DNA of 44,346 nt from Pseudomonadota bacterium (GCA_027624955.1 JAQBTG010000033.1:1-44346); one strand, 5' to 3'. Counted from the first letter of the stretch, positions 1 through 44,346 are shown. Translations and numbers: made by a program. The notes: generated by a model from the sequence alone, not told the origin.

Positions 1-82
1 TCTTGAACCAGGTGGGCCAAATCCTCCTTTAGATCAGGCCGTAGATTGTTCCAAATTATATGACGACGGACAGGCAATGATG
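1..82 (-). other. Possible frame-shifted continuation of the CHASE4 sensor toward a GGDEF domain
   Basis: Downstream of the hydrophobic end of the CHASE4 protein, the +1 reading frame stays open to the window edge. It encodes a polar helix with the segments RRHIIWNNLRPDL and KEDLAHLVQ. A run like LAHLVQ is what usually sits immediately before the DxLTGLxNR start of GGDEF domains. The natural reading is that one indel near positions 60-115, where there is also a run of six A, moved the downstream catalytic half out of frame. The GGDEF domain itself lies outside the window, so this is inference from a short stretch. Confidence 0.35.
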
Positions 83-879
83 ATAGGGGCCACCAACACG
101 CTGAAAAAAGTTTCGCCGGGCGACGCCACATCCCAGGTCAATATACCTGCGCTGGCACCGTCGACCTCGGAAAGATTGAACGACGCTTCACTCAAAGAGC
201 CGCCCGGTTCAGCGATCCGCAGATTCTCTAACCCGAAGTCCCGAGCAATTTTTTGGAGACGCACTTCATCGAATGCCAGGGTGAATAGCATGACCGCGCG
301 CGGCGCTCGTTCGAAATTTTTTCCGCTCGGAAACTCCGGCGTCAGAGCGCTTGCTGCGACCATCTGAACGCCGCCATCCTGCGAGCGGAAAAAGCCGGCA
401 TGCGCGATGGGCTCGTCCATCGGCGCATCTTGGGCTCGCTTTATTAGCTCGGCCAAATTGCCGATTAGGTACATGTCCAAGTCTGTCGAGACGGATTCCC
501 CATCGACCATTGCGTAAGTCGTTTTGCCCGCGGCGTCGATAACGAATACCCACGATATATCCAGCGATTCCGTCAAGAAATTCGCCAAGTTTTCGGCTGC
601 CCAGATTTCGTTGACCCGAGGAACGAGGTTGGTTCGCGCCTCGTCCCACCATGTCCAATCTTTCACCGTGCCTTTGATCCGGTTTTCTTCGAGTTCGAGC
701 AGGGATTGGGCGAATTTCTCGGACTGTGCGACCACTGATTTGTTTTGCGCGTGGACGGCATAATAAATGGCGCCTAGAACGAGGGCGATGCTGACGGCGA
801 CCAAGAGCGCGATCGGTGCCGTCAATCCAAGGGAGCGACGGTTGGCGGCCGGCCACAAATTGATAAATGATTCCCACAT
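34..879 (-). CDS. Membrane sensor protein with CHASE4 domain, apparently truncated
   Basis: Predicted inner-membrane sensor of 281 residues. One membrane segment lies at about residues 18-41, followed by an extracytoplasmic CHASE4-type domain. Its hallmark is the WTWWDEA segment near residues 75-81, and it ends with the usual W-x(5)-PG stretch before the second membrane segment. The start at 879 was chosen because GGAAGGAG lies seven bases upstream; an upstream ATG at 969 has no such site. CHASE4 proteins normally continue through a second membrane helix into GGDEF, EAL or kinase domains. Here the reading frame ends after only about 13 hydrophobic residues, so the protein lacks any output domain. 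A frame-shifted continuation is visible at 1-82. It could be a pseudogene, an assembly error or a rare stand-alone sensor. Confidence 0.75.
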   Translation of the reverse strand: MWESFINLWPAANRRSLGLTAPIALLVAVSIALVLGAIYYAVHAQNKSVVAQSEKFAQSLLELEENRIKGTVKDWTWWDEARTNLVPRVNEIWAAENLANFLTESLDISWVFVIDAAGKTTYAMVDGESVSTDLDMYLIGNLAELIKRAQDAPMDEPIAHAGFFRSQDGGVQMVAASALTPEFPSGKNFERAPRAVMLFTLAFDEVRLQKIARDFGLENLRIAEPGGSLSEASFNLSEVDGASAGILTWDVASPGETFFSVLVAPIIIACPSSYNLEQSTA

Positions 880-969
880 GAGAATCTCCTTCCCGGACAA
901 CGCTCCCGGCGGTGTTTTGTAAATTGGTGGTATGCTGCCTCGGGTTGTAAGATTGGCTGCGATTCGCAC

Positions 970-1271
970 CCTAGATTCAGCCTAACGCATAGCCGCATTC
1001 AGAACCATAACGAACCCAGTATCATGCTTAGGCAATCTTGACCGCGTGGCGATCAACCAGTATTCGATGTAAATGTCCTGGCCGAGCGTGGGCTCCTGCT
1101 AGTTAGATTTCTGCTGCCAAGAGTGTAGCGTTTTTGACTTCCGCTCACTGCCCTAACACACCAGAATTCGGTCGCACCGCTTGACCGGCAATCTCCCACG
1201 GTTCAATCTTCGCACTCTGAAACCGAATTGTTCGGTCAGTTTCTCATCGAGGAAGACAGGGGGAAGACAAC
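970..1271. other. Intergenic region without a gene
   Basis: About 300 bases between the divergent CHASE4 gene and the VOC gene. I see no coding frame with a ribosome-binding site and no RNA gene. The only structure noted is the short inverted repeat at 1222-1236, so the stretch probably holds the promoters of both flanking genes. Confidence 0.5.
1222..1236. promoter_or_regulatory. Inverted repeat, candidate operator upstream of the VOC gene
   Basis: ACCGAA-ttg-TTCGGT is a perfect 6-bp inverted repeat with a 3-base spacer, 36 bases upstream of the ATG of the VOC gene. Size and symmetry fit a dimeric repressor site such as those of TetR-family proteins, but no such regulator is encoded in the window. 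This is inference from symmetry only. Confidence 0.3.
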
Positions 1272-1658
1272 ATGCTTTCGTACGTGATGGTTGGCAGCAG
1301 CAATGTCAAACGGACTGTTAAGTTCTATACGGCCGCACTCGCGCCCCTCGGGTATGTTCCGGATGACCAGAGCAAGAGCTATATCGGCTTTGGCCCCAAA
1401 GGCGCACCGGACAAGGCCAAGTTTTTCGTGTCCAAGCCGTTCAACAAGAAGCCCCCGACCGCGGGCAACGGTACCATGATCACCCTGAAGGCCAATTCTC
1501 GAAAGGCGGTTGATGGGTTCCATGCCGCCGCACTCGCCAACGGTGGAACGGACGAGGGCAAGCCAGGCTTGCGCCCCGCCGATGGAAGCAATTACTACGC
1601 TTATATGCGCGACCCGGACGGCAACAAGATTTGCGCCCATTGTTCCAAGGCCAAATAG
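1272..1658 (+). CDS. Small VOC (glyoxalase/dioxygenase-fold) protein
   Basis: A 128-residue single-domain member of the vicinal oxygen chelate superfamily. It has the opening strand and FYTAALAPLGY helix near residues 18-28 and the closing YMRDPDGNKI segment near residues 113-122. Close relatives have a His in the first strand and a Glu just after DPDGNKI as metal ligands. Here the first strand reads LSYVMVG with no His, and the last position is Cys, so the classical metal site looks altered. The start is supported by a GGGGGA run seven bases upstream. The gene is monocistronic and convergent with the cupin gene. Family known, substrate unknown. Confidence 0.8.
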   Translation: MLSYVMVGSSNVKRTVKFYTAALAPLGYVPDDQSKSYIGFGPKGAPDKAKFFVSKPFNKKPPTAGNGTMITLKANSRKAVDGFHAAALANGGTDEGKPGLRPADGSNYYAYMRDPDGNKICAHCSKAK

Positions 1659-1687
1659 GGGCGCAAAACCCCTCTTCGCTTTCTCAA

Positions 1688-1713
1688 CCGGGCGCATTAT
1701 TGGATGCACCCGG
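1688..1713. terminator. Hairpin between convergent VOC and cupin genes
   Basis: CCGGG-c-GCAT, a six-base loop, then ATGC-a-CCCGG gives a nine-pair stem with one internal mismatch, 30 bases past the VOC stop. There is no T-run on either strand, so a role as transcription terminator is only plausible. Confidence 0.35.
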
Positions 1714-1747
1714 ACTTCGAGGATTGAACGGGCTATTGGTCGCCCGT

Positions 1748-1772
1748 CCCGCCGCGTATTTTACGCGGTGGG
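1748..1772. terminator. GC-rich hairpin across the cupin stop codon
   Basis: CCCGCCGCGTA, loop TTT, TACGCGGTGGG forms an 11-pair stem including one G-U pair. It spans the stop codon of the cupin gene (1761-1763) and lies between two convergent genes. It lacks a T-tract; it may end transcription from either side or protect the 3' end of the mRNA. Confidence 0.3.
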
Positions 1773-2195
1773 CGGTTCGCAGGTCTCGGTACCCATATCG
1801 GCGGGTATGCTGATTTCCATAAGCTCGAAAGTATCCGACGTCGCGATTTCATTATGCGGGGTATTGCCGGGGATGTAGACACTGTCGCCCGTCCCTACCC
1901 GTTCGATCCGGCCGCCGGCAAACTCCAGGTCGAGCCAGCCGCTCAGCATATAGACGAACTGTCCCTCGCACAGGTGAATGTGCCAGCCCGTCGGCTCCGA
2001 AAGAGATTGTGAGGCCGAGGTCACCTGTGCGCGGATGCGGCCATCACTCGCCTTGGTCACGCCGAGCTCGCGATATTTCATCCACTCACGGCGCCCGGTG
2101 ACGTAAGTGGCCTGGTCTTTCCTGGCGATGACCACGCCGCCCGCCGCCTCCGTTGCAACCGGCTTATCGGCTACCGCTGCTGATCCAGCGCTCAT
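1761..2195 (-). CDS. Cupin-domain protein
   Basis: A 144-residue single cupin. The first cupin motif is visible as WHIHLCEGQFVYMLSG (residues 71-86, with His72, His74 and Gln79 as likely metal ligands). The second is GDSVYIPGNTPHN (residues 103-115, with His114). The first about 50 residues are an extension with no recognised domain. The start at 2195 has TTGAGGAG seven bases upstream; the longer upstream frame lacks a site. Cupins of this size are metal-dependent dioxygenases, isomerases or binding proteins, and nothing in the sequence decides between them. The gene is divergent from nirK and shares about 210 bases of upstream DNA with it. Confidence 0.8.
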   Translation of the reverse strand: MSAGSAAVADKPVATEAAGGVVIARKDQATYVTGRREWMKYRELGVTKASDGRIRAQVTSASQSLSEPTGWHIHLCEGQFVYMLSGWLDLEFAGGRIERVGTGDSVYIPGNTPHNEIATSDTFELMEISIPADMGTETCEPPTA

Positions 2196-2404
2196 GTTTT
2201 TCTCCTCAAAGCTGTGGGAGCAAATTACCGTGGCGTCGATCCTAGCTAGGCCTATGAGTCGATGCAATATGAACGAAGCTCGTGGTTTGCGTGAGCCGTG
2301 TCATGGTTTGCGAAAGATTGATAGAGTAGCTTTGTCAAATGGCGTTCGCTCCGAGCAGGCTCAGCGCCACCTGTTAGTGACGCTTGATCAGAGGAGAAGG
2401 AACG

Positions 2405-3544
2405 ATGCGCAAGATCTATCATACCAAATTCAGGGGTCTGTCGATGGCCGCATTGGGTATCGTTGCCCTGGCGACTGGCGTAATGTTTGGCGCGCCGGCG
2501 AGCCTGTCCCCGACCGTCGAGAAAGCGTGGGCAGCGGAATTGAATAGCTTGCCACGCGTTACGCAAGAACTTGTCGCTCCGCCCTTCTTGCCCGAACACG
2601 AACAAATTGCGACAGGTGGCCCAAACATCGTCGAAGTTCGTTTGGTTGTTGAAGAGAAAGAAATGGTCATCGACGATGACGGGACTGTCGTCCAGGCAAT
2701 GACCTTTAATGGCTCCGTGCCCGGCCCGATGATCGTCGTGCACGAGGGCGACTATGTGGAGCTGACTCTGGTTAATCCTGAGACCAACATATTGACGCAC
2801 AATATTGACTTTCACGCCGCCACCGGCGCTCTGGGTGGCGGTGAGCTCAGCCTTGTTGATCCGGGGGAGGAGGTCGTCTTTCGCTGGAAAGCGACGAAAG
2901 TTGGCGTCTTTGTTTACCACTGCGCGCCGGGTGGTTCGATGATCCCCTGGCATGTGGTTTCTGGCATGAATGGCGCCATCATGGTGCTGCCGCGCGACGG
3001 GCTGAAGGACCGCGAAGGAAATGCGCTCCGCTACGACCGCGCCTACTACATCGGCGAGCAGGATTTCTATATCCCAAGAGATGTAAATGGCGAATTCAAG
3101 AATTACGAGGATCCGGGCGACGCCTTCGCCGACACCATCGAAGTCATGCGCCGCTTGATTCCCAGTCATGTCGTGTTCAACGGGAGCGCAGGTGCCCTGA
3201 CGGACGACAACGCCCTGACCGCGAAGGTCGGCGAGACGGTTCTTTTTATTCACTCCCAGGCCAATCGGGACACACGACCACATCTAATCGGCGGTCATGG
3301 TGAATATGTCTGGGAAACCGGTTCGTTCGGTGACCCTCCGGCCACAAATCTGGAAACGTGGTTCATCAGAGGTGGGTCCGCCGGGGCGGCAATTTACACT
3401 TTCAAACAGCCGGGCCTATATGCGTATCTGAACCACAATCTGATAGAGGCGATTGAGCTTGGTGCTGTCGCCCACATTAACGTTGAGGGCGAATGGGACG
3501 ACGACCTCATGACCCAGGTGAAGGCCCCTACGCCTATCGAGTAG
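2405..3544 (+). CDS. nirK: Copper-containing nitrite reductase NirK, periplasmic
   Basis: Reduces nitrite to nitric oxide, as a trimer in the periplasm. The 379-residue precursor has a Sec-type signal peptide (residues 1 to about 43, cleavage likely after AWA) and two cupredoxin domains. All copper ligands are present: type 1 His132, Cys173, His183 and Met188; type 2 His137, His172 and His344; plus the catalytic pair Asp135 and His298. The landmark motifs are [22 protein letters not shown] and GGHGEYVW. The start at 2405 is preceded by GAGGAGAAGG. No nitric oxide reductase, NirV or NnrR-type regulator is nearby; the next gene is a small membrane protein 55 bases downstream. Function is secure; the physiological role (partial denitrification or detoxification) is open. 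Confidence 0.95.
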
Positions 3545-3599
3545 GGGCACGATGAGATCGACGATCTGAAACCCGCTGCTGGGACGGAGTAACGCGCCT

Positions 3600-4067
3600 A
3601 TGGACGATGCCAATCTGGCCCGCGCAGTGCATGTGTTGGGTATCGTGCTGTGGATCGGCGGGGTCGGGTTTGTGACCACGGTCCTGCTACCCTCGATTCG
3701 GCGGATGAAGAATGCCAGCGAACGCGTCACATTTTTCGACGAAATCGAGAGGCGGTTCGCCTGGCAGGCACGCGGAACGACGCTGCTGGTCGGCCTTTCC
3801 GGATTTTACTTGGTGCACACTGGCGGGTTTTGGGACCGATTCAGTCAGTCAGAATTTTGGTGGATGCACGCCATGGTCATTATCTGGGCGGTTTTTTCCA
3901 TACTGCTGTTCGTTGCGGAGCCCCTGTTCCTGCACCGTTGGCTATCGGCACGCGCGGCGAAGGGACCGGAGCAAACATTTCGCCTGATACAGCGCTTTCA
4001 CTGGGTCCTGCTTATTCTTAGCGTTGTCACGGTCGTAGGAGCCGCAGCAGGAAGTCATGGATGGTAG
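3600..4067 (+). CDS. Four-helix integral membrane protein, CopD/DUF2269-like
   Basis: A 155-residue protein with four predicted membrane helices at about residues 9-30, 57-74, 87-110 and 132-150. His11, His90 and His134 fall inside or next to helices 1, 3 and 4, an arrangement that would suit haem b or copper binding. The overall look resembles the CopD/DUF2269 group of small membrane proteins. It lies 55 bases after nirK on the same strand, with GGAG about ten bases before the ATG, so co-transcription with nirK is likely. It might supply electrons or copper to NirK. That role is inference; the family has no firm function. Confidence 0.6.
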   Translation: MDDANLARAVHVLGIVLWIGGVGFVTTVLLPSIRRMKNASERVTFFDEIERRFAWQARGTTLLVGLSGFYLVHTGGFWDRFSQSEFWWMHAMVIIWAVFSILLFVAEPLFLHRWLSARAAKGPEQTFRLIQRFHWVLLILSVVTVVGAAAGSHGW

Positions 4068-4291
4068 ACAGCCGGTTCAATCGCGCGGTGCAGCCATGTC
4101 GTCGCGGCACCGCGATCAACCGTTCGAAGAATCGCATATTTTGATGACGGATGCGGATACCACGTTCAAACAGGTAGGTATTCGACTTGCCGCAACGGCA
4201 GCGGATTGCTGATGCACTTCGTTACCGTGAGACGGATCAGCGCGCGACCGCGAAGTCGTGAAGCTGCTGCCCAAACTGTAACGGCGCGCCG

Positions 4292-6301
4292 TTATTCCGC
4301 CGCTTCGCAAAGCTCGGCAATACTATCGTTCCAATGGTCGGAACTGCGTACTTTTGTTGAGGCGCGGAATTGCTCGGTTGATTTCGGCATCAGCTCGCCC
4401 GTACCCCAATCGACGATCACGGCGTAGCGCCGGACCATGTCGAAGCTGTTGATTTCGCCTTTGACATAGCGCGCGGCGACTTTCACCGGGTCTTCGTTCA
4501 GCCAGCCGCGCCGTGCCTTGGCGATCCCACGCCGCGCCACCCTGGTGGCTTCGACATCGACCTCATATTGCGCAAGATCCTGGTCGATCACTTTCAGCAC
4601 GATTCCGTAATCGACCTCAGCCCGTTCGATCGAAACATAATCGTCTTCCACATCGTGCATTACTGCCGCGGGATCGCGCTCCAACGGATCGCCGAGCCCG
4701 CCGCCGCCGGCGGTTGGGCGGCTGAATATATCGCCAGAATGAATGTCGACATCGGAGAATATCGTGCCGAGCCACTCGGTTTCACCGGTAGCAGCGCGTT
4801 TCACCCAAAGCCCGTGCGGCATCGACGGCAAGCCGCCATTGATGCCCCAGACGATGGCGCGCTCGCGGTCGCAAATATAGGAGAGAACGGTACCCTCGGC
4901 TTCGCCAAGCGTGATTGTCTTGACCACGCCGGTGCCGCCGCGGAACTTTCCTGGCCCGGCTGAATCGCACCCAATTTCGAATTCATTAGCCAGAATCGGC
5001 GACAGCCGCTCCTGGCCCTCGATAGGCTGCGACTTCATGCCGGTGCCGAAGCAGGCGGTGGTGACGTTGCAACCGTCCTTGGTGGAACGGGCGCCCCAAC
5101 CGCCCGGCAACCAGTCGTAAAACATAAAGATCGGTTTGTCCGCATGGCGCGTATCGCGCCCGCCGGTCAGCAGATATTCGACATTGAAAGTACAGGCCAT
5201 GGCGCGCTCGGGCAGAATTTCAGACCAGATTTCATAGATCGAGTTCATCATCTTTTCGAACGGCATCTGGAAGCCGGTCACCGCCACCGGCCAACGCGCA
5301 TCGACGATCGAATCTTTCGGCGCGATGACCTTGATTGTCCTGTAGAAACCGGAATTGAGCGGCAAATCTGGAAAGTAGGCCTTCATGCCCGAGACGACGC
5401 CCGAGAATGTGGCGCCAAAAGCCGAATTATAAAGCGTGCTGATGATGCCATGACTGCCCGTGAAATCGTAAATCACCCCATCGCCCTTGATGGTGAATTT
5501 CACGCAGATCGGGATGAGACCTTCACCCAGTGCCGGGTCACGATCGATATAATCCACTGATTCCCAGGAGCCGTCGGGCAGATCGGAGATGCGTTGGCGG
5601 GTCGCCATCTCGACATAGTCTTGTACTTCGGCGAAGCCGGTGACCACCGTGTCCTTGCCGTATTTATCCACGAGGCGAAGAATTTCGCGTTCCGCCACCC
5701 GGGTCGCTTCGATCTGGGCGTGCATGTCACCGATGACGGATTTGGGGTCGCGCGTATTGGCCGCGATCATGTTGGCCAAGTCCTCACGCAAGACGCCTTG
5801 GTCAACGATGCGCACCGGCGTGATACGGATGCCCTCGCGGAACATGTCTTTGGCCATCACGTCGAACGAGCCCGGGATGCTGCCGCCGACATCCGTCCAG
5901 TGGCCGTTGGACTGGCTGTAAGCAATAATTTCTTCGCCGACAAAAATTGGGCGGATCAAGCGGACATCGTTGAAATGGGTACCGCCGGCATAGGGGTCGT
6001 TGATCATGAATACATCGCCCGGCTTCATGTCCCCGCTGAATACGCGGATCACTTCTTTGCAGGTGTAGTGCAGGGTGCCGACATGCGCGGCAATATCCTG
6101 ATTGCCCTGGGCGATCGAATCGCCGTTGACGTCATTCAGCGCTGAAGAGAAATCACGATTATAGATGACGAAGGAGTAGCAGGTTCTGAGGACCTGCTCG
6201 GCCATTTGGTCAACAATGGTAATGAATGAATTCTTGAGCACCTCGAAGGTGACGGGATCGAGAGTGAGGCCAGTGCCTACACCTGTGCGGCTTTCGTTCA
6301 T
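4292..6301 (-). CDS. Hydantoinase B / oxoprolinase-type subunit (HyuB family)
   Basis: A 669-residue protein of the hydantoinase B family, the group that includes N-methylhydantoinase subunit B, the C-terminal half of 5-oxoprolinase and acetone carboxylase alpha. Visible family marks are AHVGTLHYT (residues 72-80), NDPYAGGTHFND (101-112, with likely metal ligands His109 and Asp112), NGHWTDVGG (132-140) and the glycine-rich GGGGLGDP near the C-terminus. These proteins work with a HyuA ATPase subunit in ATP-driven opening of cyclic amides or in carboxylations. No hyuA-like gene is adjacent, which is unusual. The start is an ATG with GGGAAG nine bases upstream. The gene is divergent from the helicase gene. 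Substrate unknown. Confidence 0.85.
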   Translation of the reverse strand: MNESRTGVGTGLTLDPVTFEVLKNSFITIVDQMAEQVLRTCYSFVIYNRDFSSALNDVNGDSIAQGNQDIAAHVGTLHYTCKEVIRVFSGDMKPGDVFMINDPYAGGTHFNDVRLIRPIFVGEEIIAYSQSNGHWTDVGGSIPGSFDVMAKDMFREGIRITPVRIVDQGVLREDLANMIAANTRDPKSVIGDMHAQIEATRVAEREILRLVDKYGKDTVVTGFAEVQDYVEMATRQRISDLPDGSWESVDYIDRDPALGEGLIPICVKFTIKGDGVIYDFTGSHGIISTLYNSAFGATFSGVVSGMKAYFPDLPLNSGFYRTIKVIAPKDSIVDARWPVAVTGFQMPFEKMMNSIYEIWSEILPERAMACTFNVEYLLTGGRDTRHADKPIFMFYDWLPGGWGARSTKDGCNVTTACFGTGMKSQPIEGQERLSPILANEFEIGCDSAGPGKFRGGTGVVKTITLGEAEGTVLSYICDRERAIVWGINGGLPSMPHGLWVKRAATGETEWLGTIFSDVDIHSGDIFSRPTAGGGGLGDPLERDPAAVMHDVEDDYVSIERAEVDYGIVLKVIDQDLAQYEVDVEATRVARRGIAKARRGWLNEDPVKVAARYVKGEINSFDMVRRYAVIVDWGTGELMPKSTEQFRASTKVRSSDHWNDSIAELCEAAE

Positions 6302-6499
6302 TTAAAATCTTCCCAGACGCATGCCCGGATACTAAGCCACTCGCCCAGCTCTGTCAGAGGAATATTGGCGTGCTAAGAAACCCCAGCAGGCATTGAATTC
6401 GACTTTAAAGGCCAAAGCCTGGCCGCCGATTCGGAGGATAAATGCGGGCTGTCTCGATTACCGTAACAATTGACGGCGAATATGCGCTAGAACGCCGCT

Positions 6500-8875
6500 A
6501 TGAACAGCATAACCGAGACTGAAAACATCGTTCCGGCGCTTGGCGAGGCCTTGAGCCAGCGCGGTTATGACGTCTTAACGCCGGTGCAGCAGGCGATTCT
6601 TGGCCCGGGCCTAGGCGACGCCGATCTCTTGGTATCCGCGCAGACGGGATCGGGCAAAACCGTGGCCTTCGGGCTTGCGGTGGCGCCGACGCTGCTTGCC
6701 GGCGCCGAACGCTTTGTCCGCGCCGAGATTCCGCTGGCACTGGTTGTCGCGCCGACACGCGAACTGGCGTTGCAGGTCAAACGCGAACTTGACTGGCTCT
6801 ACGCGATGACTGGGGCGTCAATTGCATCCTGCGTCGGCGGCATGGACATGCGTGAAGAGCGCTGGGTGCTACAGCACGGCGCGCATATCGTTGTCGGCAC
6901 GCCAGGCCGGTTGCGCGACCATATTGAGCGCGGATCGTTCAACACAAAGGGGCTCCGGGCTGTGGTGCTCGATGAAGCCGACGAGATGCTCGACCTCGGG
7001 TTTCGCGAAGACCTCGAATTCATCCTTGGTGCCGCTCCGAAGAGCCGGCGCACGCTCATGTTTTCCGCCACTGTGCCATCCTCGATCGCCACCTTAGCGC
7101 GGCGCTACCAGCGCAACGCGGTGCGTCTCAGCACGACGGCCGAACAGGCGCAGCATGTTGATATCGAATACCGCGCCCTGACCGTAGCGCCGATGGATCG
7201 GGAAAATGCCATCATCAATGTGCTGCGTTATTTCGAGGCAAAGAACGCGCTGGTCTTTTGCGCCACACGGGCTGCCGTAAACCGGATGACCAGCCGACTC
7301 AACAATCGTGGCTTTTCAGTCGTCGCGCTGTCGGGCGAGCTCAGCCAAAACGAACGCACGCACGCGCTGCAAGCGATGCGGGACGGGCGGGCGCGGGTCT
7401 GCGTCGCCACTGACGTCGCAGCGCGCGGGATCGATCTGCCAAACCTGGAACTGGTGATCCACGCAGATATTCCAAAGACACGCATTACTCTCTTGCACCG
7501 CAGCGGTCGTACCGGGCGCGCCGGGCGCAAGGGCGTGTGTGTATTGATCGTCGCCACAAACGATCGCCGGCGCAGTGAGAGACTGCTCGAAAGCGCCAAT
7601 ATCAAGGCAATTTGGGCACGGCCACCCTCGGTCGATGAGATCGTTGAGCGCGACCGTGAGCGCATTCTTGACGACCCTATGCTGAGCGAACCGGTCAACC
7701 CCGACGAGTTACCCTTTGCGCAGACATTGCTCGAACGGCATGGCGGTGAACAGATCGCCGCCGCGTTCCTACGCCTACATTCGGCTGGCCGATCGGCGCC
7801 CGAAGAACTGCTCGATGTCGCGGCATCGGGCCGGGCAGATCGGCCCGGCCGGTACGACCGCCAGGAGCGCGGGGAACGTCCGGCAAAACGGGAAAGGCAC
7901 CGCGAGGATTTCACCGGTGGCGTCTGGTTTTCGCTGTCGGTCGGCTCTCGCCAGAGTGCCGAGGCGCGCTGGCTCCTGCCAATGCTGTGCCGCTATGGCA
8001 AGCTGACCACGCGGGATGTCGGTGCCATCAAGGTGCGTCCCGACGACACCAATGTCGAACTCGCGCCGGAGGCCGTCGAACGTTTTCTCGCCGCTATCGG
8101 ACCGAGCCGTATCGTCGATGGCAAGATCACTGTGACAGCGCTTGACGGCAAGCCGAGCGAGAACCGCGACGCCCACGCTGCTCCTGGGACTGGTGGCACG
8201 GCTGCAGCACCCAAGATATTCAAAAAACCCGCGGTAGTGGCTGCCGGTGAGGCGCGGCCGGAGCAGCCGACGTCGCCATACGAAAAGCGCAAAGGCGTCG
8301 GCGACGAAACGCGCAAGCCATATGAAAAACACAAGGGCGCCGGCGACGGAACCCGCAAGCCATATGAAAAGCACAAGGGCGCCGGCGACGGAACGCGCAA
8401 GCCATACGAAAGGCACAAAGGCGCCGGCGACGGAACGCGCAAGCCATATGAAAAGCGCAAAACCGCCGGCGACGAGACACATACGGCATATGGAAAGCCC
8501 AAAGGCGTCGGCGACGGAACACGGGCGCCATATGCAAAGCGCAAAACCGCAGACGACGGTGCGCGCACGCCATACGAAAAGCGCAAAAACGACGGCGACA
8601 GTGCGCACGCGCCACACAAAAAGAAAAGCAAGCCGGCACGGAAACCCGACGCACCGGCTGGTGATAGGACCCGCACGGTCGTGCCTGTGGTTCAGGTGGC
8701 GCCGGCACCCGTTAAGAAGCCGTCCTATACGCTCAGATTGGGCACAAAGTCCGCGTCCAAGGCACCGACTGGACCGGCCCCCACATCGAAGCGGAAAGCC
8801 GATCCAACGATTGGCGGCGGCGGAAAACCGAAACCAGGATCGACGCCGCTGCGGCGAAAGAAAACACCCACATAA
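6500..8875 (+). CDS. DEAD-box RNA helicase with DbpA-type RNA-binding domain and repetitive basic tail
   Basis: An ATP-dependent RNA helicase of 791 residues, likely acting in ribosome assembly or RNA turnover in the cytoplasm. Core motifs in order: Q motif (LTPVQQ, about 26-31), Walker A AQTGSGKT (48-54), PTREL (85-89), DEAD (158-161), SAT (189-191) and HRSGRTGRAG (333-342). A DbpA/CsdA-like RNA-binding domain follows at about residues 470-540. The last 250 residues are low-complexity and basic, and include eight 14-residue repeats (593-704) followed by a Lys/Pro-rich end. No strong ribosome-binding site precedes the ATG. The tail probably binds RNA non-specifically; repeat number is likely to vary between strains. 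Confidence 0.92.
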   Translation: MNSITETENIVPALGEALSQRGYDVLTPVQQAILGPGLGDADLLVSAQTGSGKTVAFGLAVAPTLLAGAERFVRAEIPLALVVAPTRELALQVKRELDWLYAMTGASIASCVGGMDMREERWVLQHGAHIVVGTPGRLRDHIERGSFNTKGLRAVVLDEADEMLDLGFREDLEFILGAAPKSRRTLMFSATVPSSIATLARRYQRNAVRLSTTAEQAQHVDIEYRALTVAPMDRENAIINVLRYFEAKNALVFCATRAAVNRMTSRLNNRGFSVVALSGELSQNERTHALQAMRDGRARVCVATDVAARGIDLPNLELVIHADIPKTRITLLHRSGRTGRAGRKGVCVLIVATNDRRRSERLLESANIKAIWARPPSVDEIVERDRERILDDPMLSEPVNPDELPFAQTLLERHGGEQIAAAFLRLHSAGRSAPEELLDVAASGRADRPGRYDRQERGERPAKRERHREDFTGGVWFSLSVGSRQSAEARWLLPMLCRYGKLTTRDVGAIKVRPDDTNVELAPEAVERFLAAIGPSRIVDGKITVTALDGKPSENRDAHAAPGTGGTAAAPKIFKKPAVVAAGEARPEQPTSPYEKRKGVGDETRKPYEKHKGAGDGTRKPYEKHKGAGDGTRKPYERHKGAGDGTRKPYEKRKTAGDETHTAYGKPKGVGDGTRAPYAKRKTADDGARTPYEKRKNDGDSAHAPHKKKSKPARKPDAPAGDRTRTVVPVVQVAPAPVKKPSYTLRLGTKSASKAPTGPAPTSKRKADPTIGGGGKPKPGSTPLRRKKTPT
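8276..8611 (+). repeat. Eight in-frame 42-bp tandem repeats in the helicase tail
   Basis: Units begin with CCATAY at 8276, 8318, 8360, 8402, 8444, 8486, 8528 and 8570, exactly 42 bases apart, with a decayed ninth start at 8612. Each encodes a 14-residue unit of the form PYEKxKGAGDGTRK. Copies 2-4 are nearly identical in DNA and the later ones diverge, so the array seems to have grown recently in its 5' half. Because 42 is a multiple of three, gain or loss of units keeps the frame. Confidence 0.95.
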
Positions 8876-8992
8876 CCGGGCTGGAGCTGCTTTAGAAAGG
8901 CGCGCTGGGTTTTGGCGCAGCCCGAAGCGAATCTGAACGAGAGGTGATAGAGGCTAACCGGCGAGACCTGTGGTTCTCGATCGCCTTGAGTT

Positions 8993-11440
8993 CTACTTGC
9001 TGGTCATCACCCAGACGCCGTCCCACTCGCCTTTTGGCGGGGTTTTCTTCAGTACGGCGCAGCGCTCGATATAGGTTTCGCAAAGTTTGTCCGTCGGATT
9101 AAGCGCCAAAGCGTCTTTGAATGCCTTCGTCGCCTGATCCCACTTGGCCGTGCGGTAGAGATCGATGCCGCCTTTGAAATGACTGAGCGCCTCGCGCATA
9201 TTTGGAAAAGTTTCCTCTGTGTGGTAATCGAGAACTTCGTGAACCCCGACTGGTTCCGTCTTGCCTTTCACCACGACCCTGTCGATATCGCGGGTGCGAA
9301 ATGTGCCGCGCAGCTTGGACAGGGTAAATTCGCTGATCAGTATGTGTGCGTTGTATTGCTTGCAGGCGCTTTCCAGCCTGGCGGAAAGATTCACGCCATC
9401 GCCGATCACTGTGTAGTCCATGCGCTTCGGCGAGCCAATATTTCCCGAGACGACGAACCCGGTGTTGACGCCGACACCCATATCGACCGGGAGCAGGCCT
9501 TTGGCGACGCGGTCGGCGTTGAATATGTTCAACTCGCTCATCATCGTACAGGCACAGCGCACGCCGCGGTCTTCATCATCTTCATGCGGAAACGGCGTGC
9601 CGAAAATCGCCATGATCGCGTCGCCGATGAACTTGTCGAGCATGCCGCCCTCGGCCTGGATGCAATCGACCATGACGGTGAAATACTCGTTCAATAGCTG
9701 CACCGTGCCCTGGGCGCCCAATTCCTCGGTCAATGTGGTGAAGCCGCGGATGTCCGAGAACAGGACCGTCGCCTCCTTGCTTTGACCACCCAGCATGTCC
9801 TCGCTGCCACCCATCAACTGGTCGGCGAGGGCTGGGTCCATATAGCGCGCCATGGTGCTTTTCACGCGTTTTTCCGAGCTGATGTCCTCCATCATAATCA
9901 TCGTGCCAAGCGTATTCTTCTTGGCATCCTGCAGCGGCAGGACGGACACATTGATGGACATTTCTTCGTCGTTAAAAAACATCTCGGAATCCATCACGAT
10001 ATCGGTTTCTTGCGTTTCCGTGACGCGCGTAATTTTCTCCAGGATCCAATCGTTCTTGCCGGTGTAAAATTCCACAGCCGTCTTGCCGATAATATCGTCG
10101 GGCCCGATGCCCATGATACGCATGCCCGAGGCGTTGCAAGTGATGATCTTGCCGTCCTCGTCCATCGTGATCACCGCGTTGGACATACTTTCCAACATGC
10201 TCTCATTGTAGTTTTTGATGTTCTGCACATCATCGAACAGCTGCGCGTTTTCCAGGCCAATGGCGATTTGCGCGGTGAAGGCGTTGAGCCGCGATTCATC
10301 ATCCTCATCGAACGTGGAGCCGCGTTTGTTGAGAACTTGCGTCACCCCGATAATCTTTGAATTCTTATTGACCACCGGAACGCAGAGGATGGAGCGGGTA
10401 AAAAATCCGGTCTGCTTGTCGAACGATGGATTGAAGCGCAGATCGGCGTACGCATAGGGAATATTCACCGACTTGCCCGAGGTAAAGACCGCGCCGGCAA
10501 TGCCGGCCGTATTGGGAAGGCGAATTTTAATAGCGCCCAACCCTCCACCAACTTCGGTATAGAGCTCGTCGGTTTTCTCGTCGTTCAGGAAAAGCGTGGA
10601 GCGTTCGGAATCAAGCAGCCGGGTGACTGTCGACATAATTTTTTGCAGCAACGGCCCAAGTTGCAACTCGGAGGACAGCTCCGACACGATGCCGAGAAAT
10701 TCACGCTCCTTCTCGCGCGACGCTTCCATCTCCTCGACATAGAGCGTGCTTTGCAACGCGACCGCTGCCTGGTTGGTCATCGCTAGAAGCAAGTCGAGAT
10801 CGGCTTCCGTAAATTTGCCGACCTTCTTATTCAGCATTTGCGCGACGCCGATGCATTTGCCGTTCACCGTGCGGACGGGAGCGCACAGGATGCTTTGCGT
10901 TTTAAATCCGGTCTGCTCGTCAATCGAGCGATTGAACATTTCATTTTTGTAGGCGTCGTGGATGATCATGCCTTCGTTGTTGGTATAGACATGACCGGCG
11001 ATGCCGGTGGTATTCATGATGCGGATTTCGCGCCATACGTCGCCCTGCGCCACGCGCGAATAAAGTTCGCCGGTTTGATTGTCGTTCAAGAACAGCGTGC
11101 CGCGTTCGACACCCAGCACCGAATTCGTCATATCGATGAGCGTCTGTAGCTGCTCGTCCAGCGTTTGATGCGCCGCCAACTTGTTGGATACGCTGAGCAG
11201 CAATTCGGCCTGACTAATTTTTTGCTGGCGCTCTTCCGCGGATGACGCGCTGCCATTTGCGCGCCGTTTCGTCCGTCCAGCCGAGGTGCCGTTCGATTTC
11301 TTTTTGCTCTGGGGCGCGGCGCCATTTTTCTTCGCCGTTTTGTCGCCGTTCGCCGCCTTCGCTACCTTCCCGGCGCTGATCGCCACGCGCTTAACTGAGC
11401 GCTTGGCGGCAATTTTCCGGCCTTGCTTCTCACCCGCCAT
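8993..11440 (-). CDS. Soluble GAF-GAF-PAS class III adenylate cyclase with TPR-like C-terminus
   Basis: An 815-residue cytoplasmic cyclase. Order: Lys/Ala-rich N-terminal tail (1-70), GAF-A (about 90-230), GAF-B (about 255-400), PAS (about 410-525), class III catalytic domain (about 550-735) and a TPR-like helix pair (745-795). The metal aspartates Asp563 and Asp607, adenine-selecting Lys603 and Asp675, and transition-state Asn684 and Arg688 are all present, so it should be active and make cAMP. GAF-B has a full cyclic-nucleotide NK-x4-F-x3-DE motif (371-382). GAF-A has NK and F but Leu in place of the last Glu. The layout matches cyanobacterial CyaB1/CyaB2. Its start overlaps the upstream coiled-coil gene by 11 bases, which implies translational coupling. 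Confidence 0.92.
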   Translation of the reverse strand: MAGEKQGRKIAAKRSVKRVAISAGKVAKAANGDKTAKKNGAAPQSKKKSNGTSAGRTKRRANGSASSAEERQQKISQAELLLSVSNKLAAHQTLDEQLQTLIDMTNSVLGVERGTLFLNDNQTGELYSRVAQGDVWREIRIMNTTGIAGHVYTNNEGMIIHDAYKNEMFNRSIDEQTGFKTQSILCAPVRTVNGKCIGVAQMLNKKVGKFTEADLDLLLAMTNQAAVALQSTLYVEEMEASREKEREFLGIVSELSSELQLGPLLQKIMSTVTRLLDSERSTLFLNDEKTDELYTEVGGGLGAIKIRLPNTAGIAGAVFTSGKSVNIPYAYADLRFNPSFDKQTGFFTRSILCVPVVNKNSKIIGVTQVLNKRGSTFDEDDESRLNAFTAQIAIGLENAQLFDDVQNIKNYNESMLESMSNAVITMDEDGKIITCNASGMRIMGIGPDDIIGKTAVEFYTGKNDWILEKITRVTETQETDIVMDSEMFFNDEEMSINVSVLPLQDAKKNTLGTMIMMEDISSEKRVKSTMARYMDPALADQLMGGSEDMLGGQSKEATVLFSDIRGFTTLTEELGAQGTVQLLNEYFTVMVDCIQAEGGMLDKFIGDAIMAIFGTPFPHEDDEDRGVRCACTMMSELNIFNADRVAKGLLPVDMGVGVNTGFVVSGNIGSPKRMDYTVIGDGVNLSARLESACKQYNAHILISEFTLSKLRGTFRTRDIDRVVVKGKTEPVGVHEVLDYHTEETFPNMREALSHFKGGIDLYRTAKWDQATKAFKDALALNPTDKLCETYIERCAVLKKTPPKGEWDGVWVMTSK

Positions 11441-12206
11441 CCTTGGCCTCCAACCGTTCGCGCAATGCCGCTATCGTCTCCCGCAATTGAGCAATTTCAT
11501 TCCGCGAATTAAGCTCCATTGCCTGCGTTTTATCATAGAACTGCGCCGACTCACGCTCCAGGCGGTCGCGCAGAGCATGGGCCGCCGATTGCAACTGCGA
11601 AATCTCGTCCTGCGAACCCGCGTTTAGACGCTGCACGCGTTCCTCCGAGTCTATGCGGGCTTTATCAAATTCATCACGGACGGCGTTTATCGTATTGCGC
11701 AATTGCGTGCTTTCACCTTGCGAGGTCGAACGCAGACGCTGAACGCTTTCCTCGCCTGTCATGCGCATTCTCTCCAACTCGTCGCGCAGCGCGTTGGCCG
11801 CTGCCTGCAACTGCCGTATTTCATCATTAGCTTCTGAGCGGACCCGCTGAACGCTCTCTTCTTTCTCAATTCGCATCTGCTCGAGCCGGTCACGCAAGGC
11901 GCTCGCGGTTTCCCGTATCTGTACGTTCTCTGCATTCGCCGCGGCAACCGCCTTTTGCACGGCCTCCTGACCGGTGAAACGCTCACGCTCCAAATTGTCG
12001 CGTAGTGTGTTCGTTGTCGCCTTCAACTGCGCCATTTCGCCGCTCATCGCCGCGACCGCCCGCTGCACCGCTTCGTCTTTCTCAAATCGGAGGCGCTCAA
12101 GTTGATCGCGCAGCGCGCCGATCGTGTGCTGCAAGTGCCGATTATCGCTCTCAAGCTTATGCTCAAGATCGACGGGGGCCGGCTCGATATCTAGATTCAT
12201 GGTCAT
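11430..12206 (-). CDS. Coiled-coil protein built of 36-residue repeats
   Basis: A 258-residue, highly charged, all-helical protein without signal peptide or membrane segment. From residue 24 to the end it consists of six full copies and one half copy of a 36-residue unit with the pattern QLxxTxxALRDxLExxR, then EExVQR, ending in an acidic residue. I recognise no named family. It is the first gene of a two-gene unit: its last 11 bases overlap the start of the GAF-PAS adenylate cyclase. A likely role is a rod-like scaffold or partner that positions or clusters the cyclase; that is inference from coupling only. The start is the first of two close ATGs (12206 or 12200), with GGAAA upstream. Confidence 0.8.
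   Translation of the reverse strand: MTMNLDIEPAPVDLEHKLESDNRHLQHTIGALRDQLERLRFEKDEAVQRAVAAMSGEMAQLKATTNTLRDNLERERFTGQEAVQKAVAAANAENVQIRETASALRDRLEQMRIEKEESVQRVRSEANDEIRQLQAAANALRDELERMRMTGEESVQRLRSTSQGESTQLRNTINAVRDEFDKARIDSEERVQRLNAGSQDEISQLQSAAHALRDRLERESAQFYDKTQAMELNSRNEIAQLRETIAALRERLEAKDGG
11433..12137 (-). repeat. 108-bp (36-codon) tandem repeat array, 6.5 copies
   Basis: Units start at protein residues 24, 60, 96, 132, 168, 204 and 240 of the coiled-coil protein, a strict 36-residue period without indels. The units are diverged (only the ALRDxLE, EExVQR and final acidic positions are kept), so this is an old amplification kept by selection for length and register. A 36-residue period equals ten turns of a 3.6-residue helix, or two heptads plus two hendecads. 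Confidence 0.9.
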
Positions 12207-12395
12207 GTCGAATTTCCGCGCAGCTTACAACATTTGCAGCAAAAAACAAAAATAGCAGATACAATATATTGATTTTATTGATATATTTATCTTTATGCCA
12301 ATGCTGGACGACGCGTTCGTGACAGGCACAAACAAAACAGTCAATATTTGCACATATAAGATTTCTTGTTGATACAGAAGTTTGAGGAGATCGCT
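12207..12395. promoter_or_regulatory. AT-rich divergent intergenic region
   Basis: This is the most AT-rich stretch of the window, between the coiled-coil/cyclase unit (minus) and the molybdopterin oxidoreductase (plus). It includes ATTGAT-ttt-ATTGAT (12268-12282), a direct repeat that resembles two FNR/Crp-type half sites in the same orientation rather than a palindrome. It probably holds both promoters. No firm -35/-10 pair can be assigned. Confidence 0.4.
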
Positions 12396-14462
12396 GTGGC
12401 TTCCGGTACGAGTGAATATGTCAGCACGGTCTGTCCGCATGACTGTCCGAGCACCTGCGCGTTGGAAGTTGAGCTTTTGGACGCAAGGCGCATCGGCAAA
12501 GTGCGCGGCGCGCGCGACAATGACTACACCGCCGGCGTCATTTGCGCCAAGGTCGCGCGCTATCAGGAGCGCATTCATCATCCGGGCCGCTTGGGCCAGC
12601 CGCTTAAACGGGTGGGCGAAAAGGGCGGCGGTGAATTCCGGGAGATTTCCTGGGTGGATGCCTTGGACGAAGTCGCTGAGGCCTTCGTAAGCGCCGAACA
12701 AGCACTCGGAAGCGAAGCCGTCTGGCCCTATTTCTATGCCGGCACCATGGGCCTGGTGCAGCGCTTCAGCCTAAATCGGCTACGCCATGTGAAGCGCTAT
12801 TCGCGGCAATTGGAAACAATATGCTCGTCTACCGCGCGGGCGGGCTATTCGGCCGGCGTCGGCGCCTGTATGGGGAGCGATCCGCGCGAAATGGCCGAGT
12901 CCGATCTGATCGTGTGCTGGGGCGTCAATCCGGCATCGACCCAGGTCAATGTGATGACCCATGTCAGCCGCGCCCGTAAAGAACGCGGCGCCAAGCTGGT
13001 GGTTATCGACCCCTACCGCACACGAACGGCTCGCGTTGCCGATATGCATCTGCCGTTGCGCCCCGGTACCGACGGCGCGCTCGCCTGTGCGGTGATGCAT
13101 ATTTTGTTCCGCGAAGGTTTTGCCGATCGTGATTATTTATCCGAATACACCGATTTCCCGGCTGATCTGGAGCAGCATTTATCATCGCGCGGGCCGGAGT
13201 GGGCAGCGCCGATCACCGGATTGACGGTTGAGGAGATCACAGATTTTGCCCGCCTCTACGGCAGGACGGAACGCAGTTTTATCCGTTTGGGCTACGGCTT
13301 TACCCGCACGCGGAACGGCGCGACCAACATGCATGCGGCAAGCTGCCTGGCTGCGGTCACGGGCTCTTGGCGTCACCGCGGCGGCGGCGCGTTTTTTAGC
13401 AATGGTGGCCTCTACAATTACGATAAGACGCTGTTGCAAGGGCTCGACGCGATCGATCCAGACACCCGAGTTCTCGATATGTCGCGTATTGGATCGGTGC
13501 TAACCGGCGACAAGAGAGATTTGGGCGACGGCCCGCCGGTCACGGCAATCATCATGCAAAACACCAATCCTGCCGTGGTGGCGCCGGAATCCGTCAAGGT
13601 CAATGCGGGCCTGCGGCGGAACGATTTGTTCCTATGCGTACATGAGCAATTCATGACCGATACCGCCAAACTTGCCGATATCGTCCTGCCCGCCACGACA
13701 TTTATGGAGCATGACGATTTCTATTTGGGCGGCGGACATAGCTATGTCCAGATCGGCGCCAAAATTGTCGAGCCGTTCGAGCAGGCACGCGACAATCATT
13801 TTGTCGTCTGTGAACTGGCGAAACGCCTGGGCGCGGTCCATCGCGGGTTCGACATGAGCGTGTGGGAAATCATCGACGAAACTTTCCAATCGGCTGGTTG
13901 GCCGAGCGCCGACGACGTACACAAGATGCGCTGGTACGATTGCGCGCCGAGTTTTGAAGACGGGCATTTTCTCAATGGCTTCAAGACCGCTGACCGTAAG
14001 TTCCATTTTAGGGTCGATTGGCCGGCGATTGGGACTATGGGCCCAGACTTGCCCGAACTTCCTGATCATTGCGATGTGTATGACGCGAGCGACGACGAAC
14101 ATCCCTACCGCCTGGTGACCGCGCCGGCGCATAATTATCTCAATTCGAGCTTCACTGAGACCGCAACCTCGATCAAACGCGAGGACGCGCCCTTCATCCT
14201 GTTGACCTCGGTCGACGCCCAGGCGATGGGAGTTGCGGCCGGTGCGCGCCTCAGGGTCGGCAACAGGCTCGGCGAGATAACCGTTCCGGCGCGGATTGCC
14301 GAAAACGGACAACGGCCCGGCGTCGTGGTGATCGAATCAATTTGGCCGAACGGCGCCTTCGAAAACGGCCTTGGCGTCAATACGCTGACCTCGGCCGATC
14401 CCGCCGCGCCGGTCGGCGGCGCGGTGTTTCACGACACCTCAGTGTGGATCAGACCAGCCTAA
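12396..14462 (+). CDS. Molybdopterin (bis-MGD) oxidoreductase with N-terminal [4Fe-4S] site
   Basis: A 688-residue catalytic subunit of the DMSO-reductase superfamily. Four cysteines for a [4Fe-4S] cluster are at residues 13, 17, 21 and 50 (CPHDCPSTC and GVICAK). Then come the molybdopterin domains and a C-terminal molydopterin-dinucleotide-binding domain that begins near YRLVTAPAHNYLNSSF. No Tat signal is seen, so it is cytoplasmic. The GTG at 12396 is taken as start because GAGGAG lies six bases upstream; the frame is open further 5' only through TTG codons. There is no partner iron-sulfur or membrane subunit next to it, as in the many stand-alone members of this group. The substrate cannot be assigned; formate dehydrogenase, thiosulfate-reductase-like or sulfoxide-reductase-like activities are all possible. 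Confidence 0.88.
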   Translation: MASGTSEYVSTVCPHDCPSTCALEVELLDARRIGKVRGARDNDYTAGVICAKVARYQERIHHPGRLGQPLKRVGEKGGGEFREISWVDALDEVAEAFVSAEQALGSEAVWPYFYAGTMGLVQRFSLNRLRHVKRYSRQLETICSSTARAGYSAGVGACMGSDPREMAESDLIVCWGVNPASTQVNVMTHVSRARKERGAKLVVIDPYRTRTARVADMHLPLRPGTDGALACAVMHILFREGFADRDYLSEYTDFPADLEQHLSSRGPEWAAPITGLTVEEITDFARLYGRTERSFIRLGYGFTRTRNGATNMHAASCLAAVTGSWRHRGGGAFFSNGGLYNYDKTLLQGLDAIDPDTRVLDMSRIGSVLTGDKRDLGDGPPVTAIIMQNTNPAVVAPESVKVNAGLRRNDLFLCVHEQFMTDTAKLADIVLPATTFMEHDDFYLGGGHSYVQIGAKIVEPFEQARDNHFVVCELAKRLGAVHRGFDMSVWEIIDETFQSAGWPSADDVHKMRWYDCAPSFEDGHFLNGFKTADRKFHFRVDWPAIGTMGPDLPELPDHCDVYDASDDEHPYRLVTAPAHNYLNSSFTETATSIKREDAPFILLTSVDAQAMGVAAGARLRVGNRLGEITVPARIAENGQRPGVVVIESIWPNGAFENGLGVNTLTSADPAAPVGGAVFHDTSVWIRPA

Positions 14463-14473
14463 CTCTTTGCGGT

Positions 14474-15085
14474 TTAGCTCGCGGATTCATGGATGCCTGG
14501 CACGAAACCCGAGGCGAGAATTCTCACCATCGCGGGCGCGGTGAGAAGACGCCACGGTGCGCTTCCGCCGTCATCAGGCGCCGCGGTGTAGCCCTGAAGG
14601 CTCCAGCGATAGAGGCGGCTGTTGCTCACCAAATAAGCCGCCTCGCCCTGCGCCACCATCGCGCCATCAGGCAAATCGCCGGGCCGGGCGACTTCTCTGC
14701 GCGAAACAGTGCGTTCAGCGTGCAGCACGCTGTCCATATCGTCGGCCCGCGCCTCGCCCGGCAAACCTGAGCGCCGCCAGGCCTCTTGAAATAAGCGGTA
14801 ATCGGCGCGCCGGCACTCGGCGCACGGTCGGTGACCGGCAGCCAGCGCCGTGGCTTCATCAAGGAAGAATAATTCGGTATAGCGTCCGGGTGTCATCACC
14901 ACGCGATGCCACCCCTTGAAGCTGAGCCGGCAGCAAATCCAACGGCGCGAAGCCCAGCGACGGCGGCCGAGGCGTTGCGCGGCGTCATGCAGACAACCGC
15001 CGCGATTTCCCATCATTGTGCCGCGCGCCGAGGTCGCAACAATCTCACCAAACGGCGTCACACGATTTTGCAGGGGATGCGGCAT
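14474..15085 (-). CDS. Conserved hypothetical protein with Cys-x2-Cys motif
   Basis: A 203-residue protein that I do not place in a named family. It looks like an uncharacterised conserved alphaproteobacterial protein. It starts with NRVTPFGEIVAT and GTMMGNRGG, followed by an Arg/Trp-rich segment (about residues 38-53), RYTELFFLDEATALAAGHRP and a CAEC pair near residues 88-91 that could bind metal. The ATG lies 15 bases after the stop of the aminotransferase gene, with no ribosome-binding site of its own, so it is probably translated by coupling as the last gene of the four-gene unit 17885-14474. No function can be proposed. Confidence 0.7.
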   Translation of the reverse strand: MPHPLQNRVTPFGEIVATSARGTMMGNRGGCLHDAAQRLGRRRWASRRWICCRLSFKGWHRVVMTPGRYTELFFLDEATALAAGHRPCAECRRADYRLFQEAWRRSGLPGEARADDMDSVLHAERTVSRREVARPGDLPDGAMVAQGEAAYLVSNSRLYRWSLQGYTAAPDDGGSAPWRLLTAPAMVRILASGFVPGIHESAS

Positions 15086-15100
15086 GGCGCGTCGTTGCGC

Positions 15101-16339
15101 CTAAATTACGCGGTCGAGCGCTTCGATCAGGCGCGCGACTTCGGCCTCAGTGTTGTAATGCACCATGGAGGCGCGGATAACGCCGCCGTCGGCTTCCAAG
15201 CCGAGATCCCGGATACAGCGCGCGGCATAGAAATCACCACTGCTGACGGCGACTTTGAAAGGCTCTAGGGCGGCGGGGACCTCTTCTGCCCTGCGGCCGG
15301 CAACGGTAAAAGAGAATGTCGGTGCGCGGCTTTCCTGCGCTGCCGTCTGCCGGCCGATCAAACGCACACCTTTTTTAGCGCGGAGAAACTCCACGAACGG
15401 CGCGGCGATATGTTCTTCGTGATCAGCCATCAGGGTAAACACCTGCTTCATACGCTCATGCAGCGTCACATTGCTGGCACCGAAGTGATGGCGGTGAAGA
15501 ATGTCGAAATATTCGGTGATGCCCGACAGCGCTGCCGTCAATTCATGGTTGGGTCCGCCGGGATTGAGCTTGAGCGGCATGTCGTCGGCAAGGAAGAAAT
15601 GATTGTTGTTGGCGGCGCGCGCCAGATGCTCGCGCTTGCCGTAGAGCAACGAGAGATGCGGGCCATAGAGCTTGTAGAGCGAACATAAATAGAAATCGAC
15701 ATCCCAGGCTTTGACATCAATGGCGCGGTGCGGCGCATAGGCAACGCCATCGACGCACACCAAGGCCCCGGCAGCATGTATCTTGCGAGTAATTTCGGGC
15801 ACATCGTTGATGCCGCCGGCGATGTTTGAGAGGTGGCTGAAACAGACGAGCCGCGTCCGCGAATTGAGCAGTTTTTCCAATTCCGACACTTCGAGCTCAG
15901 CGGTTTCCGGGTTAAAACGCCATTCGCGGATTGTGAAGCCAAACTCTTCAAGCCGCCGCCAGGCGCCATTATTGGCTTCATGGTCCAAATTGGTGACGAT
16001 GATCTCGTCGCCCGGCTGGAACCAGCCGCGAATGGCGTGCGACAGCAAGAACACATTCATCGATGTGCTCACCCCGACCATGACTTCATCGGGCGCCGCA
16101 CCGATCATCTCGGCCATCAAGCGCTGACTTTCTTCGATCCGCCGCGCGCCCTCAGCTGACGCGTCATAGCCCGCGCCGGGCTGGACGAAGTTCTCCGCCA
16201 TATAGGATTGAACGCGCGCCAGCACTGGGCTGGCAGCCAGCGTGCCGCCGGCATTTTCGAACAGCGCCCAGCCGTCGCTCAACGCCGGAAAATGGGATCG
16301 CGCGAAATCGATATCGAGGCGCACGCCCGCTTCAGACAT
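15101..16339 (-). CDS. Class V aminotransferase-fold PLP enzyme (cysteine-desulfurase-like)
   Basis: A 412-residue fold-type I PLP enzyme of the class V family. PLP Lys223 lies in SLYKLYGPH, Asp197 in VCVDGVAYAPH contacts the pyridine nitrogen, and His120 in LDHEANN stacks on the ring. There is no obvious C-terminal cysteine loop of the NifS/SufS type, so activity as cysteine desulfurase is not assured; an aminotransferase, lyase or epimerase role is equally possible. The start at 16339 follows the upstream stop by seven bases, with GAGAAG overlapping that stop. It lies third in a unit with a lactonase-like and an isochorismatase-fold protein, which suggests a small-molecule nitrogen or carbon pathway. 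Confidence 0.85.
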   Translation of the reverse strand: MSEAGVRLDIDFARSHFPALSDGWALFENAGGTLAASPVLARVQSYMAENFVQPGAGYDASAEGARRIEESQRLMAEMIGAAPDEVMVGVSTSMNVFLLSHAIRGWFQPGDEIIVTNLDHEANNGAWRRLEEFGFTIREWRFNPETAELEVSELEKLLNSRTRLVCFSHLSNIAGGINDVPEITRKIHAAGALVCVDGVAYAPHRAIDVKAWDVDFYLCSLYKLYGPHLSLLYGKREHLARAANNNHFFLADDMPLKLNPGGPNHELTAALSGITEYFDILHRHHFGASNVTLHERMKQVFTLMADHEEHIAAPFVEFLRAKKGVRLIGRQTAAQESRAPTFSFTVAGRRAEEVPAALEPFKVAVSSGDFYAARCIRDLGLEADGGVIRASMVHYNTEAEVARLIEALDRVI

Positions 16340-16346
16340 TTGCTTC

Positions 16347-16958
16347 TCAGCCGCCCAGCGCGGCGACGACGTCATCGGTGGACACGCGCTCGGCAATGTT
16401 TTCGAGGGCGAAGTTCAAACCGGCATTCTGCCACTCGTCATTAATCGTCGAGGTGCCGTCAGTCACGACCACAGCGCGGTAGCCGGAATCGGCTGCGTGG
16501 CGGGCGGTATGCTCGACCGAAAAATTCGTCCACGCGCCACTAATAACGACAGTGTCGACGCCGAGGCCTGTCAGGATGGTTTCCAGACTGGTGCCGTGAA
16601 ATCCGTTCATGCGCATTTTCTCGACCACAAAATCGCCGTCCTGCGGCGCCACGCCGTCCGCCGCGGCGGCGCCCCAGGTGCCGCGCACCAGGGCACCCGC
16701 CTCCTTAACACCTTGAAACAGCGGCGCGTTCAATTTTAGCCCGGGCGCGCCAGGCTCGACGATGTAGTGGACATGAATAACGGCCATACCGGCGGCGCGC
16801 GCGGCGGCTGCCATGCGTGCCGCGTTGGCCACCACGTTCTGGCTCTTGGCGTGGGCAGGCGCACCGGAATCGGCGAACGCCCCGCCTTCGATGATCACGT
16901 CATTCTGTAGGTCCTGAATGATTAGGGCGCTGGATTTCGCATCTAATTCAATTGCCAT
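16347..16958 (-). CDS. Isochorismatase-fold hydrolase with Ser in place of the catalytic Cys
   Basis: A 203-residue member of the isochorismatase-like superfamily. Asp16 (in IIQDLQND) and Lys114 (in VVEKMRMNGF) of the usual Asp-Lys-Cys triad are present. In the nucleophile motif, GAWTNFSVEHTARHA, the expected Cys is Ser147 (codon TCG). Amidases of this fold (N-carbamoylsarcosine amidase, nicotinamidase) need the Cys. True isochorismatases such as PhzD lack it and act on a vinyl ether without a covalent step. So this protein may be a non-amidase member, may use Ser, or may be inactive. It sits 12 bases after the SMP-30 gene and seven before the aminotransferase gene. Confidence 0.85.
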   Translation of the reverse strand: MAIELDAKSSALIIQDLQNDVIIEGGAFADSGAPAHAKSQNVVANAARMAAAARAAGMAVIHVHYIVEPGAPGLKLNAPLFQGVKEAGALVRGTWGAAAADGVAPQDGDFVVEKMRMNGFHGTSLETILTGLGVDTVVISGAWTNFSVEHTARHAADSGYRAVVVTDGTSTINDEWQNAGLNFALENIAERVSTDDVVAALGG

Positions 16959-16970
16959 TTGCTTGAACCC

Positions 16971-17885
16971 CTACTTCATATAGCTCAAGCGGTTGCCAGA
17001 GACCTTCATGCGGACGCGGTAGACTGAGGTTGTGCAGCAGACATAAAGGTCCTTCCAATCGCTGCCACCCCAGTTCAGATTTGCTGAATGTTCCGGCATT
17101 TCGATGATGCCGAGATGCGCGCCGCTGGTATCGTAGACCCATAGCCCTTTTGGACCGGTGACGTAGATGTTGCCGTGTTCGTCGCATTTCATGCCGTCGA
17201 CGACGCCGTTTGCCAATTCACCATCGCCGATATTTTCGGCAAACATGCGCCCGTTCGTCAGCGAACCATCGGCATTGACGTCATAGACCCGGATGTGACC
17301 GCGCGGCGTATCATTGATATAGAGCAGGCTCTCATCGGGTGAAAAACACAACCCGTTGGGCTGGCCGTAATCATTGGCGACACAAGTGACATCGCCGTCG
17401 GGCGAAATGCGGAACACGCCCTGGAAATCAAGCTCACACTCGCGCTCTTCGCCGAATACCGGCATGCGGCCATAGGTGGGGTCGGAGAAATACACCGCGC
17501 CATCAGATTTGACGACGACATCGTTGGGGCTGTTGAGCTCCTTGTCGCCAAAATGTGATGCCAGCACTTGGCGCTCACCGCTCGCGGTTTCGCGCGCTAG
17601 ATAGGAGGTGGAGTGCTCACAAATATACAAGTTCAGATCGCCGTCATAGGTCATGCCGTTGCATTTGTTGGCCGGCGTACCCGATGCTTGGCGCACTACG
17701 GTTGCGCCATCGGCGGCACTCCAGCGGCCGCGCGCATCGTTCGGTATGTCGCTGAAATAAAGGCAATTTTCCGCCGGGTTCCACAGTGGCCCTTCGGTGA
17801 ATTGAAAACCGGTAGCAACCTGTTCGACTGCGGCATCTTTGGCAATCAAGTCAAACAGCCTATCTGAATTCGCGATAACGGCCAT
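16971..17885 (-). CDS. SMP-30/gluconolactonase-family protein
   Basis: A 304-residue six-bladed beta-propeller of the SMP-30/gluconolaconase/LRE family, which hydrolyses sugar lactones or other esters with one divalent metal. The metal ligands expected in the family are visible: Glu31 in FTEGPLW, Asn in NSPNDVVV, Asn in QPNGLCFS and Asp in LYINDTPRG. There is no signal peptide with the start chosen at 17885 (ACGGGAG just before the ATG, preceded by AAGGAT), so it is cytoplasmic. It heads a four-gene minus-strand unit and is divergent from the nitrilase gene across 160 bases that should hold both promoters. Substrate unknown. Confidence 0.88.
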   Translation of the reverse strand: MAVIANSDRLFDLIAKDAAVEQVATGFQFTEGPLWNPAENCLYFSDIPNDARGRWSAADGATVVRQASGTPANKCNGMTYDGDLNLYICEHSTSYLARETASGERQVLASHFGDKELNSPNDVVVKSDGAVYFSDPTYGRMPVFGEERECELDFQGVFRISPDGDVTCVANDYGQPNGLCFSPDESLLYINDTPRGHIRVYDVNADGSLTNGRMFAENIGDGELANGVVDGMKCDEHGNIYVTGPKGLWVYDTSGAHLGIIEMPEHSANLNWGGSDWKDLYVCCTTSVYRVRMKVSGNRLSYMK

Positions 17886-18045
17886 CTCCCGTATCCTTTT
17901 TTGTTTGCTTTTACGCGGCCATGATAGCGCCTTACAGCCTGCCGTGAAGCCGGTTTTTTGCCCGGCAAGAATGCCGGTCACCGCTGGCGGGCAGCAGCAG
18001 AACAAGTTAGTCTGGCGGCTGACATCACAAGGGAGATCGGCCACC

Positions 18046-18876
18046 ATGAAACTTTCGCTTATCCAAATGAACAGCTCGCCCGACCGCGACGAGAATGTCG
18101 AACGCGCCGCGCGCTATATCGACGAGGCAGTCGCGCGCGACAAGCCGGATCTCGTCGTCATCCCGGAGTTCTTCAATCACGTCTACGTCTTTCAATATCG
18201 CGATTACAAATATATCGATTGTGCCGAGCGCGAATCTGGCGTCGCCATCACACGGATGCGGGAAAAGGCAAAGGAGCACGGCATTCACGTCATCGCGACA
18301 ATCTTCGAAGAGCAATCGGCGGGCGTCTATTACGATTCCGCGATGGTGATCAATCCGGCCGGAGAGATTATCGGCAAATATCGCAAGGTTCAGCCCGCCG
18401 CCGTGGCCAGCCTGGAAAAAATATATTTCCGCTACGGTTCGTATTTTCCGGTGTTCAAGATTGGCGAATGGCGGGTTGGCATAAATATTTGTTACGACAC
18501 GTTCTTTCCTGAATCGGCGCGCTGTGCCGCACTGAATGGGGCCGAACTCATCGTTATTCCTTTCGCCACCCCGAAAAAGGCGTGCTGGCGCGAAATGATG
18601 ATGACCCGGGCGTTCGAGAACGGCGCTTATGTGGCGCCGTGCAATAAAGTGGGCCTGGAAGGCGAATGGTATTTTGAGGGGCGCAGCATGATCGTTTCGC
18701 CGACCTCCGAAGTGCTGGTCGAGGCCGGCAATGAGGGCGACGAAATTATTACGGCCTCGCTCGAGCGTGAACTGGTGTTTGAAACCCGACGCAACCTGCC
18801 CATGTTCCGCGACCGGCGGCCCGACCTCTACACGCCGATCTGCACCGCGACGGAAGACCTTCCGCAGGTGAACTAG
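18046..18876 (+). CDS. Carbon-nitrogen hydrolase (nitrilase superfamily)
   Basis: A 276-residue nitrilase-superfamily amidohydrolase, close in layout to N-carbamoylputrescine amidase or beta-ureidopropionase-type enzymes. The catalytic triad is complete: Glu41 in VIPEFFNH, Lys114 in KYRKVQ and Cys149 in NICYDTFFPE. It hydrolyses an amide or carbamoyl group, releasing ammonia, in the cytoplasm. The ATG at 18046 was chosen over longer upstream frames because AGGGAG lies nine bases before it and the longer frame would run into the divergent lactonase gene. The gene is followed after 14 bases by a periplasmic protein gene. The neighbouring isochorismatase-fold protein makes a shared nitrogen pathway thinkable, but the substrate is open. 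Confidence 0.9.
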   Translation: MKLSLIQMNSSPDRDENVERAARYIDEAVARDKPDLVVIPEFFNHVYVFQYRDYKYIDCAERESGVAITRMREKAKEHGIHVIATIFEEQSAGVYYDSAMVINPAGEIIGKYRKVQPAAVASLEKIYFRYGSYFPVFKIGEWRVGINICYDTFFPESARCAALNGAELIVIPFATPKKACWREMMMTRAFENGAYVAPCNKVGLEGEWYFEGRSMIVSPTSEVLVEAGNEGDEIITASLERELVFETRRNLPMFRDRRPDLYTPICTATEDLPQVN

Positions 18877-18890
18877 GATTGATCAGCAAT

Positions 18891-20486
18891 ATGTTGCGAA
18901 AATCGCTGTGGCGCCGCTCTGCTTTGTTTGCGCTCGCGCTTGGAATCGCCGGTTCGCTTTCGGTCCATAGCGCGCCGCGCGCTGAAACGGCACAAGACGC
19001 TGCTTCGGCAAAAGCCTTGCTCGGCGAGGTTTTTGAATACCTCACGACCCTAATTACCTCCACGAATGAGGACTTAACCCTCGAATTGGGAGCTGAGCCG
19101 AGCGCCCAACCGAGTGGCAGCAGGGTCGAAATGATCTTCCCCGCCCCCAGTATCCTCGATCGCACTGGCGGCGGATTTCACCTGGGAAATGTGACGGCCA
19201 GCGTCACCCCGCAAGAGAAAGACCAGTTTCGATTCTCTGTCGGCCTGCCGAATTCTATGACCGTCTCGGAGGCAGGCGGCATAACCGAAGGTGAGGTGAG
19301 CTGGGGGGCGGGCGCGCTGCGCGGGGTTTGGCGTGCTGATTTGCGAACCGCCACGGAAATTCATGGCTCTCTTAAAAGTCTTATCTTCACCGACATAAAC
19401 CAGAATGAAAGACAGGTTGTTGGCAAGATTAACTCTGTTGCTATGGATCAGGAATTTGCCGAATCTGCGAACGGCTGGTGGAGCGGTCCGTTTGTATACG
19501 ACGCCACGAACATAGAGGTCTCACCGGCTGATCGAGACGAGAATGTTTCTCTCGGCAAGCTTTCAGTGAGCGGCGAGTTGCAGGATTTTGACCTCTATGC
19601 CTGGCAAGCGCTTTCCGAATGGGGGGACTCGATTTCAGCTGCGGTTGATGGCACGGGTCCAACTTCGTTTGGCGGTAGCCAAGCCGTAGCACGAATATTC
19701 GAAGCCATGAATCTGGGCGCTGGGAATACCGGATTGTTGGTCTCAGATCTGAGTTATGGCCCGCCCGGTAGGCCGGAATTTAAAATGGGTGAGCTCAACC
19801 TCAGCATGAACTACGACAATGGCGCCAGGCCCGGAGCTTACAGTTTTAATGTGGATTGGCAGGGGTTGGAGCAAACCGACAGCGATATTCCAGCGGCGTA
19901 CTTTACCCATACAGGCGCGCTGAAAATGCATCTCGAACAGTTTCCCCTTCGACAAATTGTGGCCTTGACGTTGCGCGAAACCGAGAATCTTAGCCCGCCC
20001 ATTGATTCCGTTCACAATGACTTTAGCGCGCCCCTTCAGTTCATGATCTTGCCACTGATCAACGCCAACCAAACCCGTCTCCGGTTGGAAAAATTGGTGC
20101 TGCGCAGTTCGATCGCGGCACTGGCAGCGTCGGGAAATTTGTCCGCCGAGAATGACTCTGCGTTGGGCGTTGTCGGCGACGCACGCCTCGAACTCGCTGG
20201 CCTCGACAGGCTCATTGCCGCTGCCGCGCGCCAGGCGTTGAGCGGCGAAGACGCGACGGAGATGTTGGCTTTTCTAACTTTCGCTAAGGGGCTCGGACGA
20301 CCGGAACCCGACGCCGAGGGCGAGCTGGTTTATGTCTACGATGTCGTCCTGCCGGCGGACGGGATCGTTCTGATAAACGAAATACCGCTCGACCTGCTGC
20401 AGAACAGCGGCCTGACGGCGCTGCCCCAAGCGCCCGACGCCAAGGTACAGGCCAACTCCGAAACCTCCGAAGCGCCCCGATCCTAG
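18891..20486 (+). CDS. Exported DUF2125-like protein
   Basis: A 531-residue protein with an N-terminal signal sequence (MLRKSLWRRS, then a hydrophobic core to about residue 30, Ala-rich cleavage region). The body is beta-rich with no enzyme motif. The layout, long repeats of strand-forming segments and a leucine-rich C-terminal part (LVLRSSIAALAASG, ARLELAGLDRLI), fits the DUF2125/YdgA-like group of alphaproteobacterial periplasmic proteins of unknown role. The ATG at 18891 puts the signal peptide at the right place; a TTG 12 bases upstream is less likely. It is probably co-transcribed with the nitrilase gene. A hairpin at 20519-20542 follows. Confidence 0.7.
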   Translation: MLRKSLWRRSALFALALGIAGSLSVHSAPRAETAQDAASAKALLGEVFEYLTTLITSTNEDLTLELGAEPSAQPSGSRVEMIFPAPSILDRTGGGFHLGNVTASVTPQEKDQFRFSVGLPNSMTVSEAGGITEGEVSWGAGALRGVWRADLRTATEIHGSLKSLIFTDINQNERQVVGKINSVAMDQEFAESANGWWSGPFVYDATNIEVSPADRDENVSLGKLSVSGELQDFDLYAWQALSEWGDSISAAVDGTGPTSFGGSQAVARIFEAMNLGAGNTGLLVSDLSYGPPGRPEFKMGELNLSMNYDNGARPGAYSFNVDWQGLEQTDSDIPAAYFTHTGALKMHLEQFPLRQIVALTLRETENLSPPIDSVHNDFSAPLQFMILPLINANQTRLRLEKLVLRSSIAALAASGNLSAENDSALGVVGDARLELAGLDRLIAAAARQALSGEDATEMLAFLTFAKGLGRPEPDAEGELVYVYDVVLPADGIVLINEIPLDLLQNSGLTALPQAPDAKVQANSETSEAPRS

Positions 20487-20518
20487 CGGGTCCTAGGTGT
20501 TGCCCCGGCACGGCAAGA

Positions 20519-20542
20519 GGAAGGCGGGCAAAGCCGCCTTCC
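20519..20542. terminator. Perfect 9-bp hairpin between convergent genes
   Basis: GGAAGGCGG, six-base loop, CCGCCTTCC, lying in the 66 bases between the stop codons of the DUF2125-like gene (plus) and the SDR gene (minus). The perfect symmetry suits a bidirectional terminator. A T-run is absent on both strands, which is common in GC-rich alphaproteobacteria. Confidence 0.6.
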
Positions 20543-20552
20543 CTGCCCTATC

Positions 20553-21314
20553 CTAAAACTGCACGCGGTTTGTCAGCGCGCCGTCGACCACAAGATTGGT
20601 GCCGGTGATGAACGTCGCAATGGGGCTCGCCAGGAACACGCTGGCGTTGGCAACTTCCTCCGCCGTCGCCATGCGGCCGGTTTTGTTCATGCCGAGCGCT
20701 TTGCTGAACAGCTCCGGAATGTTTTTTTCGATCATCTCCCATACGCCACCTGCAAAATAGGTATTGCCCGGCGATACTGAGTTGACCCGGATGTTCTTGC
20801 CGGCCAATTCGCAAGCCAGGGTTTTGGCATAATGAATGAGTGCCGCCTTGAACGCACCGTACGGGCCGGCGGCAAAATCGATCTCAACGCCGGAGACGCT
20901 TGAGATGATCACAATGGAGCCGGCATCAGATTTCTCCAGCATCGGCAGCGCGGCTTCCACGGTATTCACCGTATGCAGCATGTCGACCTCAAACTGGGCA
21001 CGCCATGATTCCTCATTGCGCTCAATCGCCAGGGCGCTGACGTTGGGGACCACGATGTCCAACCCGCCGAGCGCGTTTTCACAATCCGCCACCCATTTGC
21101 GCACGGCGTCGCCGTCTCGCACATCAATGGCACTGCCGTAGGCGTTCACGCCTTTGGCTTTCAGCGCCGCGACCGCAGCATCTACTTCTTCCGCGTTGCG
21201 CGCGCAAATGCCGACATTGCAGCCCTCGTCCGCAAGCAGATTGGCGATCGCGCGGCCAATGCCCTTGCTGCCGCCAGTGATGATCGCTTTGCGACCTTTC
21301 AAACCCAAATCCAT
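20553..21314 (-). CDS. Short-chain dehydrogenase/reductase (SDR)
   Basis: A 253-residue classical SDR that oxidises or reduces a carbonyl/alcohol with NAD(P). The cofactor motif GGSKGIG is at residues 14-20, catalytic Ser at 138-139 (IISSVSG), and Tyr152 and Lys156 in PYGAFKAAL. Oddities: the usual NNAG after strand 4 is PNVSA, and the conserved Asn of helix 4 is Asp111. The start is ATG 21314 with GGAGGAGAC eight bases upstream. It is divergent from the LLM flavoenzyme gene, so the two may share a promoter region and a pathway. Substrate unknown. Confidence 0.88.
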   Translation of the reverse strand: MDLGLKGRKAIITGGSKGIGRAIANLLADEGCNVGICARNAEEVDAAVAALKAKGVNAYGSAIDVRDGDAVRKWVADCENALGGLDIVVPNVSALAIERNEESWRAQFEVDMLHTVNTVEAALPMLEKSDAGSIVIISSVSGVEIDFAAGPYGAFKAALIHYAKTLACELAGKNIRVNSVSPGNTYFAGGVWEMIEKNIPELFSKALGMNKTGRMATAEEVANASVFLASPIATFITGTNLVVDGALTNRVQF

Positions 21315-21457
21315 GCTATGTCTCCTCCCGTTTCTCGTAAATTGCCGCCGAGCACGCTAGCGCGGCGATTTTTGCTCCTAAATCACCTTATCATGCAAGA
21401 CAGAGCCGGTTGTGCCGGATAATATGCGCCGACACAACGCCCCAGGAAGGAAATACA

Positions 21458-22420
21458 ATGGAATTCGGTTTCAACGTGCCAAACAGCGGCATTCTCGCTA
21501 ATCCCGGCGATATTACGACAATTTCTCAGCGCGGCGAGGAATTGGGATTCTCGATATTGGCGATTCCCGATCACATTGTATTTCCGCGCAGCATTTCCTC
21601 ACGCTACCCGTATTCCGCCGATGGCGCGTTTACCTTCGCACAGGATTTTGCAGGCGATTTTCTCGAGCCCTTGGCGCTCATGGCGCATGTGGCCGCCATC
21701 ACCAAAAAGGCGCGTATCCTGACCTCCGTCATGGTGGTGCCCTACCGCGATCCGATCCTCACCGCGAAGCTGGTGTCTACCATCGATGTCATGTCGGGCG
21801 GGCGGGTGATTCTTGGTTGCGGCGCCGGCTGGATGGAAGAGGAGTTCGTCGCTGTGAACGCGCCACCATTTAAGGAACGCGGCAAGGTGACGGACGAATA
21901 CATCATGGCCTTCCGCGAATTATGGACTGCCGAGAATCCGAATTTCAAAGGGAAATATACCGAATTTTCCGACATCTTCTTTGCCCCCAAGCCGGTGCAA
22001 ACCCCGCATCCTCCAATTTGGATCGGCGGCGAAAGCATGCCAGCCATTCGCCGCACGGCGCGCCTCGGCGACGCCTGGTATCCGATTGGCTGCAACCCGC
22101 ACCATCCGCTGGACACCATTGAAAAATTCTCCGCCGGGCTCGATTCCCTCAAAGCAGAAGCTGAGAAAGTCGACCGAGACCCGGCGTCTATCGATCTCGC
22201 CTTTTGGGCGGTTTGGTATGGTGGCAATACGCCGACCATGTTGGACGGCGGCGGGCGCATGATACTGACCGGTAGCTCTGATGATATCGCCGGCGATATC
22301 AAAGCATTAGAGGAACTGGGCGTGCGCCATGTCCTCTTTAATTTTCTCGGCGCCACTCTCGAGGACTCGCTCGACAATATGGAGAATTTTGCCGCCAACG
22401 TGATGTCGTTGGTGCGCTAG
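21458..22420 (+). CDS. LLM-class flavin-dependent oxidoreductase (1)
   Basis: A 320-residue TIM-barrel protein of the luciferase-like monooxygenase family. It uses FMN or F420 to oxidise or reduce small organic molecules. Visible marks are the N-terminal barrel strand MEFGFNVPNSG, DHIVFP near residue 40, SGGRVILGCGAGWMEEEF (about 118-135) and PPIWIGGE (about 186-193). The pattern resembles the F420-linked subgroup, but the cofactor cannot be decided by eye. The ATG is preceded by AGGAAGG. It is followed after 24 bases by a second LLM gene. Confidence 0.85.
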   Translation: MEFGFNVPNSGILANPGDITTISQRGEELGFSILAIPDHIVFPRSISSRYPYSADGAFTFAQDFAGDFLEPLALMAHVAAITKKARILTSVMVVPYRDPILTAKLVSTIDVMSGGRVILGCGAGWMEEEFVAVNAPPFKERGKVTDEYIMAFRELWTAENPNFKGKYTEFSDIFFAPKPVQTPHPPIWIGGESMPAIRRTARLGDAWYPIGCNPHHPLDTIEKFSAGLDSLKAEAEKVDRDPASIDLAFWAVWYGGNTPTMLDGGGRMILTGSSDDIAGDIKALEELGVRHVLFNFLGATLEDSLDNMENFAANVMSLVR

Positions 22421-22444
22421 AAGGCGAAAGGAACTGACAGGCAA

Positions 22445-23437
22445 ATGAGTTTTCCATTGCCCGAGCGTCTAGAGATCGGCTTTCAGAATGTGCAACCGCC
22501 CGCCGATGCGCGCGGTAATTTTCAGATCGCCGATTTCGAAACCACCAAGCGCCTCGTGCTCGCCCTCGAGCGCAACGGCTTTCACGCCATGTGGGCGGGC
22601 GATCATTTGGCTTTCGCTCAACCGATCTTGGACCCGATGATCCAGCTCGCTCAGGCCTCGGCGATCTCACAGAGTCTCAAGCTTGGCACGGCGGTGTTTC
22701 TGTTGCCGCTCCGCCATCCCGCAGGGGTCGCCAAGCAGGTCGCGACGCTCGACCTCTTGTCGTCGGGCCGCGTCATCTTCGGCGTTGGTGTTGGCGGCGA
22801 ATTTCCCGGTGAATTTGCCCTGAGCGGGATACCGGTAACGGAGCGCGGCGCGCGCCTGAGCGAAAGCATCGAGGTCCTGCGCAAATTATGGAGCGCTAAG
22901 CCGGTTGAGAATGCCGGCAAATTCTATCCCTTTCCCGAGGTGCAGATGCTGCCGGCACCGCATTCCCCCGGCGGCCCGCCAATTTGGTGCGGCGGGCGCC
23001 AGGAGCCGGCGCTGCGCCGCGCCGGGCGGCTGGCGGACGGCTGGCTCTCTTATGTGGTGACACCGGAGCAATATCGCGCCGGATTGGAGGTCATCCGCCG
23101 CGCCGCAGAAGAGAGAGAGCGCGATCTTTCAGGATTCGGCACTGGGCATCTGCTGTTTGTGCGCTTGTCCAAGGATTACGAAAGCGCGCTCGACTATGCG
23201 ACGAAAATGCTGAGTGCCCGCTATGAAATGGATTTCAGCAAAGCGGCAAAACGCTATTGTGCGCTCGGGACGGCGGAACAGGTGGCGGCCACAATTCGGG
23301 AATTCTATCAAGCCGGCGTGCGGCATTTGGTCGTTGATTTTATCGCTGAGCGGGCCGATCAAATCGAGCAGATAGATCATTTTGGCGCCGACGTGATGCC
23401 GCTTCTTGCCGATTTAATTCAGCGCCCACTATCTTAA
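22445..23437 (+). CDS. LLM-class flavin-dependent oxidoreductase (2)
   Basis: A 330-residue second member of the luciferase-like family, with only modest similarity to its upstream neighbour. Barrel marks: WAGDHLAFAQP (about residues 45-55), LLSSGRVIFGVGVGGEFPGEF (about 102-122) and GPPIWCGGRQ (about 177-186). Both LLM genes are on the plus strand with a 24-base gap and form a two-gene unit. Tandem LLM genes often encode either a heteromeric pair like LuxAB or two enzymes of one pathway; the divergence here favours two separate enzymes. The gene ends 25 bases before the convergent histidine kinase piece. Confidence 0.85.
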   Translation: MSFPLPERLEIGFQNVQPPADARGNFQIADFETTKRLVLALERNGFHAMWAGDHLAFAQPILDPMIQLAQASAISQSLKLGTAVFLLPLRHPAGVAKQVATLDLLSSGRVIFGVGVGGEFPGEFALSGIPVTERGARLSESIEVLRKLWSAKPVENAGKFYPFPEVQMLPAPHSPGGPPIWCGGRQEPALRRAGRLADGWLSYVVTPEQYRAGLEVIRRAAEERERDLSGFGTGHLLFVRLSKDYESALDYATKMLSARYEMDFSKAAKRYCALGTAEQVAATIREFYQAGVRHLVVDFIAERADQIEQIDHFGADVMPLLADLIQRPLS

Positions 23438-23447
23438 GCCGGCGGTT

Positions 23448-23477
23448 CTAAGCCGACTTCTTCTAGGCCGACTTCTT
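23448..23477. repeat. 15-bp tandem duplication over the kinase stop codon
   Basis: CTAAGCCGACTTCTT is followed directly by CTAGGCCGACTTCTT (one mismatch). On the minus strand this repeats the last five codons Lys-Lys-Ser-Ala-stop, in frame. The duplication is silent for the protein because the first stop is kept. Confidence 0.85.
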
Positions 23478-24221
23478 CTCCGCCGGCATCCGCACGGTAA
23501 CTTCCGTGCCCTTTCCCGGCTCACTCGTCATTTGCAACGAACCGCCATGCCCTTCCACCAATAGCTTGGCGAGCGGCAGGCCGAGACCGGTGCCTTCAAA
23601 ACGCCGCGCCAGGCCGGTATCCACTTGGGTAAAGGGAAGCATCGCTTGCTCCATTTCCAATGCCGTCATACCGATGCCGGTATCGGTGATGGAAATCACG
23701 ACATAATCCGCGCCCTCCTCCGCCGCACGTACGCCAACATGACCGCCCTCGGGCGTAAATTTAACCGCGTTAGACAGCAGATTGACGAAAATCTGCAGCA
23801 GCCTTTGTTCGCTCGCCCGCACCGTCGGCATGGCGCTGAGATCGGCGACCTCAATATTGATGCCGCTCGATTCTCCACTGCCGCCGACAATCGTCACCGC
23901 TTGAGACACGACCTTGTCGAGCGCTACCGGCGCGCTATCGAATTCGAACTTGCCGGCCTCTACCTTGGAGAGATCGAGAATATCGTTGATAATCGACAAC
24001 AGATGTTTGCCTGAATCATGGATATGATCTGCGTATTCTTCATATTTCTTGTGGCCGAGATCGCCGAACACTTTCTCCAGCATTGCTTCCGAAAATCCGA
24101 TAATCGCGTTCAACGGTGTGCGCAATTCATGGCTCACCGTGGCGAGAAATGCGGATTTCGATTGGCTCGACAATTCGGCGTCGCGAGCGGCGGAGGCAAG
24201 CAGCCGCCGTTCCTCTTGAAT
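23463..24221 (-). pseudogene. Sensor histidine kinase, C-terminal half (HisKA-HATPase), separated by a stop codon
   Basis: Kinase core of a two-component sensor. The His-box ATVSHELRTPLNAIIGFSE, N-box NLLSNAVKFTPEGG, G1-box DTGIGM and G2 region GTGLGLPLA are all intact. In the continuous frame with the upstream sensor half, the phospho-acceptor would be His371. The segment right after the stop, IQEERRLLASAARDAE, continues the HAMP-to-kinase linker smoothly, so it belongs to the same gene. No ATG and no ribosome-binding site lie between the stop and the His-box; a TTG at 24173 is the only nearby candidate start. The piece is therefore probably not made as an independent protein unless the stop is a sequencing error or is read through. 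Confidence 0.8.
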
Positions 24222-25241
24222 TTAACCGGCCATGTTGTTGAACGCCATGCCGAGCTCGCGATATTCGCGCGGTGTCACATTTGGAAAGTTCGGCACGCGC
24301 GCTTCCAGGTCGCCCGTTCCGATTCTCTCCGCCGCGCCGACAACCGCGGATATGGGGCGGACGAGAAGGCCGGACAGTAGCCAACCCAAAATTGTTGCGA
24401 CAACGACGCCGCCCACCATGATGCCAATTTGCGCACTGCGCGCGGATGCCGCCTTAGCCCGCAATTCTTCGAGCGGTTGCGGCACCATTACGCCCCAGCC
24501 GACGCCCGGCACGATGGTATACCCGGTAATCATGTCGGCTTTGACGGCGGGAGAATAAAACTCCGTCACACCGCTTTCGCCTTCTATCATGTGGGTGACG
24601 GGCTTAACCTGGGCAATATTTTTCATCGACTGACTCCACTCCCGATTGGGGTGGGCAATGACATTTCCGATCCTGTCCACGATGGCTGCATGGCCAAGTT
24701 TGCCGAAAGTGATCTGGCCCTGCAGCTTGGCGATATAATCAACGCCCATCGCACCGATAGCCGTATCACCGCTCGATAACTTCTCGACCAGATAAATCGT
24801 GGGCTCGCCCTTGGAATCAGGCATTACATTGCTGAAATGCTGACCACCTTGGGCAATCAAGGCTTCGAGAGCGGCAATCCCGCCTTGCGGTAAAATATCC
24901 TCGCTGGTCGAATCCGAGAGGAGCGACATACTGACACTTCCGTCCGGCGCTAATATTGCAAAATTCCGAAAATTAAGAGATTGGGCGAGCTCCGCAGAGC
25001 CTCTGGGCCAAAACTGTGCCGTGCCGCATTCGGCCAAAAACCCGAACAGCGCCGCAGCGTCATGGGAGTAGAGCTCAAGCGCGTTGGTGATATTTTTCGC
25101 CAGCAGCAAATGCTTTTCCTCGACTGAGGAAACTTCACGCAAATAGGCAGCGCGCTCGACCCACAGCCCAAGAAAAAGTACCGGGACGATTGCGATGACC
25201 GTAAATGTCGCGGTCAGCGTATAGCGCAGGCGAATTTTCAA
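24222..25241 (-). CDS. Sensor histidine kinase, N-terminal half (dCache-HAMP), ends at in-frame stop
   Basis: A 339-residue membrane sensor half. Membrane helix 1 is at about residues 10-29 and an extracytoplasmic double-Cache-like ligand domain at about 35-270. Helix 2 is at about 272-296. A HAMP domain (RPISAVVGAAERIGTGDLEARVP onwards) ends abruptly in AFNNMAG at a TAA. The frame continues after this stop straight into the kinase half, so the intact gene would be 23463-25241 (about 592 residues). The start is probably the TTG at 25241 with AGGA ten bases upstream; no in-frame ATG lies between it and the preceding stop. Without the kinase half it could bind ligand but not signal. Confidence 0.75.
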   Translation of the reverse strand: MKIRLRYTLTATFTVIAIVPVLFLGLWVERAAYLREVSSVEEKHLLLAKNITNALELYSHDAAALFGFLAECGTAQFWPRGSAELAQSLNFRNFAILAPDGSVSMSLLSDSTSEDILPQGGIAALEALIAQGGQHFSNVMPDSKGEPTIYLVEKLSSGDTAIGAMGVDYIAKLQGQITFGKLGHAAIVDRIGNVIAHPNREWSQSMKNIAQVKPVTHMIEGESGVTEFYSPAVKADMITGYTIVPGVGWGVMVPQPLEELRAKAASARSAQIGIMVGGVVVATILGWLLSGLLVRPISAVVGAAERIGTGDLEARVPNFPNVTPREYRELGMAFNNMAG

Positions 25242-25313
25242 AAATATTGTCCTAGGGAAATTGCCGCTCCATGCGCGGCGGCATCACTATCAAACATACA
25301 TGTTTACAGCCGC

Positions 25314-26201
25314 TTAAGTGCGGTTTTTCTCCAGGAAATTGAACAACGTAGAAAAATACTCGCCCGGCTCCTCCCACATTGGTAGATGCGACGAATTCTT
25401 AAACACCTTGATTTCAGAGTTTGGCAAAGCGTCGTGCATTTTTTGCGAGCAGGCCGGTGTCAGCTCGTCATGCATGCCGCACAGCACCAGAGCCGGCTGC
25501 ACAATCTGCGCCATATCGGCAATCCGGTTCCAGTCCTTGATACTGCCCGTGTAACAAAACTCGTTCGGGCCCTGAATGGCGGTGTAGGGACCCATGTTCC
25601 AATCGGCCAACGAGCGGTTGACCGCGTCGGGCCAGACATCAAGGCGACACACATGGCGGTAATTGAGGATCGTAATCGCAGCCTGATATTCTGCGTGATC
25701 GAGGGTTCCTTCGGCCTCATGGCGCTGCATCATCGCCTCCGTCTCCGGCCCGAGCGCCTGACGCAGGCGCTTTAGTTCGCTGACCAGGTGCGGTATATCG
25801 GCGGCGCCGTCGGCCAGCGTGAGCGTCTTGAAGCTGTCCGCATAGGTCAGTGCATATTCGATCCCGAGCCAGGTGCCCCAGGACTGCCCATAAAGATGCA
25901 CCTTGCCGAGATCTAGCGCGGTGCGGACGGTTTCCACTTCTTCAACATAGCGCGCAATGGTCCAGAGAGCGACGTCTTCCGGCCGGTCTGAACTGCCGCA
26001 GCCGAGCTGGTCGAAGGCCACAACGCGGTAGCCCTTGTCGGCGAGCCAGGAATGGGCGTCACGCACATAATCACAGGGCAGGCCGGGCCCGCCGTTCAGG
26101 CAGAACAGCACTTCATCGCCGCTGCCATAGCTATAGGCCACAACGTTAAAACCATCGACTTCGACATTGATGGTTTCGTCGGGTTTGCGCTCGTCCATCA
26201 T
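25314..26201 (-). CDS. Alpha/beta hydrolase, proline iminopeptidase (S33) type
   Basis: A 295-residue serine hydrolase of the S33 group. The oxyanion motif NGGPG lies at residues 36-40, nucleophile Ser107 in GQSWGT, acid Asp in CGMHDELTP and base His in SSHLPMWE near the C-terminus. Family members remove N-terminal proline from peptides or hydrolyse small amides and esters. The start is ATG 26201 (followed by a second ATG), with AAGGA nine bases upstream; longer upstream frames would overlap the divergent lyase gene. It lies downstream of no other minus-strand gene and is divergent from the methylisocitrate-lyase-like gene by 91 bases. Confidence 0.85.
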   Translation of the reverse strand: MMDERKPDETINVEVDGFNVVAYSYGSGDEVLFCLNGGPGLPCDYVRDAHSWLADKGYRVVAFDQLGCGSSDRPEDVALWTIARYVEEVETVRTALDLGKVHLYGQSWGTWLGIEYALTYADSFKTLTLADGAADIPHLVSELKRLRQALGPETEAMMQRHEAEGTLDHAEYQAAITILNYRHVCRLDVWPDAVNRSLADWNMGPYTAIQGPNEFCYTGSIKDWNRIADMAQIVQPALVLCGMHDELTPACSQKMHDALPNSEIKVFKNSSHLPMWEEPGEYFSTLFNFLEKNRT

Positions 26202-26292
26202 GATAGCGATCCTTCTTACATATCGAATCAATTTGAAATTTGAGCATAATCGGACTGCCAGGGCGGGCCAACTGCACGAGAGGTATAAAGCC

Positions 26293-27198
26293 ATGATCGA
26301 CGCGCAAAAGACAGCCGGAGAGAAACGCGCGGCGTTTCGCCAGAAACTCGCGCAAGGCGGGCTCATGCGATTTCCCGGCGCCTTCGCGCCACTGGTGGCG
26401 ATGATGGTCGAACAGGCCGGCTTCGATGGCGTTTATATCTCGGGCGCCGGAATCGCGGCCGAGAAGGGCCTGCCCGATATCGGCCTGACCAGCCAGGAAG
26501 AAGTCGTCGCGCGTGCCCAGCTCATCGCCCGGGTGAGTGATCTGCCGGCGATCGTCGACATCGATACCGGTTTCGGCGACGCGATGAATGCCGCCCGCAC
26601 GATCACGCGCCTCGATGAAATGGGCCTTGCCGGCTGCCATATGGAGGACCAGGTCAGCGCCAAGCGCTGCGGCCATCTCGACAACAAGTTATTGATCGAC
26701 ACGCCCGACATGTGCCGCAAACTGCGCGCCGCCGCCGAAGCCAAACGCGACCCCAATTTCCTGCTTATCGCACGCACCGATGCACGCGCGCCGGAAGGTC
26801 TGGACAGTGCCATAGCGCGCGCCAAGGCTTATGCCGATTCCGGCGCCGATATGATCTTTCCCGAAGCGCTGCAAAGCGAAGCTGAGTTCGCAGCATTCCG
26901 CAACGCCATCGACCTGCCGCTGCTCGCCAATATGACCGAATTCGGAAAATCACCGCTGTTGAGCGCGCCCCAGTTGGAGGCGCTTGGCATTAATATCGTC
27001 ATCTATCCGATGACCGCCATGCGCTTGGCGTTGAAAGCCATTGATGACGGCCTCACCGCCCTAAAAACAAATGACGACCAAGCCGCGCTGGTCGAGCATA
27101 TGTGGACGCGAAGCCGGCTCTACGAGGCGCTCGGCTACGCCGCCTACAATCAATTCGACCAGGACATATTCAATTTTGATCTCGGTGCGAAAGATTAA
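26293..27198 (+). CDS. Isocitrate lyase/PEP mutase-family enzyme, methylisocitrate-lyase-like
   Basis: A 301-residue TIM-barrel C-C lyase. Catalytic Cys126 lies in AKRCGHLDNK, the loop typical of methylisocitrate lyase (PrpB). The Mg-binding Asp89 and Asp91 lie in VDIDTGFGD, and Glu118 in CHMEDQ. It would cleave a 2-hydroxy tricarboxylate (2-methylisocitrate to pyruvate and succinate) or a related substrate such as 2,3-dimethylmalate or oxaloacetate. No prpC or prpD lies in the window, so the methylcitrate cycle is not shown by context. The start is ATG 26293 with GAGAGG upstream. It begins a plus-strand run with CaiB, crotonase and a metallo-hydrolase. Confidence 0.85.
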   Translation: MIDAQKTAGEKRAAFRQKLAQGGLMRFPGAFAPLVAMMVEQAGFDGVYISGAGIAAEKGLPDIGLTSQEEVVARAQLIARVSDLPAIVDIDTGFGDAMNAARTITRLDEMGLAGCHMEDQVSAKRCGHLDNKLLIDTPDMCRKLRAAAEAKRDPNFLLIARTDARAPEGLDSAIARAKAYADSGADMIFPEALQSEAEFAAFRNAIDLPLLANMTEFGKSPLLSAPQLEALGINIVIYPMTAMRLALKAIDDGLTALKTNDDQAALVEHMWTRSRLYEALGYAAYNQFDQDIFNFDLGAKD

Positions 27199-27270
27199 TC
27201 CGCTCGGGTCTCGCGAAGCCGGGCCAGCAGGGCTAAACTGTCCGCCGCAATAGAGCCACGAGAAAATATT

Positions 27271-28470
27271 ATGCCTCTTGATCTCTCCGGACAGGCGCTG
27301 GCGCGCTTTAAAGTTCTCGACCTGACGCGATATCGCGCCGGCCCCACCGCGGCCCGTCAAATGGCGGACTGGGGCGCAGACGTCATCAAGATTGAGATGC
27401 CACCAGCGCCGGGCGAGAACTCCCAGGCAGACCCTGTCAAAGCACGCCACGGGCCGGATTTTCAAAACCTGCACCGCAACAAGCGCAGCCTGACCTTGAA
27501 CCTAAAAGACCCGGACGGCTTGGCGATATTCAAGCAACTGGCTGATGGCGTGGATGTCGTCATCGAGAATTACCGCCCCGACGTCAAACACCGGCTTGGC
27601 ATAGATTATGAGACGCTGAGCGCCACCAACCCGCGCCTGGTCTATGCCAGCATCTCCGGCTTCGGACAGGACGGCCCCTACGAGAAACGCCCCGGGTTCG
27701 ACCAGATCGCGCAAGGCATGGGCGGCTTGATGTCGATCACCGGCATGCCCGGCGAGGGACCGATGCGCGTTGGCATTCCAATTGCCGATCTCAGCGCCGG
27801 AATGTATTGCGCCCTTGGTATAATGGTGGCGCTCCTCGAACGCGAAGTTTCAGGCAAGGGGCAATGGGTGCAATCCTCGCTCCTCCAGGCACAAATCTCG
27901 ATGCTCGATTTTCAGGCCGCGCGCTGGCTGGTCGACCATGAAGTGCCGCCCCAAGCCGGCAACAATCATCCGACCAGCATCCCGACCGGTGTGTATCCGA
28001 CCACCGACGGCCATATCAATATCGCCACGGCTGGCGGTGAAATATATGAACGTCTCTGCCGCGCGCTCGGCGATGAGGAACTGATCACCGATCCCAACTA
28101 CGCCACCGGCAAGGCACGCTCCGATAACCGTGACGCCTTGAACGAGCGCTTAAACGCGCTCACGCGGGATAAATCGAGCGCGGAATGGGTGCAAATTCTC
28201 AACGATGCCGGTGTGCCGTGCGGGCCGATCTACGATATCGACGAAATGTTCGACGATCCGCAGGTCAAGCATCTTGGCATGGCGGCGCCGGTCGATCACC
28301 CCACCCTCGGCCCAATCGAAATCGTCAGCCAGGCCACTTCGCTCAGCCGCACGCCGTTCCGCATCCATTCAGCGACGCCGGATCTGGGCCAGCACACGGA
28401 CGAAATATTGAACGGCCTTGGTATCAATACAGCAGATATTTCCAGCCTGAAGGAGCGTGGCATTGTCTAA
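27271..28470 (+). CDS. CaiB/BaiF-type (class III) CoA-transferase
   Basis: A 399-residue family III CoA-transferase that moves CoA between carboxylic acids. The catalytic aspartate is Asp144 in RPGFDQIAQGMGG. The N-terminal FKVLDLTR..AGP strand, HRNKRSLTLNLKDPDG and ENYRPDV segments are typical. The ATG is preceded by a weak GAGAAAA site. It lies 72 bases after the lyase gene, and its end overlaps the crotonase gene. The overlap suggests it activates the acid that the crotonase then handles. Substrate unknown. Confidence 0.9.
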   Translation: MPLDLSGQALARFKVLDLTRYRAGPTAARQMADWGADVIKIEMPPAPGENSQADPVKARHGPDFQNLHRNKRSLTLNLKDPDGLAIFKQLADGVDVVIENYRPDVKHRLGIDYETLSATNPRLVYASISGFGQDGPYEKRPGFDQIAQGMGGLMSITGMPGEGPMRVGIPIADLSAGMYCALGIMVALLEREVSGKGQWVQSSLLQAQISMLDFQAARWLVDHEVPPQAGNNHPTSIPTGVYPTTDGHINIATAGGEIYERLCRALGDEELITDPNYATGKARSDNRDALNERLNALTRDKSSAEWVQILNDAGVPCGPIYDIDEMFDDPQVKHLGMAAPVDHPTLGPIEIVSQATSLSRTPFRIHSATPDLGQHTDEILNGLGINTADISSLKERGIV

Positions 28471-29272
28471 AAGCCAGCAAACGCCTTACGGCGACAAGAT
28501 GATCGCCGAGAAAGACGGCGCCGTCGGCTGGATGATCTTCAACAATGTGGAACGGCACAATGCGCTGTCGCTCGACATGTGGGAGGCCATTCCGCACATT
28601 CTCGACCAATTTGAGGCAGACGCTGAAGTTCGCGTTATCGTCCTCAAGGGTGCCGGCGAGAAATCCTTTATCTCAGGCGCCGATATTTCAGAATTCGACA
28701 AGAAACGCGCGAGCGCCGAAGCGGTCGCGCAATATGACAACATCGCGCATGAGGCGAGCGAGCGGCTGATCCACGCGGCCAAGCCAACCATCGCCATGAT
28801 ACGCGGCTATTGCATTGGCGGCGGCCTTGGCGTCGCACTGTCCTGCGACATGCGGATCGCGAGTGTTGGCTCGCGCTTCGCTATCCCGGCGGCCAAGCTT
28901 GGGCTGGGATACCGTGTCAGTTCGTTGCAGCCGTTGGTCGCCCTGATCGGACCCGCCTTCGCCAAGGAAATCATTATTACAGCGCGTCAATTTAATTGCA
29001 CCGAGGCGCTTGCCATGGGGCTGATTAATCGTGCCGTTGCCGCGGATGAGTTGGAGACCTACACCGCCGATTATTGCGCACGCATAGCCGCGAACGCGCC
29101 GCTCACCATGTTGGCGGCCAAACGGACGGTCGATGAAATTGCCCGAGCGCCGAGCGACCTCAACCGCGAACTTTGCGAACGCCTCGTCGAAGAATGTTTT
29201 TCGAGCGCGGATTATGTCGAGGGGCGGCGCGCCTTCATGGAAAAACGTAAGCCCCAATTCGAGGGGCGTTAA
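28463..29272 (+). CDS. Enoyl-CoA hydratase/isomerase-family (crotonase) protein (1)
   Basis: A 269-residue crotonase. The acyl-CoA oxyanion segments FISGADISEF (about 69-78) and CIGGGLGVAL (about 117-126) are intact. Of the two catalytic glutamates of rat hydratase, the Glu144 equivalent is Ala143, while Glu169 (in FAKEIII) matches Glu164. A single glutamate is the isomerase-like state, so double-bond isomerase or another crotonase reaction is more likely than hydration. The TTG at 28463 was chosen because AAGGAG ends seven bases upstream; a GTG six bases earlier lies too close to that site. It overlaps the CoA-transferase gene by eight bases. Confidence 0.85.
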   Translation: MSKSQQTPYGDKMIAEKDGAVGWMIFNNVERHNALSLDMWEAIPHILDQFEADAEVRVIVLKGAGEKSFISGADISEFDKKRASAEAVAQYDNIAHEASERLIHAAKPTIAMIRGYCIGGGLGVALSCDMRIASVGSRFAIPAAKLGLGYRVSSLQPLVALIGPAFAKEIIITARQFNCTEALAMGLINRAVAADELETYTADYCARIAANAPLTMLAAKRTVDEIARAPSDLNRELCERLVEECFSSADYVEGRRAFMEKRKPQFEGR

Positions 29273-29283
29273 CGGAGTCAATT

Positions 29284-30075
29284 ATGATCGTCGAACAAAT
29301 CTGGACCGCCAACTCCTACCGCAACTTTAACTATCTGATCGCCTGCCCGGAGACGGGAGACGCGTTGGCCATCGATCCACTCGATCACCAAAAATGCTTG
29401 TCTGCCGCCAAAGAAAAAGGTTGGAACATCACCCAGGTGGTGAACACGCATGAACATGGCGATCATACCGGCGGCAACAAGCAGGTTATCGCTGCCACAG
29501 GCGCCAAGCTGCTCGCCCATGCCAACGCCAAGGGAAGCATCCCCGGTATCGACCGTGGTCTCGGCGCCGGCGACATCATCAAAGTAGGCAAGACGATTGA
29601 GCTGGAATCTCTCGATACGCCGGGTCACACCATGAGCCATGTCTGCCTGCTGTCGCATAGCGATACCCCGGCGCTGTTCTGCGGCGATACCCTGTTCAAC
29701 GCCGGTGCCGGCAACTGCCACGGGGGAGGCCATCCGGCGGAGCTATACCAGACGTTCACCGGTCAGTTGGCGATTCTGCCGGATGAGACACGGGTTTATC
29801 CCGGCCACGATTACATCGCCAACAATCTCGAATTCACGCTGGATCGGGAGCCCGGCAACGCGGCCGCCAAAGCACTGCTCGCCGATGTCGCCAATCAAGA
29901 CCCGGATGATCCGCTGGTGTCGACCCTGGCGATCGAGAAAGAGGTGAACACGTTTTTCCGCCTGCATAACCCGTCGGTCATGGCGCGCCTGCGCGAGAGC
30001 TTCCCGGACCTACCGGCGGAACTCGATGCCAAGACGGTGTTCGTCAAGCTCCGGGAATTGCGCAACGACTGGTAG
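29284..30075 (+). CDS. Metallo-beta-lactamase-fold hydrolase, hydroxyacylglutathione-hydrolase (glyoxalase II)-like
   Basis: A 263-residue two-zinc hydrolase. Metal ligands lie in THEHGDH (His56, His58, Asp60, His61), then His115, Asp135 and His175. The C-terminal region (about 180-263) has the HAGH-type helical cap ending in KLRELRNDW. The segment usually reading CGR in glyoxalase II is GAGNCHGGGHPAELY here, so the thioester may differ from S-lactoylglutathione; hydrolysis of a CoA or glutathione thioester is likely. The ATG has ACGGAG seven bases upstream and follows the crotonase stop by 11 bases. It is convergent with the dehydratase gene across six bases. Confidence 0.85.
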   Translation: MIVEQIWTANSYRNFNYLIACPETGDALAIDPLDHQKCLSAAKEKGWNITQVVNTHEHGDHTGGNKQVIAATGAKLLAHANAKGSIPGIDRGLGAGDIIKVGKTIELESLDTPGHTMSHVCLLSHSDTPALFCGDTLFNAGAGNCHGGGHPAELYQTFTGQLAILPDETRVYPGHDYIANNLEFTLDREPGNAAAKALLADVANQDPDDPLVSTLAIEKEVNTFFRLHNPSVMARLRESFPDLPAELDAKTVFVKLRELRNDW

Positions 30076-30081
30076 GCAGCG

Positions 30082-31065
30082 TCACGCCGTCTCAAACAGC
30101 GCGTGCGCCGCGAAGCTGGCGAAATCGATGTTGGCACCGCACACGATGACACCGACCCGTTTGCCCTGAAGGCGTTCGCGCAACGGCCCGAGCAAAGCCG
30201 CGGTCGCGGCGGCACCGGCGGGCTCTACCGCCAACTTCATCTCGGAGAACAGCAAGCCCATCGCGCGGCGCATCGCGTCATCGTCGATCAGGACAATTTC
30301 GTCGACAGTCTGTTGGCAGAGGGCGAAGGAATAGGGCAAGGCATAGGGCGCGCCGAGGCTGTCGGCAATGGTGCGCACTTTGTCGATGGTTTGCGGCGAG
30401 CCGGCCCGGAAGCTGCGTGACATGCTGTCCGCTCCTTCGGGCTCAACGCCATATATTTGACAGGCCGGCTGCACCAATTTGAAGGCACTGGCGACACCGG
30501 CGCACAAACCGCCGCCGCCGATCGGTACAATCAGCGTGTCCAACTGCGGTGCCTGGCGGGCGAATTCCAGTCCCAATGTCGCGGTACCGAGCGCCGTTAA
30601 TTCACCTTCGAAGGGATGCACGAATGTGCGCTCCTCCGCCTTTTCGATCTGCTTGACGGTGTCGAAGGCCTGATGGACGTCTTCGGCGAAGATGACTTCT
30701 GCGCCGTAAGCCCGGCATTGCGAAACACGGAACGGATTGGCACTTTTCATCATCACAACTTTGGCGCTGGCACCAGAACTTTGGGCGGCAAACGCTGCTG
30801 CAATGGCGTGATTGCCGGCACTGACGGCGGTCACTCCCTTGGCCAATTGTTCATCGGAGAGGCTGAGAAGATTGACCAGGGCGCCGCGCGCCTTGAAGGT
30901 CCCGGTGTGCTGGAACAGTTCAAGCTTCAATATCACTTCGGTATCCACGCCTAGAATATTGTTCAACTGCGGGCCGTGCCAATGGTGAATTGGCGTCGCC
31001 ACCACTTTACCTTTGATCCGTGCTGCCGCGGCCTCGATCGCCGCCAAAGTTAGTGCCGCAACCAT
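30082..31065 (-). CDS. Threonine/serine dehydratase-like PLP enzyme
   Basis: A 327-residue fold-type II PLP enzyme that likely deaminates a hydroxy-amino acid (threonine, serine or 3-hydroxyaspartate) to a 2-oxoacid. PLP Lys58 lies in HTGTFKARGA and the phosphate-binding loop in PIGGGGLCAG. The regulatory ACT domain of biosynthetic IlvA is absent, so this is the short catabolic type. It is the last gene of the eleven-gene minus-strand run, ten bases after the enol-lactonase-like gene, with GGTAAG before the ATG. A fit with the rest of the run would be a 2-oxoacid product. Confidence 0.88.
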   Translation of the reverse strand: MVAALTLAAIEAAAARIKGKVVATPIHHWHGPQLNNILGVDTEVILKLELFQHTGTFKARGALVNLLSLSDEQLAKGVTAVSAGNHAIAAAFAAQSSGASAKVVMMKSANPFRVSQCRAYGAEVIFAEDVHQAFDTVKQIEKAEERTFVHPFEGELTALGTATLGLEFARQAPQLDTLIVPIGGGGLCAGVASAFKLVQPACQIYGVEPEGADSMSRSFRAGSPQTIDKVRTIADSLGAPYALPYSFALCQQTVDEIVLIDDDAMRRAMGLLFSEMKLAVEPAGAAATAALLGPLRERLQGKRVGVIVCGANIDFASFAAHALFETA

Positions 31066-31075
31066 GTTGCTTACC

Positions 31076-31867
31076 CTACCCGTGCGCCGTCAGAAAATCC
31101 TGGACCGCGGCGGTAAAGGCTTCTGGCTGCTCTAAATTGGAAAGATGGGCCGCGGGGTCAAGCTCGACATATCGTGCATTGGCAAGAACCGACTGCATCG
31201 CGCGCATGCCATCGGGCGGCGTGGCGATATCCTGCGCCCCGGCGATAAGCAGAACCGGTTTGTCGATTGCCGAGAGACGCGACATATAATTGATATTTTG
31301 TACAGCGCGCGAGCAGCCGGCATAACCCTGCGCCGGCGTGGTCCGCACCATCTCGCGCACATCTTCGAGGAAGGCAGGAGCGGTGGCACGCAGGTCTTCG
31401 GTGAACCAGCGCGCAACCGTGGTCTCGACGAGCGGCGCCATGCCTTCTTTAAGCGCCAGGGCGATGCGATCATCAAATATAGCGCGAAACTCCGGCGTCG
31501 CGTCGGCGCGGGAATTGCAGATCGTCACACTCAGCAATCGCTCTGGATGGTTGAGGCCAAGACCCATCGCCGTCATACCGCCCATGGAGAGACCGAGAAA
31601 ATGACAAGCATCGATGCCGTGTGCCTGCATCAGGGCGGCGGCGTCATCGGCGAGCAGGTCGAAATCATAATCTCCGGCTGGCGCATCGCTCTGGCCATGG
31701 CCGCGCTGGTCGTAGCGCAGCACCCGGTAATCCGTGGCTAACACTGCAGTTTGACGGTCCCACATGGTGAGATTGGTCGCCAATGAATTGCTCAGCATCA
31801 GCCACGGCGCGCCTTCCCGGCCGTCGATACGGCAATTGAAGGTGATGCCGTTTGCTTGGGTTTTCAT
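31076..31867 (-). CDS. Alpha/beta hydrolase, 3-oxoadipate enol-lactonase (PcaD)-like
   Basis: A 263-residue alpha/beta hydrolase. SNSLATNLTMWD near residues 26-37 is the typical PcaD oxyanion-loop region. Nucleophile Ser94 lies in LGLSMGGMT, and the acid is Asp in LLIAGAQDIATPP. The family hydrolyses the enol-lactone of 3-oxoadipate in aromatic catabolism, but many relatives act on other lactones or esters, and no other pca gene is in the window. The start is ATG 31867 with GGAAG upstream, ten bases past the VOC stop; an earlier ATG at 31900 would overlap that gene. Confidence 0.82.
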   Translation of the reverse strand: MKTQANGITFNCRIDGREGAPWLMLSNSLATNLTMWDRQTAVLATDYRVLRYDQRGHGQSDAPAGDYDFDLLADDAAALMQAHGIDACHFLGLSMGGMTAMGLGLNHPERLLSVTICNSRADATPEFRAIFDDRIALALKEGMAPLVETTVARWFTEDLRATAPAFLEDVREMVRTTPAQGYAGCSRAVQNINYMSRLSAIDKPVLLIAGAQDIATPPDGMRAMQSVLANARYVELDPAAHLSNLEQPEAFTAAVQDFLTAHG

Positions 31868-31877
31868 AGCTCTTCCG

Positions 31878-32384
31878 TCAAGGCTTGTGCGGTTGGTCAT
31901 AGTTAGACCAGGTTTGTTCGTAGCTATGTGAGCTGAGTTCGATGACATTGCCCCATGGGTCTTGGCAATAGCACACTTTGCACGGCTTATCGGGCCACAG
32001 TTTCCATACTTTAGAGCGCTGCTTGCCGCCGCTCTCATCGATGCGTTTGGCCAATTTCTCGATTTCCGGGTCGGTGAAGCAGATGTGGAAAATTCCGGCC
32101 TTCCAATATTCGAAATTATCCTCCGGCACCACGCTTTTGGGGTTGGTGAACTGGAACAACTCGATGCCTACACCATCGCCTGTCGCCAGATGTGCGAGCT
32201 TCATCTCGCCAAAGCCTGGGCCAAAAATATCGGCAATGATCTCGGCGAAATATCCGCCGTCGTCGGCCGCCGCGATAGGTGCCATGACGACCGTACAGCC
32301 GAACAAATCCTGATACCATTTTACCGCCGCGTCGAGATCGGTCACCGTGATGCCGACATGATTCATGGTGCGCGGATAGACCAT
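31878..32384 (-). CDS. VOC-family protein with complete metal site
   Basis: A 168-residue glyoxalase/bleomycin-resistance-fold protein with two beta-alpha-beta modules. The four metal ligands expected in the family can be assigned: His9 in MNHVGI, Glu75 in GIELFQF, His100 in FHICFTD and Glu149 in NVIELSSH. So it is a functional metalloenzyme candidate (lyase, isomerase, epimerase or dioxygenase), unlike the VOC protein at 1272. A strong AGGAGG lies five bases before the ATG. It sits between the enol-lactonase-like and crotonase genes in the minus-strand run. Relatives near CoA pathways include methylmalonyl-CoA epimerase, but this is not specific enough to claim. Confidence 0.85.
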   Translation of the reverse strand: MVYPRTMNHVGITVTDLDAAVKWYQDLFGCTVVMAPIAAADDGGYFAEIIADIFGPGFGEMKLAHLATGDGVGIELFQFTNPKSVVPEDNFEYWKAGIFHICFTDPEIEKLAKRIDESGGKQRSKVWKLWPDKPCKVCYCQDPWGNVIELSSHSYEQTWSNYDQPHKP

Positions 32385-32411
32385 TACTACCTCCTTTTCT
32401 GGTTTGCTACG

Positions 32412-33209
32412 TTACGAACCGCCGCCTTTGAAATTTGGCGCGCGTTTTTCAAGAAAAGCATCTACTGCCTCATGATGGTCTTTGCCCATCGCCAGAACGC
32501 CATAATTTGAGGCTCCGATATCGAGGCTTGTTGACAGATCAGTCGCCTGCCCGGCGCGGACGGCGCGTTTAATCGCGCGGATCGATTGTGTCGGCCCGGC
32601 GGCAAGGCGCTCCGCCAGGGCCCGTGCAAACGGCATCAGCTCGTCGTCGGGCAGTGCCTTGTTGACCAGACCGATGCGTTCGGCTTCGTCGCCATCGATA
32701 AAATCGCCGGTCCACAGCATTTCCAACGCTCGCGCCTTGCCGATAATGCGCGGCAAAAAATATGCGCCGCCAGCGCCCGGCAGCAGAGCGAGCTTGACGT
32801 AGGTTTCAGCGAATTTTGCCGACCGCGCGGCGTAGCGCAGGTCGCACATCAAGGCCAAATCGAGGCCGGCGCCGGTCGCCGCGCCGTTAATCGCGGCAAT
32901 CACCGGCTTGTCCATATTTTCAAGAATGCGGGGGATACGGTGGACATGGCCGATCAGCTCGTCCTTGCGTTCTTGCGGGCCGCTTTCCTGTCCCTGCTTC
33001 ATCAGTTCATCGATATCCCCGCCGCTGCAAAATGCCTTGCCGGCGCCGGTGATCAGAACCACATGCACGTCGGCGCGCGCGGCGCTTTCTTCGAGACGCG
33101 CTGCCCATTCATCGATCATGGCCAAGGTGAAGGCATTGCGCCGCTCGGGCCTATTCAACGTGATGGTGGCGACACGATCCGCCACTGCAAACAAAATATC
33201 TCCAGCCAT
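32412..33209 (-). CDS. Enoyl-CoA hydratase/isomerase-family (crotonase) protein (2)
   Basis: A 265-residue crotonase of the usual length, with NRPERRNAF (19-27), the oxyanion segment FCSGGDIDEL (60-69) and NGAATGAGLDLAL (108-120). As in the other crotonase of the window, the Glu144 position of rat hydratase is not Glu (Tyr137), while Glu163 in ALEMLWTG matches Glu164. The resemblance is to PaaG-type isomerases as much as to hydratases. GGGGAG lies upstream of the ATG. The gene lies five bases after the acyl-CoA synthetase stop and belongs with it and the two acyl-CoA dehydrogenases in a CoA-ester oxidation module. Confidence 0.87.
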   Translation of the reverse strand: MAGDILFAVADRVATITLNRPERRNAFTLAMIDEWAARLEESAARADVHVVLITGAGKAFCSGGDIDELMKQGQESGPQERKDELIGHVHRIPRILENMDKPVIAAINGAATGAGLDLALMCDLRYAARSAKFAETYVKLALLPGAGGAYFLPRIIGKARALEMLWTGDFIDGDEAERIGLVNKALPDDELMPFARALAERLAAGPTQSIRAIKRAVRAGQATDLSTSLDIGASNYGVLAMGKDHHEAVDAFLEKRAPNFKGGGS

Positions 33210-33214
33210 GTAAT

Positions 33215-35326
33215 TTACGCTCCCCTGCTTTCACATGTCACGATGAGCGCGTCGAGCGCCATCAGCCCCTCGCCTTCCTCATAAACCACCACCGGGTTGA
33301 GGTCGAGTTCTTGAATGCGGTCTCGGTTGCGCGCGGCGAAGAAACTGAGTTGAACCAGGAGGTCCACGAGCGCCTCTATATCGGCGGACCGCCTCCCGGC
33401 GCCACCGCTAAGCCGGGCGAACCCGCGAAGTGAAACGATCAACGCACGCGCGCGTGCGACGCCGAAAGGCGCCGGCGCCCACGCCACATCGCCAGCAATC
33501 TCTACGTCCGTGCCACCGAAGCCGACCATGACGAGCGGGCCGAAGGTTTCATCGCGCGCGATGCCGGCAATCATCTCAACGCCTTTGGGTGCCATCTTTT
33601 GCACCAACACGCCGTCGAGCACGATTTCATCCGGCAGGTTCGAGACCTGCTCGAATGCGCGCCGCACGTGCCGCTCGCCTTCAACATTAAGCGCCACGCC
33701 GCCGGCGGCGCTCTTATGGGTTAGCTGTGGAGATTGTGCCTTTAACGCTACCGCGCCCTTCAGTGCTTCAGCGGCAGCAACTGCGTCATCAGCAGCCTGA
33801 ACGAGTCGCGCTGCGGGCATGGCGATACCGAGCGCCGCCAGATAGGGCGCGGCGGACCATTCCGTCAGCACCGCCTTGCCCTCAGGCAGGGCTGGCGTTT
33901 GCAGCTCCGCAGGCAATGTATCGGCGGCGCGAAGTTCAAGAAAGGCGGCGTAATCTGCCATTGCCTGGAGCGCCCGGGCGTTGCCTCGAACCGAGGTGTA
34001 GCACGGTATTCCCGTGGCAGAGAGATGCGCCAAGGCATCGCCATGCGGCATGGTGTAGGAGTGATACATCAGCGGCTTTTCCCAGCGCGCTTGAATGCGC
34101 GTGAGCTGCGCTTCTTCCGCGGCAATCATTGTTGCTTCGGCCATCGATGCGGCGACGATCACGCTGTCGATTTGCGGCGAATCATAGAGCCGCTCGATGG
34201 CAGCAACATTGCCGCCCTGCTCCAGCGCTTGCGCGGTGATGTCCACCGGATTCGAAACGCCGCCATAATCCGGAATGAAGCTACGCAGATCGGTCTGCAC
34301 ATCGGTATCTAATTCGGGCACGCTCAGGCCCTGCCGTTCACAGGCATCGGCCAGCCACACACCGACACCGCCGCTGATTGTCACGATACCGACATTTCTG
34401 CCCTTCGGGAGCGGACAGGAAGTGAACGCAGCGGCGATATCGAGTAATTCGTCCTGATCGTCCGCGCGGATCACCCCGGCGTGACGAAATACCGCGTCAT
34501 AGGCGTGCGCGCCGCCCGTCAGGCTGCCGGTGTGCGACAGCGCGCCGCGCCGCGCCGCTTCCGAGCGGCCGAATTTTACCACGATCAACGGTTTGCCGAG
34601 CGCTGCCGCCTTCTCCGCTACGTCAAGAAATCCTGTGGCGCCGCGCAGTTGCTCGATTAAGAGGACAATGGCGCCAACCTCTTCCTTCTCCAACAGATGC
34701 TTGGTGAAATCGAGCAATCCCAAATGGCTCTCATTGCCGGTGCCCACCACATGGCTAAATGCGATGCCGCGCCGGATGCCCCGGTTATAGATCGCGAAGC
34801 CGAGACCACCGCTTTGCGAGACTATGGCGACGCGCCGCCGTGAGCCCGCGCCGGTGCGTGGAGTGTTGTCCAATTTGGTGCCGACGCTAAAGCTGGCGTT
34901 GAGGTTTATGCCGGTGTTGAGGAAGCCGGCGGTGTTGGGACCGCAAACGGCAATGCCGCGTGCCACCGCGATATCGCCGATTTGCGCTTGCAATTGCGCC
35001 GCGGCGTGACCGCTTTCGGCAAAGCCCGAGCTGAATATCACTGCGCCCCGGATGCCTGCGTCGGCGCATTCCTCTAGGGCAGCAGCCACGCGCTCGGCCG
35101 GGATCGCGATCAGCGCGAGATCAACCGGTTGGCCGATGGCGGCGATCGAGGCATAGGCGCGAAGGCCTTGGATTTCCGCATGCGCTGGATTGACCGGATA
35201 GATCGGGCCGCCATAGCCGCCGGCGAGAATCGCCGCGAGTATGCGCCCGCGTATTTTTCCAGCGTCCGGTGAGGCGCCGATAATCGCGATCGCGCGGGGC
35301 GACAGGAGGGCGTCGAGTGCGCTCAC
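33215..35326 (-). CDS. NDP-forming acyl-CoA synthetase (fused alpha-beta, ATP-grasp)
   Basis: A 703-residue acyl-CoA synthetase of the ADP-forming type, which makes a CoA ester from an acid, ATP and CoA through a phospho-histidine. The CoA-binding Rossmann domain comes first (SPRAIAIIGAS, residues 9-19), then two succinyl-CoA-ligase-like domains with the phospho-acceptor His265 in GALSHTGSLTGG. The C-terminal ATP-grasp domain (about 490-700) has VALKAQSPQLTHKS and LDLNPVVV. The start is taken as GTG 35326 with GAGGGA seven bases before it, 11 bases after the upstream stop; the frame is open further upstream only inside the neighbour. It supplies the substrate for the adjacent acyl-CoA dehydrogenases. 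Confidence 0.9.
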   Translation of the reverse strand: MSALDALLSPRAIAIIGASPDAGKIRGRILAAILAGGYGGPIYPVNPAHAEIQGLRAYASIAAIGQPVDLALIAIPAERVAAALEECADAGIRGAVIFSSGFAESGHAAAQLQAQIGDIAVARGIAVCGPNTAGFLNTGINLNASFSVGTKLDNTPRTGAGSRRRVAIVSQSGGLGFAIYNRGIRRGIAFSHVVGTGNESHLGLLDFTKHLLEKEEVGAIVLLIEQLRGATGFLDVAEKAAALGKPLIVVKFGRSEAARRGALSHTGSLTGGAHAYDAVFRHAGVIRADDQDELLDIAAAFTSCPLPKGRNVGIVTISGGVGVWLADACERQGLSVPELDTDVQTDLRSFIPDYGGVSNPVDITAQALEQGGNVAAIERLYDSPQIDSVIVAASMAEATMIAAEEAQLTRIQARWEKPLMYHSYTMPHGDALAHLSATGIPCYTSVRGNARALQAMADYAAFLELRAADTLPAELQTPALPEGKAVLTEWSAAPYLAALGIAMPAARLVQAADDAVAAAEALKGAVALKAQSPQLTHKSAAGGVALNVEGERHVRRAFEQVSNLPDEIVLDGVLVQKMAPKGVEMIAGIARDETFGPLVMVGFGGTDVEIAGDVAWAPAPFGVARARALIVSLRGFARLSGGAGRRSADIEALVDLLVQLSFFAARNRDRIQELDLNPVVVYEEGEGLMALDALIVTCESRGA

Positions 35327-35337
35327 GATAGATTCCC

Positions 35338-36342
35338 TCAGCCACCTGATCCGGTGACGTCCGGCCACAACGCCGCGCCGCCGCGCGCCGCGACCTCTGC
35401 GCCGAGACGAGAATTCCACTCGGCTTCGTTGCCGAATTCCTCGCGCCACGCCCACAACGCCTTGGTGTAGCGGTGCAAGTCATGCTCTTCGGTGAAGCCG
35501 ATGGCGCCGTGTAGCTGATGGGCGATGGCGGCGGCCTCACCCGCCGCTTCGCTGGCAGCCGCCTTGGCCGCCGCAACGGCGAGAAAATCAGGCGCGCCAA
35601 CCGCCGCTTCGACGGCCGCGCAGGCCGCCGCAACATGCCCGGCAAGGACCGCCAAATGATGCTGCACCGCTTGGAATTTGGCGATTGGCCGTCCGAATTG
35701 GCGGCGCTCGCCAGCATATTGCACCGTCATGGCAAGGATCCTCTCCAGCGCGCCGGCGATCTGCGCCGCGCGCAACAGCGCGGCCTGTTCTTGCACTACC
35801 GCCGGGGATACACCCGCGACGGCATGAACGGATGGAGTGTTATCGAAACGCACATCGTCGCGCGGCTCGCAGGCGATGTTCTGCCCTGGCGCGATATGTG
35901 CGCCCGCCAACTTGACAAGGGCCAAAGTGCCGCCCTCCGGACTATCCGAAATTACCGCGATATGCGCCGCATGGCGGGCCCAGGGAACGCGGCGTGCGGT
36001 GCCGGATAGAGAGCCGTTGGCAGAGATTGCGATAGGTTCGGCGGCATCCGCCACGGCAATCGTCAGCGCGCCATCCGGCACAGCAAGGCCGGCGCCCTCC
36101 AACAGAGAGACCGCAAGAATTGTTTCCGGCAGGGGAATCAGCGCGGCAAAGCGACCGGCGACCTGGCAGATGGCCACCGCGAATTCCGGCATGTCGGCGC
36201 GCTCGAAGCCTGCCGCGGTGACAGCGCGCCATAATGCGTCAGGCCATTCGCCAGCTTCAACGCGGCGAAACAGCGCCGGCGTTACATGATCGGTGAACAG
36301 CCGCTCCGCCGATTCAGTGAGAAGTTCTAACTCTGCGTTCAT
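35338..36342 (-). CDS. Acyl-CoA dehydrogenase-family protein, short partner subunit
   Basis: A 334-residue acyl-CoA dehydrogenase-fold protein, shorter than the usual about 380. The C-terminal helical part is typical (GERRQFGRPIAKFQAVQHHLA, then QLHGAIGFTEEHDLHRYTK). The N-terminal and middle parts are reduced, and the SEPxxGSD flavin-loop motif is not seen. Its ATG overlaps the stop of the full-length dehydrogenase gene (ATGA, four bases). Such tight pairs of one normal and one short gene are known from alpha2-beta2 dehydrogenases in actinobacterial steroid side-chain breakdown. A heteromeric enzyme here is a reasonable inference. Confidence 0.85.
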   Translation of the reverse strand: MNAELELLTESAERLFTDHVTPALFRRVEAGEWPDALWRAVTAAGFERADMPEFAVAICQVAGRFAALIPLPETILAVSLLEGAGLAVPDGALTIAVADAAEPIAISANGSLSGTARRVPWARHAAHIAVISDSPEGGTLALVKLAGAHIAPGQNIACEPRDDVRFDNTPSVHAVAGVSPAVVQEQAALLRAAQIAGALERILAMTVQYAGERRQFGRPIAKFQAVQHHLAVLAGHVAAACAAVEAAVGAPDFLAVAAAKAAASEAAGEAAAIAHQLHGAIGFTEEHDLHRYTKALWAWREEFGNEAEWNSRLGAEVAARGGAALWPDVTGSGG

Positions 36343-37511
36343 CGGAGGCCGAGCCCGCGCGCGATGATCGAACGCATGATCTCCGTGGTGCCGCCGCGCA
36401 AGGTGAAGGACGGCAGCCGGAGGAGCGCTTCCGCCAGCATGGCGGGGAAATCCGCCGAATTTCCGCCTGCGGTGATTGTAGGTTGAACGGGCAGCACGGC
36501 GCGCGCGGTTTCCACCACTTCGCGCTCGAACTTGTTGCCGAGTTCCTTGACGATGGCGGCTTCGACGTCAGGCGACTCGCCCGCCTGCAGCATCGCTGCA
36601 ACAGAAAGGGACATGCGCCGAAGCGTCCACAGCCTAGCGGTCAAGCGCCCGAGCGCCTCCGCCTGGCGGGCGTCAGGCGCGGGGCCGATTTCATCGACGA
36701 GTGCCTGGAAAATATGAAAATTACTGAGAAAGCGCTCCGGGCCACTGCGCTCATAGGCCAGTTCGCTGGTCACCTGCCGCCAACCCTCGCCTTCCTGGCC
36801 GATCAATCTGTCTAAAGGAATCTCAACATTGTCGAAGACGACTTCGTTGAACTCATGCGCGCCCAGCATGTTGACGATCGGATTGATCGTCACGCCGTCC
36901 TGACGGAGATCGATGAGAAACTGGCTGAGGCCGCCGTGACGGTCCTCGCCGGCATCTCCGGTACGGCACAATGTGATCATGTAATGATTGAGATGGGCAT
37001 TGCTGGTCCACACCTTGGCGCCGTTCAAGCGCCAGCCATGGGCGGTGCGCTCGGCGCGGGTGCGGACGGATGCGAGGTCGGAGCCTGAATCCGGCTCACT
37101 CATGCCAATCGAAAAAAAGCATTCACCAGCGGCGATGCGGGGAAGCAGCTCCGCGCGCTGGGATTGTGAGCCGAAGCGCAATAGGAGCGGGCCGCTTTGC
37201 CGGTCGGCGATCCAATGGGCGAAGACCGGGGCACCAGCCGCCAACAATTCCTCGGTGACGACATAGCGCTCGAGATGAGAACGCTCGCCGCCGCCATAAT
37301 GCTTCGGCCAGGTCATGCCGATCCAGCCTTTGTCGGCGATCTTGCGGCTGAATTCGGGCGAAAAACCGGCGCCGAAATCGCTGTTCGGAAGCCAAGGTTC
37401 CGCCGCCGATGATTCGGCGAGAAAGGCGCGCAATTCGGCGCGCAGTTCGGCTACCTCGTCGGGCAGGCGGGGCGGCGGAAAGCGCAGATTATTGGCGCTC
37501 AAGTGCGGCAC
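36339..37511 (-). CDS. Acyl-CoA dehydrogenase, main subunit
   Basis: A 390-residue FAD-dependent acyl-CoA dehydrogenase introducing an alpha-beta double bond into a CoA ester. Visible motifs are MTWPKHYGGG (about 66-75), FSIGMSEPDSGSDLA (FAD loop, about 132-146), KVWTSNA, and the C-terminal LRGGTTEIMRSIIARGLG. The position of the mammalian catalytic Glu before G-T is Gly here, so the base lies elsewhere or in the partner subunit, as in other members with GGT. The start is GTG 37511 with AAGGAG six bases upstream. It is coupled to the short dehydrogenase by ATGA and lies 57 bases after the hydroxyacid dehydrogenase gene. Confidence 0.9.
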   Translation of the reverse strand: MPHLSANNLRFPPPRLPDEVAELRAELRAFLAESSAAEPWLPNSDFGAGFSPEFSRKIADKGWIGMTWPKHYGGGERSHLERYVVTEELLAAGAPVFAHWIADRQSGPLLLRFGSQSQRAELLPRIAAGECFFSIGMSEPDSGSDLASVRTRAERTAHGWRLNGAKVWTSNAHLNHYMITLCRTGDAGEDRHGGLSQFLIDLRQDGVTINPIVNMLGAHEFNEVVFDNVEIPLDRLIGQEGEGWRQVTSELAYERSGPERFLSNFHIFQALVDEIGPAPDARQAEALGRLTARLWTLRRMSLSVAAMLQAGESPDVEAAIVKELGNKFEREVVETARAVLPVQPTITAGGNSADFPAMLAEALLRLPSFTLRGGTTEIMRSIIARGLGLR

Positions 37512-37568
37512 GGAATACTCCTTCTATCGCGTCAGAATGCGCGGGAAGCCGCCTCGCCGCAACTATGA

Positions 37569-38621
37569 TTAAGCGCCGAATCGCGCCTTAAGCGCCGCCA
37601 TTTTGCCTTGCCAATCGGCGTTGTTGGTGATGCTGCGGTTGACCAATCCGCGCGGCTCTGCGCCCTTCATGGTCGCGAATACTGCGGCAACATCAGCGGC
37701 GCCGATTCCGGCGAAACATTCATCCGTCCAGCACAGGCCATGCGGCGTGAGAATGACGTTCTCAAGCTGAAGCAGTGGATCGTCAGCTTCAGGTGGCTCC
37801 GGATCAAAAACATCGAGGCCGGCGCCAGCGATGGCACCAATCTGCAACGCCTTGGTCAACGCCTTTTGATCTACCGTCGGCCCGCGCGATGTATTGATTA
37901 GAAAGGCCGTCGGCTTCATCAGGGCGATTAACTCAGCGCTTACGATTTGATAGGTTTCGTCGTTGTACGGGCAGTTGACCGCGAGAACGTCCGACTCTCT
38001 TGCCAGCGTCTCTTTGTCGACCATGTGCACACCCAACTCTTTCGCCACGGCGGCGTCGGCATAGGGATCATGGGCGATGAACTTCATATCGAACGGCATC
38101 GCCATGCGGAACATCTCGGCGCCGATATTGCCGATCCCCATGGTGCCAAGGGTTTTGCCGACCAGACCGACACCCATATGGTCGATCTTCTTAGCAAAGC
38201 CTGCCGGCCCCTGGCGGGTCAGTTTGTCCTTGATCAGGAGCTTGCCGGTGCAGGCCAGCATCAGCGCGATAATCGACACCGCTACCGGCCGGCGCACGCC
38301 GTCCGGGGTGATGGTGAGCGCGATGCCGTTATCGGAACAAGCCGCTACATCGACGGTGTCATAGCCGACGCCGAAACGGGCGACATGGGCCAAGCGGCCG
38401 TCCGCCGGGACGCTCGCACGGTCAAAGCGCTGGCCCAACAGAATGAGCGCGTCATGGCCGGCCAATTCGGCGGCCGAGACAGGCCCGTCTCGGCTTTGCA
38501 AATATTGCCACTCGACATTCGCCATATCGTCGAGCGGGGTCATATCGAACATCGGAAAGGCCGGCGAACCATCAGGCTTAATGAAATCACTGCTGACGGC
38601 GATACGGAAATTATCCGCCAT
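37569..38621 (-). CDS. D-2-hydroxyacid dehydrogenase (NAD-dependent)
   Basis: A 350-residue D-isomer-specific 2-hydroxyacid dehydrogenase, reducing a 2-oxoacid or oxidising a D-2-hydroxyacid. The Rossmann motif is G162-x-G164-xx-G167 in GTMGIGNIGAEM. Catalytic Arg246 lies in NTSRGPTVD, Glu275 in VFDPEPP and His294 in LTPHGLCW. The DP motif after strand B (AHDPYAD) lies in the position that selects NAD. The start is ATG 38621, two bases after the aldolase stop, with AAGGG about nine bases upstream. Next to an HpaI aldolase, the natural role is handling a 2-oxoacid released by that aldolase (for example pyruvate, glyoxylate or tartronate semialdehyde-type products). Confidence 0.9.
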   Translation of the reverse strand: MADNFRIAVSSDFIKPDGSPAFPMFDMTPLDDMANVEWQYLQSRDGPVSAAELAGHDALILLGQRFDRASVPADGRLAHVARFGVGYDTVDVAACSDNGIALTITPDGVRRPVAVSIIALMLACTGKLLIKDKLTRQGPAGFAKKIDHMGVGLVGKTLGTMGIGNIGAEMFRMAMPFDMKFIAHDPYADAAVAKELGVHMVDKETLARESDVLAVNCPYNDETYQIVSAELIALMKPTAFLINTSRGPTVDQKALTKALQIGAIAGAGLDVFDPEPPEADDPLLQLENVILTPHGLCWTDECFAGIGAADVAAVFATMKGAEPRGLVNRSITNNADWQGKMAALKARFGA

Positions 38622-38623
38622 GA

Positions 38624-39424
38624 CTAACGCCCTTTCCGCTTGCGGCCGCCTTTGCAGGTGGCGCGTAGTTTGTCGGCACCCGCTTGCATGGTGGCTTGCA
38701 ACATCCACACATCGCCAGAATGGCAGATAAAATCGAACCCCTGCTTGAACAGGGCGCCCCCTACTTTGGCATCGGGTACCAAACGACCGAGGGATTTGTC
38801 ATACTTCTTGCATGCCGCCACGATCTTGCGGATCGCCGCCTTGAACTTTGGGTGGTCGAATTGCCCGGCGATGCCCATATCGGCGCTGAGATCAAAATGG
38901 CCGATCCACATGAGGTCGACACCCTTCATCGCGGCGATGGCTTCGGCGTTTTCCACGCCTTCCTCTGTTTCAATAAGGGCGCAAAAAGCCGTATCGCGAT
39001 TGGCGTCCCTCAGTTTCTTCATCACTGGGCCGGGCGCATAGCGGTCATGAGCGATTTGTAGCGCCACGCCGCGCCCGCCCTCGGGCGGATATTTGATAAA
39101 GCTGAGCAAACGTTTCACTTCTTCCGGCGAGCCAACCATCGGGAAGATGACGGCGCTGGCGCCAATATCAAGCACGCGCGCGGCATGGTGATATTCCTTG
39201 GACGGCGGGCGGACGATGACCGGCAAATCCGCCGCCTGCATGTAGCGCAAAACTTGCTTGATATCGCCGATGCTGAAGCCGCTATGCTCCATATCAACGA
39301 AAGCGAAATCGCATCCCGATGCCTTGAGGATTTGCCCGATTCCAGGTGTATTGAATTCGACCAAAAATGTTCCAACCTTGAGGCGGCTATGCTTTGTCAA
39401 ATTTTTGAACGCTGAATCAGCCAT
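38624..39424 (-). CDS. HpcH/HpaI-family class II aldolase
   Basis: A 266-residue TIM-barrel class II (metal-dependent) aldolase. Base His47 lies in VDMEHSGFS, pyruvate-binding Arg72 in IVRPPS, and metal ligands Glu152 in ALIETEEG and Asp178 in IGHFDLS. It splits a 2-oxo-4-hydroxy acid into pyruvate and an aldehyde, or a citramalyl-like substrate. The C-terminus is unusually basic (KGGRKRKGR). It lies 34 bases downstream of the ABM gene and two bases before the hydroxyacid dehydrogenase gene. Pfam family is secure; substrate is open. Confidence 0.9.
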   Translation of the reverse strand: MADSAFKNLTKHSRLKVGTFLVEFNTPGIGQILKASGCDFAFVDMEHSGFSIGDIKQVLRYMQAADLPVIVRPPSKEYHHAARVLDIGASAVIFPMVGSPEEVKRLLSFIKYPPEGGRGVALQIAHDRYAPGPVMKKLRDANRDTAFCALIETEEGVENAEAIAAMKGVDLMWIGHFDLSADMGIAGQFDHPKFKAAIRKIVAACKKYDKSLGRLVPDAKVGGALFKQGFDFICHSGDVWMLQATMQAGADKLRATCKGGRKRKGR

Positions 39425-39458
39425 TTGCTTTTTCCCTTTATGTTGTTGTGTCGAGTTT

Positions 39459-39758
39459 TCAGGCGTCGTTGCTGACGCGAAATTTCGTGAGTTTGCGGTC
39501 CGTCACCAGGCCGCTTACGCGGTCGCTGAAATCCTTGAAATGTGTGGATTGCAGATGTTCCTGGAACGCCGCTTCGTCGTCATAGGTCTCGTAGAGCGTG
39601 ATGCGGTTTTCTTCCTTGTTGGGTATCAGAACATCGAAGCATTGGCAGCCCGGCTCCTCGCGTTTCGAGGCCTCACCGTTTTTTAGGACTTCCTGGTGAA
39701 AAATGTCGAAGCTGCCTTCGAGCAGTTCGAATTCGACAATAATGGCAAAACGACTCAT
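39459..39758 (-). CDS. ABM-family (antibiotic biosynthesis monooxygenase-like) small protein
   Basis: A 99-residue ferredoxin-like-fold protein of the ABM/YgiN family. Visible are the first strand FAIIVEFELLEG, the central EEPGCQCFDVLI and the RITLYETYDDEAAFQEHLQSTHF stretch, with His68 and His73-type residues that line the pocket in relatives. Members act as cofactor-free oxygenases, isomerases or haem-degrading enzymes; YgiN oxidises quinols. Its ATG overlaps the stop of the upstream lactonase-like gene (ATGA), so it is translationally coupled and probably works on the same substrate or on a sugar-derived product. Catalytic function remains open. Confidence 0.88.
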   Translation of the reverse strand: MSRFAIIVEFELLEGSFDIFHQEVLKNGEASKREEPGCQCFDVLIPNKEENRITLYETYDDEAAFQEHLQSTHFKDFSDRVSGLVTDRKLTKFRVSNDA

Positions 39759-41761
39759 GCCCCCTCCAACTCAATGCGTAAAACTGCGTATGCGCCGAGG
39801 TCGAGGGCAGAGGCGTCGCCAAGCGAGCCGCGATCAGCGGCAAAGGCGGCCGGCTCGCACACGGCAGTTACAAAATTACTCTCATCCAACCGTCCGATGC
39901 GCGCAGCACCGGCGGGCAGGCCGGCGATCGTCACCTGTTGCGGCTCCGGTGTCAGATTGGCGAGCCACATCAGCGCGCCGTTAGCGGTGCGGTAGGCCAC
40001 GCCCAAAATCTTATCCGGCGCAGACGTCTCCAGGTCGAGCATTTCAGAGGTGCTTGCGCCAGCCATGGCAGCGACGATATGGCGCAGCGGAAACACCCAG
40101 CCACCATCACCACTCACAGTGTCATCTCCGCGCGCAGCGGCCAAATCATCATACCAAGGTTGCGGATGCGCCATTTTGCGATAGGCGAGGCCAAATTCAC
40201 CGACCGCCGCGCCGAGGCTCACGGCTTCCACTTCGCCCGCCGCCATACGCGCGACATAGCCAAGCGTAAAGGCGGAGCCGGCCAAGGCGCGGTGGCGAGG
40301 CTCCTGCTGGTTGAACGCCATGCGGATATTGGCCTGATTGTCGAAGGTGCTGGGGCCATAGGGATTGTAGCGCATGCCGATGGCGCTCGGGCCGACGCGA
40401 TAAGGCTTGCCGTCTGACATGGCGCGCACCGAGCCGATGATTGACGGCAAGGATTGCAGGGTTTCCATCACCGAGCGGTCGTCTACTTCATGCACCACGG
40501 CCGAGGTCGTGTGCGAGATAAAATCGTAGAGATCGGCGCTTGGGTGGTTGCGGTTCATTTCGGTAAAATTAGTCAGCACACCGCCGCCGAGTGCAACGCC
40601 GGGAAAGGCCTTGCGCGCCGCGCCGTAGGTTTCCTCGAAGCTCGGCACGCCAAGCGCCGCGAGAGTTTCCAGGGTGAAATCCATGAGCCGGGCCTGCGCC
40701 ACGATCACCGCGTCCGGCTTGACCCCCGCCGCCGCAATGGCGCTGGCGGCATCGCCCATCTCCGCATCCAGCGGGCGCGCGCAGGGTGCCACAATCTCGA
40801 CCACCAATTCTGCCTGCAGGGCATCGGCCAGCTGTTGGCAGGCGGATAAATCGGCGCGTGCTTGATCGGCGCGGTATTCGGCGATAAGCAATTGCGGGCC
40901 GATATCGCGCAACAGATCGAGCGCGTCCAAACTCTTGCGGCCAAGATCGGCCGGCACGCCGATGCCGATGCGCGGCATTTTCTTGCCGCTGCCGGCGCCG
41001 AGCGTGACCTTTACCGCTGCATCACTGCTTGTGGCTGAGCCCTTCGCGGTGCCGTCAAACGTCAGCGCGACCGTCTGGTCAAATTCACTGCCGCCGGGAA
41101 TGACATAGGGGAAAGGCAGCGACAGCGGGCGGTAATAGGTCTTGTAGGACGCATCTGTCCAATTGCGCTGGTCCTCACACTCCCACGCATGTTCGCCCTC
41201 CATCCGGCATGTCACGCGGAGGCCCGGCGCCACTTCATGGCTGATCGCGCGCATGTCGAAAAACGGCTGCAACGGCATAACATGATCAGGGAAAATCGTC
41301 TCTTCGGCGCTGCCATCGACATGCAGGATGGTGCAGGGTTGCCCGGCGACGCCTTCGACCGCATGCAGAATGACAAAACCAGTCCTGTTGGTTTCAAAAT
41401 CGCTCCCGGTGCGGGCCGCGACGTTGAATTCTAGGCCGCCCGACGCCGAACCGGTGATCTCGGCATGAAAATTTATCGCACCATTGGCTTCGTCGACCGC
41501 GGCGTCGTAGGAAATTCGGAAATCAATCACTCCCTCTTCTACAGAGAGATTGGAAATTGCCGGGTGAAAGGTCTGCCAGCCTGGACCGCGCACGACAAAG
41601 GCGATACCGCGTATGGCTTCATATCCGGCCATCCGCACATACCGCAATTTTCCCGCTTCGAGTTCGACGGATAGCGGACCGGCGCTGAGGGTGCGTATTT
41701 CCGCCCGCGGTTCTTCTGTTCCGAACAGCCTGATCGCTCTAGTCGGAGGCGTAAGGGCCAT
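39755..41761 (-). CDS. D-apionate lactonase-family-like protein (three-domain, TIM-barrel centre)
   Basis: A 668-residue protein. Its N-terminal beta domain begins RLFGTEEP and continues with AGPLSVELEAGKLRYVRMAGYEAIRG. The middle part (about 265-560) reads as a TIM barrel (RIGIGVPADLG, LLIAEYRAD, AELVVEIVAPCARP, PDAVIVAQ, VALGGGVLTNFTEMNR). A C-terminal beta domain (about 565-668) follows. From memory this matches the D-apionate lactonase (ApnL) family of sugar-lactone metabolism; I could not confirm it by search. There is no signal peptide. The ATG has GGGAG seven bases upstream. It is the first gene of the eleven-gene minus-strand run, 53 bases downstream of a perfect inverted repeat. The downstream genes do not include the usual apiose-pathway enzymes, so its lactone may differ. 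Confidence 0.65.
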   Translation of the reverse strand: MALTPPTRAIRLFGTEEPRAEIRTLSAGPLSVELEAGKLRYVRMAGYEAIRGIAFVVRGPGWQTFHPAISNLSVEEGVIDFRISYDAAVDEANGAINFHAEITGSASGGLEFNVAARTGSDFETNRTGFVILHAVEGVAGQPCTILHVDGSAEETIFPDHVMPLQPFFDMRAISHEVAPGLRVTCRMEGEHAWECEDQRNWTDASYKTYYRPLSLPFPYVIPGGSEFDQTVALTFDGTAKGSATSSDAAVKVTLGAGSGKKMPRIGIGVPADLGRKSLDALDLLRDIGPQLLIAEYRADQARADLSACQQLADALQAELVVEIVAPCARPLDAEMGDAASAIAAAGVKPDAVIVAQARLMDFTLETLAALGVPSFEETYGAARKAFPGVALGGGVLTNFTEMNRNHPSADLYDFISHTTSAVVHEVDDRSVMETLQSLPSIIGSVRAMSDGKPYRVGPSAIGMRYNPYGPSTFDNQANIRMAFNQQEPRHRALAGSAFTLGYVARMAAGEVEAVSLGAAVGEFGLAYRKMAHPQPWYDDLAAARGDDTVSGDGGWVFPLRHIVAAMAGASTSEMLDLETSAPDKILGVAYRTANGALMWLANLTPEPQQVTIAGLPAGAARIGRLDESNFVTAVCEPAAFAADRGSLGDASALDLGAYAVLRIELEGA

Positions 41762-41813
41762 GTCACTCTCCCAATCGGCGGTATTTGTTCTTTATATTCC
41801 GTCGATCGAGCGA

Positions 41814-41850
41814 GTATAGCCATGGTCTACCTGTTGGACCATGGCTATAC
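41814..41850. promoter_or_regulatory. Perfect 14-bp inverted repeat upstream of the eleven-gene run
   Basis: GTATAGCCATGGTC, nine-base spacer, GACCATGGCTATAC. All 14 positions match, and each arm contains the palindrome CCATGG. It lies in the 112 bases between the start of the lactonase-like gene (41761) and the end of the CHASE2 kinase gene (41874), both on the minus strand. It could be the kinase terminator, but no T-run follows on the minus strand. Position close to the promoter and perfect symmetry suit a regulator binding site. Confidence 0.6.
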
Positions 41851-41873
41851 AATTTCGCAATCTACTCTTCAAA

Positions 41874-44141
<2,268 letters not shown>

Positions 44142-44209
44142 TGCTCGGCCCCTACGACCTTGTCGATGTTGGCGACAAGAAATCAGCAGCCGAATGTGAT
44201 TGGCATGGG

Positions 44210-44346
44210 TTAACCACCGCCATTGCCGCCACCATTGCCGCCACCATTGCCGCCGCCATTGCCACCGCCGTTGCCACCGCCGCCGCCACCAGCGCCACCC
44301 GAACCACCGGAGCCGCCCGAGCCACCGGAGCCGCCCGAACCACCGG
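44210..44346 (-). CDS. Glycine-rich C-terminus of a protein running off the window (partial)
   Basis: The last 44 codons of a minus-strand gene that ends at TAA 44210-44212. They read as five GGS units, GGA, a run of six Gly, then five GGGN-type units: about 75% Gly with only Ser, Asn and one Ala besides. The tail has the look of the flexible Gly/Asn/Ser-rich ends of alphaproteobacterial FecR-domain proteins, which are often encoded next to CHASE2 sensors. That link is from general experience and cannot be tested here, because the rest of the gene lies beyond the window. Another frame is open across the same DNA but has poor composition and no start site. Confidence 0.65.
   Translation of the reverse strand, partial: GGSGGSGGSGGSGGSGGAGGGGGGNGGGNGGGNGGGNGGGNGGG

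Follow-up and report, generated by a model that had tools for sequence, protein, structure and literature searches.

An eleven-gene run headed by an ApnL-like lactonase splits into two adjoining modules, each conserved on its own

Does a tightly packed run of eleven genes, which begins with a relative of the D-apionate lactonase ApnL and ends among enzymes of acyl-CoA oxidation, encode a single catabolic pathway, as the initial annotation had proposed? The run lies on the minus strand of the window, i.e., the whole stretch of 44,346 nucleotides that was analyzed, from a genome assembled into 84 contigs (3.58 Mb). All eleven open reading frames were recovered (Table 1); in the order of transcription and with the likely starts, they are separated by -4, 34, 2, 57, -4, 11, 5, 27, 7, and 10 bases, and most starts are preceded by a purine-rich, Shine-Dalgarno-like sequence. 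Starts shorter than the longest frame were set for the D-2-hydroxyacid dehydrogenase (D2HDH, ~38621), the acyl-CoA synthetase (ACD, ~35326), and the PcaD-like hydrolase (~31867). Such spacing, from -4 to 57 bases, would allow one transcript to cover the eleven genes. A promoter and terminator scan returned 8 promoter-like sites against 4.6 expected and 23 terminator-like sites against 13.3, mostly inside genes, and was given no weight. Only 7 bases separate the end of the run from that of the convergent GloB gene.

Table 1. Genes of the run and its convergent neighbors (positions in the window)
Feature	Position	Strand	Evidence
ApnL-like lactonase, module A, 668 aa	39755..41761	-	NF049900 547 bits
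ABM-fold protein, 99 aa, possibly isomerase	39459..39758	-	Pfam ABM, weak LsrG-type match
HpaI/HpcH class II 2-oxo-acid aldolase, module A	38624..39424	-	PF03328
D-2-hydroxyacid dehydrogenase (D2HDH), module A	37569..38621	-	Pfam 2-Hacid_dh + 2-Hacid_dh_C
Acyl-CoA dehydrogenase subunit a (ACADa), module B	36339..37511	-	domain/profile matches; family-wide
Acyl-CoA dehydrogenase subunit b (ACADb), IpdE2-like, module B	35338..36342	-	domain/profile matches
ADP-forming acyl-CoA synthetase, module B, GTG start likely 35326	33215..35326	-	domain/profile matches
Crotonase/enoyl-CoA hydratase, module B	32412..33209	-	domain/profile matches
VOC/glyoxalase-type protein, TIGR03645-like, module B accessory	31878..32384	-	domain/profile matches
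PcaD-like alpha/beta hydrolase, module B accessory	31076..31867	-	TIGR02427 256.0 bits
PLP-dependent threonine/serine-dehydratase-type enzyme, module B accessory	30082..31065	-	
PrpB-like, CaiB CoA-transferase, enoyl-CoA hydratase, GloB; convergent neighbors outside the run	26167..30075	+	
Whole run, eleven genes	30082..41761	-	ORF check of the window

Much of the initial annotation stood. The close packing of the eleven genes recurs as the same set in sister genomes, the family names agree with the domain and profile matches, and the run was rightly described as catabolic, ApnL-like, co-conserved, and devoid of an apiose kinase, isomerase, or RuBisCO-like gene. One refinement concerns the CoA ligase, which is ADP-forming and succinyl-CoA-synthetase-like, not AMP-forming. 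The single pathway from lactone through aldolase to CoA-dependent oxidation was not supported; the run instead comprises two sets of genes, each conserved independently of the other, that lie end to end and are joined in three genera. The first, module A, contains the ApnL-like lactonase, the HpaI-type aldolase, and D2HDH, usually with ABM; the core of the second, module B, consists of the two acyl-CoA dehydrogenases, the ADP-forming ligase, and the crotonase.

Among 60 genomes searched, including that of the window, 16 carry an ApnL-like gene, 15 of them from the window's family and one (G058) from another family of the class. An HpaI orthologue adjoins this gene in 14 of the 16; the exceptions are G004, where the locus runs into a contig edge, and G058, which has an ApnL-like gene of a different, RbsB-type class. 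The arrangement is not due to chance, as other members of the window's genus share the gene order with 64-92% identity. The order is retained at high identity in genus g1 (G001, G002, and G003), and the joined order also occurs in genera g3 (L022) and g6 (L026, L027, L028, and L126), with some genes missing. The joining of the two modules in g1, g3, and g6 may reflect shared regulation or a looser link between them.

A scan of one genome each from 84,980 species yielded at least 80 loci with ApnL relatives, the best 80 of which were compared; among the named relatives, metagenome bins of Alphaproteobacteria predominate. Within the fetched flanks of these best 80 loci, HpaI is present in 29 of the 55 loci that lack an RbsB-type binding protein and in none of the 25 that have one (p = 7.5e-7, with counts not corrected for relatedness), and D2HDH follows the same division (28/55 versus 0/25). 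The HpaI-linked loci are spread over several separate clades of the ApnL tree. In 25 of the best 80 loci, D2HDH is immediately preceded by HpaI on the same strand; 17 of these loci are outside the window's family, and there no CoA genes accompany the pair. Outside the family, a sugar ABC importer frequently accompanies module A, and in some loci OtnK, OtnC, or OtnI does: in L057, the module A set is followed by OtnK, OtnC, and OtnI, and in L044 and L083, by OtnK and OtnC. The Mesorhizobium row consists of GntR, ABM, HpaI, D2HDH, a binding protein, two permeases, an ATPase, and the ApnL-like gene, and such rows have no further enzyme in common. A search of open-licence papers for a lactonase-aldolase-dehydrogenase gene set returned nothing matching, and the recurring set thus seems to be undescribed as far as these papers show.

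The ApnL-like protein matches NF049900, the profile of D-apionate lactonase, with 547 bits against a cut-off of 750; among eleven members scored, only that of Sinorhizobium (L103, 853 bits) lies above it. A profile search for a solved ApnL structure gave just three weak matches (E 0.058 or worse), all to unrelated proteins. The model predicted from 49 sequences (mean pLDDT 92.7) has the TIM-barrel arrangement of glycoside hydrolase clan A, and its residues 246-668 match structures of GH79 (Z 27.1, rmsd 3.6 over 375 residues) and of GH30 and GH51 (Z 24-26). In enzymes of clan A, strands 4 and 7 each end in a catalytic glutamate. In contrast, no conserved Asp or Glu occurs among the 49 sequences at 351-358 or 454-464, the strand ends as placed by predicted secondary structure, not residue superposition, so the ApnL-like protein differs from GH79, GH30, and GH51 in lacking the acid/base and the nucleophile. 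A clan-A fold without these glutamates would fit a non-glycosidase role, and a glycosidase function, raised by the predicted GH79/GH30 fold, was dropped for the same reason. Residues conserved elsewhere in the barrel are E322, E401, N403, R404, H424, D427, R464, N475, and R480. Asp 359 and Lys 361, which follow strand 4 and are common in the superfamily, are absent from the window's sequence, and its substrate may therefore differ from that of the superfamily; Leu occupies position 359 in eight rows, matching by count alone the rows from the window's family.

The aldolase (PF03328, 113 bits) retains its metal-binding and catalytic residues, with the His, Arg, metal-binding Glu, and Asp in the motifs DMEH, IVRPP, IETEEG, and GHFDLS, as in the class II pyruvate aldolases GarL, RhmA, and HpaI. 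Against the named equivalogs, it scored 140.6 versus 368.8 bits for HpaI and lower for GarL and RhmA, and no cut-off was reached. The run also differs from those systems in containing no acid-sugar dehydratase, the partner of HpaI here being a D-2-hydroxyacid dehydrogenase. The latter has motifs for the Arg, Glu, and His of catalysis, and its use of NAD is suggested by an Asp. Two HpaI paralogues in the window's genome (L128 on contig G000:C35, 62%; L129 on G000:C19, 54%) each lie beside a hydantoinase-B gene, a pairing also seen in L023, L134, and L135; this context was considered as a guide to the substrate and gave no clue. The HpaI orthologue at 7726-8523 of G003:C101, in a metagenome assembly, contains one in-frame TAA.

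Genes of tetronate metabolism lie beside both classes of ApnL-like gene. The route for D-erythronate through DenD, OtnI, OtnK, and OtnC is established (PMC10580937 and work cited there). In the best 80 loci, an ApnL-like gene accompanies a D-erythronate dehydrogenase in 15 of the 25 RbsB-type loci (362 bits in L059, against a cut-off of 325) and OtnK in 10 of the 25 (599.5 bits in L068, against 350); L031 and L086 also have OtnC and OtnI, and L086 holds all five genes in one row. Both classes would therefore point to four-carbon sugar acids. ABM genes adjoin HpaI in other loci and OtnC-OtnK in L044 and L133, the latter (5537-7720 on G022:C8) in a genome of another family with no ApnL match, which fits a role for ABM in four-carbon sugar-acid metabolism. 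None of DenD, OtnI, OtnK, and OtnC is among the eleven genes of the run; elsewhere in the window's genome, DenD and OtnI are encoded on C19 and two copies of OtnK with OtnC on C7, all above curated cut-offs, one OtnK copy having an internal TAG. Within the family, the association of ApnL with OtnK (8/10 versus 1/5, p = 0.09) was not significant.

We consider it about an even chance (roughly 0.5) that the run combines a module A pathway for a sugar-acid lactone, probably of tetronate type or a close relative, with an independent module B. The route that we infer, including its substrate, the order of its steps, and the direction of each reaction, would begin with the opening of a small aldono-1,4-lactone, probably a tetronate-type one (D-erythrono- or threono-lactone) or a close relative, by the ApnL-like enzyme. 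D2HDH would then oxidize the opened acid at C2, and cleavage of the resulting 2-oxo acid by HpaI would give a short aldehyde together with pyruvate or hydroxypyruvate as the C3 oxo-acid. ABM may convert this 2-oxo acid to its 3-oxo counterpart, which would feed the Otn kinase/decarboxylase route, whose genes lie elsewhere in the genome. Opening, C2 oxidation, and aldol cleavage require no additional enzyme and agree with the Mesorhizobium row and its four enzymes. Compared with the Otn pathway, where lactonase relatives stand in a row with D-erythronate dehydrogenase, OtnK, OtnC, and OtnI (PMC10580937), D2HDH would replace the dehydrogenase and HpaI would perform the cleavage. Against this reading, genus g2 lacks OtnK and OtnC although it carries module A, and HpaI would yield formaldehyde if it cleaved a C4 2-oxo acid. 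HpaI-type aldolases can work with hydroxypyruvate, and erythrose is among the short hydroxyaldehydes that they take in synthesis (PMC7610986). A bolder version is put forward tentatively: a widespread, undescribed route, non-phosphorylating and dehydratase-free, in which ApnL-like opening and C2 oxidation by D2HDH would lead to hydroxypyruvate-type HpaI cleavage, served by a dedicated sugar ABC importer in many Alphaproteobacteria and wired to an acyl-CoA oxidation operon in the window's family.

Alternatively, HpaI could act first. An imported C7 3-deoxy-2-ulosonate of heptulosonate or heptulosarate type would be cleaved to pyruvate and a C4 aldehyde or acid, and the C4 unit would pass as a lactone through ApnL and D2HDH to tetronate and 2-oxo-tetronate and thence into the Otn route. 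This would explain the presence of HpaI with Otn genes in L044, L057, and L083 about as well, and the acceptance of erythrose in synthesis (PMC7610986) agrees with it; however, no aldose dehydrogenase was recognized in module A, and we regard this order as unlikely.

A single linear route, in which the lactone is opened and cleaved by HpaI and one fragment is CoA-activated and oxidized by the acyl-CoA dehydrogenases and crotonase, would account for the tight packing and for the joined order retained in g1, g3, and g6. However, ACADa is present in 20 of 21 genomes of the window's family, including five with no ApnL match (G005, G008, G009, G012, and G014), which are 67-94% complete, so that incomplete assembly may explain some of the missing matches. 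Most genomes keep ACADb, the ligase, and the crotonase around ACADa wherever the contig permits, and GloB and ECH2 flank module B in other genomes too. In genus g2 (G006 and G011), ACADa and the ApnL-like gene lie on different contigs; module A there has its own MalK-type importer, whose binding protein has no close counterpart in the window's genus. Within the window's own genus, G005 (L115, G005:C44) has a row of an ABC importer, ABM, ACADa, ACADb, ligase, crotonase, VOC, PcaD, and PLP genes that holds no lactonase, HpaI, or D2HDH; the PLP gene is also found in g6. The solute-binding protein of this importer belongs to family 3, in which amino acids are common ligands. G005 (86% complete) also gave no OtnK, OtnC, OtnI, or DenD matches while keeping ABM and module B, and it looks as if the lactonase-HpaI-D2HDH set and the Otn/DenD genes were jointly lost. 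Module B is thus an independent, family-wide acyl-CoA oxidation operon directly downstream of module A. Acyl-CoA dehydrogenation would not be required for the fragments expected from the aldolase, namely a small aldehyde and either pyruvate or hydroxypyruvate. Together with the wide occurrence of module A apart from CoA genes, these points make the single pathway quite improbable. The ACADa tree groups each genus, and the ACADa and crotonase trees leave the order of genera unresolved, fitting one or several joining events. In its adjacent dehydrogenase subunits, CoA ligase, and crotonase, module B resembles the heteromeric IpdE1-IpdE2 and PimC-PimD types, from which its ADP-forming ligase differs. 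The PcaD-like protein exceeds the TIGR02427 cut-off of 255.85 bits marginally, and no protocatechuate pathway genes lie within the run.

True D-apiose catabolism, with a D-apionate lactonase and with D2HDH and HpaI replacing the known later steps, is the most doubtful reading: the NF049900 match is strong (E 4.6e-164) and apionolactone is chemically a branched tetronolactone, but the score falls short of a cut-off that the Sinorhizobium protein passes, and the DUF1537-type kinases in the genome are OtnK. The oxidative D-apiose pathways (Carter et al. 2018, as cited in PMC6302742) likewise employ an ApnL-family lactonase that opens a furanose-type aldonolactone, whereas the run's protein is below the ApnL cut-off and is followed by HpaI and D2HDH; apionate oxidoisomerase, 3-oxo-isoapionate kinase, and a RuBisCO-like gene are all missing from the run. 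Although annotation of the ApnL-like family derives from apiose work, most loci adjoin HpaI-D2HDH or D-erythronate/Otn genes, and many sugar-acid operons would be misannotated if the apiose name were copied across the family. Within the run, it is the lactonase-HpaI-D2HDH module that deserves following; with its importer it forms a small system whose substrate could be found directly through the solute-binding protein, which has 543 aa (for example at 3632-5263 of L023) and orthologues in Mesorhizobium.

Directly upstream of the ApnL-like gene, positions 41874-44141 of the window encode a sensor histidine kinase with a DivJ/PdhS-type kinase domain, whose further domains we take, from reading the sequence, to be CHASE2-like; such a gene also adjoins the ApnL-like gene in G002 and G003. 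Elsewhere in the window, the product of 2384-3544 presumably resembles a copper-containing nitrite reductase, judged by its sequence alone, and that of 6500-8875 is a DEAD-box helicase-like protein with near-identical repeats of the KPYEKHKGAGDGTR type at its C-terminus.
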